Shown: one piece after another, positions 1 through 64,000 of the stretch
Position numbering within the stretch: position 1 is the first letter of the stretch
How the letters are laid out: each line of letters starts with the position of its first letter
DNA from: Bacillota bacterium
Lineage (GTDB): Bacteria > Bacillota > Clostridia > Christensenellales > Pumilibacteraceae
Length of the DNA: 64,000 nt
Direction: 5' to 3'
NCBI GenBank assembly: GCA_009780135.1
Contig: WRAP01000007.1
Coordinates: 1 to 64,000, forward strand
Notes under the pieces: model-generated
Databases searched by the model: none
Told to the model about the DNA's origin: nothing
Seen by the model: only the letters and a program-made list of their open reading frames with translations
Position numbers and translations under genes: made by a program

Positions 1-836
1 AAGAGCAGTTTTGCAGCAGCGAGAGAATATTTAAGGATGCTTTCTTTAGTGGTAACGAATTAGATAACTCCGATATTATATTTGGTGGTGGCGAATTAAA
101 TAATAATAACTCTTACGATACAACAAGTTCAAGAAACGATAGTCCGATTGAATTTTGGACAGAGCGTATAAATTTTAATCGTAGAACACAATCAGGATTT
201 GCTATTGCGGATAGAACTCCTCATTGGTTATCCGACTATCATTGCGGAGTTACGGGCGGTGCTGTAGTATTTGGTTTTTATAACAGACGCATAAATAATC
301 TTATACCAAACCAAACAGCTGGAATGTATATGTCAGGAAGATGGATGTGGAGTGGTAGGCAAGAAGGAGCTAGAGAGCTTCAAAGTCGATTATTTATGCT
401 GATGGGCGGTGGTCATGGAGTAACGATACATCAATATATATGGGGTATGATGATGCAAGCAGGACTTAAGGGAAGAAGCATTACTTTACAAAGTGTTAGA
501 ACAGGTCATAATCAACTAAACGAAGCTGCTATGACAGCCGCCTTTAGAAGAGGGGAGTTAGTTTCTTTATTTATGGCAGGATATTCGATAGTTCCTTTTG
601 CAGGTATTCAAACACATACGGACCACGATTTAATATTTCATAACATCAGCAGTGGCAACCACATAATGATTGCTTACGGTTACCGCAGGATAAGATATTA
701 TAATGAAGCAAATCAGCTTATACGAAACGATATTTATCTATATGTAAAAACAGGCTTTCAATTGCCAGCACATGCTTTAGTGCCATTGTATCGTATAGGT
801 GCAGTTTCTGACGCATTTATTACTCATATTGTCTAA
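1..836 (+). CDS. C-terminal part of a putative papain-fold (C39-like) peptidase, cut by the window edge
   Basis: The reading frame is open from the first complete codon at position 3, so this is the 3' part of a longer gene; 277 codons are visible. A Cys-Gly pair (HCGVTGG, visible residue 81) sits at the head of a helix-like stretch, and a Gly-Asn-His (residue 220) precedes the beta-like run IMIAYGY. This Cys-first, His-later order with a following aromatic strand is what C39-like and other papain-fold peptidases show, usually in secreted or surface proteins of Clostridia. The assignment is inference from spacing only; no signal peptide can be judged because the N-terminus is missing. The segment ends just before a cluster of intergenic palindromes. 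A non-peptidase relative of the fold remains possible. Confidence 0.5.
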   Translation, partial: EQFCSSERIFKDAFFSGNELDNSDIIFGGGELNNNNSYDTTSSRNDSPIEFWTERINFNRRTQSGFAIADRTPHWLSDYHCGVTGGAVVFGFYNRRINNLIPNQTAGMYMSGRWMWSGRQEGARELQSRLFMLMGGGHGVTIHQYIWGMMMQAGLKGRSITLQSVRTGHNQLNEAAMTAAFRRGELVSLFMAGYSIVPFAGIQTHTDHDLIFHNISSGNHIMIAYGYRRIRYYNEANQLIRNDIYLYVKTGFQLPAHALVPLYRIGAVSDAFITHIV

Positions 837-879
837 TGTTTGTGCGACCGATACATCCGCCCGAACCTTATAAAAAGCT

Positions 880-904
880 GTAGGGGCCTATGCCGTCCGT
901 ACCT
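880..904 (+). repeat. GTAGGG-type half-palindrome, single degenerate copy
   Basis: A unit beginning GTAGGGGCC and ending GTCCGTACC, of the same length and head as the units at 912-941 and 1034-1060. It lies alone in the intergenic region. The stretch before it (841-870) holds a related but degraded tail with CCGCCCGAACC. Confidence 0.5.
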
Positions 905-911
905 AAAAATC

Positions 912-1003
912 AATTGTAGGGGACGCACTCCTGGGCGTCCCGAAGGTTAAAAACCAAACAAATAAACTACAAAGGGATGCCCAGGAGTGCGTCCCCTACA
1001 ATT
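912..1003. repeat. Long inverted repeat built from two GTAGGGG units
   Basis: The arms at 912-941 and 974-1003 are 30 bases long, match at 29 of 30 positions in inverted orientation and are separated by 32 bases. Each arm is itself a small hairpin (GGACGC and GCGTCC inside the arm). As RNA or single-stranded DNA the pair would form a very stable long hairpin. It lies between the peptidase-like gene and the gene at 1073, with no T-run, so it is not a simple terminator. Similar units recur at 31290-31383 and elsewhere in the window. Confidence 0.85.
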
Positions 1004-1033
1004 AGGATACAACTCCTAAAAATCAAATAAAAG

Positions 1034-1060
1034 GTAGGGGAGTTCATTGAACTCCCGCAC
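1034..1060 (+). repeat. GTAGGGG half-palindrome, single copy
   Basis: GTAGGGG followed by a perfect nine-base hairpin (GGGAGTTCA and TGAACTCCC) and GCAC. It has the same architecture as one arm of the inverted pair just upstream and ends only 12 bases before the start codon at 1073, so it would lie in the 5' leader of that gene. Confidence 0.65.
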
Positions 1061-1072
1061 CTATAAAAAATT

Positions 1073-1798
1073 ATGGAATATTTAGAAAAATTTGTAGAAA
1101 AAGCATTTAATGAAAAGCCATTCAAAGAATGGGCGGAAAAGAATGAGATAGAACTTATTCCTACAGTGTCACAGCCTAAACGCAGAAAAACAAAAAGATT
1201 TATATTGCGTTATGTTTCGGTTGCTGCATCGCTAATACTTTTATCTGCTATTGCAGTTTTAAGTATTATGTTGCCTCTAACTCCTGATGTAACCTATCCT
1301 TCAACAATACCGGATTTGCCACAAATTTATAGAGAAGAGCATGCTATTTCGCAAAATATTACGCTAGACTATTTATACAACAAAGAATATTTGTTAATGT
1401 TTAATCGGGAACAAATATTAAATGCAGAAGATGATTTGAATGTTACTAGACAGGTTGTAAGATATGCAGAAGATTTTCTTTTAGGTTTTATAGCGAGTCC
1501 TATACATTTTATAACATCAGGTGAAAAAAACACTTTTATCATTGATTTTAGAATAAGGATACATCGCTACTTTAAATTTGCTGGCTACCAAATTTTTAAT
1601 AACTTTACGCAAAACATTACAATCAATAATATAAATCTATATTTTCATATTTTAGAAAATAATCAAGCATTAGCAAGATTTGAATACAATAATATAGAAT
1701 ATTTTTTAACCATTACTTGCTTTTATGAGCAAGATGTAAATTGCGATATATTAAGTTGCTGTACATTAACTATGATATTTAGTGAATTGATTAAATAG
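1073..1798 (+). CDS. Membrane-anchored protein of unknown function
   Basis: A 241-residue protein with an acidic and basic N-terminal segment of about 40 residues, a basic patch (residues 36-45), one hydrophobic helix near residues 47-67 and a long extracytoplasmic tail rich in Asn, Ile, Tyr and Phe. The layout, cytoplasmic head plus single helix plus outer domain, resembles anti-sigma-factor or sensor-type anchors, but no family motif is visible. There is no clear ribosome-binding site before the ATG; a GTAGGGG repeat occupies the leader. It ends at a bidirectional terminator shared with the divIVA-like gene. I do not recognise the family. Confidence 0.6.
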   Translation: MEYLEKFVEKAFNEKPFKEWAEKNEIELIPTVSQPKRRKTKRFILRYVSVAASLILLSAIAVLSIMLPLTPDVTYPSTIPDLPQIYREEHAISQNITLDYLYNKEYLLMFNREQILNAEDDLNVTRQVVRYAEDFLLGFIASPIHFITSGEKNTFIIDFRIRIHRYFKFAGYQIFNNFTQNITINNINLYFHILENNQALARFEYNNIEYFLTITCFYEQDVNCDILSCCTLTMIFSELIK

Positions 1799-1806
1799 AG
1801 ATAAAA

Positions 1807-1843
1807 AAAAACACCTTAAATATAAAATTTTAAGGTGTTTTTT
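1807..1843. terminator. Bidirectional intrinsic terminator
   Basis: A 12-bp stem (AAACACCTTAAA at 1809-1820 with its complement at 1829-1840) flanked by A-run and T-run. It lies between the convergent genes ending at 1798 and 1849, so it can serve both. Confidence 0.9.
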
Positions 1844-1848
1844 TATTT

Positions 1849-2670
1849 CTACAAAAGTCCTAAGTCTCTCATAATTGTTTCTAAGTCGTCGGTAGGGTTT
1901 AGGGCTTCGTCAAAGCAGAAACCGCTTGAAGATGTTGTTGAGGCTATGTCATTTTGTGCTCTTTTTTTATCTTGAGCATTTTTTGATTTGTTTTTATTTT
2001 TATTTTCTCTCTCTAAAGCTACTGCTTTTTGAAGATATTGTTTTATTCTGGCTACAGGGTCGCCGTTTATTATCGGACTATCCGGATCTGCACCTGGCAC
2101 CATTTTTAAAAGTGTTATTTTATCATCTTCTGCTCCGACTTTCTTTTTATCGGTTTTAATACTGATATAACCAATTTTTTGGTTTTCTAATCGCTTAGTT
2201 TCGTTCTCGAAAGTTTCTTCTAAATCACTAGGTATTTTGGCAATGCTATCTTCGTTTATATCAATTGAACCCACGCTACCATCTTGCAAAATCTTTCTGA
2301 GTTTTTGATTAAAAGCACCGGCTGATATTAAATCGTTATCAAGCGGATATGCTTCCAAAATACTGTAATAATAAGATTCCCATTTTTCATGAAAAGCCTT
2401 TAGCCGTTCTATTTCTATGGCATATTTTTCTTTTGCCAAGTCCTCTATTTCTTGTGCTTTAGAAACAGCACTATAAATTGCTTTTGTTATAAGAGTCGTT
2501 TTTTCCTTGTACTCCAAAAGTTTAGCCTCAGAAATAGCCAACTCTTCTTTAAGCATATCAATACGAGCCCTTTGAGCCTCTAAAACACGGTTATATTCAG
2601 TCGCCATATTTTTAAGGTAATTTTCTACTTCGAGTGTGTTATAACCTTTTTTGTCTAATTTGAATTTCAT
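1849..2670 (-). CDS. DivIVA-family coiled-coil protein
   Basis: A 273-residue protein. The N-terminal 20 residues (KFKLDKKGYNTLEVENYL) match the DivIVA membrane-binding head, with the GYN..EV pattern typical of the family. A long coiled coil follows (about 25-105) and then a less ordered acidic and lysine-rich tail. DivIVA proteins assemble at curved membranes (poles, septa) and recruit partners for division, wall growth or sporulation. The start codon lies inside the end of pncB (overlap 2639-2670), so the gene is probably translated as the last gene of the lgt-like/pncB/divIVA operon. The C-terminal half has no recognised domain. Confidence 0.8.
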   Translation of the reverse strand: MKFKLDKKGYNTLEVENYLKNMATEYNRVLEAQRARIDMLKEELAISEAKLLEYKEKTTLITKAIYSAVSKAQEIEDLAKEKYAIEIERLKAFHEKWESYYYSILEAYPLDNDLISAGAFNQKLRKILQDGSVGSIDINEDSIAKIPSDLEETFENETKRLENQKIGYISIKTDKKKVGAEDDKITLLKMVPGADPDSPIINGDPVARIKQYLQKAVALERENKNKNKSKNAQDKKRAQNDIASTTSSSGFCFDEALNPTDDLETIMRDLGLL

Positions 2671-4081
2671 TTTTTAATTTGTATAGTCCATCAGATAAAT
2701 TTACTTTATATAAGTGTGGACGGGTTAGGCGTTTATATTCATCCCAAAATTTATTTTGTTCTTTCTTAGAGAATGCGATTGTTTGAGATAGTGGTGGGAC
2801 TTTGTATACTAATTTACCATTTTTGAAAATTTGATTAAGCATAGGACGAATAATAAAATCTTCTAGCGTTGTGGTTTTCCAGCGTTCTATCGGATGGGTT
2901 AGAGTGAGTGGTTTTGAAATTTCTTCGCCATCTAGTGTTATTAAATCTGCCTTCGCTTTACCGTCCTTTATATCGTATATTCTATATAAATTCTTAAAAG
3001 CAGGATTTGTAGATTTATTTTCACTATCAGAAAATTTCATGACAGGTTCTAATATTTTTTTACCGCTTTTATCTTTGCGTTCAATCGCTGTTAATTTATA
3101 TACACCTCCAAGCGATGATATGTTGCTAGCTGTTACCAATTTTGTTCCGACACCGTAAATATCTATTTTAGCACCCTGCATCTCTAATTCGGAGATTAGA
3201 TATTCGTCTATATCGTTGCTGGCTATAATAATCGCATCGTTAAACCCAGCCTCATCTAGCATTGTTCGTGCCATTTTGGATAAATACGCTAAGTCGCCAC
3301 TGTCTAATCTAATACCTAAAGGTTTATGTCCCTTTGCCTTTAATTCGTTAAAAACAGTTATTGCATTAGGAACTCCCGAATTTAAAGTATCATATGTGTC
3401 GACTAATAGCAAACAACTATCGGGATAAACCTTAGCAAATTCTTTAAAGGCCTCTAATTCGCTAGGATAGCTAAGCACCCAGCTATGACCGTGTGTACCT
3501 TTAACAGCTACATCAAATAGCTTACCGCCCAAAACATTACTCGTAGCAGTGCAACCGCCAATCATGCTTGCCCGAGTGCCGTAAATTCCGCTATCGGGAC
3601 CAAGTGCTCTACGCAAGCCGTATTCGATAACTTCTTTTCCTTTACTGGCTTGTACCATTTTAGATGCTTTAGTAGCAATTAGTGTTTGGTGATTTATAAT
3701 ATTGAGAAGTGCTGTCTCGAGTAATTGTGCCTCAATAATAGGAGCTTTTACTATTAAAATCGGCTCATTAGGAAACACTACATCGCCCTCGGCTACAGCC
3801 CAAACATCTCCGCTAAACTTAAAGTCATTTAGATATTGTAGAAAATTTTCGTCAAAGATTTTTAGATTTTTTAGATATTTTATGTCGTCTTTTGTAAACG
3901 ATAGGTTTTTTATGTAGTCTATAGCCTGTTCTAACCCTGCCATAATACCGTAATTTATTTCGGCTTTAGCTCTAAAAAACAAGTCAAAAACAGCCATAGT
4001 ATTATGACTACTAGACACAAAATAACCATTCATCATAGTTAACTGATATAAATCTGTTAGCAATGTTATATTTTTTTGCAT
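2639..4081 (-). CDS. pncB: Nicotinate phosphoribosyltransferase
   Basis: This enzyme makes nicotinate mononucleotide from nicotinate and PRPP in NAD salvage. The N-terminus (LLTDLYQLTMMNGY), the segment RRALGPDSGIYGTRAS, the histidine motif GTHGHSWVLSYPSELEAF and the phosphate-binding stretch GIRLDSGDLAYLS are hallmarks of the family. The product is 480 residues, the usual length for the Gram-positive type. I use ATG 4081; a TTG two codons upstream (4087) is also possible. Only 24 bases separate it from the lgt-like gene upstream, and its 3' end overlaps the divIVA-like start, so the three genes form one operon. Confidence 0.93.
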   Translation of the reverse strand: MQKNITLLTDLYQLTMMNGYFVSSSHNTMAVFDLFFRAKAEINYGIMAGLEQAIDYIKNLSFTKDDIKYLKNLKIFDENFLQYLNDFKFSGDVWAVAEGDVVFPNEPILIVKAPIIEAQLLETALLNIINHQTLIATKASKMVQASKGKEVIEYGLRRALGPDSGIYGTRASMIGGCTATSNVLGGKLFDVAVKGTHGHSWVLSYPSELEAFKEFAKVYPDSCLLLVDTYDTLNSGVPNAITVFNELKAKGHKPLGIRLDSGDLAYLSKMARTMLDEAGFNDAIIIASNDIDEYLISELEMQGAKIDIYGVGTKLVTASNISSLGGVYKLTAIERKDKSGKKILEPVMKFSDSENKSTNPAFKNLYRIYDIKDGKAKADLITLDGEEISKPLTLTHPIERWKTTTLEDFIIRPMLNQIFKNGKLVYKVPPLSQTIAFSKKEQNKFWDEYKRLTRPHLYKVNLSDGLYKLKNEIQIRQKRL

Positions 4082-4105
4082 ATTCAAGTTTTGATTTAAC
4101 GATAT

Positions 4106-5422
4106 TTAAACATCTTCCTTTGCAACTACTGCTTTATTTGTCCACTTATTCCAAATTGAATTGCCTTGTTTAAAGTGTTCTTCTATAGCGTCTTCGTCAT
4201 CTAATTCGTCGCTCTTTTCTGCAAAAACACCGTCTGTAATTCCGCCTCGTAGTGGCATAAATAGGGTAGCTACCATTAAGCTAATATGCATAAGTAGAAA
4301 CATAAACCACGCTGCAGCTCTAGTATTAGTAACAGGAGTAGGATTGCTAGCTAAGATTAAAATAAAGCCTAAAATTGCAAATAATGCCACTCCGCCTAAA
4401 GCTCCCCAAAACACATATTTAAATAGGTTGTTTTCTTTTTCGTTTGCGTTTACCTTCTTTTTTGCAACATTTTCTACTTCTTCTTCTGTATAGAAAGAGT
4501 CGCTTTCAGCCTCTTTAACTTCTTCGCTTTTTATAGGAGTGTCAGCAATAGACTCATTTGGTAAAGTAGTTTTATTTTTCGCATTCTCCCACAATAGTTC
4601 CTTTTTGAAAAATGGAAGTTTGTCATATTTAATCATTAAAAATAACAGCACACCTACAACGATAAATAGTATAAGCGATTGCCATTGAGATGGCGAAAGA
4701 GGACCCACTTGATAGCGTTGGTCATCGCGAGCAAATTCAATAGAAAATCTCCAAATAGAATATCCTAAGCCATATATAAAAACATTATATTGACCTTTTT
4801 TTAAGCGTAGTAGCATAACGCACATAACTACAAGCAATATAGAAGAGTAAATTGCCTCAAAAAGATTTGTAGGAAGTCGTTGCACATCAGAAACTCTTCT
4901 CCAAGGGGTAAAACTTCCGTCTGGGAGCCTATCTCTTACATACTGAGGGAAATAAATTCCTATACCGTCACCACCATGGCAACACCCGGCAAAAAAGCAA
5001 CCCCAGCGCCCAAGTGCTAAAGCAAGTCCAACAGAAATAGCACCAATGGATACAATTTGCCAAAAATAAGTTTTTACTACAGGTTTGCCAAAAACTAAAG
5101 TTACCACAACAAAAGTAGTTATACCCATAACTAGACCGCCCATAAAGGTAAGACCTGCGTTTAATTGAATTGGTCTACCGGCTACAGCGTTATAAATTGC
5201 TTGATAAATAAATTGGAAAAACCAAGCACCAAATAAACCCATAGCAATAGCAATAATTCCTACAGTAGAATAAAATCTAAAAACAGGGTCTGGTACTTTG
5301 GTGCGTTTGCAAAAAAGCCAAAGAATACCTAGCGCTCCTAGTATACCTAGTCCTACCAAAAGCCCGTATGTATTTACGGGCAATCTTTCGCTACCGAATA
5401 AATTAAATAAATGCCGATGCAT
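4106..5422 (-). CDS. lgt: Prolipoprotein diacylglyceryl transferase family protein (variant motif)
   Basis: A 438-residue multispanning membrane protein. It has the Lgt layout: a first loop with LPVNTYGL, GLTFMGGL (position of the usual HGGL), the signature region GRWGCFFAGCCHG (instead of GRIGNFINGE) and YGLGYSIWRFSIEFARDD, which keeps the Arg and Glu of the last conserved helix. Lgt transfers diacylglycerol from phosphatidylglycerol to lipobox cysteines at the membrane. Several lipoproteins with clear lipoboxes are encoded in this window. Beyond residue about 265 there is an extra acidic linker and two or three added membrane segments not found in compact Lgt. GCC-type relatives are known in the family; whether this one is the main Lgt cannot be told. 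The -10 box ends six bases before the ATG. Confidence 0.78.
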   Translation of the reverse strand: MHRHLFNLFGSERLPVNTYGLLVGLGILGALGILWLFCKRTKVPDPVFRFYSTVGIIAIAMGLFGAWFFQFIYQAIYNAVAGRPIQLNAGLTFMGGLVMGITTFVVVTLVFGKPVVKTYFWQIVSIGAISVGLALALGRWGCFFAGCCHGGDGIGIYFPQYVRDRLPDGSFTPWRRVSDVQRLPTNLFEAIYSSILLVVMCVMLLRLKKGQYNVFIYGLGYSIWRFSIEFARDDQRYQVGPLSPSQWQSLILFIVVGVLLFLMIKYDKLPFFKKELLWENAKNKTTLPNESIADTPIKSEEVKEAESDSFYTEEEVENVAKKKVNANEKENNLFKYVFWGALGGVALFAILGFILILASNPTPVTNTRAAAWFMFLLMHISLMVATLFMPLRGGITDGVFAEKSDELDDEDAIEEHFKQGNSIWNKWTNKAVVAKEDV

Positions 5423-5428
5423 AAAAAA

Positions 5429-5457
5429 AGTATAATCTTAACTAATAGATGTGTCAA
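5429..5457 (-). promoter_or_regulatory. Consensus promoter of the lgt-like/pncB/divIVA operon
   Basis: On the minus strand TTGACA, 17 bases, TATACT. Only six T bases lie between TATACT and the ATG at 5422, so the transcript should begin at or next to the start codon (leaderless). Confidence 0.85.
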
Positions 5458-5499
5458 ATTATTTTTAGTTAAAAATATCTTAAATCTTAAAATTATTGC

Positions 5500-5528
5500 T
5501 TGACTAACTATGAAAAAACGCACATAAT
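5500..5528 (+). promoter_or_regulatory. Promoter of the cyclophilin-like gene
   Basis: TTGACT, 17 bases, CATAAT on the plus strand, followed by a leader of about 60 bases before the ATG at 5598. Confidence 0.6.
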
Positions 5529-5597
5529 AAACTATAAGCCGTCCAAATTTAGGCAAAATATAAAACAGAAATAAAAGACTATTTTAAAATATACAAA

Positions 5598-6818
5598 ATG
5601 AAAAAGAAAAAACAAGATAAAGCAAAAGTTCTTACCGCTAACGAAAGAAAAGAACTTAGACGAAAAGAGTTAGAAATGAAGCAAGGCAAAAGTGCTAAGC
5701 TGATTTATAAAAAAGAAACTCAGGACGAATTAGTAACTTCTCAAGTTGTTTTTGGTGGCGAATTTAGCGAAAATGCACAAGATAGTAATATTGCTGCGTT
5801 TTCTAATAACGAGAACTTTGGAGCTAACGACAATATTACTACTGCGAATGGTACAGCTACAGCTACTAAAAATCCTCCTAATCTTAAAACGCTTATAACG
5901 ATAATGGTTGTCAGCGTGTTTTTGATTGCAGGCTTAATAGTATCAGCTATTTTAGTGCCTCGTTGTCTTTATAATCCCTTTACTCACATAGAAAATCCTG
6001 TGGTTAGATTTACTCTAAATACCGGCGAGCAAATAGATATAGTCGTTTTTGAAAACGAAGTTCCTCATGCTGCTACAAACTTTTTATATTTAGCACGCAT
6101 CGGATTTTTTAATGACACGATAATATTTGATTCAACCCATTATACCGTTAGATTCGGTCAGTTTGAGGATAACACATTTAGAAGTTTTAGAACCACAAAT
6201 CAAAGTTTTTTAAACGGGTTGCCACCTAGGTACTTGCCTTCGCTTACTCCAGAGAGGGCTAATCATGCGACTCAAAATTGGTCTCCATTTGATTATAGAG
6301 TTGCATTAGATGTAGGTACGGAGGCTCTATTTAATATAGGAGGAGTTCAAAGGCGTAATCGTTTTAACGAAAGAGGTTTGGTGTCTGCTATAAACTCTTT
6401 ATCGCATACAGAGTTTCAAATTGCAACGGTTCCTAATGCCATCCCCAACATTATGCAATCACACCGACCAGCTAATACGCCGGGTGGTGGAAGAACATTA
6501 AATATGCCGGGTCGTTTTATTGGTGAGGTAACCGGTAGTTCGTTAGAAGTGTTGGATCGCATAGCTAATTTGCCTCAGCAAGCATCAGGTATTTCTCCTC
6601 ATCCGTTATTTAGACCTCCGGTAGAAGAAGGTGGTAGCAATATTTATATACGCAGTACAGAGGTACTAAATGAAAATACTGACGGGTGGCGTAACTTTAG
6701 TTGGGATGAGTACTTTTTAGGGCATACTCCCACCAGAATAACCACATGGACTTACGGTGGTGGCTTTAATGCCGTTAGAGATGTGGATAGACTAATAACA
6801 ATAACAAATCCCGAATAA
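5598..6818 (+). CDS. Membrane-anchored cyclophilin-like protein with degenerate active site
   Basis: A 406-residue protein with a highly charged cytoplasmic N-terminus (Lys and Glu rich, residues 1-45), a linker, one membrane helix near 98-119 and an extracytoplasmic domain. That domain begins like a cyclophilin (NPVVRFTLNTGEQIDIVVFENEVPHAATNF is the usual strand-strand-helix start, read here in pieces: FTLNTGEQI, VPHAATNFLYLA) and ends like one (FIGEVTGSSLEVLDRIANLP). The catalytic stretch that normally reads FHR and FMIQGGD is not preserved; the equivalent region reads FDSTHYTVRFGQF. It is therefore probably a folded relative with weak or no isomerase activity, acting on exported proteins. 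The last gene before the tRNA. Confidence 0.72.
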   Translation: MKKKKQDKAKVLTANERKELRRKELEMKQGKSAKLIYKKETQDELVTSQVVFGGEFSENAQDSNIAAFSNNENFGANDNITTANGTATATKNPPNLKTLITIMVVSVFLIAGLIVSAILVPRCLYNPFTHIENPVVRFTLNTGEQIDIVVFENEVPHAATNFLYLARIGFFNDTIIFDSTHYTVRFGQFEDNTFRSFRTTNQSFLNGLPPRYLPSLTPERANHATQNWSPFDYRVALDVGTEALFNIGGVQRRNRFNERGLVSAINSLSHTEFQIATVPNAIPNIMQSHRPANTPGGGRTLNMPGRFIGEVTGSSLEVLDRIANLPQQASGISPHPLFRPPVEEGGSNIYIRSTEVLNENTDGWRNFSWDEYFLGHTPTRITTWTYGGGFNAVRDVDRLITITNPE

Positions 6819-6838
6819 TAATATTTGATTTAACTGTA

Positions 6839-6925
6839 AATTGCAAACTACAAATTGATGACTAATTTAAATTAAGTAATTCTAAATAATTCAAGTAAAT
6901 TATCAATAATTTGTAGTTTGTAATT
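6839..6925. repeat. Long intergenic inverted repeat
   Basis: The arms at 6839-6856 and 6908-6925 match at 17 of 18 positions in inverted orientation (core CAAACTACAAATT) and enclose about 51 AT-rich bases. It is followed by an A-run rather than a T-run. It could act as a weak terminator for the cyclophilin-like gene or be a mobile palindrome like those at 912, 31290 and 57412. Confidence 0.7.
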
Positions 6926-7007
6926 AAAAAATTTTAACTTTTAGCTAAATAAATAGGTATTGATTATTTTTTTACGCAAACTAACATTAAATTTTTCAAA
7001 ATACTTG

Positions 7008-7036
7008 TTGCTTGGTATGTAATACTTTGATATACT
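7008..7036 (+). promoter_or_regulatory. Promoter of tRNA-Tyr
   Basis: TTGCTT, 17 bases, TATACT, ending 44 bases before the mature tRNA 5' end. Confidence 0.65.
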
Positions 7037-7080
7037 GTCTCTTGTGTCTAAAAATATGGCACAAAATATAACTCCTGTAT

Positions 7081-7165
7081 GGGTAGGTTCCCGAGTGGCC
7101 AAAGGGATCAGACTGTAAATCTGACGCGTCTCGCTTCGGTGGTTCGAATCCGCCCCTACCCACCA
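7081..7165 (+). tRNA. tRNA-Tyr (anticodon GUA)
   Basis: A seven-base acceptor stem GGGTAGG pairs with CCTACCC. The anticodon loop CTGTAAA has a five-base stem (TCAGA/TCTGA), there is a long class II variable arm, and the T-arm is GGTGG TTCGAAT CCGCC. The discriminator A is followed by an encoded CCA. The long variable arm with GTA anticodon identifies bacterial tRNA-Tyr. The gene sits at the left border of the accessory island, a usual place for island integration. Confidence 0.97.
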
Positions 7166-7170
7166 TATAA

Positions 7171-7217
7171 CAGCTCCCATTTGTCGTACCGAAAGGTAGG
7201 CATTTGGGAGCTTTTTT
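7171..7217 (+). terminator. Intrinsic terminator after tRNA-Tyr
   Basis: A stem formed by AGCTCCCA and TGGGAGCT with a loop of about 25 bases containing a small inner hairpin, followed by a T-run (TTTTTTATTT). Confidence 0.85.
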
Positions 7218-7263
7218 ATTTGCTATTTTGTCGGATAAATGCGGCATTTGGCGAACCTTGTAA

Positions 7264-7965
7264 GTGGTTTGTAGACAAATGGGTCCAAAGGTAGATAAGA
7301 ATAAAATTAGAGAGTTAGCAAAGCTACTCAATATTCACACAGTCGGCAACGCAAGATTTGAGTTAAATAATCTAAAGATGAGCAATCTTGAGTACCTGCA
7401 ATGGATTTTTGAGCGCGAACTAGAGGTGCGAAAAGAGCGAGCTATTGTTAGAGCCAGAAAGAAATCTAACCTTCCGCAAGTGATTTTTGACAAAAATGCA
7501 TTTCACGAAGGTGTGTGTTATCAGGTGGGAAAACTAGAAAACTGCGAATGGGCTCAAAAGTATGAAAATATTGTCATAAATGGCGCACATGGTGCTGGAA
7601 AAACTGCACTTTCTACCCATTTAGCGCACAAAGCAATTAATAAATGCTACAAAATTTTGTACCTAAAATTAGATGAACTGTTCTTAGTGCTAAAAAACAA
7701 GGAAATCTTACAACAAGCCAAGGTTACATTTGCAAAAATCAAGAGTGCTGATGTGCTAGTGCTAGACGAGTTCCTATATCTAGACCTACCAAAGCAGGAC
7801 TTGGAGCTACTCTACAGGGCGATTATGAGCCTAAACAGCACTACAAGTATCATATTTGTCACCAATAGGGAATTTTCGGACTGGATTGCTGCCTCAGAGG
7901 ATAAATATACCATGCAACTGTTAATCCAGCGTGCGGTCGCATCCTCGGAATTAGTGTTACTCTAA
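7264..7965 (+). CDS. Orphan IstB/DnaC-like AAA+ ATPase, copy A
   Basis: A 233-residue protein from a GTG start; an ATG at 7279 is an alternative. It has the IstB layout: a helical N-terminal part with FERELEVRKERA, then Walker A (NGAHGAGKT), Walker B (VLVLDEFLYLD), a sensor-like TNRE and a C-terminal arginine region. IstB proteins are the ATPase partners of IS21-type transposases, and DnaC is a helicase loader. No IstA transposase or other IS21 gene is adjacent. It is a clear paralogue of the gene at 22892 (same FERELEVRK, LHEG, LELLY and EDKY blocks), and the sequence after both stop codons is also similar. It stands directly behind tRNA-Tyr at the left end of the defence island. Confidence 0.8.
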   Translation: MVCRQMGPKVDKNKIRELAKLLNIHTVGNARFELNNLKMSNLEYLQWIFERELEVRKERAIVRARKKSNLPQVIFDKNAFHEGVCYQVGKLENCEWAQKYENIVINGAHGAGKTALSTHLAHKAINKCYKILYLKLDELFLVLKNKEILQQAKVTFAKIKSADVLVLDEFLYLDLPKQDLELLYRAIMSLNSTTSIIFVTNREFSDWIAASEDKYTMQLLIQRAVASSELVLL

Positions 7966-8263
7966 TTTTTATACGCTAAATCGGCAATTTGTCGGTTTTC
8001 GTATAATTTTTAGACTTTTTTATAGGGGGTGGGTGTCAAAGGAGGGTACGGGAGGGTACATCTCTAGGGGGTTCAAATCCCCCCGCGGCGCGGAATGCTA
8101 CGCACAAAAATTCTATTTCAAACGGGGTATATAGTGCGAAACGCATGCAGTTACTATTCCAAATTTACTAAGTGTTGAATATTGCATTAAAGCTAGTCCC
8201 TAATCATAGATAAGTTATTAAGCAAAATAACAAAAAAATATTTAGAAAAAGCCTACAAATCAG
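7966..8263. other. Intergenic region with a T-arm-like hairpin
   Basis: The first part (7966-8056) resembles the sequence that follows the sister ATPase gene at 23714 (shared GTTTTCGT, TTTTTAGACTTTT and a G-run) and includes a hairpin that could terminate copy A. At 8067-8083 a perfect GGGGG TTCAAAT CCCCC hairpin looks like a tRNA T-arm, followed by GCGGCGCGG, but no complete tRNA can be folded around it. Short repeats GGAGGGTACGGGAGGGTAC lie at 8041-8059. I see no gene in 8100-8263. Confidence 0.5.
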
Positions 8264-8292
8264 TTGACGGGCTTTTTATGATTTGTTATAAT
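8264..8292 (+). promoter_or_regulatory. Strong promoter of the defence operon
   Basis: TTGACG, exactly 17 bases, TATAAT. Transcription should begin near 8299. It precedes the eleven-gene run 8337-22804, within which I see no second promoter of this quality and no terminator. Confidence 0.85.
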
Positions 8293-8336
8293 GTTATTAT
8301 GTTGAATAACAAGTTCGGCATAATTTGGAGGTGGTT

Positions 8337-8546
8337 ATGAAAAAACCAGTAAAAGTAATTAAGGAAACGTCGTCGGGTCGTAATGTGAAGTTTAAGGATG
8401 TCAAGACAGGTGAAACAATGACGAGACCACAATTTGTCAAAGAAATAGGCAAGGGAAATTACCCAGACTACCATGTTAGAAATATTAATGGATTAGCAAC
8501 CCCGGTCTCAAACCCTGACGGCAAAGAAAAGAATAACTTGGGCTAA
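8337..8546 (+). CDS. Small DUF3892-like protein heading the defence operon
   Basis: A 69-residue basic protein. The ATG at 8337 is preceded by a very strong ribosome-binding site (GGAGGTGG at 8327-8334), which decides it over a TTG four codons earlier. The sequence has a GRNVKFKDVKTGE hairpin, a short helix and the tail NGLATPVSNPDGKEKNNLG. The Gly-x-Tyr...Tyr-x-Val block and the NNL ending resemble DUF3892-type small proteins, whose function is unknown. It is the promoter-proximal gene of the operon and ends seven bases before the nearest start codon of the next gene. It could be a regulator, an accessory factor or an anti-restriction-type protein; I cannot choose between these. Confidence 0.65.
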   Translation: MKKPVKVIKETSSGRNVKFKDVKTGETMTRPQFVKEIGKGNYPDYHVRNINGLATPVSNPDGKEKNNLG

Positions 8547-8573
8547 TTTTGAATGAGTTCCAAAGGATTTTAT

Positions 8574-9170
8574 ATGATACTTAAAGACATAGCACAAGTG
8601 AATATTGGGTTGGTTATTGCGAGGGTAAAGTATAGCGGAGGCGAGCCCTGTGGGGAAGTCGCTACTTATAAATATTTTACTCTTAGTAGTGCCGAACATG
8701 ACTTGACCATAGATAAGTATAAACTCAAGGATATAGAAGTCGGCAAAAAAATCGATGCCAAATATATATCTAGAGAGGGCGACATTATCATTGGCATTAG
8801 TGCGCCGCATTCGGTAGCATACATTGATGCTGCAAGTGTAGGTATTATTATACCTTCGCAGTTTGTTGCCGTCAGGGTGGCGGATAGCCGAATACTTCCC
8901 GAATACCTAGCGGCTTATCTTAATTCCGAAGATGTAAAAAGCCAGATGGACAAGATTTCAAAAGGTGAGCTTATAAAAACATTTAATGCTGAAAAACTGC
9001 AACAACTTGCAATTCCAATATTGCCACTAGAGAGACAGCAAAAGATAGCAAACCTTAACCGACTCATTCAAGAAGATAATCACCTAGGCTTTCAACTAGC
9101 CAAGTTACAAAAAGCAAAGAACGATTGCTACCTAAATAAATTCTTAGCACATGGAGAAGAACAATCATGA
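8574..9170 (+). CDS. hsdS: Half-size type I specificity subunit (HsdS), first copy
   Basis: A 198-residue protein from ATG 8574, chosen because AAAGGA lies six bases upstream; an in-frame ATG at 8553 lacks such a site. The sequence has one target-recognition domain ending in the typical [24 protein letters not shown] block and then a short helix (conserved spacer). Full HsdS proteins carry two such halves of about 400 residues in total. A second half-size HsdS is encoded at 12327, so the specificity unit may be a heterodimer or two alternative homodimers. The last four bases (ATGA) overlap the hsdM start. Confidence 0.82.
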
Positions 9171-10747
9171 TAAATAACAAAAACCTACAAACATTATCAA
9201 GTCAAGAACGGACGGAGCTTCATAGAGCGATATGGAGCATAGCAGACGATTTGCGCGGTAGCGTAGACGGCTGGGACTTTAAGAACTATGTGCTAGGCAT
9301 AATGTTTTATCGCTACATAAGCGAAAATATTCAAAGCCACTTTGATTCTAACGAACATAAGGCGGGCAGGACTAGCTTTAGCTATGCAAGTTTAGACGAT
9401 AGCAAAGTGCCGCAAACCCTAATCAGCGAGACGGTTAAGTCAAAAGGCTTTTTTATATACCCATCGCAATTATTCTGCAACGTGCTTAAAAACGCTAAAG
9501 GTGATGAAGACCTTAATATTACATTAGGAAAGGTGTTCGAGGATATTGAAAGCACTACAAAAGGCACGCCAAGCGAAACCAATTTTAATGGATTGTTTGA
9601 CGATATAGACCTTAATAGCAATCGCTTAGGCGGTAGCGTTGTCGAGCGTAACAAACGCCTTATTGCACTGCTTAGCGGCGTGGGTAAAATGCAATTACGT
9701 TGCACAAACAACATTGACGCCTTCGGGGACGCATACGAATATTTAATGAGTATGTATGCGTCAAACGCAGGAAAAAGCGGGGGTGAATTCTTCACGCCGC
9801 AAGAGGTGTCTCAATTGCTTGCCCGCATAACCATGATAGGACGAGACCAAATAAACAAAGTATACGACCCAGCTTGCGGAAGCGGCTCGCTACTACTTCA
9901 ATTTGAAAAACTACTAGGCAAAGAAAAGCTAGGCAGAGGGTTCTTTGGTCAAGAGATAAATATAACAACCTACAACCTTTGCCGAATCAATATGTTTTTG
10001 CACAACATTGGCTACGACAAATTTGACATAGCAAATGGAGATACGCTATTAGACCCTAGACATGACGATTTTGTACCATTCGAAGCAATAGTAAGTAATC
10101 CGCCATATTCTATCAAGTGGGAAGGCGACACCAACCCTGTACTAATAGACGATGCAAGGTACAGCCCAGCGGGCGTACTTGCGCCCAAGTCAAAGGCTGA
10201 TATGGCATTTATAATGCATAGTTTAAGCTACTTAGCATCAAGCGGGACGGCGGCAATTGTTTGCTTCCCCGGCATATTCTATCGTGGCGGAGCAGAGCAA
10301 AAAATCCGCCAATATCTAATAGAGAAAAACTTTGTAGATACAGTGATAGCCTTGCCGCCTAACTTATTTTATGGTACAAGCATTGCAACCAATATCCTAG
10401 TCCTAAAGAAAAGCCGTAAGGATAACAAGGTGCTGTTTATTGACGCAAGCAGTGAATTTATAAAAGTTGCAAATAACAACAAACTAGAAGACAAAAATAT
10501 AGAAAAAGTAATTGGCACAATTACCGACAGAGTCGCCATTCCATATTATGCCCACCTTGCCAGTATGGATGATATTAAGCAGCAAGAATATAACTTGTCC
10601 GTGTCTACCTATGTCCAAAAAGAAGACACAAGAGAGCAGGTCGATATAACCAAACTTAATGTCGAGATAGCCGAGATAGTCGCAAGGCAAAGCAAACTAC
10701 GCACCGAGATTGATGCAATAGTCGCAGATTTGGAGGGTAAGAAGTAA
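9167..10747 (+). CDS. hsdM: Type I restriction-modification adenine methyltransferase (HsdM)
   Basis: A 526-residue protein, a usual HsdM length. The N-terminal helical domain starts with [20 protein letters not shown], the SAM motif [11 protein letters not shown] lies near residue 234 and the catalytic NPPY near residue 310; [11 protein letters not shown] is the family signature just before the SAM motif. With HsdS it would methylate N6 of adenine in a bipartite site and protect the chromosome from HsdR. It overlaps the upstream hsdS by four bases, and its TAA overlaps the rhuM ATG by one base. Confidence 0.96.
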
Positions 10748-11826
10748 TGAGTAAAAGAGTTCCAAAAAACAAGAAATCAAAAGAAGTAACAATTCGTAGC
10801 AGTGCAGCCGAATACCTTACCTTTATAGCTGCAACGGGCGAAGAGGGGGTTGAACTTCGCTACGAGGACGAAAATGTATGGCTAACACAAAAATTGATGG
10901 CCACGCTTTATGATGTTGAAGTAAACACAATAAATTACCATATCAAAAAGATTTTCGAAGATAAAGAATTGGAAGAGGGGGCAACTATTCGAAAATTTCG
11001 AATAGTTCAAACTGAGGGCAGCCGTGAGGTAAATAGGGACATAGAACATTACAACCTTCAAATGATAATTGCTGTTGGGTTTAAGGTAAACAATCAGCGA
11101 GCCGTGCAATTCAGAAAATGGGCAAACCAAATTGTAAAAGACTACACAATCAAAGGTTGGGTAATGGACTCGCAACGCTTAATGCACGGAGGTAGTATTC
11201 TAACCGAAAAATACTTTGAAGAGCAATTAGAAAAAATCCGTGAGATAAGATTATCAGAGCGGAAGTTTTACCAAAAAATCACGGACATTTATGCAACTGC
11301 ATTAGATTATGATTCTACCGCTGGAGCCACAAAACGATTTTTTGCAACAGTTCAAAACAAATTGCATTGGGCAATACACGGCCATACCGCAGCGGAGCTA
11401 ATATACGGTAGAGCAGACGCCACAAAGAAAAACATGGGGCTTACCACTTGGACGGATGCGCCACACGGCAAAATCCAAAAATTTGATGTTTCGGTAGCCA
11501 AAAACTACCTAGACGATTTTGAGATGGGGCAACTGTTAAGATTGGTCAGTGCGTATTTGGAGATGGCGGAGCTGCAAGCCCGTCGCCGTATCCCTATGAC
11601 AATGCAAGATTGGGAAGAGCGACTAAATAGGTTTTTGGAGGTTGCTTCTGATAAAGGCATCCTGCAAGATTCAGGCAGAGTAACAGCAGAAATAGCTAAA
11701 GAGTTTGCCGAAACCGAATTCGAAAAATACCGCATCGTGCAAGACAGATTATTCCAAAGTGATTTTGATAGGTTTGTGGAGCTAGAGGAAGCGGTAACTG
11801 AGGAGGAGGGCGAGGATGATGAGTAA
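10747..11826 (+). CDS. rhuM: RhuM-family protein
   Basis: A 359-residue protein. The pattern VWLTQKLMATLYDVEVNTINYHIKKIF, here seen as LTQKLMATLYDV then HIKKIF, is the RhuM (virulence RhuM family) start. It is followed by REVNRDIEHYNLQMIIAVGFKVNN and a long helical C-terminal half with GHTAAELIYGRADA. RhuM proteins are common passengers inside type I restriction loci and other defence loci; their biochemical role is not established. The helix-turn-helix-like start suggests DNA contact. It sits between hsdM and the first HEPN gene, overlapping the latter by 11 bases. Confidence 0.9.
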   Translation: MSKRVPKNKKSKEVTIRSSAAEYLTFIAATGEEGVELRYEDENVWLTQKLMATLYDVEVNTINYHIKKIFEDKELEEGATIRKFRIVQTEGSREVNRDIEHYNLQMIIAVGFKVNNQRAVQFRKWANQIVKDYTIKGWVMDSQRLMHGGSILTEKYFEEQLEKIREIRLSERKFYQKITDIYATALDYDSTAGATKRFFATVQNKLHWAIHGHTAAELIYGRADATKKNMGLTTWTDAPHGKIQKFDVSVAKNYLDDFEMGQLLRLVSAYLEMAELQARRRIPMTMQDWEERLNRFLEVASDKGILQDSGRVTAEIAKEFAETEFEKYRIVQDRLFQSDFDRFVELEEAVTEEEGEDDE

Positions 11827-12334
11827 GTTTTACGAGCCAGTAGAAAATGAAGGCGATATCAAAAACGATAGCGATTTGCGTGTTGCAATTCATAATAAAA
11901 CAAGACGAGCATGGGACTTGTTTGCAAAATTAACAAATGAAAATGGCGAACTTTATATGATTGTAACGCTTAGGCGTGGCGAGCAGGCTTTTAATGATTA
12001 TCCAGACAAAGGCAAGATGAGAGATTTTTATATAACCTTAGACGCTTTCCGCTGTTTAATCACCAATAATCTATGCGTATTATTAGGTCAAAGGAAAAAC
12101 GACAAACTGTCGATATGGCACAATAAAGAAAAATATAATACTGCTTTGATTGACGATTTTTACACAAAGCATGAAAAAGAACTGCAAAGTTTGTTTACAG
12201 CAAGAGATAAAGTTTATGCCCACATTGATACCAATGTAACTGAAAGTGCGTTTTTGCATGAAGACAGTTTTCTGCGCATATGCGTACATTTCCTGATGGA
12301 TTTACTTTTGATAGAGGGGGCGAAAGATGAATAA
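11816..12334 (+). CDS. HEPN/AbiU2-like protein inside the restriction operon
   Basis: A 172-residue mostly helical protein. Near its C-terminal third it has TARDKVYAHIDTN, an Arg-x5-His arrangement followed by an acidic residue, as in AbiU2-type HEPN proteins, where R...H is the RNase centre. Before it lie two amphipathic helices (LRVAIHNKTRRAWDLF, ALIDDFYTKHEKEL). HEPN proteins of this sort act as RNases or as partners of nucleotidyltransferases in abortive infection. Its ATG (11816, with a second ATG next to it) lies inside the end of rhuM, and its stop overlaps the second hsdS. The family assignment rests on the motif and its position. Confidence 0.6.
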   Translation: MMSKFYEPVENEGDIKNDSDLRVAIHNKTRRAWDLFAKLTNENGELYMIVTLRRGEQAFNDYPDKGKMRDFYITLDAFRCLITNNLCVLLGQRKNDKLSIWHNKEKYNTALIDDFYTKHEKELQSLFTARDKVYAHIDTNVTESAFLHEDSFLRICVHFLMDLLLIEGAKDE

Positions 12335-12887
12335 AATTGAAAAATTGATAGAAGAACTTTGCCCTAATGGGGTGGAGTTTAAGAAGCTGGGTGATATAGC
12401 AAAGGTTTTACGAGGTAAAAGACTTGTTAGAAGCGAGTTATCCGAAGATGAAGAATATCCGGTTTTTCACGGTGGACTAGAGCCATTAGGAAAATATTCT
12501 CAGAAGAATAGAAAAGCTAATACAGTAATGATTATAAATGTGGGTGCTTCCGCTGGGACTGTGGGATATAGCTTTGTGGATTTTTGGTCATCCGATGGAT
12601 GTTATTGCATTGAAGAATCGGATTTGTTTTTAAGTCGATTTATGTACTTTGTTTTTCTTGGGAAAGAAAAACTTTTGCAAGCTAAAGTTAGAAAAGCAGG
12701 GATACCTACACTTGACGCTTCTGTAATTGAAAAGATAGAAGTGCCCATTCCACCGCTGGCAATACAGCGTGAAATTGTCAAGATACTTGACAATTTCACG
12801 GAGCTAGAAGCGGAGCTAGAAGCGCGTAAAAAACAGTACGAATATTACCGAAATAAACTATTAACCTTTAAGGAAAGAACAGCATGA
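12327..12887 (+). CDS. hsdS: Half-size type I specificity subunit (HsdS), second copy
   Basis: A 186-residue protein. It starts with IEKLIEELCPNGVEFKKLGD, the common N-terminus of an HsdS target-recognition domain. It ends with IPPLAIQREIVKILDNFTEL and a spacer helix (EAELEARKKQYEYYRNKLL). The recognition domain itself is unrelated to the one at 8574, so each half probably reads a different half-site. It overlaps HEPN genes on both sides (8 bases upstream, 4 bases downstream). Confidence 0.85.
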   Translation: MNKIEKLIEELCPNGVEFKKLGDIAKVLRGKRLVRSELSEDEEYPVFHGGLEPLGKYSQKNRKANTVMIINVGASAGTVGYSFVDFWSSDGCYCIEESDLFLSRFMYFVFLGKEKLLQAKVRKAGIPTLDASVIEKIEVPIPPLAIQREIVKILDNFTELEAELEARKKQYEYYRNKLLTFKERTA

Positions 12888-13447
12888 CAAAAACAACCAA
12901 AATAAGCAATGCAGACATAACAAATGAAATTATATTTGAGATAGGAAAATTTGCCATCTTATGGAATGTGTTTGAAGATAAATGTCGAGACGAACATATT
13001 TTTAAAGTATGGGATAAGGAAGAATATAAGGATATTATTCCAAACGATATACCCGAAAATGAACTTATTTTTAATATAAATATGAATGCAATTTGCAATA
13101 GAAAGAAATATTTTGCAATGAAAGCATCGCAACCGTTTAAAGAGTTTGCAATAGAATTAAAGTCGCGGGCTGACTTTTTGGGACTTAATGTAGAGGATTA
13201 TGTTAAAAAAAATTTATATCCTGAAAAATATGCTATTGTTACAGAACACGAAAAAAGTACCATTTTGCCTCAAGTTATCGAATTTATAAATAATGGAGGT
13301 ACAGTTGCGGCAAAACACTATGTTGCTATATTGGCAATTTTTCGTATACGCAACAATATGTTTCATGGACTCAAATGGATACATCGTTTAAACAATCAAG
13401 TAAGGCTATTTGAAACTATGAACGCAGTTTTAGAGGAGATTGCATGA
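12884..13447 (+). CDS. HEPN-domain protein with a canonical RNase motif
   Basis: A 187-residue helical protein. Its C-terminal part reads AIFRIRNNMFHGLKW, containing R-N-x3-H (Arg-x4-His), the canonical HEPN ribonuclease motif, placed after a helix as expected. The N-terminal part (FEIGKFAILWNVFED) is the usual first HEPN helix pair. I infer a dimeric RNase or a structural HEPN partner. It is unrelated at the sequence level to the HEPN-like protein at 11816. It is wedged between hsdS and hsdR with four-base overlaps (ATGA) on both sides, which implies tight translational coupling to the restriction subunits. Confidence 0.72.
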   Translation: MTKTTKISNADITNEIIFEIGKFAILWNVFEDKCRDEHIFKVWDKEEYKDIIPNDIPENELIFNINMNAICNRKKYFAMKASQPFKEFAIELKSRADFLGLNVEDYVKKNLYPEKYAIVTEHEKSTILPQVIEFINNGGTVAAKHYVAILAIFRIRNNMFHGLKWIHRLNNQVRLFETMNAVLEEIA

Positions 13448-16400
13448 CCAAACAAAACGACATAATAGCAGAAAACAATTTCTCTACAGTGGTTGCGGAG
13501 TACATACCGCTTCCTAAAAACGACCAAGGCTATCAAAGCGAAAAAGAGCTAGAGGCAGATTTTTTGATGCGCCTTGAGAAATTGGGATATGAGAGGATTT
13601 ACAACCTTAACGAAGCGGTGCTTAAAAACAATTTGCGCCTACAACTTGAAAAATTAAACAAAGCCGCACTAGGCGGTGGTGGTTTTAGTGATAAGGAGTG
13701 GACGGAGTTTTTTGGGTCGGTGCTGGCAAATGGTGGCGATGGGGTAAGAGAGCGTACAAGAAAGCTTCAAGCCGAGAATATTTTTATTCTTAATCGTGAT
13801 GACGGCAGCCAAATAAATATACGACTTTTAGATAAGAAAAATATATTCAATAACTCGATTCAAGTCTTTAACCAATACGAAGAGGGCGGTACTAAATATA
13901 AGGGCATTTATGATGTTACGGTGCTAGTAAACGGATTGCCGCTTGTGCATATAGAATTAAAGCGCCGAGGGGTAGAGATTAAAGAAGCCTTTAACCAAAT
14001 TGCAAGATACAGCCGAGATAACTTTTTTGGAGGCAGTGGGTTATTTGACTGGGTACAGATTTTTGTAATAAGTAACGGTACAGAGACAAAGTATTATAGT
14101 AACACCACAAGAGAGCAAGCGGCTAAGGAAGGCAAAAGCACAAATGCTACAGCAAGACCGCAAAGAAAAACAAGCCACAGCTTTGAATTTACTAGCTATT
14201 GGGCAGATGCACAAAACCGCAATATTGTTGATTTAGTGGACTTTGCCGAAACCTTTTTTAACAAGGGTACGCTACTTAATATTATAACTAAGTATTGTGT
14301 TTTTACAGCAGATGAGTTGTTGCTTGTTATGCGACCATATCAAATAGTGGCTAGCGAGAAAATTATTGGTCAAATAAAGAGTGCTAAAACCTACAAAAAA
14401 ATTGGAACTATCGATGCAGGCGGGTATGTTTGGCACACCACAGGTAGCGGAAAGACACTAACCAGCTTCAAGACGGCACAATTAGCCACAAGCCTTGATT
14501 ACATAGACAAGGTATTGTTTGTGGTGGACCGCAAGGACTTGGACTATCAAACGATTAAGGAATTTGAAAAGTTCGGAGGTAAGGACAGCGTTAGCGGCAA
14601 TGTTAACACAAAGCTATTAGGCGAGCAATTAGAAAATCCTAATTCAAGAGTAATAGTAACAACAATTCAAAAGCTGAACATATTTGTCGCAAAGCATTCA
14701 AAGCATGAAATATATGGCAAAAACTGTGTGATTATTTTTGACGAATGTCATCGCAGTCAGTTTGGCGAGATGCATAAAAGAATAACTAGGGCATTTAGCA
14801 ATTACTTCTTATTCGGATTTACTGGCACACCGATATTTGTTGAAAATTCTCAAAGTGGGCTAAAGCCTACAAAAAACAAGAAAGGCGAGGTTGTCATAAT
14901 TAAGACAACAGAGCAGATTTTTGGTAAGTGTTTACACGCCTACACTATTGTTGACGCTATTAGGGACAGCAATGTTTTGCAATTTAGAGTTGACCTTGTC
15001 GACACCATAAGGTATAAGGACGGAGCAAAGGATGTTAAGGTTTGGGCGATTGATAGAGAGGAGGCACTACAGTCGCCCGAGAGAATTGCTAAAATTGTTG
15101 AGTACATTATTGATAATTACAACGCAAAGACCTATAGGATAGACGGCGGCTTTTATGAGCATAGTCAAATAACCAATACCGTTGCGCTTGCTAAGGCAAA
15201 ATTAAATAATATTGTCGAGGTAAAGGCAAAGCGAAAGGTAAAAGGCTTTAATTCTATTTTTGCGGTAGATAGCATTGCTAGTGCCAAGTTATATTATGAC
15301 GAATTTGCTAGAAGGCAAGCAGAGAGGGGAAGCGATTTAAGGATTGCGACTATATTTTGTTATTCTCCAAACGAAGATGTAGCAGCTGACTTTTTAGAAG
15401 AAGAGTTTGAAACCGAGCATTTAGATGCCTCAAGCCGTGATTTTTTGGCAAGGGCGATAGATGACTATAATAAAATGTTCGACACCAATTGGGATACAAG
15501 TAGCGACAGCTTTGGCAGTTACTATAAAGATGTGTCCATGCGTGTCAAAAACAAAGAGATAGACATTTTGATTGTAGTCAATATGTTTTTGACGGGCTTT
15601 GACGCTACAACGCTAAACACGCTTTGGGTGGATAAAAACCTAAGATATCATGGGTTGATTCAGGCGTTTAGCCGCACCAATAGAATTCTTAATGCGCAAA
15701 AGAAGTTCGGCAATATTGTTACTTTTAGAAAACTAGAAAAGCAGCTTAATGACGCACTAAAAATCTTTGGCGACAAAAACGCAAAAGGTGTTGTTGTGAT
15801 ACGACCGTTTAAGGATTATTACGAAGGTTACGAGGATAAACCGGGGTATAAGCAAATTGTAGAAGAGTTAAGGGGCTATTGCATTACGGATATTCTTTCT
15901 GGTGTTGTGGTATTGGGCGAGGCTAAAGAAAAGGAATTTATCAAGCTATTTGGTGCGTTTTTGAAAGTAGAAAACATACTAAGCCCGTTTGACGAATTTA
16001 AGGATAAGAGAATTTTGACGCCGAGGGAGCGGCAAGACTATCAATCGTATTACCTTAACCTTAATGCTAAGTATAGGGGCAAAGGCAGCGAGGAAGAAGT
16101 TAGTATAATTGATGACCTTGTTTTCGAGATAGAGCTAATTAAGCAGCTTACAGTAAATATTGACTATATTTTGATGATGGTCGAAAAATATCAAAAGGCA
16201 AAAGATGGCAAAGATAAAGAGTTAGCACTAGCCGATATCAAAAGCACAATCGATTCTAGGCCAGAGCTACGAAGCAAAAAAGAACTTATCTTAGGTTTTA
16301 TTGCAAAGGTAAACAATAAGACTAATGTTGTTGAAGAGTGGATCGCCCATGTAAAAGCTGAGACCGAAAAAGAAGTATCGGCACTTATCGAAGACGAAAG

Positions 16401-16590
16401 TCTAAATGAAGAGCTTACACGCAAATTCCTAACATATTGTCTAGCCGAGGGCGAAGTCAAAGAGACAGGCACGGACATTGACAACTTACTTCCACCAATG
16501 AGTATGTTTGACGAAACCGACAACCGTGCGAATAAGAAAAAAACCGTTCTAGCAAAACTAAAGTCTTTCCTAGAAAGATTTCTGTTTTAG
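13444..16590 (+). CDS. hsdR: Type I restriction enzyme motor and nuclease subunit (HsdR)
   Basis: A 1048-residue protein, a typical HsdR length. An N-terminal PD-(D/E)XK nuclease is visible as YDVTVLVNGLPLVHIELKRRG (ExK near residue 170) with the following QIARY. The SF2 motor has Walker A HTTGSGKT (near 335), DECH (near 432), FTGTPIF, and later motifs IVVNMFLTGFDAT and QAFSRTNRI. It translocates DNA and cuts unmethylated DNA far from the recognition site. The stop overlaps the ribosome-binding site of the hamA-like gene, tying the restriction module to the Hachiman-like module. Confidence 0.96.
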   Translation: MTKQNDIIAENNFSTVVAEYIPLPKNDQGYQSEKELEADFLMRLEKLGYERIYNLNEAVLKNNLRLQLEKLNKAALGGGGFSDKEWTEFFGSVLANGGDGVRERTRKLQAENIFILNRDDGSQINIRLLDKKNIFNNSIQVFNQYEEGGTKYKGIYDVTVLVNGLPLVHIELKRRGVEIKEAFNQIARYSRDNFFGGSGLFDWVQIFVISNGTETKYYSNTTREQAAKEGKSTNATARPQRKTSHSFEFTSYWADAQNRNIVDLVDFAETFFNKGTLLNIITKYCVFTADELLLVMRPYQIVASEKIIGQIKSAKTYKKIGTIDAGGYVWHTTGSGKTLTSFKTAQLATSLDYIDKVLFVVDRKDLDYQTIKEFEKFGGKDSVSGNVNTKLLGEQLENPNSRVIVTTIQKLNIFVAKHSKHEIYGKNCVIIFDECHRSQFGEMHKRITRAFSNYFLFGFTGTPIFVENSQSGLKPTKNKKGEVVIIKTTEQIFGKCLHAYTIVDAIRDSNVLQFRVDLVDTIRYKDGAKDVKVWAIDREEALQSPERIAKIVEYIIDNYNAKTYRIDGGFYEHSQITNTVALAKAKLNNIVEVKAKRKVKGFNSIFAVDSIASAKLYYDEFARRQAERGSDLRIATIFCYSPNEDVAADFLEEEFETEHLDASSRDFLARAIDDYNKMFDTNWDTSSDSFGSYYKDVSMRVKNKEIDILIVVNMFLTGFDATTLNTLWVDKNLRYHGLIQAFSRTNRILNAQKKFGNIVTFRKLEKQLNDALKIFGDKNAKGVVVIRPFKDYYEGYEDKPGYKQIVEELRGYCITDILSGVVVLGEAKEKEFIKLFGAFLKVENILSPFDEFKDKRILTPRERQDYQSYYLNLNAKYRGKGSEEEVSIIDDLVFEIELIKQLTVNIDYILMMVEKYQKAKDGKDKELALADIKSTIDSRPELRSKKELILGFIAKVNNKTNVVEEWIAHVKAETEKEVSALIEDESLNEELTRKFLTYCLAEGEVKETGTDIDNLLPPMSMFDETDNRANKKKTVLAKLKSFLERFLF

Positions 16591-16603
16591 GGAGATGAAA
16601 TAT

Positions 16604-17305
16604 ATGGGAGTATACAAGCAAAAGATAATAATAGATGGGCAAGAACATCCAGAAATAATATTCTTGCGTGTTAGTCCTGATAACTTGCAAGACGCCATTT
16701 TGCTTGTATTGAAAGAGCTGGCAGATTTTTCATGGCTTAAAAAGTTGGACGATGCCACGCTTCAGGAGTCGTTAAGTTTAGCCGCTTCTAATACGGTTGC
16801 TGACATAGAATCAAAAATTTGCGATGAAAATGGAGATTATGAGGCAAGAAAAGTAGGGCAATTTTTGGTTTCTCATCTTGCCAAAAAAGCAATTGTTGCC
16901 GAATTGCAACATGAAGATATACCTCTTTTAGAGTTGTTGGACAGGCGTATTTCTGGAAGTTCTGGTTTTGATTTTTATACTGAAAAGCTGAGTGAGAATT
17001 TAATTGTTTGTGGTGAAGCTAAATTTGTGCATAATGACAATCCATATAACGATAGCTTGAAGCAGATAAAAGAGTTTATTGAAAAGAGAAAACACATACT
17101 TGATATCCAATTGATTGTGCATTTTACTTCATTAACGGGCAGAGAAAAAATGAGTAGAGATGAGCATGGTGTCTGTGCTGCGTTTTCGACAACACAAATT
17201 TCGACTGAGCAGTTAATTGCAGGAATTAAACGCAACGAAGCATTGTCCAAATTGTTTGATAGAAAATTAATAATATTAGTGGGGGTAGATATAATATGCC
17301 CTTAA
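16604..17305 (+). CDS. hamA: HamA-like (DUF1837-type) nuclease subunit of a Hachiman-like system
   Basis: A 233-residue protein. I chose ATG 16604 because AGGGAG lies nine bases upstream; an in-frame ATG at 16595 directly abuts that site. In the second half, SSGFDFYTE is followed by IVCGEAKF, an Asp then Glu-x-Lys pair as in PD-(D/E)XK nucleases, with D123, E138 and K140 in this numbering. Before it lies a helical segment ending in ELLDRRISG. HamA proteins of Hachiman defence carry such a nuclease and pair with a large helicase encoded next door, exactly the arrangement here (10-base overlap with the next gene). The name is inferred from motif, size and partner. Other nuclease-helicase pairs such as AbpAB-type are close relatives. 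Confidence 0.7.
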   Translation: MGVYKQKIIIDGQEHPEIIFLRVSPDNLQDAILLVLKELADFSWLKKLDDATLQESLSLAASNTVADIESKICDENGDYEARKVGQFLVSHLAKKAIVAELQHEDIPLLELLDRRISGSSGFDFYTEKLSENLIVCGEAKFVHNDNPYNDSLKQIKEFIEKRKHILDIQLIVHFTSLTGREKMSRDEHGVCAAFSTTQISTEQLIAGIKRNEALSKLFDRKLIILVGVDIICP

Positions 17306-19629
17306 ACAATATATTTAAAATAATTGAGACAGAGGCAGGTGCAGAAGCACTTATAATCGAATGTGTACAAGAATTATTCAAAGAGGGAGGTGTCAAATTT
17401 TCTACTTTGGAGGCACTTGCTCATATAAAAGAAATGCACACTGGTTTATTCGAAAAATATGAGCAGCAGATACTAGTGAGATTGGGGCTGTTTTTCAAAA
17501 ATCCAACAATAACAACATTTGAAGATAATGTTTTCAAGATTTACAAAGAATACATTGAAGGAGAATACGAAAAAGCCTTTACTCCAATTCAAGCAGATGT
17601 GATTGGTAAAATAAAATCCAATAAATTTTTTAGTTTTTCATCTCCAACTAGCACTGGCAAGTCGCATATTTTCCGATACTTAATTTCAACTATTGAAAAA
17701 GATATGGTTATAATAGTCCCATCGCGTGCTTTGATAAATGAATATTGTAAATTAGTTACAGAGGCGATTGATGATAAAACAATCAATGTTTTGACCTTCG
17801 TTTATAAAATCAATACAAAGAGAACCACAAGAAACATTTTCATTATTACACCAGAGCGGACAAAAGATTTATTTAATTTGAGAGATAAATTTGATATAGA
17901 AATGATGCTTTTTGATGAAGCCCAGTTAAGTGACGATAAACATATACGCGGGATGTACTACGATAGCGTTATCAGGCGTGCAATCAAGTATTTTCAAAAC
18001 ACGAAATTTATTTTTGCTTATCCCTTTATTAAAAATCCGGATGGTCAATTTATTAGAAATAGAATTCATACAGAAAGCAGAGTAGCACAAAAATATGACA
18101 ACCGAAATGTGGGTCAAATTTTCTATCTATGCGAAAATGACCCAAGAGATGTTAGTAAAAACAAGTTTTATAGATTTGGCATTTCACAAGAGCAATTTGG
18201 GAATAAAATGTCAGCAGACGACCCGTTAGCTAAAGTGTTATCGCAAAATGGAACAGCAATGATTTTTTGCTCTAAAGAAAGCATTAAAAATGGAAGCATT
18301 TTTGGAAATTTTTATAATTACATTAGTATGTGTCCTAAGGTCGAGAGTTTAGAGGCTCTCGGCATTATAGAAAAGGTGAGAATACACATAGGTGCTACGG
18401 GTAAAAAGATAACGGATGATTATTGGTCAACCATGGTAGACAATATGCGGCGAGGCATTGTCATCCACCATGGCTCCTTGCCGTTGACAGTTAGAATACT
18501 AATTGAAAGTTTTGTTCAAAAAGGATTTTGTAAAATTTGTTTTGCGACAGCAACTTTGGAGCAAGGGATAAATATGCCATTTGATTTAGTTTGGATAGAC
18601 AGATGGTCACAGTTTTCTACGATGCTTGATAAAAAGAATTTAATAGGAAGAGCGGGAAGATCAACTACCAACCCCAAATTTGATTATGGCAAAGTTGTTA
18701 CAACCAATATGACAACGATGCGGTCGATAGTTAATGAAGAAATACTGCTCGACATTGAGTCTCAATTAGATAAACCGACTGACGAGGATGACGATTATAA
18801 AGTTTATAAAATAGCAATAAAGGAAGGAACTTTCTCAGAGGAATATAATCTTGCCAATATAGAAATTGATAGACTTAGGAGTAGCAACGGTTCAAAGCTT
18901 GTCGGGTTAGCGTTGGAAAAATTATTCAATGAAAGTGGGGATGTGCATTTTGATAATTTACGAGGAGAAGAGAATGCACATGGATCAGTTGAACAAATTT
19001 TTATTAGAATTTATGAACTATTTTTGAATCGTCCCCTTGGTTCTAGGGAGCAAGACATATTGACCACCACAGTTAAAATTTTATTCTGGAAGGTGCAAAA
19101 TAAGAGATTTAATGAAATTGTTCAAAAAAGATATTCTTATGCGGCAAGGACAAGAATCCGAAAAGAAGAACCTGAGTTTGCTGACTTTCTTCGAGCGGGA
19201 TATTTGGTGCGTTATGAAATGATTCCATTGAAGAAAAATTTGCGGAATGCAAATGTTCCAAGTCTAACAGTTGATTGGTTAGCAAAAGATGTAGACTATG
19301 ACATAATTGTAATTGACACATACGATTTTATTGATAAGCTAATTGGCTTTAGAGTTGGAGATGTATTTTTTGCAGCATTTGATTGTTACGCTAAGAATCC
19401 AGAAGTGCATCCTGATTTGCGAATGGCGGCTGAAGTCATGACAAATTTGATAAGGTACGGTACTAATGATGAAAAAGAAATATGGTTACTTCGCTATGGT
19501 TTTGAATTTGAGGATTTTGAATGGCTTGTCCCAGTAGTGGAATCTGTTTCCGAAGAAGAAATCGTGTTTATAAATATTTCGAGTTTAACCCCCGAACAAA
19601 AAGAGAGAATAGATAAATTTATATGCTAA
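17296..19629 (+). CDS. hamB: HamB-like superfamily 2 helicase of a Hachiman-like system
   Basis: A 777-residue protein. A helical N-terminal region (1-95) precedes the helicase core: FTPIQ-type Q motif (PIQADV near 97), Walker A SPTSTGKS (near 121), a DEAQ box (LFDEAQ near 208), a motif V-like CFATATLEQGINMP (near 415) and IGRAGRS (near 451). A C-terminal extension of about 300 residues has no recognised domain. In Hachiman the helicase holds DNA and restrains the nuclease partner until damaged or foreign DNA is sensed. The DEAQ box and the single upstream nuclease fit that family better than RecG or Cas3. The end overlaps yjbQ by seven bases. Confidence 0.75.
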   Translation: MPLNNIFKIIETEAGAEALIIECVQELFKEGGVKFSTLEALAHIKEMHTGLFEKYEQQILVRLGLFFKNPTITTFEDNVFKIYKEYIEGEYEKAFTPIQADVIGKIKSNKFFSFSSPTSTGKSHIFRYLISTIEKDMVIIVPSRALINEYCKLVTEAIDDKTINVLTFVYKINTKRTTRNIFIITPERTKDLFNLRDKFDIEMMLFDEAQLSDDKHIRGMYYDSVIRRAIKYFQNTKFIFAYPFIKNPDGQFIRNRIHTESRVAQKYDNRNVGQIFYLCENDPRDVSKNKFYRFGISQEQFGNKMSADDPLAKVLSQNGTAMIFCSKESIKNGSIFGNFYNYISMCPKVESLEALGIIEKVRIHIGATGKKITDDYWSTMVDNMRRGIVIHHGSLPLTVRILIESFVQKGFCKICFATATLEQGINMPFDLVWIDRWSQFSTMLDKKNLIGRAGRSTTNPKFDYGKVVTTNMTTMRSIVNEEILLDIESQLDKPTDEDDDYKVYKIAIKEGTFSEEYNLANIEIDRLRSSNGSKLVGLALEKLFNESGDVHFDNLRGEENAHGSVEQIFIRIYELFLNRPLGSREQDILTTTVKILFWKVQNKRFNEIVQKRYSYAARTRIRKEEPEFADFLRAGYLVRYEMIPLKKNLRNANVPSLTVDWLAKDVDYDIIVIDTYDFIDKLIGFRVGDVFFAAFDCYAKNPEVHPDLRMAAEVMTNLIRYGTNDEKEIWLLRYGFEFEDFEWLVPVVESVSEEEIVFINISSLTPEQKERIDKFIC

Positions 19630-20033
19630 AAGAATTTACACTTAAAACAGACCAAGAGGGTTTGTATAATATAACTGCTCGTGTAGGTGAGACGGTTAGA
19701 GAAAGCGGAGTCAAGGATGGCATCGCTGTTGTTTGGTGTCCGCACACGACTGGTGGTATTACTGTTAACGAGAATGCTGATGACTCAGTGAGGGGAGACC
19801 TATTGTTAGGGCTAGATAGAGCATTTCCAGACCGCCCAGAATTTAGACACGCCGAAGGCAATAGCGCGGCACACCTAAAGTCAAGTTGTGTAGGAGTAAA
19901 CCAGACTATTATAATAGAAAAGGGTAAGCTGCTGCTTGGCACATGGCAGGGGATATATTTTTGCGAATTTGACGGGCCTCGTCAGCGGAAGTTTTTTGTA
20001 AAAGTTATGGGAGGATTGAAGCATGAATCATGA
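19623..20033 (+). CDS. yjbQ: YjbQ (UPF0047) family protein inside the defence operon
   Basis: A 136-residue protein, the normal length. The motifs CPHTTGGITVNENAD and HAEGNSAAHLKSSCVG and the ending LLLGTWQGIYFCEFDGPR are diagnostic of the UPF0047/YjbQ family, compact trimeric proteins linked to a weak thiamin-phosphate synthase activity. Such genes are normally housekeeping orphans. Here the ATG lies inside the end of hamB and the stop lies inside the next nuclease gene, so it is translated within the defence operon. A role in nucleotide or phosphate chemistry of the defence response is speculation. Confidence 0.93.
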   Translation: MLKEFTLKTDQEGLYNITARVGETVRESGVKDGIAVVWCPHTTGGITVNENADDSVRGDLLLGLDRAFPDRPEFRHAEGNSAAHLKSSCVGVNQTIIIEKGKLLLGTWQGIYFCEFDGPRQRKFFVKVMGGLKHES

Positions 20034-22056
20034 AAATATAGTTGTCGTAAATACAGCAGCCACAGCAAGACATTTTGCGGAAGGCGTGTATATGTGTCCT
20101 AATACAAAAAGTTATACCTTCGCTAAACAATTCAAGTTCATGGCGGGACATTATAATAAAGAGATTTTGTATTTGGCAGAGATACGTGCGCGCGGCACAA
20201 TTATTAGGGAAAAAGGTGAAATTAGGGTTACGGACTGTCGCTTTGGTAAAGATGATGCAGATACGATAAAAGAACAATTACTAGAGGCTTTTCATAATGC
20301 TAAAAACTTGGGTTATGGAAGTGTTGAGGGAGATATAGATGACGGTGGTGTGCAAATTTTCTTTTTTAAAGAAGGGATAAGAGCAATACGTGCGCCGTAT
20401 GTTCAGGGAATAGGGGTTTGGAGCAAGGTTTATTTAACTGTACTTTCTAGTGAAAAGATTGATTTTATGGTAATTTGTGATAAGTTGTCTAACCAGGATA
20501 TCAACGCGCTGGATAAAGACAATATAAACTTAGATAAGTTGAGTCAAATAGAAATTCCGCAGGCATTTTTATCCAATGTCAATGTATCCCAAGATTTCAC
20601 GACAAGTGATTCGGCGTTAGATTTTAGCAGAAAAGTTTTATTTTGCAATATCGCTTGGATGGATGAGTATAAAGGCGAAATAACTGGCAAGATGAGAAGC
20701 GGCGGTGAATATGTAAGAAAACATGGGATAGGTGGAGAGTTGTATAATTTCTTTACAGAGGCTGATGGATATTGTTACGGATATGTTCGTTCGGCAGGTG
20801 GTGCACGAATAAGCGACATTTTTGAGTCCGTAATCGATCTAGGCAGGTTAGACCCAGCGCATAGAGGAAAGGATAAAATTGACGATGTTTTAGTGATTTG
20901 GATTGCTAATAACCCAGATGATAAATTAGGAACTAGAATAGTTGGTTTTTATGAAAACGCGACAGTTTTTTCGAATTTACAGAAAACTCCAGGAGGAAGC
21001 AAGCGCGAGTATGACTATATCATAAGAACCGAATCCATGAAAAGTCATCTAATTTCAACTCATTATAGAAAATACTTTATTCCGCGAAGAAAAAAAGGAT
21101 TTTTGGGGCAGAGCAACGTGTGGTACTGTGATTCTGCAGAGTCGCAGGAATTCAAAAAGAAGGTGCTAGAATATTTTGAAAGAATTAAGCAACATAGTGT
21201 GCAAAGCGTACAAATCCCCACCTCTGTAAGTGATCCGATAAAAACATTTGTGATTCCGTATAATCCAACTCAATATGACCTCGATGCTGCATTTAATAAA
21301 TTCGGAGAGATTGAGTGGACTCAGAATTTGTCGGGCGTCTCGATTGATGATATTGTATATATTTATGCTGGACAGCCTTTTCAAAAGATAGCTTATAAAT
21401 GCGTTGTTACAGCGGTTGATTTTACAAAGCCGACCATTGATGACAGTGAATTTATTTTGACAAAGGAGTCATTTGCGCCAGATAGAAAATTATTTAGATT
21501 AAAGCTACTTAAAAAAACGTCATCATCAAAACTGTCCTTAGATAATCTAAAAAGCAATGGGCTTAATGGCAATATACAAAGCGCTAGAGGATTAAGCGAT
21601 TCATTGCTCGATTATGTTGATAGAGAATTTGATAACGCAGAATCTCAAGAAATCATTAGTAAAGACGAGAGAGAAGCGTTACAGTTATTAACTGAAGAAG
21701 AAACGGAAGCCTATTTTAATGCGGCTGATGATTCAGCGGGTTACAGGCAACAGCAAAGACTTGTAAAAATTAGAGAAGTAAATCTAGCAATTTTGCGGAG
21801 TCTTAAAGAACATAATAGGAATTGTCAATTATGTGGAGAAAGAGGAGAACAGTATGGAGTGAATATTTTAGAAGGACATCATATTGAATATTTTTGTCAA
21901 ACACAAAACAATGACTCCACAAACATAATTATTTTGTGTCCCAATTGCCATACGCTAATTCATAAATTAAATGCCCAATTTAATCGTGAAAGATTAAGCT
22001 ATTTATTCAGCGGACAAGAAAAATATTTGAAACATCCAATGCATCTTAGGGCTTAA
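20023..22056 (+). CDS. Multidomain HNH endonuclease with two putative modified-DNA-sensing modules
   Basis: A 677-residue protein that I can split into four parts. An N-terminal part (1-200) is of unknown fold. A compact module starts near residue 207 with CNIAWMDEYKG and contains YGYVRSAGG, DDVLVIWIANNP and IVGFYENATVF; it resembles the sensor-like module seen before HNH domains in restriction proteins. A module near 405-475 (FVIPYNPTQYDLDAAF, EWTQ, DDIVYIYAG) looks like an EVE/PUA-type base-reading fold. The C-terminal HNH nuclease has CQLCGE near 600, GHHIEY near 617 and CPNCHTLIHK near 638. The architecture suggests a modification-dependent (type IV-like) restriction enzyme. Domain names are inferred by eye, and the fold of the first 200 residues is open. 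Confidence 0.65.
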   Translation: MNHENIVVVNTAATARHFAEGVYMCPNTKSYTFAKQFKFMAGHYNKEILYLAEIRARGTIIREKGEIRVTDCRFGKDDADTIKEQLLEAFHNAKNLGYGSVEGDIDDGGVQIFFFKEGIRAIRAPYVQGIGVWSKVYLTVLSSEKIDFMVICDKLSNQDINALDKDNINLDKLSQIEIPQAFLSNVNVSQDFTTSDSALDFSRKVLFCNIAWMDEYKGEITGKMRSGGEYVRKHGIGGELYNFFTEADGYCYGYVRSAGGARISDIFESVIDLGRLDPAHRGKDKIDDVLVIWIANNPDDKLGTRIVGFYENATVFSNLQKTPGGSKREYDYIIRTESMKSHLISTHYRKYFIPRRKKGFLGQSNVWYCDSAESQEFKKKVLEYFERIKQHSVQSVQIPTSVSDPIKTFVIPYNPTQYDLDAAFNKFGEIEWTQNLSGVSIDDIVYIYAGQPFQKIAYKCVVTAVDFTKPTIDDSEFILTKESFAPDRKLFRLKLLKKTSSSKLSLDNLKSNGLNGNIQSARGLSDSLLDYVDREFDNAESQEIISKDEREALQLLTEEETEAYFNAADDSAGYRQQQRLVKIREVNLAILRSLKEHNRNCQLCGERGEQYGVNILEGHHIEYFCQTQNNDSTNIIILCPNCHTLIHKLNAQFNRERLSYLFSGQEKYLKHPMHLRA

Positions 22057-22084
22057 GGTGTGACTAAACAATGGAGGATAAATC

Positions 22085-22804
22085 ATGACAAAATATACAA
22101 AAGAAAGAATGCAGTCAATGAGGCGCGGCGACATCATTTCATGGCATGAAATGGGCATGATGGGCGAGGCGTTTCAGCAAGGGATGACATTTAGTCCCAG
22201 TGGAAGAGATTACGCTGTTGTAAATATGAGCGTAAGTCCAGGTGCGCCTTATGCTGACAAGTGGGAAGATGATGGCAGGACAATAATATATGAGGGGCAT
22301 GATGCAAAAAGAGATAAGTATACCCCAGAGCCTAAATTGATAAGTCAGCCAACAGGTATTATGTGCGAGAATGGAAAATTCATCAAAGCAGTAGAGCGAT
22401 ATAAATCAGGTAGCGCTCCCAGAGTGGTCAAAGTTTATGAAAAGATTAAGCCTGGCATATGGGTCTATAACGGCTTTTTCAATCTGACGGATTATTGGCA
22501 AGAAAATGACATTGGCAACCCTGCTCGCAAGGTGTGCAAGTTTAAGCTAGAGGCCATCGATGAGAAAATTGAAAATATCCAATCAGAAAATGTAATAATT
22601 GAGCACGCAAGGCTTATCCCATCTGCAATCAAATTTGAGGTTTATACAAGAGATAAGGGTTGTTGTAGAGAGTGCGGCGCAGCAGAGAATTTGCACTATG
22701 ACCATATTCTGCCGTATTCAAAAGGCGGAACTTCAGTGGACGCAAAGAATATTCAGATACTTTGCGCTACATGCAATTTGAAAAAGGGTGCTAAGATCAT
22801 TTAG
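22085..22804 (+). CDS. SRA-HNH modification-dependent endonuclease
   Basis: A 239-residue protein. Residues 10-165 read like an SRA (SET and RING associated) base-flipping domain: GDIISWHEMG, DYAVVNMSVS, DGRTIIYEGHDA, RVVKVYEKI, WVYNGFFNLTDYW and CKFKLEAI are in the expected order. The C-terminus is a Cys4-HNH nuclease (CRECGAAENLHYDHILPYSKGG then CATCNLKKG, from about residue 193). SRA-HNH enzymes of the McrA/TagI type cut DNA carrying 5-methylcytosine or 5-hydroxymethylcytosine. It has its own ribosome-binding site (GGAGG at 22074) 28 bases after the upstream nuclease gene and is the last gene of the operon. Confidence 0.82.
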   Translation: MTKYTKERMQSMRRGDIISWHEMGMMGEAFQQGMTFSPSGRDYAVVNMSVSPGAPYADKWEDDGRTIIYEGHDAKRDKYTPEPKLISQPTGIMCENGKFIKAVERYKSGSAPRVVKVYEKIKPGIWVYNGFFNLTDYWQENDIGNPARKVCKFKLEAIDEKIENIQSENVIIEHARLIPSAIKFEVYTRDKGCCRECGAAENLHYDHILPYSKGGTSVDAKNIQILCATCNLKKGAKII

Positions 22805-22853
22805 CTCGTAAGGCACTCCACAAGTGTTTAAGGTAATAACGACCCATAAGGAC

Positions 22854-22882
22854 TTGCGTTATTGTAAATATTTTGATATAAT
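22854..22882 (+). promoter_or_regulatory. Promoter of the second IstB-like ATPase gene
   Basis: TTGCGT, 17 bases, TATAAT, with only nine bases before the GTG at 22892. The mRNA would be almost leaderless unless a start further downstream is used. Confidence 0.6.
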
Positions 22883-22891
22883 TCAAGTATT

Positions 22892-23713
22892 GTGACCGAA
22901 GAATTATGGAAGCAAAAAATATACCCAAGGCTCAATTTGCTTTATAGACAACTGAAGCTTTGTAATGATGAACTCATGGATGCGGATAATGACATGGGTA
23001 AGTTTTTGACTATGTCAACGGCAGAGAAGAGAGCCATTGCAAGAAAGGCTTTCTATTTTCACATTTCTTCATTTGGAATTAGCTATGTAAAAAACCTATA
23101 TGTTAGAAATGTGAACTCGCCTGGGATGAGTAACCTTGATTTTTTAGAGCAAGTTTTTGAAAGAGAGTTAGAGGTTCGTAAACAGAATGCAATAAAGCGC
23201 AATCGCAGGAATGCAAACCTGCCGCAAGCAACGCTCAGTAAAGCTAGCTTGCACGAAGGGATACAGTACCAACTAAATCAGCTTGAGGATTGTGCTTGGG
23301 TTGAGACTAGCCAAAACTTGCTTATCACTGGCAAGTCAAGTAGTGGCAAAACTCAAATAGCTACGCATATTGCTAGCACCGCAATAAACCTAGGCTACAA
23401 GGTAATGTATTTGTCCGTTGATGAGCTGCTGATGATTGTCAAAAGTAAGGACACATTCCAAAAAGCCAAGCTAACTCACGCAAGAGTGGTCGCTGCCGAT
23501 ATGCTAATCATAGATGATTTTCTATACCTTGATCTCAAGCGGGATGATCTTGAACTGCTATACAAAACCCTTATGGGCCTAAAAAGCACTACAAGCATAG
23601 TCTTTGTTGCCAACAGAGAGCCGCAGGACTGGCTGATAAGCGCAGAAGATAAATATGCCACGAACTTGCTAATCAACCGCACAGTATTCTCAGCGATAAA
23701 AATGTTGCTATGA
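22892..23713 (+). CDS. Orphan IstB/DnaC-like AAA+ ATPase, copy B
   Basis: A 273-residue protein (GTG start). It is paralogous to copy A at 7264 but has a longer N-terminal region (about 75 residues) of helical character. Conserved blocks are FERELEVRKQNA, LHEGIQYQL, Walker A TGKSSSGKT, Walker B MLIIDDFLYLD, DLELLYKTLMGL, VANRE and EDKYATNLLINR. No transposase lies beside it. The downstream sequence (a hairpin, then CTTTTTAGACTTTT and a G-run) is also shared with copy A, so a unit larger than the gene was duplicated. It marks the right end of the defence operon. The true start could be further downstream, because the promoter sits so close. Confidence 0.8.
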   Translation: MTEELWKQKIYPRLNLLYRQLKLCNDELMDADNDMGKFLTMSTAEKRAIARKAFYFHISSFGISYVKNLYVRNVNSPGMSNLDFLEQVFERELEVRKQNAIKRNRRNANLPQATLSKASLHEGIQYQLNQLEDCAWVETSQNLLITGKSSSGKTQIATHIASTAINLGYKVMYLSVDELLMIVKSKDTFQKAKLTHARVVAADMLIIDDFLYLDLKRDDLELLYKTLMGLKSTTSIVFVANREPQDWLISAEDKYATNLLINRTVFSAIKMLL

Positions 23714-23865
23714 CTTTTCGCATGGAAACAGCTCAATGGGTTGTTTTCGTGCAACTTTTTAGACTTTTCGATGAGAGGGGGTTAAGCAAGGAGGGCTTCA
23801 ATCTCTACGCAAATACCCTCCGAGAACGAACCAGCCCTAGCACGCAAGATTTTGATTAAATCAAA
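23714..23865. other. Downstream flank shared with the other IstB-like gene
   Basis: A hairpin formed by GCATGGAAACA and TGTTTTCGTGC, then TTTTTAGACTTTT and GAGAGGGGG. The last part parallels 8006-8032 after copy A. The remainder up to 23865 has no gene that I can recognise. Confidence 0.5.
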
Positions 23866-24151
23866 AAATCATTTGGCAAAACAGTTCTAGCCACGCACCT
23901 AGCCAACGCAGCCTTAGAAAAAGGGAATCGAGTTTTCTACATCAAGTTAGAGGAGATGCTAATTGTTCTAGCAAAAAAGGACTGGACAGCTTTGTAGATT
24001 TTGACAAGGCCTTTGACTATATCATAGAAGAGGCAGCTGGTGCTAAGCTTGTTGTGTTTATAGACGAATATCCATATTTAGCATTGTCTAACCCGAGCAT
24101 ATCGTGGATGAAATGCTGTATTTGGATATTCCTAAAGCCGACTTGGAGTAG
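23866..24151 (+). pseudogene. Nested remnants: broken IstB-like gene interrupted by a COG1672-type ATPase fragment
   Basis: Three pieces in three frames follow each other. From 23866 one reads KSFGKTVLATHLANAALEKG and YIKLEEMLIVLAKK, the Walker A region of an IstB-like ATPase, ending at a TAG (23995). From 23985, two bases out of frame, one reads DSFVDFDKAFDYIIEEAAG then LVVFIDEYPYLALSNPSIS, the Walker B block of the COG1672/DUF234 archaeal-type ATPase family. From 24104, in the third frame, one reads VDEMLYLDIPKADLE and a stop, which continues the IstB Walker B block. None has a start codon and both ends are missing. This is decayed DNA marking the island's right edge. Confidence 0.75.
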
Positions 24152-24169
24152 AGCAATTTACTATATACA

Positions 24170-24197
24170 GTATAAAAATACAATATAAGGCAATAAT
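24170..24197 (+). promoter_or_regulatory. SigmaF-like promoter of spoIIR
   Basis: GTATA (24170-24174), 14 bases, GGCAATAAT (24189-24197). This fits the forespore sigma consensus known from Bacillus subtilis (GYATA, 14-16 bases, GGNNANANT). It ends seven bases before the spoIIR ATG. spoIIR is a known sigmaF target, so box and gene agree. Confidence 0.6.
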
Positions 24198-24204
24198 CAG
24201 GGCG

Positions 24205-24852
24205 ATGAGAAAAAAAATCAAATCGTCGTTTTTACGATTTATAAATTCTCGGTTTAATCCATGCCAATTGCTTACGCAAAAAAGCCGAACCTGTAGCGAG
24301 GGAAGTGTGAAAAGCACACCTTTTTTATTTTTTATAACAGTAATCTTGTTTTTTACAAGCGTTATATTTTTAGGCTGTACTACAAATACTAGTAGTATCA
24401 ATAATCCTGTAGACAATATCGTGCGTTTGCATATAAGAGCAAATTCAAATTCTCGTAGTGATCAAGCTGTAAAGTACGAGGTGCGAGATGCAGTTTTATT
24501 ACATGTAGAAGCGATTTTAGTAGATAGTGTCTCTAAACCGAGCGCATTAGTAGTTTTGAGGCGTGAAAGTAGTGCGTTAGAAAGAATAGCTAATCAAGTT
24601 TTAGCTTCTAACGGTCACATATATTCGGCAGTTGCCAGTGTGGGTGTTACTCATTTTCCAACGGTTCGATACCCTAATTTTACTTTAGGTAGTGGTTACT
24701 ACTCGGCACTCGTTATTAAGTTAGGAAATGCAAACGGACGCAACTGGTGGTGTGTGCTTTATCCGCCATTATGTTATACTCCTAGAGGTGACAGCGAAAG
24801 TGGTAGGTTTGAGTATCGTTCGTTTCTATGGGATAATATTATAAATCGCTAA
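24205..24852 (+). CDS. spoIIR: Stage II sporulation protein R
   Basis: A 215-residue protein. A basic N-terminus and one hydrophobic segment (about residues 35-54, ending FLGC) act as an export signal or anchor. The mature part has VRLHIRANSNSRSDQAVKYEVRDAVL and the C-terminal GSGYYSALVIKLGN and NWWCVLYPPLCYT, which are SpoIIR signatures. SpoIIR is made in the forespore, exported into the intermembrane space and triggers SpoIIGA to process pro-sigmaE in the mother cell. Its presence is the strongest evidence that this organism forms spores. It directly follows the island remnants. Confidence 0.93.
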   Translation: MRKKIKSSFLRFINSRFNPCQLLTQKSRTCSEGSVKSTPFLFFITVILFFTSVIFLGCTTNTSSINNPVDNIVRLHIRANSNSRSDQAVKYEVRDAVLLHVEAILVDSVSKPSALVVLRRESSALERIANQVLASNGHIYSAVASVGVTHFPTVRYPNFTLGSGYYSALVIKLGNANGRNWWCVLYPPLCYTPRGDSESGRFEYRSFLWDNIINR

Positions 24853-24909
24853 ATAGTGAGTGATGTTCACAAAAGCTCGAACTTTAGAGAAAAGATAAAG
24901 GAGAAACTA

Positions 24910-25227
24910 ATGAAAAATCAATATGATAATCAATATAATCATCAAAAATCAATAACTACACAAACACATAGCCAAAATCCAAATGTGCCAAAACCTACAG
25001 CAAAAGTCTTAGAACGCAAAACTGCCGAACGCTTTGTGCTTCCGTTTTTAGTGTTAGTGCTTTTTATAACAGGACTTATTATTAGTCTTATCAATATGAC
25101 AAATGCCAATAATGCAGTTCAGCAGCGCTATATAGAACATTCTAATATTCATATCAACCAAACCGCTTATCCCGATGCAGGTTGTAGATATTGTCATAAA
25201 ACTAATGAATTTATTTTAGAGACCTAA
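24910..25227 (+). CDS. Small single-helix membrane protein with a CxxCH motif
   Basis: A 105-residue protein. I use ATG 24910 because AAAGGAG sits seven bases upstream; a GTG at 24856 is in frame but has no such site. A polar Asn/Gln/His-rich N-terminus is followed by a membrane helix (FVLPFLVLVLFITGLIISLI) and a short outer tail ending in AGCRYCHKTNEF. CxxCH is the covalent heme motif of c-type cytochromes but also occurs by chance and as a metal site. Nothing else suggests a cytochrome. The gene lies between spoIIR and cca. Function unknown. Confidence 0.6.
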   Translation: MKNQYDNQYNHQKSITTQTHSQNPNVPKPTAKVLERKTAERFVLPFLVLVLFITGLIISLINMTNANNAVQQRYIEHSNIHINQTAYPDAGCRYCHKTNEFILET

Positions 25228-25275
25228 AAATATTTGACAAATTGACATATGTGCATTAAACTAAATTTATTCTCT

Positions 25276-26646
25276 ATGCACATTCCTAACAAAAAAAAAG
25301 TTAAAATTGCTATTCCTAAATCACTACAAATATTAGCTAATTTAGCTCATTGTTCTATATTTATAACAGGGGGCTTTGTTCGCAACCATTTGGTTGGGTT
25401 AGGTAGTACCGATATTGATATAGCAGGAAGTGCTTTGCCAGAAGCTTTTTTGGGTTCTAAAAAAATAAATAAAAATTTTAGCGTTACAGAGGTTAATAAA
25501 CGATTAGGTACACTATGGATTAAATGTAGAGAGACTGGCGAGCTTTTTGAATATACTCCTTTTAGAACCGAAAGTTATGGAGAGGGTGGAGTACATACTC
25601 CCGAGGAAGTTGCTTTTACAACAGATATGCTACTTGATGCTAAAAGGCGGGATTTTTGTTGTAATGCGTTATATTATGATATTAAAAACAGTGAAGTGAT
25701 TGATTTTTTTGGCGGAATTGAGGATTGTGAGAAAAAGATGTTAAGATGCTGGGACGCTAAATATGTTTTTGCTGATGATGGATTGCGATTACTTAGGTTG
25801 GCAAGGATTTCTGCCGAAACAGGATTTTTAATTGATAATATAACAAAAGAAATAGCTATTAGTTTTAGACATCATCTTAATGATATAACCGCCGAACGCA
25901 AAAGGATAGAGCTAGAACGCATTTTAGTAGCCGATACAAAATACAGTATTAAAGATGCTCATTATAGGGGGCTAAAACTATTATACGAATTACAGTTGTT
26001 TAAATATCTTATTCCTGAATTGTTAGAAGGGGATCGTTTAGAACAAAATAAAGAACATCATATATACGATGTTTTAGAGCATACTTTTCAAGTTGTAAGG
26101 TTTAGTCCGCCAGAGGTAAGATTATCAGCACTTCTACATGATGTAGGCAAGCCTTATGCGTTAAAAGAATTCGGTAAAATGGCAGGTCATGCGGATTTAA
26201 GCGAAAAGCTAGTACGCAAAATTTTAGGAAGTAGCGGTCTAAAATTTTCTAATGAAAAAATTGACGAAACGGCTAGACTTTGCAAGCATCATATGGTAGA
26301 TAAAGACGGCAATATGAGCGAGCAAAAGCTAATCCGTTTTGCTGTTAAAAATTGGGATATTTTAGATAAGCTAATTGCCCTAATAGATGCCGACCGCTTA
26401 GGTGCTAACCCCAATAAACAGCACGAAACTCATCGTCTTGTTGCTATAAAACAAAAAATAATCGACACAAATGTACCGCTGACTCTAAAAGACCTAAAAA
26501 TAAACGGTTCAGATTTACTAGCAGTTGGCATCACAGGGCAAAACATCGGCAAAATTCTAACCGAAATTCACGATCATTGTATTCTAAATTCAAAACTCAA
26601 TACAAGAGATTGGCAGTTAGAATTTGCAAGCAGGTTTAATATTTGA
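25276..26646 (+). CDS. cca: tRNA nucleotidyltransferase (CCA-adding type) with HD domain
   Basis: A 456-residue protein. The class II nucleotidyltransferase head is clear: ITGGFVRNHLVG, then STDIDIAG with the catalytic Asp pair, FRTESYGEGG and RRDFCCNALYYD. The middle has the RNA-binding segment DGLRLLRLARISAETGF, and the C-terminal half carries an HD phosphohydrolase (LLHDVGKP, KHHMVDKDG). The enzyme adds or repairs the 3' CCA of tRNAs. I start at ATG 25276 because family members begin shortly before the KIAIPKSL segment; ATG 25249 is nine codons upstream. Two TTGACA boxes lie at 25234 and 25242 without a convincing -10. Confidence 0.92.
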   Translation: MHIPNKKKVKIAIPKSLQILANLAHCSIFITGGFVRNHLVGLGSTDIDIAGSALPEAFLGSKKINKNFSVTEVNKRLGTLWIKCRETGELFEYTPFRTESYGEGGVHTPEEVAFTTDMLLDAKRRDFCCNALYYDIKNSEVIDFFGGIEDCEKKMLRCWDAKYVFADDGLRLLRLARISAETGFLIDNITKEIAISFRHHLNDITAERKRIELERILVADTKYSIKDAHYRGLKLLYELQLFKYLIPELLEGDRLEQNKEHHIYDVLEHTFQVVRFSPPEVRLSALLHDVGKPYALKEFGKMAGHADLSEKLVRKILGSSGLKFSNEKIDETARLCKHHMVDKDGNMSEQKLIRFAVKNWDILDKLIALIDADRLGANPNKQHETHRLVAIKQKIIDTNVPLTLKDLKINGSDLLAVGITGQNIGKILTEIHDHCILNSKLNTRDWQLEFASRFNI

Positions 26647-26670
26647 CAAGCTTATAGTAAAAATGATAAT
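26643..26670 (+). promoter_or_regulatory. Promoter of ffh
   Basis: TTGACA, 16 bases, GATAAT, overlapping the end of cca. An AAGGGA ribosome-binding site follows before ATG 26693. Confidence 0.65.
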
Positions 26671-26692
26671 ATAGAACTCAAGGGATAAACTT

Positions 26693-28021
26693 ATGGCATT
26701 ATTTAGTGGATTATCAGAAAAATTTAATCATATTTTTAAAAAAATGACGGCAAGAGGCAAGCTAACAGAGCTTGAAATCAAAGCTGCTATGCGTGAAATT
26801 CGTGTGGCACTGCTTGAAGCGGATGTCAATTTTTCGGTTGTAAAAGATTTTATTGCTAGAGTCAGTGAAAAGGCAGTTGGAGAAGAAATTATACAAAGCC
26901 TAACCCCTACGCAGCAAGTTATAAAAATCGTTAATGATGAACTGACGATGCTTATGGGTGGTACTGCTAGTAAGTTAGAGGTGTCATCAAAGCCTCCTAC
27001 TGTTATTATGATGTGTGGGCTTCAGGGTGCCGGTAAAACCACAATGTGCGGTAAGCTTGCTAAAATGCTAGTTGCTCAAGGCAAAAAACCGATGTTAGCA
27101 GCTTGCGACATTTACCGCCCTGCTGCTATAAAGCAGCTACAAGTTGTGGGAGCTAATGCTAAAGTAGAGGTGTTTGAGCGTGGTACTCAAAGCCCTGTAA
27201 AAACTTCTAGAGAGGCTGTTGAGTATGCTATTAGTAAAGGTTATGATACCGTGATTATTGATACAGCGGGTCGCTTGCATATCAATGATGAGCTTATGAA
27301 GGAGCTGGAGGGGGTTAAAGCTGGGGTTGCTCCTACCGAAATTTTACTGACAGTTGATGCTATGACGGGTCAGGATGCGGTAACTGTTGCTACCGAATTT
27401 AATAATCGACTAAACCTAACGGGTGTTATTTTAACTAAACTAGACGGCGATACCCGTGGTGGTGCGGCACTGTCTATTAGAGCGGCAGTTGGTAAGCCTA
27501 TCAAATTTTGCGGTACAGGTGAAAAGGTTGGTGATATAGAGCAATTTCATCCGAACCGTATGGCTAGTAGAATTTTAGGTATGGGTGATGTGCTGACCCT
27601 TATCGAAAAAGCACAAGCCGGTGTTAGCGAAGAAGAAATGGAAAAGATGGAAAAGCGTCTGCGTGAAGCTAAGTTTACATTAGATGACTTTTTAGTTCAG
27701 TTTGACCAATTATCTAAAATGGGGGATTTGTCGTCAGTGATGGGTATGATTCCGGGATTAGGTGGTGCTAATCTTAAAAATGCTAACTTAGATGAAAGAC
27801 GTATAGAAAAATATAAAGCAATAATTCGAAGCATGACTAAATACGAGCGGGAAAACCCTGATATTATAAAAGCTAGTCGCCGTAAAAGAATAGCAGGCGG
27901 TAGCGGTACAACTATTCAAGATCTAAATCAGCTATTAAAGCAATACGACCAAACAAAAACAATGTTAAAATCAATGAAAAAAGGTGGTTTTAAGATTGGC
28001 GGCAGAAAAATTAAATTTTAA
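26693..28021 (+). CDS. ffh: Signal recognition particle protein Ffh
   Basis: A 442-residue GTPase. The N domain (LTELEIKAAMREIRVALLEADVN) is followed by the G domain with GLQGAGKTT (near 108), DIYRPAAIKQL, DTAGRLHIN and TKLDGDTRGGAAL, and the Met-rich M domain with MGMIPGLGG and RRKRIAGGSG. It binds signal sequences of nascent membrane and secreted proteins and docks to FtsY. The length is normal. It is followed by an intrinsic terminator. Confidence 0.97.
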   Translation: MALFSGLSEKFNHIFKKMTARGKLTELEIKAAMREIRVALLEADVNFSVVKDFIARVSEKAVGEEIIQSLTPTQQVIKIVNDELTMLMGGTASKLEVSSKPPTVIMMCGLQGAGKTTMCGKLAKMLVAQGKKPMLAACDIYRPAAIKQLQVVGANAKVEVFERGTQSPVKTSREAVEYAISKGYDTVIIDTAGRLHINDELMKELEGVKAGVAPTEILLTVDAMTGQDAVTVATEFNNRLNLTGVILTKLDGDTRGGAALSIRAAVGKPIKFCGTGEKVGDIEQFHPNRMASRILGMGDVLTLIEKAQAGVSEEEMEKMEKRLREAKFTLDDFLVQFDQLSKMGDLSSVMGMIPGLGGANLKNANLDERRIEKYKAIIRSMTKYERENPDIIKASRRKRIAGGSGTTIQDLNQLLKQYDQTKTMLKSMKKGGFKIGGRKIKF

Positions 28022-28023
28022 GA

Positions 28024-28058
28024 TAAATGCGAGCAATATCATAATTGTTCGCATTTTT
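28024..28058 (+). terminator. Intrinsic terminator after ffh
   Basis: AAATGCGAGCAAT pairs with ATTGTTCGCATTT around a six-base loop, followed by T residues. Confidence 0.85.
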
Positions 28059-28062
28059 AATG

Positions 28063-28091
28063 TTGACTTAAATTTATTTTTGATATAAAAT
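28063..28091 (+). promoter_or_regulatory. Promoter of polA
   Basis: TTGACT with TAAAAT 17 bases downstream (TATAAA at 15 bases overlaps it). The ATG at 28099 follows after seven bases without a ribosome-binding site, so the message is probably leaderless. Confidence 0.65.
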
Positions 28092-28098
28092 TAAATGT

Positions 28099-30681
28099 AT
28101 GAGTAATCAAAAAACTTATCAGAATACACTGTTACTTATTGATGGTAATAGTCTTGTTAATAGGGCTTTTTATGCTATGCCTCCGCTTAATAACGCACAA
28201 GGTGTTCCTACTCAAGCGGTTTATGGTTTTGCGACTATGCTTTTTAGAGCGATAAATGATTATAAACCACGGTTTGTGGCGGTAGCTTTTGATTTGCCTA
28301 AGCCTACCTTTAGACATATTAAATACTCTCAATATAAAGCGACCCGCAAAAAAATGCCTGATGAGTTAGTTGTTCAGATGCCAATATTAAAAGAAATGTT
28401 AAAGAATATGGGTATTTGTATTTTAGAAAAGGAAGGCTATGAGGCAGATGATATTTTGGGTACAGTGGCTAAAAGTGCAAGCGAGGAAGGAGTTAAGACA
28501 TATATTATAACCGGTGATAGAGATGCGTATCAGCTTATTACGAATAATGTTAGTGTGCTTATTACAAAGCGAGGGCTTAGTGATATTATTGAGTTTACTC
28601 CTGATGTTTTAAAGCAAGAAGTAGGTTTATTGGCGGAGCAAATTATAGATTATAAGGCGCTTTGTGGAGATAGTAGCGATAATATACCAGGTGTTGCAGG
28701 CGTTGGTGAAAAGACGGCACTAGGATTACTTAACGAATATATAACGCTAGAAGGCGTTTATAGTAATATAGAAAAGATTACAGGCAAGCTAAAAGAGCGA
28801 TTAGTTAACGATAAGGATAACGCTTTTTTAAGTAGGGAATTAGCGACTATTGATGTTACTGTTCCGCTAGAATATTCGGTCTGTGATAGCAGTTTTAATT
28901 TGCCGTTTAGTAGTGATGTTAAACAATTTTTTATTGAGAACGGTTTTAAGAGTTTGTTAAAGCGAGATGAGTTGTTTGAAAGTGGTGGGCAACAGATTGT
29001 TGCTTTGGCGGTTAAAAAAGAAATAGCAAAACACAAAATCAGTAGCGTAGAGGATTTGAAAGCGAAATTAAATGAGGTAAATGGTGGTGCGTTAGCTGTA
29101 CATTTTGGCGACAACATTTCATTATCATTTGAGAGTGGTGTGGAGTATGAGATTGAGCTTGCTAAAACGCTACTTGATATAGGATTGGATTTTACTAGCG
29201 TTATAGGTGTGATTAAGGACCTTTTAGAGGATGAAGCGACAGAAAAAATTGTATTTGATGCTAAAAAAACACTTAATTTATTGACAACATTTGGAATAGA
29301 ATTTAATAATTTTTTTGATGTAAAATTAGCTCAATATTTAGTGGATATGTCGCTTCCGCTAGAAAAGATAGGCGACTTACTTCTAGCATACGATTTTGAT
29401 AATACGGCTGTAGCAACGGGACTTTTTGATTTGGCGACAGAATTAAAAAAACAATTGGCAAATCAAGAAATGACCTCGCTTTATTACGATATAGAATTGC
29501 CGCTTGTTAGAGTTTTGTTTAATATAGAAAAAGAGGGCTTTAAGGTAGATAAGCAAAAGTTAGTTAAAATGGGCGAGGAGTTTAGCGTAAAAATCGCCGA
29601 ATTGTCCAAAGAAATTCAGGAAATTGCGGATAAGGAGTTTAATGTAAATAGCCCTAAGCAACTTGGTGAAGTATTATTTGAGCATCTAAAAATTCCATAT
29701 CCTAAAAAAGATAAAAAATTCTCGACTGCTGTAGAGATTTTGGAATTACTAGAAAACGATTATCCGATTTGTAGTAAGGTGCTGGCGTATCGTAAATTGG
29801 CTAAATTAAATAGCACTTATGTAGAGGGGCTACTTAGAGCTTCGAGTGCTAGCGGTGTTGTGCATACAGAATTTAAGCAAGCGTTAACTACGACAGGCAG
29901 GTTAAGTAGTGTAGAGCCTAATTTACAAAATATTCCTACCAGAGATGAAATGGGGCGAGAGATTAGAAAAGCGTTTGTGCCAAAGTCTAGCGATAGAGTA
30001 CTTATTTGTGCCGATTATTCTCAGATAGAACTTAGGCTTATGGCTCACTTTAGCGGCGACCCGATTATGATTGAGGCATATAAAAATAACGAAGATATTC
30101 ACGCAGAAACGGCAGCCAAGGTTTTTGGAGTGTCTATTGATAATGTGGATAGCGATATGCGTAGGAGTGCTAAGGCTGTTAATTTTGGTATTATTTATGG
30201 GATTAGTGGTTTTGGTTTGGCTAACCAATTAAAGGTAGGTAATTTTACGGCAAAGCGGTATATAGATAATTATTTTGAAAAGTTTAGTGGGGTTAAAGCA
30301 TATTTAGATGGAGCGGTAGCAAATGCTAAAAAGCTGGGCTATGCTAAAACGCTTTTTGGTCGAAGACGCAGAATTCCTGAATTACTTTCGTCTAACGCAG
30401 GGCTTAGAAACTTTGGCGAAAGAGCGGCTATGAATTTACCGCTTCAAGGTACAGCGGCGGATATAATCAAGATTGCTATGATTAAGGTTAGCGAAGTTTT
30501 GCGTGGAACAAGTGGTAAAATTATTTTGCAGGTTCACGACGAAATTATTGTTGAGGTAGATAAATTTGAGGCAGAAGCAGTTAGCAAAAAAGTAAAGGAA
30601 GTAATGGAAAAATCAACAGAATTGAATGTTCCGCTTGTGGTGGATATAAATATCGGGGGTAGCTGGTATGAAGCAAAGTAG
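28099..30681 (+). CDS. polA: DNA polymerase I
   Basis: An 860-residue protein. The N-terminal 5'-3' exonuclease domain shows LLIDGNSLVNRAFYA, YEADDILGT, ITGDRDAYQLI and GDSSDNIPGVAGVGEKTA. The middle 3'-5' exonuclease domain is present but lacks the usual acidic metal ligands (ALAVHFGDNISLSF in place of the DxE motif), as in many Gram-positive PolA proteins. The polymerase domain has motif A DYSQIELRLMAHFSGD, motif B RRSAKAVNFGIIYGIS and motif C VHDEI. Role: repair and Okazaki fragment maturation. It overlaps coaE by 14 bases. Confidence 0.97.
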   Translation: MSNQKTYQNTLLLIDGNSLVNRAFYAMPPLNNAQGVPTQAVYGFATMLFRAINDYKPRFVAVAFDLPKPTFRHIKYSQYKATRKKMPDELVVQMPILKEMLKNMGICILEKEGYEADDILGTVAKSASEEGVKTYIITGDRDAYQLITNNVSVLITKRGLSDIIEFTPDVLKQEVGLLAEQIIDYKALCGDSSDNIPGVAGVGEKTALGLLNEYITLEGVYSNIEKITGKLKERLVNDKDNAFLSRELATIDVTVPLEYSVCDSSFNLPFSSDVKQFFIENGFKSLLKRDELFESGGQQIVALAVKKEIAKHKISSVEDLKAKLNEVNGGALAVHFGDNISLSFESGVEYEIELAKTLLDIGLDFTSVIGVIKDLLEDEATEKIVFDAKKTLNLLTTFGIEFNNFFDVKLAQYLVDMSLPLEKIGDLLLAYDFDNTAVATGLFDLATELKKQLANQEMTSLYYDIELPLVRVLFNIEKEGFKVDKQKLVKMGEEFSVKIAELSKEIQEIADKEFNVNSPKQLGEVLFEHLKIPYPKKDKKFSTAVEILELLENDYPICSKVLAYRKLAKLNSTYVEGLLRASSASGVVHTEFKQALTTTGRLSSVEPNLQNIPTRDEMGREIRKAFVPKSSDRVLICADYSQIELRLMAHFSGDPIMIEAYKNNEDIHAETAAKVFGVSIDNVDSDMRRSAKAVNFGIIYGISGFGLANQLKVGNFTAKRYIDNYFEKFSGVKAYLDGAVANAKKLGYAKTLFGRRRRIPELLSSNAGLRNFGERAAMNLPLQGTAADIIKIAMIKVSEVLRGTSGKIILQVHDEIIVEVDKFEAEAVSKKVKEVMEKSTELNVPLVVDINIGGSWYEAK

Positions 30682-31261
30682 AAAGGTAGTTATTGGAATT
30701 ACCGGCGGTATCTCAACAGGTAAAAGTTTTGTTATGAAGATTTTTAAGGAGTTGGGTTGTGCGGTTTTTAATTGCGATGTAGTGGCTAAAGAAATATTAG
30801 ATGATAAAAATGTTTTAGAAAAAGTAAAAGGGGAGTTTAGCGAGTGTTTTAACGATAAGCTTTTAGATAGAAAAAAACTCCGTAGCATAATATTCAGCGA
30901 CGAAGCATCAAGGAGAAAATTAGATGCAATTACGCACCCTGCAATTTATAATAGAGTACAAGAGTTGGTGAGGGAGATTGAGAGTGATATTGTTGCGGTA
31001 GAAATTCCATTATTATTTGAGGCAAGTTTTGAAAAATTAGTAGGTTATATTGTTTGTGTAGTTTGTAGTACAAGCGAACAAATAAAAAGGCTAATAGCAA
31101 GAGATAACATAAATAAAGCCGAAGCAACAAAAGCAATAAATTCACAAATGCCGTTAGCGGAAAAAGTGAAAAGAAGTAATACGGTAGTTGATACCGCTTT
31201 AGGAGAAGAAAGCGTTAAAAAACAAGTAAAAGAGATTTTGAAGAGGCTAGACAATAAATAA
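30668..31261 (+). CDS. coaE: Dephospho-CoA kinase
   Basis: A 197-residue P-loop kinase. GITGGISTGKS is the ATP site, followed by CDVVAKEILD, ITHPAIYNRV and AVEIPLLFEA, in the order expected for CoaE. It phosphorylates dephospho-CoA, the last step of CoA synthesis. The GGISTGKS P-loop differs slightly from the usual GGIGSGKS. The start lies inside the end of polA, an arrangement common in Bacillota. A GTAGGG inverted repeat follows the gene. Confidence 0.95.
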   Translation: MKQSRKVVIGITGGISTGKSFVMKIFKELGCAVFNCDVVAKEILDDKNVLEKVKGEFSECFNDKLLDRKKLRSIIFSDEASRRKLDAITHPAIYNRVQELVREIESDIVAVEIPLLFEASFEKLVGYIVCVVCSTSEQIKRLIARDNINKAEATKAINSQMPLAEKVKRSNTVVDTALGEESVKKQVKEILKRLDNK

Positions 31262-31289
31262 TCAATAAGATAATTAAAAAAATAAAATA

Positions 31290-31383
31290 GTAGGGTCGAC
31301 ATTCTGTCGCCAGAGCATAATAAAAGAGCGCAAATAAATAGTTAGACTTTTCTAAAGTTCGGGCGACAGAGTGTCGACCCTAC
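31290..31383. repeat. Inverted pair of GTAGGG half-palindromes
   Basis: The arms at 31290-31311 and 31362-31383 (22 bases, 21 matching in inverted orientation) are separated by 50 bases. Each begins or ends with GTAGGGTCGAC and contains its own GTCGAC-type dyad. The architecture is the same as at 912-1003, with different inner bases. It lies between the convergent coaE and malQ genes. Confidence 0.85.
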
Positions 31384-31421
31384 GATTGTACGATATTGTA
31401 ATTACTAATTAGCTATTATTT

Positions 31422-32876
31422 TTATACCCTTCCCGATAAAATTGTTTGTCTGGCGATTTTTTGTGCCAGTTCTTTATTAAGGTGCGTGCTATCATGGTGA
31501 TAGCTCCAGTTGTGATTACCGACTGTTCCTGGGGTGTTTACTCGGGCGGTAGAATCTAAATTCAAATAGTCCGATAGGGGAATAATGGCGGTGTTAGCGG
31601 GGGATTTAAGTATAGAAACAGCGCCTAAAAACCCGATGTTTTCGCCGTTTTTTGTGCCGAAGTAATCATTCATATCAGCTTTAGTTTTAGCAGATGACTT
31701 ATTATATAATCCGCAAATTGTGTCGGTATCGTGAGTTTGGCTATATGCTACTGTGTGATTAGCAAAATTATGCGGTAGGTGTTCGGATTTGCCTAAAGGA
31801 GCATTAAAGCCGAAATTCAGAACACGCATAGTCGGGTAATTACTAACCTTTAATAGATGTCTAACACCGTCTGTGATGTGACCTAAATCCTCGGCGATAA
31901 GTGGCGGATTATTAAACCAGCTGTTTATTGTTTTTATAAAATGCTCGCCACCACCTAAGTGCCAAGAGCCATCAAGAGCAGTTTTCTCTTTTGGAATAGC
32001 GAAGAATTGCTCTAAACCTCTAAAGTGGTCTAGCCGTACGGCATCGTAAATCAATAGATTATGGGCAAGCCGCTCTATCCACCATTTATAGCCTGACTGT
32101 CTATGAGCCTCCCAGTTGTAGAGTGGATTGCCCCATTTTTGACCGTCTTTAGAAAAATCATCGGGCGGACAGCCTGCTACTAGTGTGGGGGAGTTATTTT
32201 TATCTAGTAAGAAAAGATGTGGATTAGAAATCTCGTCTACGCTTTTTTCGGCAACATATAGCGGAATATCTCCAATTATTGAAATGCCTTTTGAGTTTGC
32301 ATATGCTTTTAACGCTTGCCATTGAGTATAGAAAATGTATTGTAAAAAGGCAAAGTAGTCAACTGATTCGCCTGTTAGATTTGATTGATATACAATATAA
32401 GCATTTAGCCAATGAGAGTTTTTTTGGATAAAGTTATTATAGTTATCGTTTTTAGTAAAGCGAAAAAATGCTTTTTTGTATAAGGGATAGTGAGTATTCT
32501 GGATTTTTTTGTAGTCAATGTAGGGGTTGTGGGTTAGGGACAGATGATTTATGGATAATGTAGGGGAGGTACACCGGGTGTCCTGAAAATCAAGATGAAG
32601 TTCTGATTTTTTTAACAATCCTTGCTTTATTAGTAATTCTAAATCAATAAATAATGAATTTCCCGCAAAAGCCGATGGGCTAGCATAGGGGCTATTATAT
32701 GTATCGGTTGGATTAAGAGGCAAAACTTGCCAGTATTTTTGTTTAGCTAAGGCTAAAAAATCGATAAAATTATATGCGGGTTTACCAAAAGAACCTATCC
32801 CAAACGGGCTAGGCAACGAAAATATCGGCATAAGTATACCGGCAGTACGGTGCTGAAAATGGAGGTTATGATTCAT
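31422..32876 (-). CDS. malQ: 4-alpha-glucanotransferase (amylomaltase)
   Basis: A 484-residue GH77 enzyme that transfers maltooligosaccharide units in glycogen or starch breakdown. The N-terminus has RTAGILMPIFSLPSPFGIGSFG and WQVLPLNPT. The nucleophile Asp lies in DAVRLDHFRG, the acid Glu in LIAEDLG, and the third Asp in THDTDT. The length is near normal. Between residues about 97 and 115 it carries an inserted, proline- and serine-containing stretch (DTRCTSPTLS region) where the family is usually shorter. The DNA of that stretch matches a GTAGGGG repeat unit (32559-32586). Confidence 0.95.
   Translation of the reverse strand: MNHNLHFQHRTAGILMPIFSLPSPFGIGSFGKPAYNFIDFLALAKQKYWQVLPLNPTDTYNSPYASPSAFAGNSLFIDLELLIKQGLLKKSELHLDFQDTRCTSPTLSINHLSLTHNPYIDYKKIQNTHYPLYKKAFFRFTKNDNYNNFIQKNSHWLNAYIVYQSNLTGESVDYFAFLQYIFYTQWQALKAYANSKGISIIGDIPLYVAEKSVDEISNPHLFLLDKNNSPTLVAGCPPDDFSKDGQKWGNPLYNWEAHRQSGYKWWIERLAHNLLIYDAVRLDHFRGLEQFFAIPKEKTALDGSWHLGGGEHFIKTINSWFNNPPLIAEDLGHITDGVRHLLKVSNYPTMRVLNFGFNAPLGKSEHLPHNFANHTVAYSQTHDTDTICGLYNKSSAKTKADMNDYFGTKNGENIGFLGAVSILKSPANTAIIPLSDYLNLDSTARVNTPGTVGNHNWSYHHDSTHLNKELAQKIARQTILSGRV
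32519..32586 (+). repeat. GTAGGGG repeat material inside the malQ reading frame
   Basis: The unit at 32559-32586 reads TGTAGGGGAGGTACACC then GGGTGTCCTGA. It aligns with the intergenic unit at 916-942 over its whole length with about five differences and one gap. A second head, TGTAGGGG, starts at 32519. On the coding strand this DNA supplies the extra residues of MalQ noted above. Confidence 0.6.
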
Positions 32877-32887
32877 AAATAAAGTTT

Positions 32888-32909
32888 GGACAACAATCTG
32901 CCGCCCTAC
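32888..32909 (-). repeat. GTAGGG half-palindrome in the malQ leader
   Basis: On the minus strand GTAGGGCGGCAGATTGTTGTCC, 11 bases upstream of the malQ start. The head and size are the same as the other family members. Confidence 0.55.
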
Positions 32910-32957
32910 TATTAGTGATTTTTTAATTGCTTATAATCAGTATATACTAAGTATTAC

Positions 32958-33419
32958 CTATACCTGCGGGGTTTCGTTGTAAAGTTGGCGTCTAGATTTT
33001 TTGGCGATGATTTTTTTGGCTTTTTTGCCTGTAAAGTTTGGATTTTGCCTTTCATCTCTATTCTCAAAATTATCTAGCGGAACATGTAATTTTATCCAAT
33101 CGGCTTGCCAAGCTAGAGCATCTTCTAAGCTATAATCACCCTCTTGCAAAACATCATCGCCAAGCGAAACAACATTTTCTATTATAGCTTTACCTAATCG
33201 GAATAACTCATCGGTATAATCCTTTTCTATATGCTTAAATAAAAAATCCTCGCACTCGGAATATTTTTCCTCTGCAATAAGCCCTAGCGCTATCGTAAAA
33301 ATCTCGGTGGGTTCAAGCTCTTCAAATTCTGCGATAAGTTCGTTTTTAATTTCCTTACCTGTAAAAATTTTAGCCAAAACAGCGCCTCCTTTTTGTAATA
33401 TTTTTTGTATATCGTCCAT
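32958..33419 (-). CDS. Small acidic helical protein, DUF6483-like
   Basis: A 153-residue protein. The start DDIQKILQKGGAVLAKIFTGKE, with a helical body (IALGLIAEEKYSECEDFLF) and a Lys/Arg-rich tail, resembles DUF6483-type proteins of Clostridia, whose function is unknown. There is no signal peptide or membrane helix. It is preceded by an AT-rich stretch with a degenerate inverted repeat and lies between dnaB and malQ on the same strand. The family name is tentative. Confidence 0.55.
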   Translation of the reverse strand: MDDIQKILQKGGAVLAKIFTGKEIKNELIAEFEELEPTEIFTIALGLIAEEKYSECEDFLFKHIEKDYTDELFRLGKAIIENVVSLGDDVLQEGDYSLEDALAWQADWIKLHVPLDNFENRDERQNPNFTGKKAKKIIAKKSRRQLYNETPQV

Positions 33420-33430
33420 TTTTCAGTTTT

Positions 33431-33512
33431 CAATGTTCAATGTGCAATTCACAATTTTTGATTTATTGTTTATATATTAAGATCTTTATTGTGCGTTGAG
33501 CGTTAAATATTG
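33431..33512. repeat. Degenerate intergenic inverted repeat
   Basis: CAATGTTCAATGTGCAATTC at 33431 onward is partly complementary to 33489-33512 (TTGTGCGTTGAGCG and on), about two thirds of 24 positions. TTGTGCGTTG is also directly repeated at 33489 and 33510. It looks like a worn copy of the long inverted repeats elsewhere. Confidence 0.35.
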
Positions 33513-33519
33513 TGCGTTG

Positions 33520-35130
33520 TTAAAAAACCTCATCCTCGTCCGAGCTTAATGGCACAGCCAAAAGCTCTTCGGTAGATTTTTGATTTGGTGTTACAAAGCT
33601 ATCTTGGTAATTATTGTCATTTAATTCAAAATTATTATCAGTAGCTATGAAATCTTCGCTAACGGTAAAGTTGCCACCGCCAGAATCTTGAGGTGGAACA
33701 TAGCTAGAAGTAAACTCCACATCTTCAAAAGTAACAGTTTCACCCTTCCATTTTACATCTACTAAGCCACGCTCACCATTTCGGTGCTTGGCTATAACTA
33801 ATTGTACCCGATTTCTCTCTTCTTCAGACACAGATAAATCGGTACTAGCATACTTGCGGTGTATAAATAATATTATATCGGCATCTTGCTCAATAGCTCC
33901 ACTTTCTCGAAGGTCGCTCATTTGGGGCATTTTATCGGCACCCTTTCGCTTTTCTATATCCCTACTCATTTGGCTAAGTAGAATTATAGGTACTCCTAAT
34001 TCCTTAGCGGCGATTTTAAGAGTTCTGGTAATATCGCTAACTTCTTGCTGACGGTTTTCTACACGCTTACCGCTACTCATAAGCTGTAGATAGTCAATCA
34101 TTATAAAATCTAAGCCTTTTTCCCGTTTTAATCTGCGACATTTACTAAGGATTTCGATAGGAGTAGTAAGCGAGCTATCGTCTATGTATAGATGAGCCTT
34201 ATCTACAAGTGTTTTTGTGGCAAATAATTTTTTCCACTCTTTAGCATTTAAGTCTGCGGCATTTACACGCTCCATATTAACCTTAGCGTGTGAGCAAACA
34301 AGCCTTTTTAAGAGTTGGCTGGACGGCATTTCAAGCGAAAAAACGGCACATTTGTATGGGTCTGGTTTGCCGGCAGAGGTACGGCGATTACCGTCGAACA
34401 TAGCTTTAGTTATAAAGTTCATACCTAAACTAGTTTTACCCTCACTTGGACGGGCAGCAATAATAACTAAATCGCCTTTTTGCCAACCGTTTAGCATCTT
34501 ATCTAAGCGCTTAAAGCCTGTCGGAATACCTCTACCGCTATCGGGATTTTTACATTTAAATTCTATTTCGGCAATCGTTTCACTTAGCGGTTCGCTGGCG
34601 TGGACGAGTTTTGAGCGGTCAAATTTTTCAGCTAAAGAAAAAATTTCACCCTCGGCAAAATTGATAGCAGTATCGTCAGGATCGCCTGTGAATGCTTTAT
34701 CGGCGATTCTTCCGCTAGCTTCAATAAGACGGCGTAGGGTAGAAGTCTTTTTAACAATTGTAGTGTAGTGTCTAAAGTTAGCGCTACTCGGCACAAGATT
34801 AGATAAATTATTTAAGTATGTAAGCCCGCCTGCTTCATCAAGAGAGCCAAGTGCCTCTAATTCTGTAACAAGTGTAACAATATCAATAGGTTTATCTTTT
34901 AATGCGATGCTTGCCATAGCACTAAAAATAGTGCGGTGGCTTGGCATATAAAAATCAGTAGCGCTAAGTTCACCCAAAATATAGATAGGAGCGTTTTCGT
35001 CTATTAAAATACAGCCCAAAACCGAGCTCTCTGCCTCTACTGAGTGTGGCAAAACTCTAGCCGACAAATTTGGGTGTGGCTTATTGTTTTGAGGATTATT
35101 TTTGAAGTTTTTATTGGGTAGGTTTGTCAT
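33520..35130 (-). CDS. dnaB: Replicative DNA helicase DnaB
   Basis: A 536-residue protein. The N-terminal domain (LPHSVEAESSVLGCILID, DFYMPSHRTIF) and the RecA-like domain with Walker A ARPSEGKTSLGMNF, FSLEMPSSQLLKRL, IDYLQLM and LLSQMSRDIEKR are typical. It unwinds DNA ahead of the replisome as a hexamer and interacts with primase. The C-terminal 60 residues form an acidic, Asn-rich tail longer than usual. A consensus promoter lies only 14 bases from the ATG, and no ribosome-binding site is seen (ACTAATG). Confidence 0.97.
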   Translation of the reverse strand: MTNLPNKNFKNNPQNNKPHPNLSARVLPHSVEAESSVLGCILIDENAPIYILGELSATDFYMPSHRTIFSAMASIALKDKPIDIVTLVTELEALGSLDEAGGLTYLNNLSNLVPSSANFRHYTTIVKKTSTLRRLIEASGRIADKAFTGDPDDTAINFAEGEIFSLAEKFDRSKLVHASEPLSETIAEIEFKCKNPDSGRGIPTGFKRLDKMLNGWQKGDLVIIAARPSEGKTSLGMNFITKAMFDGNRRTSAGKPDPYKCAVFSLEMPSSQLLKRLVCSHAKVNMERVNAADLNAKEWKKLFATKTLVDKAHLYIDDSSLTTPIEILSKCRRLKREKGLDFIMIDYLQLMSSGKRVENRQQEVSDITRTLKIAAKELGVPIILLSQMSRDIEKRKGADKMPQMSDLRESGAIEQDADIILFIHRKYASTDLSVSEEERNRVQLVIAKHRNGERGLVDVKWKGETVTFEDVEFTSSYVPPQDSGGGNFTVSEDFIATDNNFELNDNNYQDSFVTPNQKSTEELLAVPLSSDEDEVF

Positions 35131-35144
35131 TAGTTAGATTTTTT

Positions 35145-35173
35145 AGTATAAAATAAAAGAGATGGATTGTCAA
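35145..35173 (-). promoter_or_regulatory. Consensus promoter of dnaB
   Basis: On the minus strand TTGACA, 17 bases, TATACT. The predicted leader is about eight bases long. Confidence 0.8.
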
Positions 35174-35183
35174 TTTGTTTTTA

Positions 35184-35945
35184 TTAAGGAATATGGGTGG
35201 TTAAAATATTTGTCTTTTCATTTTCTAATTCTTCACAGAGTTCTAATTCTGTAGGTTCTATGGTTTTTTCTATTAGTTCTTCTATTATATCATCAGTACC
35301 CTTATTATCTATAACATTTATCACATTGTTCAATGTATTTTCGTCTATATTGCCGACTGATTCGTTGTTGATGTTTTTGCGTCTTAAAACTGTCCAAATA
35401 GTCATAAAGAAGATTTTAATGTCAAGGAAAATGGAAATATTATTAGCGTACCAGCAGTCGTGTTTGATTTTTTCTTTTGTAGTTATACTGTTGCGGTACT
35501 TAGCTTGCGAATAACCGCTAACACCAGGGCGAACCTTTAACAAATCTCGTTCCTCGTTTTCTAACTTTTCTACCTCGTCCGGTACATCAGGGCGTGGACC
35601 GAGAAAACTCATATTGCCAATAAATATATCAATTATTTGTGGAGTTTCGTCTAAAGAGGTTTTTCTTAAAAATTTTCCTAGTTTAGTTACTCGCACATCT
35701 TTTTCTCCGCTATAAGTTGAACCGTCCTCTAGGCGAATATCGGGTGAATTTTCTTTCATAGAGCGGAATTTTTTCATTTTGAAAATTTTGCCGTTTTTGC
35801 CAACTCGTTCTCCGCAGTAAAAAATTTTACCTTTATCCGAGATTTTTATAGCAATAGAAATGGGGATAAAAAGCAAAAAGAAAAAAGGCATACCGATAAT
35901 AGAAAAAATTATATCGTATATACGCTTAAATAAACGGCGGTACAA
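35184..35945 (-). CDS. Bacterial sugar transferase (undecaprenyl-phosphate phosphosugar transferase)
   Basis: A 253-residue protein of the PglC/WcaJ C-terminal domain type: KRIYDIIFSIIGMPFFF membrane re-entrant helix, GERVGKNGKIFKMKKFRSM, the catalytic DE-type region TSLDETPQIIDIF, MSFLGPRPDVP and VRPGVSGYSQ. It starts a lipid-linked glycan by loading a sugar phosphate onto undecaprenyl phosphate. The only usual start is TTG 35945 with no ribosome-binding site, yet the frame stays open upstream with a hydrophobic stretch back into the aminotransferase gene. The acidic C-terminal tail of about 55 residues is extra. It pairs with the DegT aminotransferase upstream. Confidence 0.9.
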   Translation of the reverse strand: MYRRLFKRIYDIIFSIIGMPFFFLLFIPISIAIKISDKGKIFYCGERVGKNGKIFKMKKFRSMKENSPDIRLEDGSTYSGEKDVRVTKLGKFLRKTSLDETPQIIDIFIGNMSFLGPRPDVPDEVEKLENEERDLLKVRPGVSGYSQAKYRNSITTKEKIKHDCWYANNISIFLDIKIFFMTIWTVLRRKNINNESVGNIDENTLNNVINVIDNKGTDDIIEELIEKTIEPTELELCEELENEKTNILTTHIP

Positions 35946-36022
35946 AAAGATAGAGCCTAATATCCATAGTAACCCTAGAAATCCACATAGTAAAAATATC
36001 CAGTTGTTTTGTAAAAATTCTA

Positions 36023-37225
36023 TTATACTTCTTTTACCGCCTTAATATAATTTTCGATAATATATGTAATATCGTCTGCGGATAGTTTAGTATGCAATGG
36101 AAGTGAAATTTGATTTTGATATTGGTTAAAAGCATTTGGAAAATCCTTAATATCAAAGCCTAAATTTTTGTAGGCTGTAAAAAGTGGGAGTGGTTTGTAA
36201 TGGACATTTGTGGCGATACCGTCTTCTGCCATTTTTTGAATGAATTTATTGCGTTTTTCTTCTTTGATATTTGTTATTCTTGTTAAATAAAGATGTCCGC
36301 TAGAGCGGTAATTTTCGCCTACATGAGCTAAAAACTCTATATTTGTGCCAGCAAAAGCGTTGTTATATTGTTTTATTATTGTATGTCTTTCCGCTAAAAA
36401 ATACGGATAGCGACTTAGTTGAGCGATACCAATACCTGCGGCAATATCGGTCATATTATATTTGTAGCCTAAGCATTTTATATCGTATTCCCAAGCGCCG
36501 GCTTGTGATTTTGTTAAAGCGTCTTTGTCTTGCCCGTGAAGTGCTAAAAGCATAAATTCTTTATAAAGTGCTTCTGTATCAAAGGGAAGTGCTTTGTTCC
36601 AAGTGATAGCTCCGCCCTCGGCGGTAGTTAGATTTTTTACAGCATGAAAGCTAAAAACGCTAAAATCAGCTATGCTACCTGAGATTTTATCATCTTGAGT
36701 AGCGCCAAATGAGTGTGCCGCATCTGCTATAACACAAATTCTACCGATAGCTTCTTGATAAGGATTGTTTGCTACAAAACAGGATTTTTTATAGTTTACT
36801 ATATTAAAAAGTTTATTATAATCGCAAATTACTCCGGCGATGTCTACGGCAATGATAGCTTTAGTTTTAGGAGTTATCAAAGAGGAAAGTTTGTCGTAAT
36901 CCATCTCGTAGCTATTATTTTTGGTATCGGCTAAAACAATTTTTGCACCTGTATGTGCTATAATACTGGCACTAGCCGTATATGTGTAAGCACTTGTTAT
37001 AACTTCGTCGCCGTCGCTAATTCCTAAAACACGCAAAATAAGCTCTAATCCAGCAGTTGCCGAATTTAAGCATACAGTGTTTTGTGTGCCACAATACTTA
37101 GCAAGTCTACTTTCAAACCTCTTTACCGTAGGACCTGTGGTTATCCAACCACTATTTAGCACCTCGGATATACGGTTTTTTTCATTTGTAGTAATATCCG
37201 GTGGCGAAAAAGAAATATTTTTCAT
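36023..37225 (-). CDS. DegT/DnrJ/EryC1-family sugar aminotransferase
   Basis: A 400-residue PLP enzyme. LNSATAGLELILRVLGI forms the cofactor pocket, IADAAHSFGA follows, and SFHAVKNLTTAEGGAI holds the Schiff-base lysine. The C-terminal NVHYKPLPLF is typical of the family. It aminates a keto group of a nucleotide sugar (for example UDP-4-keto-6-deoxy-GlcNAc). The adjacent PglC-type transferase suggests a pathway for a bacillosamine-like or related amino sugar in protein or surface glycans. The exact substrate cannot be read from sequence. Confidence 0.9.
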   Translation of the reverse strand: MKNISFSPPDITTNEKNRISEVLNSGWITTGPTVKRFESRLAKYCGTQNTVCLNSATAGLELILRVLGISDGDEVITSAYTYTASASIIAHTGAKIVLADTKNNSYEMDYDKLSSLITPKTKAIIAVDIAGVICDYNKLFNIVNYKKSCFVANNPYQEAIGRICVIADAAHSFGATQDDKISGSIADFSVFSFHAVKNLTTAEGGAITWNKALPFDTEALYKEFMLLALHGQDKDALTKSQAGAWEYDIKCLGYKYNMTDIAAGIGIAQLSRYPYFLAERHTIIKQYNNAFAGTNIEFLAHVGENYRSSGHLYLTRITNIKEEKRNKFIQKMAEDGIATNVHYKPLPLFTAYKNLGFDIKDFPNAFNQYQNQISLPLHTKLSADDITYIIENYIKAVKEV

Positions 37226-37248
37226 ACTTTAATGATTGTTTGGCGATT

Positions 37249-37653
37249 TTATAAAAACCAAAATGGGAATACTAGTACTTGCCCAAATGCTATGCCTTGC
37301 ACCAGAGAGACGGTTATTAGGGCAATGGCAACGGAAGTGTTTATAATTAGTCCGATAATTGTTGAAATGTAGTGGTTACGAAATAGTTGACCAACGGTGC
37401 AAAAAAGTCCTACGATTACAAGCACAACGCTAGGGTAGTATATAAAATACCAAACAACTTCGGCAAAGTCGATGCCGACAGGCGGGCGGGGGATAGCTAA
37501 ATATAAAATTAAACAAATTAACACAAGTAGCCCTGCTAATGTGCCTGTTAAAATCCCGACGGTGCTTAAAATAGTGTCCGACGGAGTTTTTTTTGTATCA
37601 AGCTCTATTGACTGTTGCAAATGCTCAATTATATTTTTACGCTTTTTTGCCAC
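37249..37653 (-). CDS. Small polytopic membrane protein of unknown function
   Basis: A 134-residue protein with a charged cytoplasmic start (MAKKRKNIIEHLQQ) and three hydrophobic helices (near 28-50, 64-86 and 95-120). The start is GTG; eight bases upstream lies TACACT with TTGACT 17 bases further. The gene precedes the DegT aminotransferase with a 23-base gap, so both may be cotranscribed. It has no recognisable family. Confidence 0.65.
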   Translation of the reverse strand: MAKKRKNIIEHLQQSIELDTKKTPSDTILSTVGILTGTLAGLLVLICLILYLAIPRPPVGIDFAEVVWYFIYYPSVVLVIVGLFCTVGQLFRNHYISTIIGLIINTSVAIALITVSLVQGIAFGQVLVFPFWFL

Positions 37654-37661
37654 CTGATTTA

Positions 37662-37690
37662 AGTGTATGACACAAGTAGCAAAAAGTCAA
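37662..37690 (-). promoter_or_regulatory. Promoter with leaderless geometry
   Basis: TTGACT, 17 bases, TACACT on the minus strand, eight bases before the GTG at 37653. It probably drives the membrane protein, the aminotransferase and the sugar transferase. Confidence 0.75.
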
Positions 37691-37752
37691 TAGGAAAATT
37701 TTGCTAAAGTAAAAAGTATTGACTTATTAGTTTATCAGAAATTACTAATTGT

Positions 37753-37776
37753 AGAGGCTGACAGAATATCTGTATT
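37753..37776 (+). repeat. Possible degenerate GTAGGG-type unit
   Basis: GTAGAGGCTGACAGAATATCTGTA keeps the head spacing and an inner CAGA/TCTG dyad, but with one change in the head (GTAGAGG). Confidence 0.3.
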
Positions 37777-37836
37777 TATAGTTATATAAATAAGTTATTC
37801 ACTAAGTACTGTGAATTAAGCATTATGCATTAAAAA

Positions 37837-39555
37837 CTACCAACTCATTACAATATATCTAAAGGCTTGCTCGTATTGTCGTTTTATGTCTTTAGAGGTA
37901 TTAAATAGTGCTAAGCGTTTACCTTTTTTAGCTAGGGCTTTGGAGTATTTGGCTAGCTTTTCGGCTACCGTAGCATCTATGCTTGTAGCATTAGAAAAAT
38001 CTAACACAACCTCATCGGCACCGTTTGCTATAGCTTCTTTTATTTTATCCGTTATTTTATAGGTATTTGCAAAAAAGACTGTTCCGCTAATGGTAAACGC
38101 TTTAATAATAGGCAATTCTTCTTCGCATTCAAAATGCTCGCAGAAGTTTTCGATATTCGGGATTTTTTCAAACTCAATATCCTCAACTGTCATTTTATCT
38201 TTAATGCTTTTACTGTTTACTATAAATGAAATTGCGATTCCGGCTATTACTCCAAAATGCACTCCAAATATTATCGTAACTAAACTTGTAACAACAAGCT
38301 GAATTGTATCTCGGTTAGTAAACTTAAATAAGCATTTAACAATAGGGAAGAAGCTGGTGGCGATAGCAACTTTAATAAGCGGAGCAGCGAGTGCGGCAAG
38401 CGGGATAATGCCCATAAACTGCATAAGCACTACATAGAAAAGTAGTAGGAAAAGTGATTGGAAAATGGCTGCAAGATTAGATTTAGCTCTATTAGCATAA
38501 TTTAGATTAGTGCGTGCCATAGCAGCGGTAATTGGCAATCCACCAAGCAGTCCGCTGCCTACATTAGCAACACCGTGCCCGATAATTTCCATATCGGCAC
38601 TGTATTTTAGTCCGGAAATGTTTTCTACTGCTTGAGAGCTCATCATTCCCTCTAATGCAGCAACTATTGCGATAGCAAAAGCAAAGAAGTATAGCATAGG
38701 GTTAGCAAAGTTCACTAAATTCCATCTAAGCAAATGTTCTCCCCAAGCAGGTTCTGGGTTTCCAAAAACACTGTATATAGTTCTAGGCTGTATCCAGCTG
38801 ATATTTGTAGCGTTGTAAATGGCAGTAAAAACAATAGATAACACAGTACCAAGTGCTATAGCGGTAATCATAGCCGGTATTTTTTTACCTACCTTAGGAA
38901 TTCTAGGTATAAAATAAACCAGTAGAATTACAAATGCACCGATTATAAAACTAGATATACTAAAGTTATTAAAATTGGTAACTGTACGGACAAGCCTAGC
39001 TGTAAAAGGAGTTATATTGTCTAGTGTTCGGGTTAAATCCGTATGAGGAGCAAGCATAAAGCCAACATCGGAAAGTAGATTAAAAAACAGCATTATGCCT
39101 ATCCCTAAACAAATACCTATCATAACAGGGAATGATACATATTTTAATAGTCTACCGGCTCGCAGAAAGCCTGCAATAATTAAAAATACGCCTCCTAATA
39201 CAACGGCAAAAAACAAGCCATGTAAGCCATAACCTGAATTTGTACCTAATAATATAACTGTTATTGTTATAAACGGGGCAGTAGGACCACCTATGGAAAA
39301 TCTAGTACCGCCAAAAAGTGCTAATAAAATTCCGCCTATAATCGCTGCCCATAATCCGATTTGTATAGCATATGGAGAGCCTTCGGCTTGCCTAACACCC
39401 ATTGCCATATTAAGTGGCAGTGCTACAAGTGCCACCATTAAGCCAGCGAATATATCGTTTAATATAAACTTAGGCTTGTAACCTTTCATCGCATTAAGTA
39501 ATTCAGGTCTAAACTGAAGCGGTTTTTGTTTTTTAACTTTTTCTTTGGTTGCCAC
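37837..39555 (-). CDS. SulP-family anion transporter with STAS domain
   Basis: A 572-residue membrane protein. The N-terminal FRPELLNAMKGYKPKF and NDIFAGLMVALVALPLNMAMG open a SulP transporter of 10-14 membrane segments. The C-terminal cytoplasmic STAS domain has VVLDFSNATSIDATVAEKL. Substrates in the family are sulfate, bicarbonate or dicarboxylates. I place the start at GTG 39555: the longer frame from TTG 39594 begins exactly on the TTGACT of the promoter and so would not be transcribed. The gene is monocistronic as far as I can see. Confidence 0.88.
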   Translation of the reverse strand: MATKEKVKKQKPLQFRPELLNAMKGYKPKFILNDIFAGLMVALVALPLNMAMGVRQAEGSPYAIQIGLWAAIIGGILLALFGGTRFSIGGPTAPFITITVILLGTNSGYGLHGLFFAVVLGGVFLIIAGFLRAGRLLKYVSFPVMIGICLGIGIMLFFNLLSDVGFMLAPHTDLTRTLDNITPFTARLVRTVTNFNNFSISSFIIGAFVILLVYFIPRIPKVGKKIPAMITAIALGTVLSIVFTAIYNATNISWIQPRTIYSVFGNPEPAWGEHLLRWNLVNFANPMLYFFAFAIAIVAALEGMMSSQAVENISGLKYSADMEIIGHGVANVGSGLLGGLPITAAMARTNLNYANRAKSNLAAIFQSLFLLLFYVVLMQFMGIIPLAALAAPLIKVAIATSFFPIVKCLFKFTNRDTIQLVVTSLVTIIFGVHFGVIAGIAISFIVNSKSIKDKMTVEDIEFEKIPNIENFCEHFECEEELPIIKAFTISGTVFFANTYKITDKIKEAIANGADEVVLDFSNATSIDATVAEKLAKYSKALAKKGKRLALFNTSKDIKRQYEQAFRYIVMSW

Positions 39556-39564
39556 TAATAAACT

Positions 39565-39594
39565 AGTGTAGCAGATATAAGGGCAATAAGTCAA
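39565..39594 (-). promoter_or_regulatory. Promoter of the sulP gene, leaderless geometry
   Basis: TTGACT, 18 bases, TACACT on the minus strand; nine bases separate TACACT from the GTG start. Confidence 0.75.
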
Positions 39595-39616
39595 GAGGGG
39601 AAATTAAAAAAATCGT

Positions 39617-39645
39617 TTGCAAACAAAAGTCGTAAGTGATATAAT
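39617..39645 (+). promoter_or_regulatory. Promoter of ppdK
   Basis: TTGCAA, 17 bases, TATAAT. The leader to the ATG at 39776 is about 125 bases. Confidence 0.75.
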
Positions 39646-39651
39646 CGTGGA

Positions 39652-39703
39652 GTACAAATGGGTACAAAAATTTGTACGAATAATTGTGCAGATTTTTGTG
39701 CAA
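39652..39703 (+). promoter_or_regulatory. GTACAAA palindrome and repeats in the ppdK leader, possible operator
   Basis: A perfect palindrome GTACAAAAATTTGTAC (39662-39677) overlaps the start of transcription. A further GTACAAA (39652) and two related TTGTGCA-type motifs (39684, 39697) follow. The arrangement suggests a repressor site or a small family of binding sites. Confidence 0.45.
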
Positions 39704-39775
39704 AAAAATAGGAGAAAAAGAGTGTAGTCGTAATAGCTTTTATAAAAAGTTGGCAAAAACACTCAAACAGTAAAA

Positions 39776-42418
39776 ATGTCAAAAAAATTCGTTTATATGT
39801 TCAAAGAAGGGCACGGCAAGGGCAAAGAGCTTCTTGGCGGAAAGGGTGCTAACCTAGCCGAAATGGTATCGCTTGGATTACCAATTCCTGATGGTTTTAC
39901 GGTAACAACAGAAGCGTGTACGCAATACTACGCAGACGGCAAAAAAATCAATAGCGAAATAGAAAAAGAAATTTTTGCTAATGTTGCCAAATTAGAAAAA
40001 GAAATGGGTAAAAAGTTCGGTGACCCTGTTGACCCGCTACTAGTTTCAGTTCGTTCTGGTTCTCGTGCGTCTATGCCTGGTATGATGGATACTATCCTAA
40101 ACCTAGGCTTAAATGATGTTTCGGTAGAAGGTTTAGCGGCTAAATCAGGTAACCCTAGATTTGCTTACGATAGCTATCGTCGTTTTATTCAAATGTACAG
40201 CGATGTTGTTATGGAAGTTGGCAAAGCATACTTTGAAGAGCTTATCGACGAAATGAAGCATAAAAAAGGCATCAAAGAAGACTTAGAACTTACTACTGAA
40301 GACCTTAAAGCATTGTGTTTGCAATTTAAAGCAGAGTATAAAAAGAAAATAGGTAAAGAATTTCCGCAAGACCCTAAAGAGCAATTATTGGGTGCTACTG
40401 CGGCTGTTTTTAGAAGCTGGATGAATGAGAGAGCAGAAATCTATAGAAGAATGCACTCTATTCCATATAGCTGGGGTACAGCGGTTAATATTCAAGCAAT
40501 GGTATTCGGTAACAAAGGTGATACATCAGGAACCGGCGTTGCTTTCTCTCGTAACCCAGCAACAGGCGAAAAAATGCTTTATGGTGAGTATCTTATGAAT
40601 GCTCAAGGCGAGGATGTAGTTGCAGGTATCAGAACTCCACTGCCAATTAGCAAACTGCAAGAGCAAAATCCAAAAATCTATAAAGAGTTTACAGACATTG
40701 TTGCTAGACTTGAGGCACATTATAAGGATATGCAAGATATGGAGTTTACAATAGAAGAAGGTAAACTTTATATGCTACAAACCCGTAACGGTAAGCGTAC
40801 AGCGGCGGCAGCTTTAAAAATTGCAATCGACTTAGTTTCAGAAAAACTAAGAACAGAACAAGAAGCAATTCTTATGATAGAGCCTAAATTGTTAGATGGA
40901 CTTCTTCATCCGCAATTTGATGCTAAGGCACTTAAAGCAGCTAAGCCTATTGCTAAAGGTCTTGCGGCTAGCCCGGGTGCAGCAGCTGGTAAAGTAGTAT
41001 TTACAGCTGATAGAGCAGTTGAGCTACATGCTAAAGGCGAAAAGGATTTAATTTTAGTTAGATTAGAAACCTCTCCCGAGGACATCGCCGGTATGGATGT
41101 TGCTTTAGGTATTTTAACAGCTAGAGGCGGTATGACAAGCCACGCTGCAGTTGTAGCTAGAGGTATGGGTACTTGCTGTGTAGCAGGTTGTGGCGAGCTA
41201 GTTCTTAACGAAAAGGCAGGCACAGCTACAATAGCAGGCAAAACTTATAAAGAAGGCGATTTAATTTCTCTTAACGGTTCTACAGGCGAAATTTACGACG
41301 GTTTAATTCCTAGAGTAGAAGCGGCTTTAACCGGCGACTTCGGTACGGTTATGGCTTGGGCAGACAAATACCGTGCATTAAAAATCAGAACAAACGCAGA
41401 CAGTTATAAAGATACTAAAAAAGCTATTGAGTTTGGCGCAGAAGGTATTGGCTTATGTAGAACTGAACATATGTTCTTTGATTTCGAGGGCGAAAAGCGT
41501 ACAATCGTTATTAGAGAAATGATTGTTGCTAAAAATAAAGAAGATAGAGAAAAGGCGTTAGCTAAATTACTTCCGATGCAAAGAAAAGACTTTGTAGAAA
41601 TTTACAAAGCATTAGACGGTATGCCTGCTACAATTAGGTTTTTAGACCCACCGCTACACGAGTTTGTTCCTCACGATGAGGCAGGCAGACAAGAATTAGC
41701 TAAACACTGCGGTATATCTGTAGAAGAAGTTAAGCAAGTTATTGATAGCTTACACGAATTTAACCCAATGATGGGTCATAGAGGTTGTCGCTTAGCTATA
41801 ACTTACCCCGAAATTTGCGAAATGCAAACCAGAGCGGTAATAGAGGCGGCTATTGAAGTTAATAAAACTGCTAAAAAACCTGTTGTGCCGGAAATTATGA
41901 TTCCGCTTGTGGGTGAGGTTAAGGAGTATTTATTCCTTAAAGATGTTGTTGTTAAAACAGCTGATGCTATCATTAAAGAATCCGGTGCTAAATTAAAATA
42001 TCTAGTTGGTACAATGATTGAAATCCCTCGTGCGTGCTTAACTGCAGATACCATTGCTCAGCACGCTGAGTTCTTCAGCTTTGGTACAAATGACTTAACT
42101 CAGATGACATTCGGTTTTAGCCGTGATGATGCCGCTAAATTTTTAGAGCATTATTACGATACAAAAATCTACGAGAACGATCCGTTTGGAACTATCGATT
42201 TTACAGGTGTTGGCGAGCTTATGAAAATGGCGGCTATAAAAGGTAAAGCTAGTAGAAAAGACCTTAAATTAGGTATCTGTGGCGAACATGGTGGTGACCC
42301 TGCTTCTGTTGAGTTTTGCCATGATATTGGTTTAGAGTATGTTTCTTGCTCTCCATTCCGTGTGCCGATTGCACGCTTAGCAGCAGCACAAGCAAACATC
42401 AAAAATCCAAGAAAATAA
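39776..42418 (+). CDS. ppdK: Pyruvate, phosphate dikinase
   Basis: An 880-residue enzyme that interconverts pyruvate, ATP and phosphate with PEP, AMP and pyrophosphate. The ATP-grasp start (FKEGHGKGKELLGGKGANLAEM here in part), the swivelling phosphohistidine GGMTSHAAVVARGMG (near residue 450) and the PEP domain with GLCRTEHMFF and GICGEHGGDP are all present. The length is standard. In anaerobes it serves PPi-linked glycolysis or gluconeogenesis. No ribosome-binding site is next to the ATG; AGGAG at 39710 is too distant. Codon use (GCT, AAA, GGT) suggests high expression. Confidence 0.97.
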   Translation: MSKKFVYMFKEGHGKGKELLGGKGANLAEMVSLGLPIPDGFTVTTEACTQYYADGKKINSEIEKEIFANVAKLEKEMGKKFGDPVDPLLVSVRSGSRASMPGMMDTILNLGLNDVSVEGLAAKSGNPRFAYDSYRRFIQMYSDVVMEVGKAYFEELIDEMKHKKGIKEDLELTTEDLKALCLQFKAEYKKKIGKEFPQDPKEQLLGATAAVFRSWMNERAEIYRRMHSIPYSWGTAVNIQAMVFGNKGDTSGTGVAFSRNPATGEKMLYGEYLMNAQGEDVVAGIRTPLPISKLQEQNPKIYKEFTDIVARLEAHYKDMQDMEFTIEEGKLYMLQTRNGKRTAAAALKIAIDLVSEKLRTEQEAILMIEPKLLDGLLHPQFDAKALKAAKPIAKGLAASPGAAAGKVVFTADRAVELHAKGEKDLILVRLETSPEDIAGMDVALGILTARGGMTSHAAVVARGMGTCCVAGCGELVLNEKAGTATIAGKTYKEGDLISLNGSTGEIYDGLIPRVEAALTGDFGTVMAWADKYRALKIRTNADSYKDTKKAIEFGAEGIGLCRTEHMFFDFEGEKRTIVIREMIVAKNKEDREKALAKLLPMQRKDFVEIYKALDGMPATIRFLDPPLHEFVPHDEAGRQELAKHCGISVEEVKQVIDSLHEFNPMMGHRGCRLAITYPEICEMQTRAVIEAAIEVNKTAKKPVVPEIMIPLVGEVKEYLFLKDVVVKTADAIIKESGAKLKYLVGTMIEIPRACLTADTIAQHAEFFSFGTNDLTQMTFGFSRDDAAKFLEHYYDTKIYENDPFGTIDFTGVGELMKMAAIKGKASRKDLKLGICGEHGGDPASVEFCHDIGLEYVSCSPFRVPIARLAAAQANIKNPRK

Positions 42419-42450
42419 TTTATTTAAATTATAAAAAAGAGTAAATGATT

Positions 42451-42488
42451 AAAAAATAGCGAAGCAACTAAGTTTCGCTATTTTTTTA
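42451..42488 (+). terminator. Intrinsic terminator after ppdK
   Basis: AAAAAATAGCGAA pairs with TTTCGCTATTTTTT around a nine-base loop and ends in a T-run. Confidence 0.9.
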
Positions 42489-42525
42489 TAATGCAAAAAG
42501 TATTACAAAATCTAACAAAAAGATT

Positions 42526-42556
42526 TTGCTTAAAAAGGGGACAAGTAACATAGAAT
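42526..42556 (+). promoter_or_regulatory. Possible promoter of the YtxC-like gene
   Basis: TTGCTT, 19 bases, TAGAAT; only six bases before the ATG at 42563. The spacing is long, so this is a weaker call. Confidence 0.4.
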
Positions 42557-42562
42557 ACTTGT

Positions 42563-43291
42563 ATGTATCAATGCAGTTTAAGTGTGGATAGTAAAAAAAG
42601 AAATTGGATTACGGCTGTAGAAAAGGTTTTAGTACTGCAATTTAAGGGAATAGACGGAGTTGTGGCCACTAGCGAAAATATTGGTCGTATTGTTTTGTCT
42701 ATAGCTTGCGAGCGGGACAAAAAGCCTGAGGCTAAAAAAATCATCTCGTCCGTGCTAAAAGAGATGTATCTCACTAGAGTTAAATACGAATACCTTAAAT
42801 ATAGGCTTAAAATTACGCAATTAAGTGAAATGAGTAGTAATTTATTGCTTCATTCACTTGTAGCATTTGACAGAGAATCAGAAGGAGAAATTATAGAACG
42901 AGAACTTAAATTTGGTGATTGCATCTCGCTAGAGGGATTTTTTAATTTTAGATTAGGAGAGCTAAAGGAGCGTTGGAACGAGATTGCAAGCCTTGCTACT
43001 AATAATGCAATACATCTTCATCAAGACGAAACGCTTAATGAATTGTTGAAGTTTTTAATGAGTGCCGTTACTCCTAAAATTCAGAAGCTATCTATAGAGG
43101 CTGTTGATAATCGCTTTAGTGTTAAGGGGTTATATAAAAAAAATCACTTTGAGTTTAGCTTTTTTAGCTCTGATCAACTTATGATTTATTTAATAAATGT
43201 AGCACCGTTAGAGTTAACACTAGAAGGTGAGTTTAGTGATAAAAAATTATACAATAGAATAGTTAGCATTTTCGATGGTAAAAGCGGATAA
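42563..43291 (+). CDS. YtxC-like protein (putative sporulation-associated family)
   Basis: A 242-residue cytoplasmic protein. The C-terminal half starts with ISLEGFFNFRLGELKERWNE, which matches the EGF-x-NFRL block of YtxC proteins, and continues with a helical segment and a short strand region ending in IVSIFDGK. YtxC proteins are found in spore formers, but their role is unclear. The N-terminal half (ITAVEKVLVLQFKGIDGVV) is less conserved. There is no ribosome-binding site before the ATG. The call rests on one block, so it is moderate. Confidence 0.55.
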   Translation: MYQCSLSVDSKKRNWITAVEKVLVLQFKGIDGVVATSENIGRIVLSIACERDKKPEAKKIISSVLKEMYLTRVKYEYLKYRLKITQLSEMSSNLLLHSLVAFDRESEGEIIERELKFGDCISLEGFFNFRLGELKERWNEIASLATNNAIHLHQDETLNELLKFLMSAVTPKIQKLSIEAVDNRFSVKGLYKKNHFEFSFFSSDQLMIYLINVAPLELTLEGEFSDKKLYNRIVSIFDGKSG

Positions 43292-43337
43292 AATGTTTGT
43301 ATAGTATAATGTTGTCTAATTTTTTATTTTAAAAGGC

Positions 43338-43366
43338 TTGACATAGTTCTTTTAAGAGCATATATT
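43338..43366 (+). promoter_or_regulatory. Promoter of the VWA-like lipoprotein gene
   Basis: TTGACA, 17 bases, TATATT; the leader is about 75 bases. Confidence 0.7.
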
Positions 43367-43387
43367 ATAATTAGAAATTTCGCAAAG

Positions 43388-43420
43388 GTGCGTTCGTTTT
43401 TTTCGAGCGTACTTTTTTTG
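43388..43420 (+). promoter_or_regulatory. Hairpin with T-run in the leader, possible attenuator
   Basis: GTGCGTTCG and CGAGCGTAC form an imperfect stem around a T-rich loop, followed by TTTTTTT, between promoter and start codon. It could be an attenuator or a transcript-stability hairpin. Confidence 0.45.
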
Positions 43421-43444
43421 TAAGTTTTATAGGAGGATATATGA

Positions 43445-44287
43445 ATGATTGACAATAAATTTAACACAACAAAAAAATCAAAAAAGACTTTGGTAGTTAA
43501 AATAATGATAATATTTATGACTTTTATTATGATTTTTAGTATCGCTTTTTTAACGGCTTGTTCTAATAGTACTAATAGTGGTGATGATTTAGTCACAAGT
43601 ATACCGTCCGATGAGAACAGAGATACTAGTAGAGATAAAAACGGCAACGGCGATATCAGTAGTGATGTAGAGGCACTTACACCTATTGCACTTGCAATAG
43701 TTATACAAAAATCTGGCGGTATGGGTGCAAGCAATATTCCAGGATTTACTGGAAACAGATTGGATTTTGCTATAGCTATGGCAAGAGCTAGCCTGGACGC
43801 TTTAATGCCTGATGACTATGTGGCGGTTATATCATTTGATAGTACTGCGGCACTTCAAACTAGTAGAGGGGAACCTACCCCTCTTAATGGAATGCTAAAT
43901 ATGAGTAGTGTAAATCGTCCTCAAATTATACAAGCTATAAATGGCATTCGGCTTGCTGATGGCACTCATTTTGTGCCGGCACTAGAATTAGCAAAAGAAC
44001 AACTGCTTTTAGTAGAAAATCTGGCAAGTAGGCATATTTTATTTTTTACTAACGGCACTCCAATGCATAATCCTACTATCTCTAATCAGTTTATTTACGA
44101 AATGAATAAGAGTTATGGTATAACGCTAAGTGCAGTTTGTATAACAGGAACTTTTTTCGTAACAGAAAATATGGCAAGTTACGGTCAAGGTAATGTGTTT
44201 AGAGTATTTTACGAAGAAGATGTAAGAAATTTACCAAATCAGTTATTTGTCGAATTAACTAGACCTGAGTTAAGAAATAAAGATTAA
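43445..44287 (+). CDS. Lipoprotein with a VWA-like domain and altered MIDAS
   Basis: A 280-residue protein with an N-terminal signal (IMIFMTFIMIFSIAFLTAC, lipobox LTAC). A linker follows and then a von Willebrand A-like fold: ALAIVIQKSGGM takes the place of the DxSxS motif, DGTHFVPALELAK supplies the Thr position and ILFFTNGTP the third loop. The key Asp of DxSxS is Gln here, so metal binding is doubtful. AGGAGG (43431-43436) is seven bases from ATG 43445; an earlier ATG at 43441 opens a frame of only three codons. The neighbours are other surface proteins. Confidence 0.7.
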   Translation: MIDNKFNTTKKSKKTLVVKIMIIFMTFIMIFSIAFLTACSNSTNSGDDLVTSIPSDENRDTSRDKNGNGDISSDVEALTPIALAIVIQKSGGMGASNIPGFTGNRLDFAIAMARASLDALMPDDYVAVISFDSTAALQTSRGEPTPLNGMLNMSSVNRPQIIQAINGIRLADGTHFVPALELAKEQLLLVENLASRHILFFTNGTPMHNPTISNQFIYEMNKSYGITLSAVCITGTFFVTENMASYGQGNVFRVFYEEDVRNLPNQLFVELTRPELRNKD

Positions 44288-44339
44288 TAGAATATAGCTG
44301 ATACATAGTTTTTTTTCCATCTACACACACTATAACTGT

Positions 44340-45743
44340 ATGCAGATGAGAAAAACGAGAATAAAATATTTAGGAGTGGCGGTTATAATATTGTTACTAG
44401 TGCTACTTCTTTTTGTTTTTACCTTATCAAGCGATGTAAGAGTGGCAAGTGCACACATCACAACTAACCGAGCCACTATTGAATTTACATATAACGGTAA
44501 GTCGTATAAATATATAGATAACATAATTACTGCTCCTGATTATTTGGTGGCAGAAGAAATTCAAATCCGCAAAATAAATGCTCCTCTTAACGAAAAGCTT
44601 TCACAGGTAGAAAGGATTTTACAAAAGGGTGGAGACTATCAAAAAGCAATGAGTTATTGCTTTCCGCTTCTTTATAAAACGCTAGACAGAATTTTAGGCG
44701 ATATAAATAAACCTCCGAAAAACTCGACTATTATATTTAGTCCAAACTCTAAGCCAATGTTTAATATAACCAAAGAAGAGGTAGGTTTTGAGTTAGAATC
44801 GGAAACTCTTTGGCGGGATACATTTTTGCATCTTAGAAAAAATCAGAAAACTCCGCTTGTTATAAAACCTAAAAGTATTCAACCTGAGATTTCGGCATAT
44901 GATAATTTAAAACTAACACACAAACGAGTTGGTTTTTCTACGAGTTATGCTAATTCTAAGGCCGATAGAGCACACAATATTACTTTAGCATTAAAAAGTA
45001 TAGACGGTACACGGTTAGAGCCTGGCGAGGAATTTTCGTTTAATAAAGTTGTCGGTAACCGTACAGTGGCAAACGGTTATCGTGAAGCTAAAATCATTAT
45101 GGACGGCAAATATGTAGATGGTGTTGGTGGTGGGGTTTGTCAGGCTAGTACGACACTTTATAATAGTGCAATTAGAGCCGATATGCGTATAACGGCTGTT
45201 AAAAATCACTCACTAAAGTCTAGTTATGTTCCGCCTAGTTTTGATGCTATGGTAAATAGTGGTACAAGTGATTTACGGTTTGTAAATGACGGCAAATCAC
45301 CTGTTTTTATAAGGGCATACGGCGAAGACGGCAATGCAGTAGTGGAATTTTATGGAGAGAAATTGCCGTATACGATAGAAACTAAAAGTATTATTATAGC
45401 ACAAGCCGAGCCTCCGCTCGATAAAGAAGAAGTGGATATTGACTATAAATTTTTTGATAGAGATGTTGCTATAGGAGGAGAGAAAAAACGAATAGCAAAG
45501 GGATACGGTGCTCTTAAAAGTGAGGGATATTTAATTTATAGAGGTGCTAGCGGTGAAATTTTAGATAGAAAATTGATAAGAAAGGATAGTTACAAGGGTT
45601 TAGAGGGTAAGGTTATGATAGCACCAAAAGCTATAGTGAACTCTGAACGCAGAATTCACTCTAAATGTAATATTGATAATAAAAATATATCTCAAAAATT
45701 GATAAATAATAGAGTAGAATATTGTGTCGTCCCAATAATGTAA
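44340..45743 (+). CDS. VanW-family protein
   Basis: A 467-residue protein with an N-terminal membrane anchor (residues 9-27) and an extracellular part. Residues 50-180 form a variable domain, often a peptidoglycan-binding-type module in this family. The VanW core follows: GEEFSFNKVVGNRTVANGY, GKYVDGVGGGVCQASTTLYN and HSLKSSYVPP. VanW proteins occur in vancomycin-resistance clusters and widely in Clostridia as wall-associated proteins, and they do not by themselves indicate resistance. An ATG at 44346 is an alternative start. Confidence 0.9.
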   Translation: MQMRKTRIKYLGVAVIILLLVLLLFVFTLSSDVRVASAHITTNRATIEFTYNGKSYKYIDNIITAPDYLVAEEIQIRKINAPLNEKLSQVERILQKGGDYQKAMSYCFPLLYKTLDRILGDINKPPKNSTIIFSPNSKPMFNITKEEVGFELESETLWRDTFLHLRKNQKTPLVIKPKSIQPEISAYDNLKLTHKRVGFSTSYANSKADRAHNITLALKSIDGTRLEPGEEFSFNKVVGNRTVANGYREAKIIMDGKYVDGVGGGVCQASTTLYNSAIRADMRITAVKNHSLKSSYVPPSFDAMVNSGTSDLRFVNDGKSPVFIRAYGEDGNAVVEFYGEKLPYTIETKSIIIAQAEPPLDKEEVDIDYKFFDRDVAIGGEKKRIAKGYGALKSEGYLIYRGASGEILDRKLIRKDSYKGLEGKVMIAPKAIVNSERRIHSKCNIDNKNISQKLINNRVEYCVVPIM

Positions 45744-45776
45744 AAAGCGTAGTTTTTTATTATAAACTACGCTTTT
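45743..45776. terminator. Bidirectional terminator
   Basis: AAAAGCGTAGTTT pairs with AAACTACGCTTTT; it serves vanW on the plus strand and the TSCPD gene on the minus strand. Confidence 0.85.
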
Positions 45777-45786
45777 ATTTATGTTT

Positions 45787-46107
45787 TTATTGTGCTGTTT
45801 TTGTCACTATTTCTGCAATAAGAGTTTTTTCTTGTTTCTCTAATTCTTTTTGAGTTTTTAATGTCAATTTTTCTTTATAAGCAATTAGTGCTTTCGCCAG
45901 CTGGTCAGGGCAAGATGTATTTTGTTTGCATTTAATGCCGGATAATTTCTCAATTAGATCATCAATATTTTGTCCTAGGCATAACTTTGTAATGCCCTGA
46001 GCATTACCCGAGCAACCGTTAATAAATTTGCAACTTGTTAGTGTGTTATCTTGTACATCAAAAATGATTTGTCTAGCACAAGTGTGAGTTGTTCTAAATG
46101 TTTCCAT
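45787..46107 (-). CDS. TSCPD-domain protein (TIGR03905-type)
   Basis: A 106-residue protein. FINGCSGNAQGITKLCLGQ, then LSGIKCKQNTSCPDQLAKAL, are the signature blocks, with several conserved cysteines. The domain also occurs at the C-terminus of class II ribonucleotide reductases. The free-standing form is common in Clostridia, and its role is unknown; metal binding is likely. A 25-residue Lys/Glu tail is longer than usual. Confidence 0.88.
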   Translation of the reverse strand: METFRTTHTCARQIIFDVQDNTLTSCKFINGCSGNAQGITKLCLGQNIDDLIEKLSGIKCKQNTSCPDQLAKALIAYKEKLTLKTQKELEKQEKTLIAEIVTKTAQ

Positions 46108-46159
46108 ATATTTATCAGTTTTTCCTTTATGTGAGAGGGGTGTTCCTTTCTAGGATACC

Positions 46160-46188
46160 AACATACCATATTTAGAACCATTTGTCAA
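46160..46188 (-). promoter_or_regulatory. Promoter of the TSCPD gene
   Basis: TTGACA, 17 bases, TATGTT on the minus strand. It is followed by an AAAGGAA ribosome-binding site before the ATG. Confidence 0.65.
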
Positions 46189-46258
46189 TACCTTTTGTAA
46201 AAAATATTTGTCGAAAATAAGAAAAAATAAGAGTTTTATGTCTTGTGCTAGTTTTTGT

Positions 46259-48151
46259 TTAATAAATATAAGGTGCATGTTGTTCCCAAAAATCTCTATC
46301 GGCTCCTCGCAGATTATAGGTATGTGGTCGCCAAGTTAATGTTGCATTGCCAAAGTTTTCAAATCGGATATGGTCAAATCCCGGTGCACCTTGACCATAA
46401 AATCCAAAATTGTTTGCTAGCACGGCAACCCTTAAAATATTTTTACCTTGCCTAATAGGATGATAGCCTAAATGAAAGTCTTGGAAAGTGGCTATATTAA
46501 ATTGTCCGCTGCGAATACCGACTACGGTAAACGGCTCAAAATCTAAAACTTTACCGTTTAGGTATAAATGATAGTTTTCGGGAGTCATTAGCATATCCAT
46601 AGTTTCACTGCTTAACCTAACTATAAGCGGGGCATATTCTATGGCGGCAGTAGAGTTAAATACAAATGAGAAAGGGGGATTTGTTGTTGCATTAGGGTCT
46701 ATGCTGTTCCTATAGTGCCAGCCTACATAAAACCAGTTTCGGGCCCCGTATGCTACTTGTTGAATCATGCCCACATAAGAGGCTCCACCACCTCCGCTAC
46801 CACTCCGTCTTCTCATATCCACAAATTCTGCTTCAAAAATTCCTTTTGTGTTTACTATTCTCTCTTGAATATAGATTGTTATTTCACTGCTACGACTATT
46901 ATAACCTTCGGCACTTGCTAAAACTCTAAAAGAATAGCGTCCATAAGCCCGTTCAGGAGTTCCTACAATATAACCATCTTCTAATCTTAATCCTCTTGGT
47001 AACACGTTACCTGTTACATTATGGAAAGAGTGACTAATTAAAACATTTTCTATTCCGCCTACAGCTTCACCGTTATCAGGAGTAGAAGCACCTGTTATAG
47101 GAATGCGGACAAATTCGCCACGAGTCATGGTATATCCAATGCGTTGTGGTGGAAAGTTCAAAAAGGCATAATCTACTGTTATTGTAAAGTCGGCGAATTG
47201 TGGCGGTTGTCCGTAAACTTCTGCTTTTACATGGAAATTATGCTCAATAATAGGTATAAGATTTGGCACAATGCCAAGCGGGTTAGATGCTGTGCGTGGT
47301 GTAAATAGTAGACCAGACGGCAATAATTCTAGCCACCTTGGTAACGGTTCGCTATCTTCTGCTAGCGAGAATCGTACTGTACGGTTTGGTGCAAATGCTT
47401 GAATATTTGTAGCAAAACTATGAGTTCTGATAGCATTATTTAATGAAGTGGTGTTAAATGAGAAACTGCCTGTTTGAGCGTGTGGAGAAAAAATTTCAAG
47501 CTGAACCGTTCTAACTCCTCTATCAAAGCCGTCTACATAAAAAGCAATATCAAATTGTAAATCAGCAAATGGTCGACCAAATATAGTAAGACTACGCATT
47601 GTAACACCTAAAGTATTAGTATCAATTTGATTTAAATTATAACTTACAAGTAATCCGCAATTATGTAGTTCTAACCCTACAGCCTCTAATATGGCGGCAT
47701 CTCTATCAGTTGCAGGAGCAAATGATGTAAAAACACATTGTCGCCCCATGCCCCACTTACCACGTATACCAATTTGGGCTGACGGTATAATAAAAGCATA
47801 AGGAGCATTTACTCTAAGTGCGCTAAATAAAAAGGCTGGTAATCTTGGGCAAGCACACCCGTCTCCCCATATTTCATAACCGCATCTATCACATATTTGA
47901 GGACATATACATCTCCAATTTTCCTCTCCACAATTCTCACATATTATCAAATATTCACATATACACCATTGACTACTACATTCTTCACATATTGTCGGCG
48001 ATTGTGTATAAGGCGGTTGCGAGCAAATGCAAGGATAATGTCCACAAGATCCTAGTGCTGGTTCATTTCTAACATTAAAACAGCCTGTAAAGCTCACAAA
48101 TATAAGCAAAATACTCAATAGTATTGTTAGTATTACAAGTTTATTTTTCAT
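46259..48151 (-). CDS. Large Cys-rich lipoprotein with putative Ig-like and carbohydrate-binding-like domains
   Basis: A 630-residue protein. The signal with lipobox FTGC is followed by about 75 residues with some twenty cysteines in CxxC, CIC and CGxE patterns (CEECSSQWCICE, CENCGEENWRCIC, CDRCGYEIW), like tandem zinc-ribbon knuckles. The middle contains beta-rich segments, including PRGLRLEDGYIVGTPERAYG, which resembles a putative-Ig (cadherin-like) repeat. The last 190 residues begin GIFEAEFVDM and look like a carbohydrate-binding beta-sandwich. Its role is presumably at the cell surface; substrates are unknown. Confidence 0.65.
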   Translation of the reverse strand: MKNKLVILTILLSILLIFVSFTGCFNVRNEPALGSCGHYPCICSQPPYTQSPTICEECSSQWCICEYLIICENCGEENWRCICPQICDRCGYEIWGDGCACPRLPAFLFSALRVNAPYAFIIPSAQIGIRGKWGMGRQCVFTSFAPATDRDAAILEAVGLELHNCGLLVSYNLNQIDTNTLGVTMRSLTIFGRPFADLQFDIAFYVDGFDRGVRTVQLEIFSPHAQTGSFSFNTTSLNNAIRTHSFATNIQAFAPNRTVRFSLAEDSEPLPRWLELLPSGLLFTPRTASNPLGIVPNLIPIIEHNFHVKAEVYGQPPQFADFTITVDYAFLNFPPQRIGYTMTRGEFVRIPITGASTPDNGEAVGGIENVLISHSFHNVTGNVLPRGLRLEDGYIVGTPERAYGRYSFRVLASAEGYNSRSSEITIYIQERIVNTKGIFEAEFVDMRRRSGSGGGGASYVGMIQQVAYGARNWFYVGWHYRNSIDPNATTNPPFSFVFNSTAAIEYAPLIVRLSSETMDMLMTPENYHLYLNGKVLDFEPFTVVGIRSGQFNIATFQDFHLGYHPIRQGKNILRVAVLANNFGFYGQGAPGFDHIRFENFGNATLTWRPHTYNLRGADRDFWEQHAPYIY

Positions 48152-48204
48152 ATGAATGTTAACTCCTTATCAATTATTAAATAATATGTAAAAAATACAT
48201 TATC

Positions 48205-48233
48205 ATTATATACAATGCTATCATTTTTGTCAA
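48205..48233 (-). promoter_or_regulatory. Consensus promoter of the Cys-rich lipoprotein gene
   Basis: TTGACA, 17 bases, TATAAT on the minus strand, with a leader of nearly 50 bases carrying AAGGAG. Confidence 0.85.
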
Positions 48234-48280
48234 TATGTTTTTTGAAAAATTTGATATAAAAAATTAAGTTAAAATAATAA

Positions 48281-48309
48281 TTGACAGAAATATAAAAGAT
48301 TGATACAGT
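48281..48309 (+). promoter_or_regulatory. Promoter of the Big_2 lipoprotein gene
   Basis: TTGACA, 17 bases, TACAGT, about 100 bases before ATG 48417. AAGGAG lies at 48402. The two divergent lipoprotein genes thus share one intergenic region. Confidence 0.65.
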
Positions 48310-48416
48310 AATATCATACTTTTGTAAAGTATTAGCTGAATGTAAATTTAACATAAAAAAAATCAGTTAGTGTTTTGCGATTTTAATCTAAATAAATTAT
48401 TAAGGAGTAAACTTAA

Positions 48417-50126
48417 ATGAAGAGAAAAATATCCATCTTGGTTGCAATTTTTATGCTTAGCCTAGTAACTTTTGCATTTATGGGTTGTAGCGTATCGGCA
48501 ACTTCACTTTCGCTAGAAGAGCCCAATTCTACTATTATGAATTTGGGTATGCCTGTTGGTGTGTATGATAGCCCAAGCTATATGCAACTAACGGCTACTG
48601 TAGAACCGGCTGGTGCCAAATTGCATTGGGAATCTAATAACATTGCTGTTGCAATAGTTGGTCAAAACGGTGTAGTTAAAGCCATTGGGGCAGGTACTGC
48701 TCGGATTTATGTAAGAAGCGGTAGCTTAGAAGCATATGTCGATATTGTTGTGCGTGCACCACAGCCAACGGGCTTTATAATAACCCCCGGCTCATCTGCT
48801 ACCGAACAAATTCCCATAGCAGAAGGCTTTAATCGAGAGCTTCAAGCTATCGTATCGCCACACACTAGCCCTATGGCACCTTATATTCCTAGAGGAGCAT
48901 TGTGGGAGATAGTAGAAGGTGCTAGCTATATATCGCTATCACAGGCAGGCATTGTAGGCGGTATTGCCAGAGGCACGGCTATCGTACGGGCTACTTCAGA
49001 GGCGTTAGACGCAAATGGAAATCCTTTTGTAGCATACGCTTTTATCGAGGTTTTTCCGGTTGCCACAAGTTTAACAGTTAGCACAGACGAACTAACTCTT
49101 TGGGCAGGCGATGAGTATCGTGTACACGCAAGACCCAATAGAGGCCATTTATTGCCGACTGATGCCAGATGGACTTCTAGCAATTCTAATGTCGTGTCGG
49201 TTACTGAAGATGGAGTTATCAGTATAGCACACGGGGTAACAGGCTCGGCTATAGTTACAGCTACTGTAAGTATAGGTGGTGTAAATATGTCTGAAAGCAT
49301 TAGTGTTTCTGTAGCTACAGGAGCAAAGCCTCAAGGGGCTATTTCTACTCCTAGCGATTGGAGAGCATTAGGCGGTACTTCTGCTACAAGTGAAATGCTT
49401 GGGCAAGATTGGCATTTAGTAAACGATATAGATTTTGGCGATAGGCCGATATTACCTATTGGTGCTAGCAGTAGTGGAGCACTTACCTCAGGTTATGCCT
49501 TTAGAGGAACAATGGACGGCAGAGGCAGAGTGATTAAACATTTCTCTCTTGCCGCTGGTGCCACAGTTTCAGGCGGCACTTGGGGTAGTAGCTTTAGTCA
49601 CTGGGGAGCGTCGGGTGTATTTGCTGGCACTAGTTCAACTGCAGTTATTCGTAACTTAGTAATCATTGAGGGTGCTAACGGACCACACAATGTTGTACAC
49701 GGCGGACTTCTTGTGCAAAATAATAGAGGTCTTATAGAAAATGTATTTATACAAGGTACTTTACTAAACAACCCTTATCCGACTGCAAACCCTACTCCTG
49801 CTGCTTGGAATGCTAGCGGTCCATTTTTTGCGGCAAACAGCGGCAGAATAGAAAACAGCGTTGTTATGGTACGAGCTGCTCCAGGTGCCGTAAATATGAA
49901 TCGTATAGGCGGCACTTCTACAGGCGGTGGTGCCAGTAATGTGTTTATTGTGTTAGATTACTCTAATGCAAACACAGCTAATTCCGGCGGAACATTCTCG
50001 GTTACAAATGTAATAGCATTTAATATGGCAAATATTACCACAGTAAACTTTACTTTACTTCCAAATGAATTTTGGCAAGGCAATCAACTAGGCACAAGCG
50101 AATTACCTCGCCTGCTTAGATTATAA
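48417..50126 (+). CDS. Lipoprotein with Big_2 Ig-like domains and a GLUG/beta-helix-like C-terminus
   Basis: A 569-residue protein. The signal ends in FMGC. Two bacterial Ig-like (Big_2) repeats are visible: LHWESNNIAVAIVGQNGVVKA with GAGTARIYV, and ARWTSSNSNVVSVTEDGVIS with TGSAIVTATV; a third, degenerate one lies between them. The C-terminal 240 residues have WHLVNDIDFGD, FRGTMDGRGRVIKHFSL, NNRGLIENVFIQG and NSGRIENSVV, a GLUG-like beta-helix pattern. Such proteins are surface adhesins or scaffold parts. It probably forms an operon with the PHP gene 20 bases downstream. Confidence 0.8.
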   Translation: MKRKISILVAIFMLSLVTFAFMGCSVSATSLSLEEPNSTIMNLGMPVGVYDSPSYMQLTATVEPAGAKLHWESNNIAVAIVGQNGVVKAIGAGTARIYVRSGSLEAYVDIVVRAPQPTGFIITPGSSATEQIPIAEGFNRELQAIVSPHTSPMAPYIPRGALWEIVEGASYISLSQAGIVGGIARGTAIVRATSEALDANGNPFVAYAFIEVFPVATSLTVSTDELTLWAGDEYRVHARPNRGHLLPTDARWTSSNSNVVSVTEDGVISIAHGVTGSAIVTATVSIGGVNMSESISVSVATGAKPQGAISTPSDWRALGGTSATSEMLGQDWHLVNDIDFGDRPILPIGASSSGALTSGYAFRGTMDGRGRVIKHFSLAAGATVSGGTWGSSFSHWGASGVFAGTSSTAVIRNLVIIEGANGPHNVVHGGLLVQNNRGLIENVFIQGTLLNNPYPTANPTPAAWNASGPFFAANSGRIENSVVMVRAAPGAVNMNRIGGTSTGGGASNVFIVLDYSNANTANSGGTFSVTNVIAFNMANITTVNFTLLPNEFWQGNQLGTSELPRLLRL

Positions 50127-50146
50127 TAAAAGAGGATTTTTATATT

Positions 50147-51532
50147 ATGATAAACAATAAAACGAAAAGAATTAAAAAAATAACCACTCTTTTTGTGGCG
50201 ATAATAATGAGTGCTTTTACTCTTGCTTTACTTACAGGCTGTCCTGATGAAGATCTAAATAATATTCATATGCCATCTAATAGACATCTAACGCAGGCAC
50301 AAAGGGATTTATTCCTGTTTAATCCCTATCGTAATGTGGATATTGCGTCCACTCCTCGTTTTAAGGCAGATTTACATCAACATACTACTAATAGCGATGG
50401 ATTAGCATCTCCGAATGAGATGGCAAGACGCAACGCAACTTTAGGTATGGATTTTGTAGCTTTTGCCGATCATGACCACACTTGGTACGGGCAGTGGGCA
50501 CAACATCCTGCGGGTCATATAGTTATAACAGCACCCGGTGCTACGGGGCTTAATAGAGTGGCTCAAGCACAAACTTGGCCATGGAGTGCTTTTGGTGTAC
50601 AGGCAGACAACCACGGACTTATTCCTATTCAAGCAACCGAACTTAGCAGAATGCATCATATCGGCAGTTTCTTTACTGACTTTACCGACCACACTAACAA
50701 TCAATCTGCTAGAACCGACAGAGAGCTATTAGAGCAAGCTACAGCACACGGACAAGGTGTAGAAAGATTCGAAATCTTTCATCCACAACGCTATTTAGCA
50801 GAGGTTACAGGTACTACAGAGTTTGATGCTCATTTAGAGTGGCTAAACCGTCCCGATCAAATCGAACGCCTAACAGCAGGCTGGTATCAAAACTTAATCC
50901 GTGATTTTCCTAACATTATAAGTATGGAAATGTTTAATCAAGATAACCGTCATCCCAGCATTCATATTTACGATAGAATTATGCGTGGAATGTTTCCAAG
51001 TAGACCTATTTGGATGAGTGCTAATAGCGACGATCACACAGGGCATGGTGGCTTTAGCGTTAATGTAATGCTATTACCCGAACGCACTATCGAGGCATTT
51101 CAGCATGGATGGGAAACGGGAGCATATTTTGCTAAATCTTTTGGTGATTTTGACCCTAATCTTTTAGAAATACCAGAGCAATATTGGGAAACAGAGTTAG
51201 AAATGTTACCTCATTTGCGTACAAGGCAAAATTGGGGAGCAAGATGGAGTTTCTTGCCACGGGTTAATGATATTATTATTTGTGATGCTTTAGGTTATAT
51301 TAGAGTAGATGCTAGCAACTTTACACATTTCGAGTGGATTACAGAGGATGGCGTTGTGGTAGCGGACGGTAATATTGTAAACTTTAGAACAAACACTGCT
51401 ATCAGTAACTATGTGCGTGGTCAACTAACTCGCCGAGACGAAACAGGCAGAGTGTTAGCCACAACTTTAATGCAACCGTTTGGTGTAGGTACATACGATC
51501 CAACATCAGGTTTCTTTAGATTTGCTCCGTAA
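50147..51532 (+). CDS. PHP-domain phosphoesterase lipoprotein
   Basis: A 461-residue protein with signal and lipobox LTGC. The PHP core is well preserved: KADLHQHTTNSDGLASP (first metal ligands), VAFADHDHTW (second), EMFNQDN and SANSDDHTG (late His/Asp). PHP enzymes hydrolyse phosphoesters with a tri-metal centre; most are cytoplasmic (histidinol phosphatase, polymerases), so an exported, lipid-anchored one is likely to act on extracellular phosphate esters or nucleic acid. The C-terminal 110 residues form a beta-rich domain. The ribosome-binding site AGAGGA is present. Confidence 0.85.
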   Translation: MINNKTKRIKKITTLFVAIIMSAFTLALLTGCPDEDLNNIHMPSNRHLTQAQRDLFLFNPYRNVDIASTPRFKADLHQHTTNSDGLASPNEMARRNATLGMDFVAFADHDHTWYGQWAQHPAGHIVITAPGATGLNRVAQAQTWPWSAFGVQADNHGLIPIQATELSRMHHIGSFFTDFTDHTNNQSARTDRELLEQATAHGQGVERFEIFHPQRYLAEVTGTTEFDAHLEWLNRPDQIERLTAGWYQNLIRDFPNIISMEMFNQDNRHPSIHIYDRIMRGMFPSRPIWMSANSDDHTGHGGFSVNVMLLPERTIEAFQHGWETGAYFAKSFGDFDPNLLEIPEQYWETELEMLPHLRTRQNWGARWSFLPRVNDIIICDALGYIRVDASNFTHFEWITEDGVVVADGNIVNFRTNTAISNYVRGQLTRRDETGRVLATTLMQPFGVGTYDPTSGFFRFAP

Positions 51533-51583
51533 GAGAATTATCGCTATAGTAAAAAAAGTCGAATAATCAATAAAAATTTTGCA

Positions 51584-51589
51584 TATAAT
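51584..51589 (+). promoter_or_regulatory. -10 box of the following lipoprotein gene
   Basis: TATAAT five bases before ATG 51595 and preceded by TTTTGCA; no good -35 is visible at the right distance. If used, the transcript is leaderless. Confidence 0.45.
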
Positions 51590-51594
51590 CATAT

Positions 51595-52308
51595 ATGCAA
51601 AAAAGAATAGGGGATAAATTAAAAGTTAAAGTGATTGTGAGTTTTTTGCTTGCAATCACTTTGTTAATAGGGGTGGTTGTGTTTTTAGGGTGTAGTCCTT
51701 CACATGAAAGGTTAGCAAATTTAATAAGCGAATTAAGAGATAACATTTTCGAAGGAGAGAGTGAGAGTTTTAGGGTTTCAATTATAACAGGTGTTCGGGA
51801 AGAGCCATTTTTATTAGATGGCACGAGAGGGCAAACTCAAGATTTTACTCTTATAACTTTAATGCCAAAAGTCGAAATTAGTGGTAGTGTTTCAGTGCGT
51901 GCCAGGATAAACGATACTCTGTATAGCGGTGAGTTTACTAAGCATCCGTTTAGCAATACGCTTAGTGTGGAGTTTCCTGTAAGAGCACCAATATCAAATC
52001 CGGAAATAGTTTTGCATCTAACTTACGGAGGCAAAGAAGAAAATATTGCGGCAAAATCGGTGTTGACTTATCAAATGATAGATTATCAAAAGGCATTGGA
52101 GATTGCCGAAAATAAGTTAAGAAATTCTATTGAAGTATTTAAAGTAGGCGGTGAGTTGCAGTGTGAGATTTTTATTAGACTTATTCCGAACGGTATTGAT
52201 AACGCTGGTGGCTTTCATTGGTATGTGGCATTTATAGGTAGCGATCAAACAATTTTTGCTGTACTAATAGAACCAATTACAATGCAAGTTGTAGCGATAA
52301 GAAATTAG
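51595..52308 (+). CDS. Small lipoprotein of unknown function
   Basis: A 237-residue protein. The signal ends in VVFLGC. The mature part is a beta-rich domain (EISGSVSVRARINDTLYSGEF) followed by a helix-strand end that resembles a PepSY-like or cystatin-like fold (DYQKALEIAENKLRNSIEVF, FHWYVAFIG, PITMQVVAIRN). The fold guess is only by pattern. It ends at a good terminator and is separate from guaB. Confidence 0.65.
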   Translation: MQKRIGDKLKVKVIVSFLLAITLLIGVVVFLGCSPSHERLANLISELRDNIFEGESESFRVSIITGVREEPFLLDGTRGQTQDFTLITLMPKVEISGSVSVRARINDTLYSGEFTKHPFSNTLSVEFPVRAPISNPEIVLHLTYGGKEENIAAKSVLTYQMIDYQKALEIAENKLRNSIEVFKVGGELQCEIFIRLIPNGIDNAGGFHWYVAFIGSDQTIFAVLIEPITMQVVAIRN

Positions 52309-52318
52309 AATACAATTT

Positions 52319-52357
52319 TAAGGCAGCGTAAATAATTAAAATCGCTGCCTTTTTTAG
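52319..52357 (+). terminator. Intrinsic terminator
   Basis: AAGGCAGCG pairs with CGCTGCCTT around a 14-base loop, then TTTT. Confidence 0.9.
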
Positions 52358-52387
52358 TTGCACTTTATTAAAGCAGTTTGATATAAT
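52358..52387 (+). promoter_or_regulatory. Promoter of guaB
   Basis: TTGCAC, 18 bases, TATAAT. The leader is about 45 bases and holds AAGGAA. Confidence 0.65.
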
Positions 52388-52424
52388 GAGATAAGAATTG
52401 CCAAAATTTATGTGCTAATCTTAA

Positions 52425-53945
<1,521 letters not shown>

Positions 53946-53961
53946 AGGTATTATATAAACT

Positions 53962-54720
53962 GTGAAAGAAATTATTGAAGAACATTTGCAAAAACTTGAG
54001 CAAAAAGAAAACATTAAAATTCTTTTTGCGATAGAATCAGGAAGTAGAGCGTGGGGTTTTGCTTCTCCAGATAGTGATTACGATGTTCGCTTTATCTATA
54101 TTCGCCCTCAAACAGAATATCTAAAACTTGAGAAAAGACGGGATGTTATAGAATATATACTAACGGACGAATTAGATATAAATGGTTGGGATTTAGATAA
54201 GGCATTAAAATTATTACACTCATCTAATCCAACTTTGTTTGAGTGGTGTAATTCTCCAATAGTTTATAAGCAAACGGATTTTTTAGCAAAATTAAACGCT
54301 ATAAAAAATAAATACTTTCTTTCAAAAGCAGGATTATATCACTATCTAAATATGGCTTCGGGTAATTATCAAGAATACTTAAAAATAGATGATGTTAAAT
54401 TAAAAAAATATTTTTATGTTTTGCGACCATTACTTGCCTGTGAATTTATATTAGATAAAGGTATATCGCCACCAATGTTATTTCAGGATTTATTATACTA
54501 TTTGCCAAAGTATCTTAGAGTTGCTGTCAATAATTTACTTGATTTAAAAATAAATACTCCCGAAATAACTAAAATCAATAGAATAGATGAACTTAACCAG
54601 TGGATAGAAACAGAGATTAAAAGTTTAGAAACTAGAATATCTAGGATGCCTAAAGTAGAAAAATTAGATATTGAAGAGTTAAACAACATGTTTTTATCAG
54701 AAGTTAATGTATTCGCATAA
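53962..54720 (+). CDS. Nucleotidyltransferase-domain protein (COG3541-type)
   Basis: A 252-residue protein (GTG start, 16 bases after guaB). FAIESGSRAWGFASPDSDYDVRFIYIRP is the diagnostic start, with the GSRxxG and DxD-type metal residues, and GWDLDKALKLLHSSNPTLFEW is the second family block. The family has DNA polymerase beta-like nucleotidyltransferase folds and has been linked to RNA repair loci; the reaction is unknown here. Its position behind guaB suggests cotranscription. Confidence 0.85.
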   Translation: MKEIIEEHLQKLEQKENIKILFAIESGSRAWGFASPDSDYDVRFIYIRPQTEYLKLEKRRDVIEYILTDELDINGWDLDKALKLLHSSNPTLFEWCNSPIVYKQTDFLAKLNAIKNKYFLSKAGLYHYLNMASGNYQEYLKIDDVKLKKYFYVLRPLLACEFILDKGISPPMLFQDLLYYLPKYLRVAVNNLLDLKINTPEITKINRIDELNQWIETEIKSLETRISRMPKVEKLDIEELNNMFLSEVNVFA

Positions 54721-54738
54721 ATAAGGAAAACTTAAAAT

Positions 54739-55812
54739 ATGAAAAAAACTAAAAAATTAAATTCAAAAATTATTATAGCATTGGCAACGATTTTACTTGC
54801 TGTATTTGCAATTATGCCACTGATTGGGTGTGATTTTATTTGGGGATTATTTGAAACAACTTCAATATATAATATACCGCCCGTTGTTTCTCCTCCAGAT
54901 GACGCATTTGACGGTGGTCTTAGAGTAACATTTTTAGATGTAGGTCAAGCTGATGCGGCAGTTGTACAATTTCCCGAAGGACAAAAAATGCTTATTGATG
55001 CAGGAAGATGGAATTTAACTCATAACCGTTTTAGGCAAGATGTCAGAGCATTTTTTCCGATAGGTCAAAGAATGCAGTTTGATTGGTTTATTGCAACTCA
55101 TAGCCATGCCGATCATATCGGCAGTGCTGCTTACATAGTACAAAACAGTTATATTCAAAATGTTATCAGAACAAAAACATTTACAAATGATGAGATTGCA
55201 AGTGGAGCATATAGAGAATTTGGCATTCCGGAAGGTGAGGCAAGACTGCACGAAACTGCAACACATCGTAATTTGGTAACAGCATTACAAACTTCAACTT
55301 GGCATGACGGAACAGATACTAATATTTATATTCCAAGAGCCGGCAAGTATTTTTATGTAGGTAACACTCCCGAAACCCGTGCCAGAGTAACTTTTTATAG
55401 TCCTACAACGCATCGCTATAGTGGAGCTGTTGCACAAATAAACCGTTATAGTACAATTTTCTGCATCTACTTTAACGGCAGGCGTATTATGTTTACGGGT
55501 GATAGTTATGTGTATAACGAAAATAATATTATGAACAGCCTTCCCACAAATATTGATGTATTAGATGTTAGTCATCACGGTTCTAACACAAGTACAGGCG
55601 AAGCGTTTGTTAATAGACTAAATCCAACTTACGCTATTATTCAAGTTGGCACAACTGCTACAGGCAATAGCTACCACCACCCGCATCATGTAGTTCTAAA
55701 TCGCTTAACTGCAGTAAATGCCACAGTCTACCGTACTGATATGCACGGAGCAATCGTTGTAGATATTAGTGTATGCGGAACACATTTACAAGTTTCTCCG
55801 AGTAGAATTTAA
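54739..55812 (+). CDS. Exported lipoprotein with ComEC-like metallo-beta-lactamase fold
   Basis: A 357-residue protein with signal and lipobox LIGC. The mature part is a metallo-hydrolase of the ComEC C-terminal type: VTFLDVGQADAAVVQF, IATHSHADHIGS (HxHxDH), MFTGDS, LDVSHHGSNTST and an ending with AIIQVGTTATGNSYHHP. In ComEC this domain is joined to a DNA channel; here it is separate and lipid-anchored, probably a secreted phosphodiesterase or nuclease. The membrane channel part is absent from this window. A ribosome-binding site (AAGGAAAAC) is present. Confidence 0.88.
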   Translation: MKKTKKLNSKIIIALATILLAVFAIMPLIGCDFIWGLFETTSIYNIPPVVSPPDDAFDGGLRVTFLDVGQADAAVVQFPEGQKMLIDAGRWNLTHNRFRQDVRAFFPIGQRMQFDWFIATHSHADHIGSAAYIVQNSYIQNVIRTKTFTNDEIASGAYREFGIPEGEARLHETATHRNLVTALQTSTWHDGTDTNIYIPRAGKYFYVGNTPETRARVTFYSPTTHRYSGAVAQINRYSTIFCIYFNGRRIMFTGDSYVYNENNIMNSLPTNIDVLDVSHHGSNTSTGEAFVNRLNPTYAIIQVGTTATGNSYHHPHHVVLNRLTAVNATVYRTDMHGAIVVDISVCGTHLQVSPSRI

Positions 55813-55828
55813 AATAGTTCATATTTAT

Positions 55829-55861
55829 AAAAAAAGCTCATAGAAATATGAGCTTTTTTTA
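55829..55861. terminator. Bidirectional terminator
   Basis: AAAAAAAGCTCATA pairs with TATGAGCTTTTTTT around GAAA. It lies between the convergent lipoprotein and pdaA genes. Confidence 0.9.
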
Positions 55862-55899
55862 TTCTTTGTGATTAGGTGTATTTTTATAAAGATTATTTT

Positions 55900-56724
55900 C
55901 TAAAAATTTCCTGCACTATATCCGGCTTGTTGCATTTGTGGTATTAGTTGGCGGAGCATTTTTGGTGTGCCTGCGTTTGTTATGTGTAGTAAGATAATTG
56001 CTCCGTCGTGTAGACGGCTTGTTATTTTATCTGCTGATTTTTTAGCATCGATTTCTTCCTTGCCCCAATCTACTATAGCAATGCTCCACATCATACATTT
56101 TAGATTTTGCTCCTTTGTAGCCTCTAAAGTTCGTTTGCAAAATCTACCTTTAGGAGGTCTAAAAAATCTTAAATCACTGCTTCCACTAAATGCTTCTTTA
56201 TATTTAATATCAAAATCAGCGATGTCTTTTGTTATTGCTTCGTTGCTAAGCATTGGTAAATCTTTGTGTTTGTCGGTGTGGTTGCCGATTTCGTGACCCT
56301 CAACTAGCATGCGTTTAATTAAAGCTTCTTCTTTAATATAATTTCCGCATAAAAAGAACACACCTTTAATATTGTGTTCTTTTAATATATCTAAAACTTC
56401 TGCTGTGTAGCCCGCTTCATAGCCTAAATCAAATGTAAAGTACACCTTTTTCATGTCTTCAGCTTGTTCATTTTCTCTTGGCATAACAAACATTCCGCCA
56501 AAGTCTTCTAGCATTTTAGCACCATTTTTAGGAGGTTCCGGAGTGCGTCCTTCTTTATTAGGAGTTACTCCCCAGCTAATGGCTTCACCGCTACTCTCTA
56601 TAGCATAAGACCAATGAGTATGAATACTTATAGCAACAAGTAAGCCAACTAAAGCTATTGCTACAATCGCAAAAATCGCAACAACCTTGCGACTCTGTCT
56701 TTTTACATAAGAATTATTTTTCAT
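55900..56724 (-). CDS. pdaA: PdaA-type polysaccharide deacetylase (spore cortex muramic-delta-lactam synthesis)
   Basis: A 274-residue protein with one N-terminal membrane anchor (residues 13-32) and an NodB-homology domain: VYFTFDLGYEAGYTAEVLDIL, GVFFLCGNYI, GHEIGNHTDKHKDLP, FFRPPKGRF and the C-terminal GAIILLHITNAG. The GYEAGYT block and the WSIAIVDWGKEE stretch are typical of PdaA rather than of chitin deacetylases. PdaA removes acetyl groups from muramic acid in spore peptidoglycan. The TFDLGY motif has Leu where TFDDGY/TFDNGY is usual. Confidence 0.88.
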   Translation of the reverse strand: MKNNSYVKRQSRKVVAIFAIVAIALVGLLVAISIHTHWSYAIESSGEAISWGVTPNKEGRTPEPPKNGAKMLEDFGGMFVMPRENEQAEDMKKVYFTFDLGYEAGYTAEVLDILKEHNIKGVFFLCGNYIKEEALIKRMLVEGHEIGNHTDKHKDLPMLSNEAITKDIADFDIKYKEAFSGSSDLRFFRPPKGRFCKRTLEATKEQNLKCMMWSIAIVDWGKEEIDAKKSADKITSRLHDGAIILLHITNAGTPKMLRQLIPQMQQAGYSAGNF

Positions 56725-56821
56725 AAAAGTAGTGTGTTAAAAGCTGTCAAAAATTATACTAAAAATTCTTTACAAAACACATACACTATGCTAACATATA
56801 TACTGGGAGGCGGTATACTAG

Positions 56822-57406
56822 TTGATAGAATCCGTTTTGATTGTTGCCCAAAGCGACAACGCTGTAGAGTTTTTAAAGGAAATTTTGCAAGCAGCCTCGA
56901 TTAGAAACATTACCGCTAAACATAATTGTGCCGATGCAAGACAAGCTCTTATTGATAGAGATTTTGATTTAGTGATAATAAATGCACCGCTCACTGATGA
57001 GACAGGCGAAAGGCTGGCTAAACAAATTGCCGCAAGAGGTGCAAGTCAGGTTATACTTGTCGTAAAGTTAGAACACTTCGATGCGGTAGCTGCCGCAAGC
57101 GAGAACGATGGCGTTTTATGTGTTCCTAAGCCCATTAACCGAACGAATTTTTGGGCAGTTTTGTCGCTTGCAAAGTCTAGCCACAGTCGGCTACTTCAAA
57201 TGGAGAATGAGAATGCCAAGCTAAAACGCAAGATAGAAGACATTCGTATTATAGATAGAGCCAAATGTGCAATGATAGAGCATAAGGGGATAACAGAGCA
57301 AGAGGCCCATCGTTACATTGAAAAGCAATCTATGGATAAAAGGATTTCTAAAAGAGATGTGGCAATTGAGGTATTGGAGGAGTTAGGGCTTGATGCTAAC
57401 GCATAA
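56822..57406 (+). CDS. ANTAR-domain response-regulator-like protein
   Basis: A 194-residue protein from TTG 56822 with GGGAGG 11 bases upstream. The N-terminal part is a receiver-like domain (SVLIVAQSDNAVEFL, FDLVIINAPLTDE) whose usual phosphorylation Asp is not obvious (DLVIINAPL has Asn at the site). After a coiled segment (ENENAKLKRKIEDIR) comes an ANTAR domain: RAKCAMIEHKGITEQEAHRYIEKQSMDKRIS. ANTAR proteins bind two-hairpin RNA motifs and prevent transcription termination. No histidine kinase is adjacent. Confidence 0.85.
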   Translation: MIESVLIVAQSDNAVEFLKEILQAASIRNITAKHNCADARQALIDRDFDLVIINAPLTDETGERLAKQIAARGASQVILVVKLEHFDAVAAASENDGVLCVPKPINRTNFWAVLSLAKSSHSRLLQMENENAKLKRKIEDIRIIDRAKCAMIEHKGITEQEAHRYIEKQSMDKRISKRDVAIEVLEELGLDANA

Positions 57407-57411
57407 TTAAA

Positions 57412-57521
57412 AATGAAAAATAAGGTAAGTGAGAAATTTAGAACTTATAAAAACCTTAAATGAAAAGCAGTATTATAAAAAGATAAAAAACAATCAGTTC
57501 TCATTTGCCTCATTTTTCATT
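57412..57521. repeat. Long intergenic inverted repeat
   Basis: The arms at 57412-57435 and 57498-57521 (24 bases, about 21 matching in inverted orientation; core TGAAAAATRAGGYAARTGAGAA) enclose 62 bases. It lies between the ANTAR gene and the FtsQ-like gene. Confidence 0.65.
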
Positions 57522-57529
57522 GAAATACT

Positions 57530-58360
57530 ATGACAAAGAAAAAACGCTTAATAATAATATTCTCGGCTTTATTGGCTCTAACTGCACTAATTATAATAAA
57601 CAGTGCAGTATTTTCGGTGCGGAGTGTAAATGCTAATGCTTTAAATGAATCATCTAATAATGAAAGCGTGCTAAGAATTAACGACCTTATAGCTAATAAT
57701 CACGGAATTAGAATGGGTAGCAGTATTTTTATGCTTAATGAAGAGCGTACGATAGAGGCTGTTACACGAAATATTTTGGAGCAAGACGGTGCAGTTGCTA
57801 ATTTTGAAATTAGAAGTTTAGAGAGAATTTTTCCTAACAGAATAGTTGTTCATTATGTGTTGCTACTCCCATACTTTTATATAGAAACAGTAGTAGGAGC
57901 AGATGTAAAAGTGTTTTCTAATAACGGCACTCTTATTGATATTTTGCCTATTTTAGAGGCACAAAGACAGGGAGCGATTAGATTAGATATTAGAGGACAG
58001 CTTTTGAGTTTAGAGCGGGGTAGCCGATTTGAAACAGACTACCCAAGAGATACAACCCGCTTTTTTGCTGTAATAGATGCGTTTGAAAGAATGTACCATC
58101 ATTTTTATATGCGACATGAAGATATAAGTATGGATTTTAGATATGTAGATATTTCTGATCCCCGTGCAATATTTCTTCGTATGTTGCCTGGTGTAAAAAT
58201 GGAAATTAGAAATGAAACAAATTTTATAGAGTATTTTAGACATGGTTTTAGTGTTTATAGACATTTAAGGAGATATGATTCAGATAGGACTTTAAGTGGC
58301 AGAATTAGACCTTATAGAACAGCAACAGGAGAATTTAGGATAGTATATTCAGAAGAATAA
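57530..58360 (+). CDS. FtsQ/DivIB-like cell-division protein
   Basis: A 276-residue protein with an N-terminal anchor (residues 6-26) and a POTRA-like domain: FSVRSVNANAL, then INDLIANNHGIRMGSSIFMLNE, then FEIRSLERIFPNRIVVHYVLLLPYFYIE. This is the usual FtsQ pattern (strand, helix, xxGxxhhhh, helix, strand pair with FPN). The beta domain and C-terminal region are less conserved (MRHEDISMDFRYVDIS). FtsQ/DivIB joins the FtsL/FtsB complex that activates septal wall synthesis. The ATG has no ribosome-binding site. Confidence 0.7.
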   Translation: MTKKKRLIIIFSALLALTALIIINSAVFSVRSVNANALNESSNNESVLRINDLIANNHGIRMGSSIFMLNEERTIEAVTRNILEQDGAVANFEIRSLERIFPNRIVVHYVLLLPYFYIETVVGADVKVFSNNGTLIDILPILEAQRQGAIRLDIRGQLLSLERGSRFETDYPRDTTRFFAVIDAFERMYHHFYMRHEDISMDFRYVDISDPRAIFLRMLPGVKMEIRNETNFIEYFRHGFSVYRHLRRYDSDRTLSGRIRPYRTATGEFRIVYSEE

Positions 58361-58393
58361 CATAGCTATTAAAGAATAGATGATATTATATCA

Positions 58394-58422
58394 TTTGTGC
58401 TTTATAAATTTTTGCACATAAT
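58394..58422 (+). promoter_or_regulatory. Promoter of spoVB, leaderless geometry
   Basis: TTTGTG, 17 bases, CATAAT; six bases later ATG 58429. No ribosome-binding site. Confidence 0.5.
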
Positions 58423-58428
58423 ATATAT

Positions 58429-60012
58429 ATGAGCCGTGTTCTTCGTGGTGCTACAATACTTGCCATTACTGCCCTTGTTGCTAAAATAATAGGGGTGCTT
58501 TATCGTATTCCGCTAACTAATATTGTAGGTAGCGGTGGTATTGGATTGTATCAGATGATTTTTCCGCTATATGTGTTACTATTAACAATTTCTAGTGGGG
58601 GATTGCCTGTTGCAATTTCTAAAGTTGTGGCAAGTAGAATTGCGGTTGGCGATGAAATTGGTGCTAAACGAGTTCTAAAATTAAGTATAATATCACTTAC
58701 TAGTATTGGGTTTGTATTAGCATTAACGCTCTTTTTTTTGCGTGATGTTATTGCTAGATTGCAAGGTAACGACATGGCATCGCTTGGATATATGGCAATA
58801 GCTCCGGCTATTGTATTTGTATGTATAATAGCTAGTTTTAGAGGATACTTTCAAGGGCGACAAAATATGTTGCCAAGTAGTATAAGTCAACTAACAGAGC
58901 AAATTATAAAAGCAGGAGTTGGGATTGGTTTAGCATATTGGTTATTGCCTAGGGGTATAGAATTTGCAGTTTTCGGTGCACTATTAGGTGTTTCAATCAG
59001 TGAAGTAGTTACAGCGTTTATATTGTGGATGCAGTATTTGTATGATAATAAAAAAAATATGCATTTGAAAAACAGCTCTAATATAGGGGCAATCATTAGT
59101 AGTTCGCAAAAATCTCGCACTATTATAAAAGAAATCTATTTAATCGCAATCCCAGTAACGCTTGGCTCCCTTGTAATGCCACTTATGGGGCTTATAGATA
59201 GCATAATAGTTATCAATTTACTAACTAACGCAGGCACTACAACAGCGACTGCTACAAGCTACTACGGAATACTAACAGGTCCTGTTGGCACACTTCTAAA
59301 TATGCCAACCGTTATAACATTATCATTTGCAATCGCATTATTGCCAAAAATTTCGGAAAGCATAACAAAAAAGCAAAATCCCGAAAAATATATCTCGCAA
59401 TGTTTAAAGTGGTGTATAATACTAAGCTTTGTCGCAACAGCATTTTTAGCCGTGTTTGCTAGTCCTATATTAAGTTTATTATATAGAGGCGGACTAACAG
59501 CAGACGAACTAACACTAGCCACAAACCTACTAATATTAGGAAGCGTTTCGGTTATTTTTGTAAGTATTTTGCAAGTAGCAACGGCTGTATTGCAAGGAGC
59601 GGGCAAGCCCCATCGTCCCGCTATCAATTTAGCAGTTGGAGCAATTTTTAAAGTCGTGCTAACAATAATATTACTTCCGCATATAGGAGTTTTTGGAGCG
59701 ATTATAGCAACGGTAGTATGTTATGCCATAACTTGCTTATTAGATGTGTTAGCGATGCGAAAAATCGTTCCATTAAATCTCAATATAAAAAAAACACTTC
59801 TAGTGCCACTTCTTGCCACAGCAACATTTATAGCAATTGCCATCATATTAAAACTACTTCTCGCTCCACATGTCAATCAAATTTTAGCTCTAATAATATC
59901 GATAATCATTGCAACAACTGTGTTTTTTGCCATTCTAATAGTCTTAAAAGCTCTGACAAAAGAAGAATTATCGTTGCTATCAGCATTCAAAAAAACAAAA
60001 CCTTATTCTTGA
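58429..60012 (+). CDS. spoVB: SpoVB-type lipid flippase (MOP superfamily)
   Basis: A 527-residue, about 14-helix membrane protein. [25 protein letters not shown], then [27 protein letters not shown], and [19 protein letters not shown] are SpoVB signatures. The protein belongs to the MurJ/Wzx superfamily and flips lipid-linked peptidoglycan precursors for the spore cortex; close homologues also serve vegetative cells. The stop codon overlaps the stop of the convergent activase gene by ten bases. Confidence 0.9.
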
Positions 60013-63000
60013 AGATTTTTATGTGCTGTATTCATCATTAGTTTTATGCGGTTAATTTGGTTTACTTCGCTGGCACCTGGGTCGTAGTCTATGGCTACAA
60101 TGTTGGCTAGAGGGTAGTGTGTTTTTAATACCTTCATAACACCTTTGCCAGTTACATGGTTTGGTAAACATGCAAAAGGCTGCACACAAGCGATGTTAGG
60201 AGTGCCACTATGAATAAGTTCTAGCATTTCAGCAGTTAAAAACCAGCCCTCGCCGGCAAGGTTGCCTAGCGATACAATCTTACTGGCTTCTTTTGCCATT
60301 TTAGTTATATGTGTGGGTACTCCGAACTTTGTGCCTTTAAGAGCTTTATACATAGGTTTTTTAAGATGCTCTACTATAGTAATATATATGTTGCTTTTTA
60401 ATTTTTTAAGCCAAGTGCCGTCTAATAGCTTGTATTTTATAGTATCGTTATAAAAGCAATACAAGAAGAAATCTAATAAATCTGGCATAACGGCTTCGCC
60501 ACCCTCAGCTTCTATTAAATCTACAATATGATTATTGGCACCAGGATGAAATTTAACTAAAATCTCACCGACAACACCAACTTTTGGTTTAATGATTTTT
60601 TTAGTTGGCAATTCATCAAATTCCTTTACTATAGCAAAAATGTTTTTAGCAAAATCCTTTTTACCATTTTTTTTACTGACTGCCTTTTTGCAAATATAAC
60701 TCCATTTTTTATATAGTGCATTTGTACTGCCTGCTATTGCTTCGTAAGGGCGTACTTTATATAATAACCGCATAAGTAGGTCGCCATAAATTACGCTGCG
60801 GATAAGACCTATCATAAATGGAATTGTCATTTTAAAACCTGGATTTTTTTCTAATCCAGCAAAATTTAAGCTGATAATTGGGATATGTTCTAAGCCGCTT
60901 TCGGCAAAGGCTTTTCTTAATAACGGAATATAATTAGTTGCTCTACAGCCACCGCCTGTTTGAGTAAGCATAACGGCGGTTTTTTCTAGATTATATTTGC
61001 CGCTTAAGAGGGCATCCATAACTTGCCCAAGGGATAGAATGGTAGGGTAGCAAGCATCATGATTTACATATTTTAGCCCGACATCTAGTGCTGTTTTAGT
61101 TTCGGGTAATACTTCTAGTTTATAGCCGCTACCTTTAATACCACCCTCTAAAATATTTAAATGGATAGGGGAAATTTGCGGTGCAATAATAGTGTATTTA
61201 TCACGCATCTTTGTCGTAAATAAAATGCGTTTTTTAGATTGAGGAACAGTGGATACAATAATATTTTTTTGTTTCCGTTCGTTTATAAGTGCTAAAAGAC
61301 TTCTAATTCGGATTTTAGCGGCACCAAGCGAATTAACCTCATCTATTTTTATGGTAGTATATGGCTTGCCTGTTGCGGAAAGTAGTTCTGCAACTTGGTC
61401 TGTTGTAACGGCATCTAATCCGCAACCAAAGCTGTTTAATTGTACTAAATCTAGGTTGTTACTTTTTCGCACAAAGTCGGCAGCAGCGTACAGTCTAGAG
61501 TGATACATCCATTGGTCCATAACCCTAAGAGGGCGAGGGACTGTGGTATTGTGGCTAATAGCATCTTCGGTTAGTATGGCTAGTCCAAAGGAATTTATCA
61601 TCTCAGGGATGCCGTGATTAACTTCGTGATCTAGATGATAAGGTCTACCTGCTAGCACAATACCGTGAGCATTATTTTTTTCTATCCACTCTAAAACTCG
61701 TCTGCCTTCTTTAGCAATATCTTCTTTAAAATTTTTATCCTCTAAAGTGGCTAACTTAATTGCTTTAGCAATTTCGCTTTTTGGAATATCTTTTAACTCC
61801 TCAGCTAGTCTTTTAACTAGTCGTTTAGGATTATTATACGGGATAAACGGTGCTATAAACTTTATTTTTTTATTTCCTAGCGTTTCGTCCATATTGTTGC
61901 GGATAACTTCGGGGTATGTGCCGACAACAGGGCAGTTATAATGATTATCTGCTTTTGGTTGTTCTTTTTGCTCATATGGAATACAAGGATAAAATATAGT
62001 TGTGTGCCTCTCTTTTACAAGAGATTCTATATGACCATGCACTAATTTAGCTGGATAGCAAACGGATTCGCTAGGCATACTTTCTATGCCCATATCATAA
62101 ATTTCTCTAGTAGAATGCGGGCTTAATTCAACTCGGTAACCTAATTTAGTAAAAAATGTGTGCCAAAATGGATAGTTTTCAAATAGATTTAGCACTCTTG
62201 GTATACCTATTCTGCCTCGTTTTGCGTTTGATAATTCTAACGGCTTATAATACTCAAAGCATCTATCATATTTATATCTAAACATATTGGGCGGTAGGTT
62301 TTCGACTAACTTTGTGCTGTCGCCTTTAGTGCCGAGTGCTTTTTCGCAACGGTTATTAGTTATGTATTTTTCGTTGTTGCCAAAATCACTAATTGTAAGT
62401 AAACATTTATTTTCGCATTTACCACATCGCACAGTAGTTTTTTTAACCGATAGATTAAGAAGGGTTTGTTTGTCAATAATAGTAGATTTTTTTGATACGC
62501 TTGTGTGTGTGTTTCTGATGATATAATTATTCCTAGATAAAATCGCACTACCGTATGCGCCCATAAGTCCCGCTAAGTCGGGGCGAACAACTTCTCTACC
62601 ACTCACTAACTCTAAAGCACGCAAAACACTTTCATTTAAGAATGTTCCACCTTGTACCATAACCTTTTCGCCCATTTGGCTAGGCTCACGCAATTTTATA
62701 ACCTTAAATAAAGCATTTTTAACAACGCTATAAGCTAGTCCCGCACTAATATCGCTAACACTCGCACCTTCTTTTTGAGCTTGCTTAACTCGGCTATTCA
62801 TAAACACAGTGCATCTAGTACCCAAATCCACAGGAGCAGTAGCCTCAACACCTTTTATCGCAAACTCACTAGCTGATAACGACAAACTCTCGGCAAAGGT
62901 TTCTATAAAGCTACCGCAACCGCTAGAGCAAGCCTCATTTAATAAAATCTCCGTAATTGTGCCGCTTTCTAACTTTAGACACTTCATATCTTGTCCGCCA

Positions 63001-64000
63001 ATATCAAGTATAAACGATACACCAGGTAGTAGGGCATTACTTGCCGTTTGATGCGCCATCGTTTCAATTTCGCCGGCATCTAGCTTTAAGGCAGCCTTTA
63101 ATAAATGTTCGCCATAACCTGTAACAGTGCTGTGTGCTATAAAAGCCTCACTCGGCATTTTTTCATAAATATCTAATAAAATCTTTTTTATAGTTTCAAG
63201 CGGGTCGCCTTTATTAGCACCATACCAGCTATAAAGTAAACGGCTTTTATTATCAATCAGTGCAACCTTGGTAGTGGTACTGCCTGCATCAACCCCTAAA
63301 AAACACGCTCCCGTATGAGTAGCAAAATCTGCTCGTGGTATCACATTTTTAGCGTGTCTTAACCTAAATGCTTCTAACTCGTCTTTAGAATTAAATAATG
63401 CAGGTAGGCGTTCTACCTCGTTTGAACTTTGTTCGCTAAGTCCAGCCAATTTTTTAGCTAAAGTATCCGCTTTTATTGGCACATCACCACTGCTAAGCCC
63501 AGCGCCGATAGCATTATAGACTTGGGCCATTTCTGGAAAATACGCATTATCAGGCTTAATAGTGTCTACAAAAGCCTTTCTAAGCTCGCTCAAAAAGTAG
63601 AGTGGTCCACCTAAAAACGCAACATTACCTCTAATCGGTTTTCCGCAAGCTAAGCCAGAAATCGTCTGCACAACTACGCTTTGAAAAATACTTGCCGAAA
63701 TATCTGCTTTACTAGCTCCGTCATTTAATAGTGGCTGAATGTCGCTTTTAGCAAAAACTCCGCATCTGCTAGCAATAGGGTATACTGTTTTAGCATCTTT
63801 GGCCATTTCATTAAGGCCCAACGCATCGGTATTAAGTAGGCTCGCCATTTGGTCTATAAACGCACCCGTACCACCTGCACAAGTACCGTTCATTCTCTGT
63901 TCTAATCCACCCTTTAGATATGTAATCTTAGCATCTTCGCCACCTAATTCAATCGCAACACTGCAATCGGGCAAAAAAGTTTCAATCGCCTTAACACCCG
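60003..64000 (-). CDS. 2-hydroxyacyl-CoA dehydratase activase-type giant protein, N-terminus beyond the window
   Basis: At least 1332 residues, still open at the right edge (the frame reads GVKAIETF before the first Met-like codon). Two ASKHA-type activase domains follow each other: [16 protein letters not shown] with [14 protein letters not shown], and [17 protein letters not shown] with [14 protein letters not shown] and [14 protein letters not shown] Cys4-like cluster follows ([13 protein letters not shown]), then DUF2229/COG3580-3581-type regions with [57 protein letters not shown]-like [13 protein letters not shown] and [19 protein letters not shown]. Such proteins probably energise a radical dehydratase or related iron-sulfur enzyme; the exact partner is unknown. 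The Cys-rich blocks fit iron-sulfur binding. Confidence 0.9.

Follow-up and report, generated by a model that had tools for sequence, protein, structure and literature searches.

The lgt gene of this Pumilibacteraceae genome raises the question of where its message begins. Within the window, by which we mean the whole stretch of 64,000 nucleotides analysed here, a promoter of ordinary appearance stands so close to the lgt ATG that the transcript might start with the codon itself. A preliminary description of the window had proposed this leaderless geometry for lgt and for several other genes. We ask whether the arrangement is real, how common it is in the genome and among its relatives, and how such genes would be read.

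Promoters and starts in the window

Read on the minus strand from 5457 to 5420, the lgt region is TTGACA-CATCTATTAGTTAAGAT-TATACT-TTTTTT-ATG, exactly as first described (TTGACA-17-TATACT-6-ATG). The ATG (5422-5420) lies 6 bases past the -10 box, without a Shine-Dalgarno motif. Since a -10 box usually spans positions -12 to -7, transcription is expected to begin (+1) at the A of this ATG. To score the window genes we used a matrix derived from promoters elsewhere, and d denotes the number of bases between the -10 box and the start codon. The relevant features are as follows.

5429 to 5457, minus strand: lgt promoter, TTGACA (5457-5452), 17-base spacer, TATACT (5434-5429); identified from sequence, with geometry shared by 24 of 30 family lgt genes; score 10.8
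4106 to 5422, minus strand: lgt, prolipoprotein diacylglyceryl transferase (Pfam PF01790, E=1e-32)
28063 to 28091, plus strand: polA promoter, TTGACT (28063-28068), 17 bases, TAAAAT (28086-28091), 7 bases to ATG; score 7.6
28099 to 30681, plus strand: polA, DNA polymerase I, predicted leaderless (Pfam PF00476, E=2e-150)
35145 to 35173, minus strand: dnaB promoter, TTGACA-17-TATACT, 14 bases to ATG; score 12.0 (DnaB, Pfam PF03796)
37662 to 37690, minus strand: promoter of the gene starting at 37653, TTGACT-17-TACACT, 8 bases to GTG; score 8.0
37249 to 37653, minus strand: the 37653 gene, 134-aa protein, GTG start, predicted from the promoter score to be leaderless or nearly so
39565 to 39594, minus strand: sulP promoter, TTGACT-18-TACACT, 9 bases to GTG; score 9.6
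37837 to 39555, minus strand: sulP-like sulfate permease with STAS domain (Pfam PF00916), GTG start, predicted leaderless or with a 2-3-base leader
60003 to 64000, minus strand: in-window part of a gene for a 1436-aa protein; promoter score 11.7

On these scores lgt, polA, sulP and the 37653 gene are well-supported candidates. The sulP orthologue of a congeneric genome (G352) has a matching arrangement, with a score of 13.0 and d=7. The 1436-aa gene, whose start lies outside the window at contig position 64313, is another strong case (TTGACA-17-TATGAT-5-ATG). The remaining genes proposed earlier, about half of the list, proved weak: spoVB (0.7), YtxC (-0.1), spoIIR (-1.6) and the 51595 gene (-3.6) each possess a -10-like hexamer without a -35 box and are unremarkable. 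For dnaB about eight bases had been described, and this agrees with its d of 14; the promoter is strong, and the predicted leader of about 8 bases would place dnaB outside the leaderless class.

The evidence from the window by itself is weak, since promoter-like sites in positions 1-20000 are as common as in shuffled sequence (66 versus 61.6, no excess). An Rfam search of the window returned a tRNA and nothing else, and a Pfam search with the 134-aa protein gave no match. Between 12300 and 22800 neighbouring genes on one strand follow each other closely or overlap at their joints; several of them are preceded by Shine-Dalgarno-like sites, unlike the leaderless genes. The window holds sporulation genes, SpoIIR among them, and the named relatives of its polA product include 'Clostridia bacterium' metagenome-assembled genomes of 41-46% identity; these two points were the basis for placing the genome in the class Clostridia.

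Promoter distance across the genome

The genome to which the window belongs (G000) comprises 1,576,678 bases (1.58 Mb) in 27 contigs, with a GC content of 35.7% and a completeness of 84%. Its 1126 genes were called by a home-made codon model that is blind to upstream signals, and some of the starts are probably wrong. The preliminary description had suggested a genome-wide histogram of the distance from -10 box to start codon; this histogram is not flat, showing a peak at 6-7 with a tail to 9. TATAAT-like hexamers lie 6 and 7 bases before the start in 49 and 32 genes, respectively, against about 17 expected per position. A -35 box (TTGACA, at least 5 of 6 matches) accompanies them at a spacer of 16-18 in 33% (d=6) and 41% (d=7) of the cases, compared with 8% at d=20-50, and -35 matches at other spacers are almost absent for the d=6-7 hexamers. 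A scan independent of annotation, for TTGAC-n-TANNHT followed by ATG, gave 25 occurrences at offset 6 and 17 at offset 7, with about 4-5 elsewhere; GTG likewise peaks at offset 6. A second peak of hexamers, at d=1 (44 genes, e.g., TAAAATtATG, 2.6 times background), was rejected as a set of promoters, as only 2% have a -35 box and no such peak exists in G352.

A matrix built exclusively from promoters lying 15 or more bases upstream of the start placed 40 genes at exactly d=6 and gave an excess at d=5-9 of about 62 of 1119 genes (5.5%). When the best strong promoter within 60 bases of the start is considered, 34% fall at d=5-9 in both G000 and G352; beyond this, strong promoters are few at d=10-19 and then broadly spread. 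By the strict score no more than about 5-7% of genes qualify as leaderless; in these draft genomes this is a lower bound, with start errors acting in both directions.

The 73 leaderless candidates of G000 begin with ATG (62) or GTG (11) and never with TTG, as expected if +1 is a purine, while 44 TTG starts occur among the other 1046 genes. A Shine-Dalgarno core precedes 2 of the 73 candidates and 373 of the 1046 others (36%), a depletion owed in part to lack of room, since the -10 box takes up the place of such a motif. A divergent neighbour is found for 46% of the candidates versus 17%. The first T of the -10 signal lies at -12/-13 in both genomes. The leaderless promoters of G000 and G352 also display an extended -10 signature (TGnTATAAT), with T at -15 in 62-67% and G at -14 in 37-56%.

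Judged by their Pfam and NCBIfam matches, from which the names are our own reading, the candidates are ordinary housekeeping genes. They include cysE, lysA, ispE, tsaE, rsmD, a DAC-domain cyclase, parA, gltX, nrdR and rarA, and also recX, prfA, rdgB, a UvrD-type helicase, nth, uvrC, gdhA, a P-type ATPase, polA and lgt.

Both modes of initiation that had been described side by side are found in this one genome. The 3' end of the 16S rRNA (...GGATCACCTCCTTT) keeps CCTCC, infC, encoding IF3, is present in the family, and a Shine-Dalgarno peak comprises 34% of genes in G000 and 59% in G352. Thus there is no sign of lost Shine-Dalgarno initiation, and the idea that the anti-Shine-Dalgarno sequence or IF3 had been lost was rejected. 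As a separate observation, 60% of the genes in G000 and 34% in G352 lack both signals, the Shine-Dalgarno core as well as the leaderless promoter, and show just A-rich sequence with a T at -1; for G000 this may mean either that many starts are wrong, the genome being AT-rich, or that there is a third, weak mode of initiation.

The family and the initiation mode at lgt

In the congener G352 (1.18 Mb of genome used, GC 45.8%) the peak at d=6-7 is sharper still, with 41 and 18 genes against a background of about 9; the matrix placed 36 genes at exactly d=6, with an excess of 56 of 841 genes. Between the two genomes 427 reciprocal best orthologue pairs were obtained, with a median identity of 54%. 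Thirteen of these, lgt and sulP included, are of the leaderless type in both (odds ratio 12.6, P=5e-8), and at three control distances the same 427 pairs gave no shared pair.

For the wider comparison the pattern TTGACN{17,19}TANNHT followed by RTG was counted at offset 6-7, with offsets 20-21 and 12-13 as controls. Over the 74 genomes and 18 genera of the family there were 3425 occurrences at 6-7, versus 1734 at 20-21 and 1506 at 12-13, and the 6-7 count exceeded the 20-21 control in 73 of the 74 genomes. Within the order the excess is mild (2277 versus 1901), and in the class outside the order there is none (5155 versus 5095). In this annotation-free scan the genome under study ranked first among 288 genomes of the class. 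A group of genomes of 0.8-0.9 Mb, namely G005, G044, G100 and G171 (same order, genus g2; 98-100% complete) together with G358-G361 (L095, L096, L097, L104), is rich in leaderless-type promoters for its size; it is a reduced Clostridia lineage that may share the mode.

The lgt gene was readable in 30 family members. In 24 of them, from 8 genera, the start lies 6-9 bases after TTGACA-17/18-TATAAT-like boxes, and none of the 24 has a Shine-Dalgarno site. The other six (L172, L177, L179, L183, L185 and L192, in genera g135, g209 and g210) are without an adjacent promoter and have a Shine-Dalgarno-like site, for example CGGAGGTTTATATG; no lgt gene among the 30 has both. Genome-wide, the ratio of the 6-7 count to control in g135, g209 and g210 is 1.24, 1.22 and 1.53, among the five lowest, the others ranging from 1.39 to 3.08. 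As the six Shine-Dalgarno-led genes fall in three weak-signal genera, the initiation mode at lgt appears to vary between genera roughly in step with the overall leaderless use of the genome.

Proposed reading, alternatives and known systems

The geometry of the promoters, how often it occurs and how well it is conserved in the family, all shown by computation, support the earlier interpretation that leaderless initiation is common in this genome. Taken as a whole, the best explanation is very probably that the genes of this family include many whose promoter places +1 at the start codon and which are read leaderless beside Shine-Dalgarno genes. The housekeeping sigma factor would act on ordinary -35/-10 promoters, and at a sizeable minority of genes the first base of the start codon, A or G, would serve as +1, 6-7 bases past the -10 box. 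The mRNA would then begin with AUG or GUG and have no Shine-Dalgarno leader, and a 70S ribosome with initiator tRNA may bind the 5'-terminal start codon directly, a mode of entry that PMC9031893 describes for leaderless mRNAs of other bacteria. Shine-Dalgarno initiation would continue normally at other genes. We infer the exact RNA 5' end, from the position of the -10 box, and the mode of ribosome entry by analogy with leaderless genes of other bacteria; the conserved proteins read from such starts point indirectly to translation of these mRNAs.

A second, more distant promoter could give a leader to some of the candidates. C. phytofermentans offers a precedent in most of its potentially leaderless genes (PMC5171806), and in our genome 85% of the candidates are preceded by 40 or more bases of intergenic sequence, in which such a promoter might lie. 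Nevertheless, the genes of C. phytofermentans keep their binding site, whereas here it is missing from all 24 leaderless-type lgt genes and from nearly all the candidates, so we regard it as improbable that leadered mRNAs from further upstream carry most of the translation. Still less probable is that the promoters are real and the true start lies further downstream behind a Shine-Dalgarno site, the ATG at +1 being unused within a normal leader. Some cases look so, mraZ for example, whose domain begins at residue 87 of a probably wrong start call. However, this explanation gives no reason for the phasing to ATG and GTG and not to TTG; downstream Shine-Dalgarno starts are not enriched among the candidates (4 of 73, versus 84 of 1046 other genes); and alignments of the lgt orthologues begin close to the leaderless ATG, the equivalent ATG being preceded by a Shine-Dalgarno-like site in the six others. 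Wrong start codons were therefore rejected as the main cause. That TATAAT-like hexamers occur everywhere in an AT-rich genome and those near starts were simply picked is hardly credible and was rejected genome-wide: it would accord with the 20-kb scan and with several of the listed window genes being below threshold, but not with a sharp two-position peak, with -35 boxes in register and against offset controls, that is family-wide and present also at 45.8% GC.

The genes favoured here, with promoter-placed starts at or near +1, can be compared with known systems. Zheng et al. (2011) found leaderless genes in 56 of 209 Firmicutes genomes, with a mean of 4.2%, concentrated in Lactobacillales and Mycoplasma; Clostridia are not mentioned in their main text (PMC3160421). 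The sequence features of their TA-led genes are present in our set, i.e., the position of the signal, a real promoter (-35 box, TG) and no Shine-Dalgarno site. As in the TA-led Lactobacillales and Mycoplasma, the organism is a low-GC Gram-positive with TATAAT some 12 bases ahead of start codons (in 2.4-16.6% of the genes there); those are two clades, whereas the present family belongs to another class (PMC3160421). Deinococcus-Thermus resembles it in having a -10 hexamer within a few bases of the start codon and no Shine-Dalgarno site, with Shine-Dalgarno genes coexisting, but shows a loose TANNNT, a weak dependence on other sequence and a mean of 39% of genes (PMC12340547; PMC3160421). Here the promoter is a full TTGACA-17-TATAAT, in many cases with a TG ahead of the -10 box, and the strict score assigns it to about 5-7% of genes. 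In common with Actinobacteria such as Mycobacterium there is a start codon at +1, predicted in our case, and two modes per cell (PMC4633059; PMC3160421), although Actinobacteria are a high-GC phylum of their own with a mean of 19% of genes (PMC3160421). The preliminary description had named Actinobacteria and archaea as the groups known for leaderless initiation, which needs qualification, as many further bacteria have leaderless genes (PMC3160421), in 21.6% of bacterial species by the figure quoted in PMC9581028.

Its remark that the mode is unusual in Clostridia is in line with start-site maps of other clostridia: 2-3% leaderless in three solventogenic species (PMC9045289), 4% potentially leaderless in C. 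phytofermentans, with binding sites kept (PMC5171806), and 15 leaderless genes in C. difficile (PMC7438776). The family resembles these clostridia in class and in housekeeping promoter type and differs from them in that leaderless transcripts are rare there. Leaderless genes as such are already known; no prior report for this family was found in the open-access literature, the coverage of which is incomplete, so that priority is uncertain.

We consider it somewhat probable that an entire uncultured family of Clostridia, with at least 18 genera, has leaderless initiation as an established and heritable way of expressing genes, essential single-copy genes included, and that genes such as lgt switch between this and Shine-Dalgarno initiation as the overall use of the leaderless mode in a lineage falls. 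Clostridia are usually handled as a Shine-Dalgarno class. With a third of the detectable proximal promoters of the leaderless type, this may lead to misplaced starts, missed promoters and a wrong view of gene control in these uncultured bacteria; PMC9581028 also ascribes to leaderless messages an altered response to some ribosome-targeting antibiotics. If our reading is true, the family would serve as a natural experiment on the causes of gain and loss of leaderless genes in bacteria, in which orthologue pairs that differ in initiation mode alone would allow asking what drives the switch.
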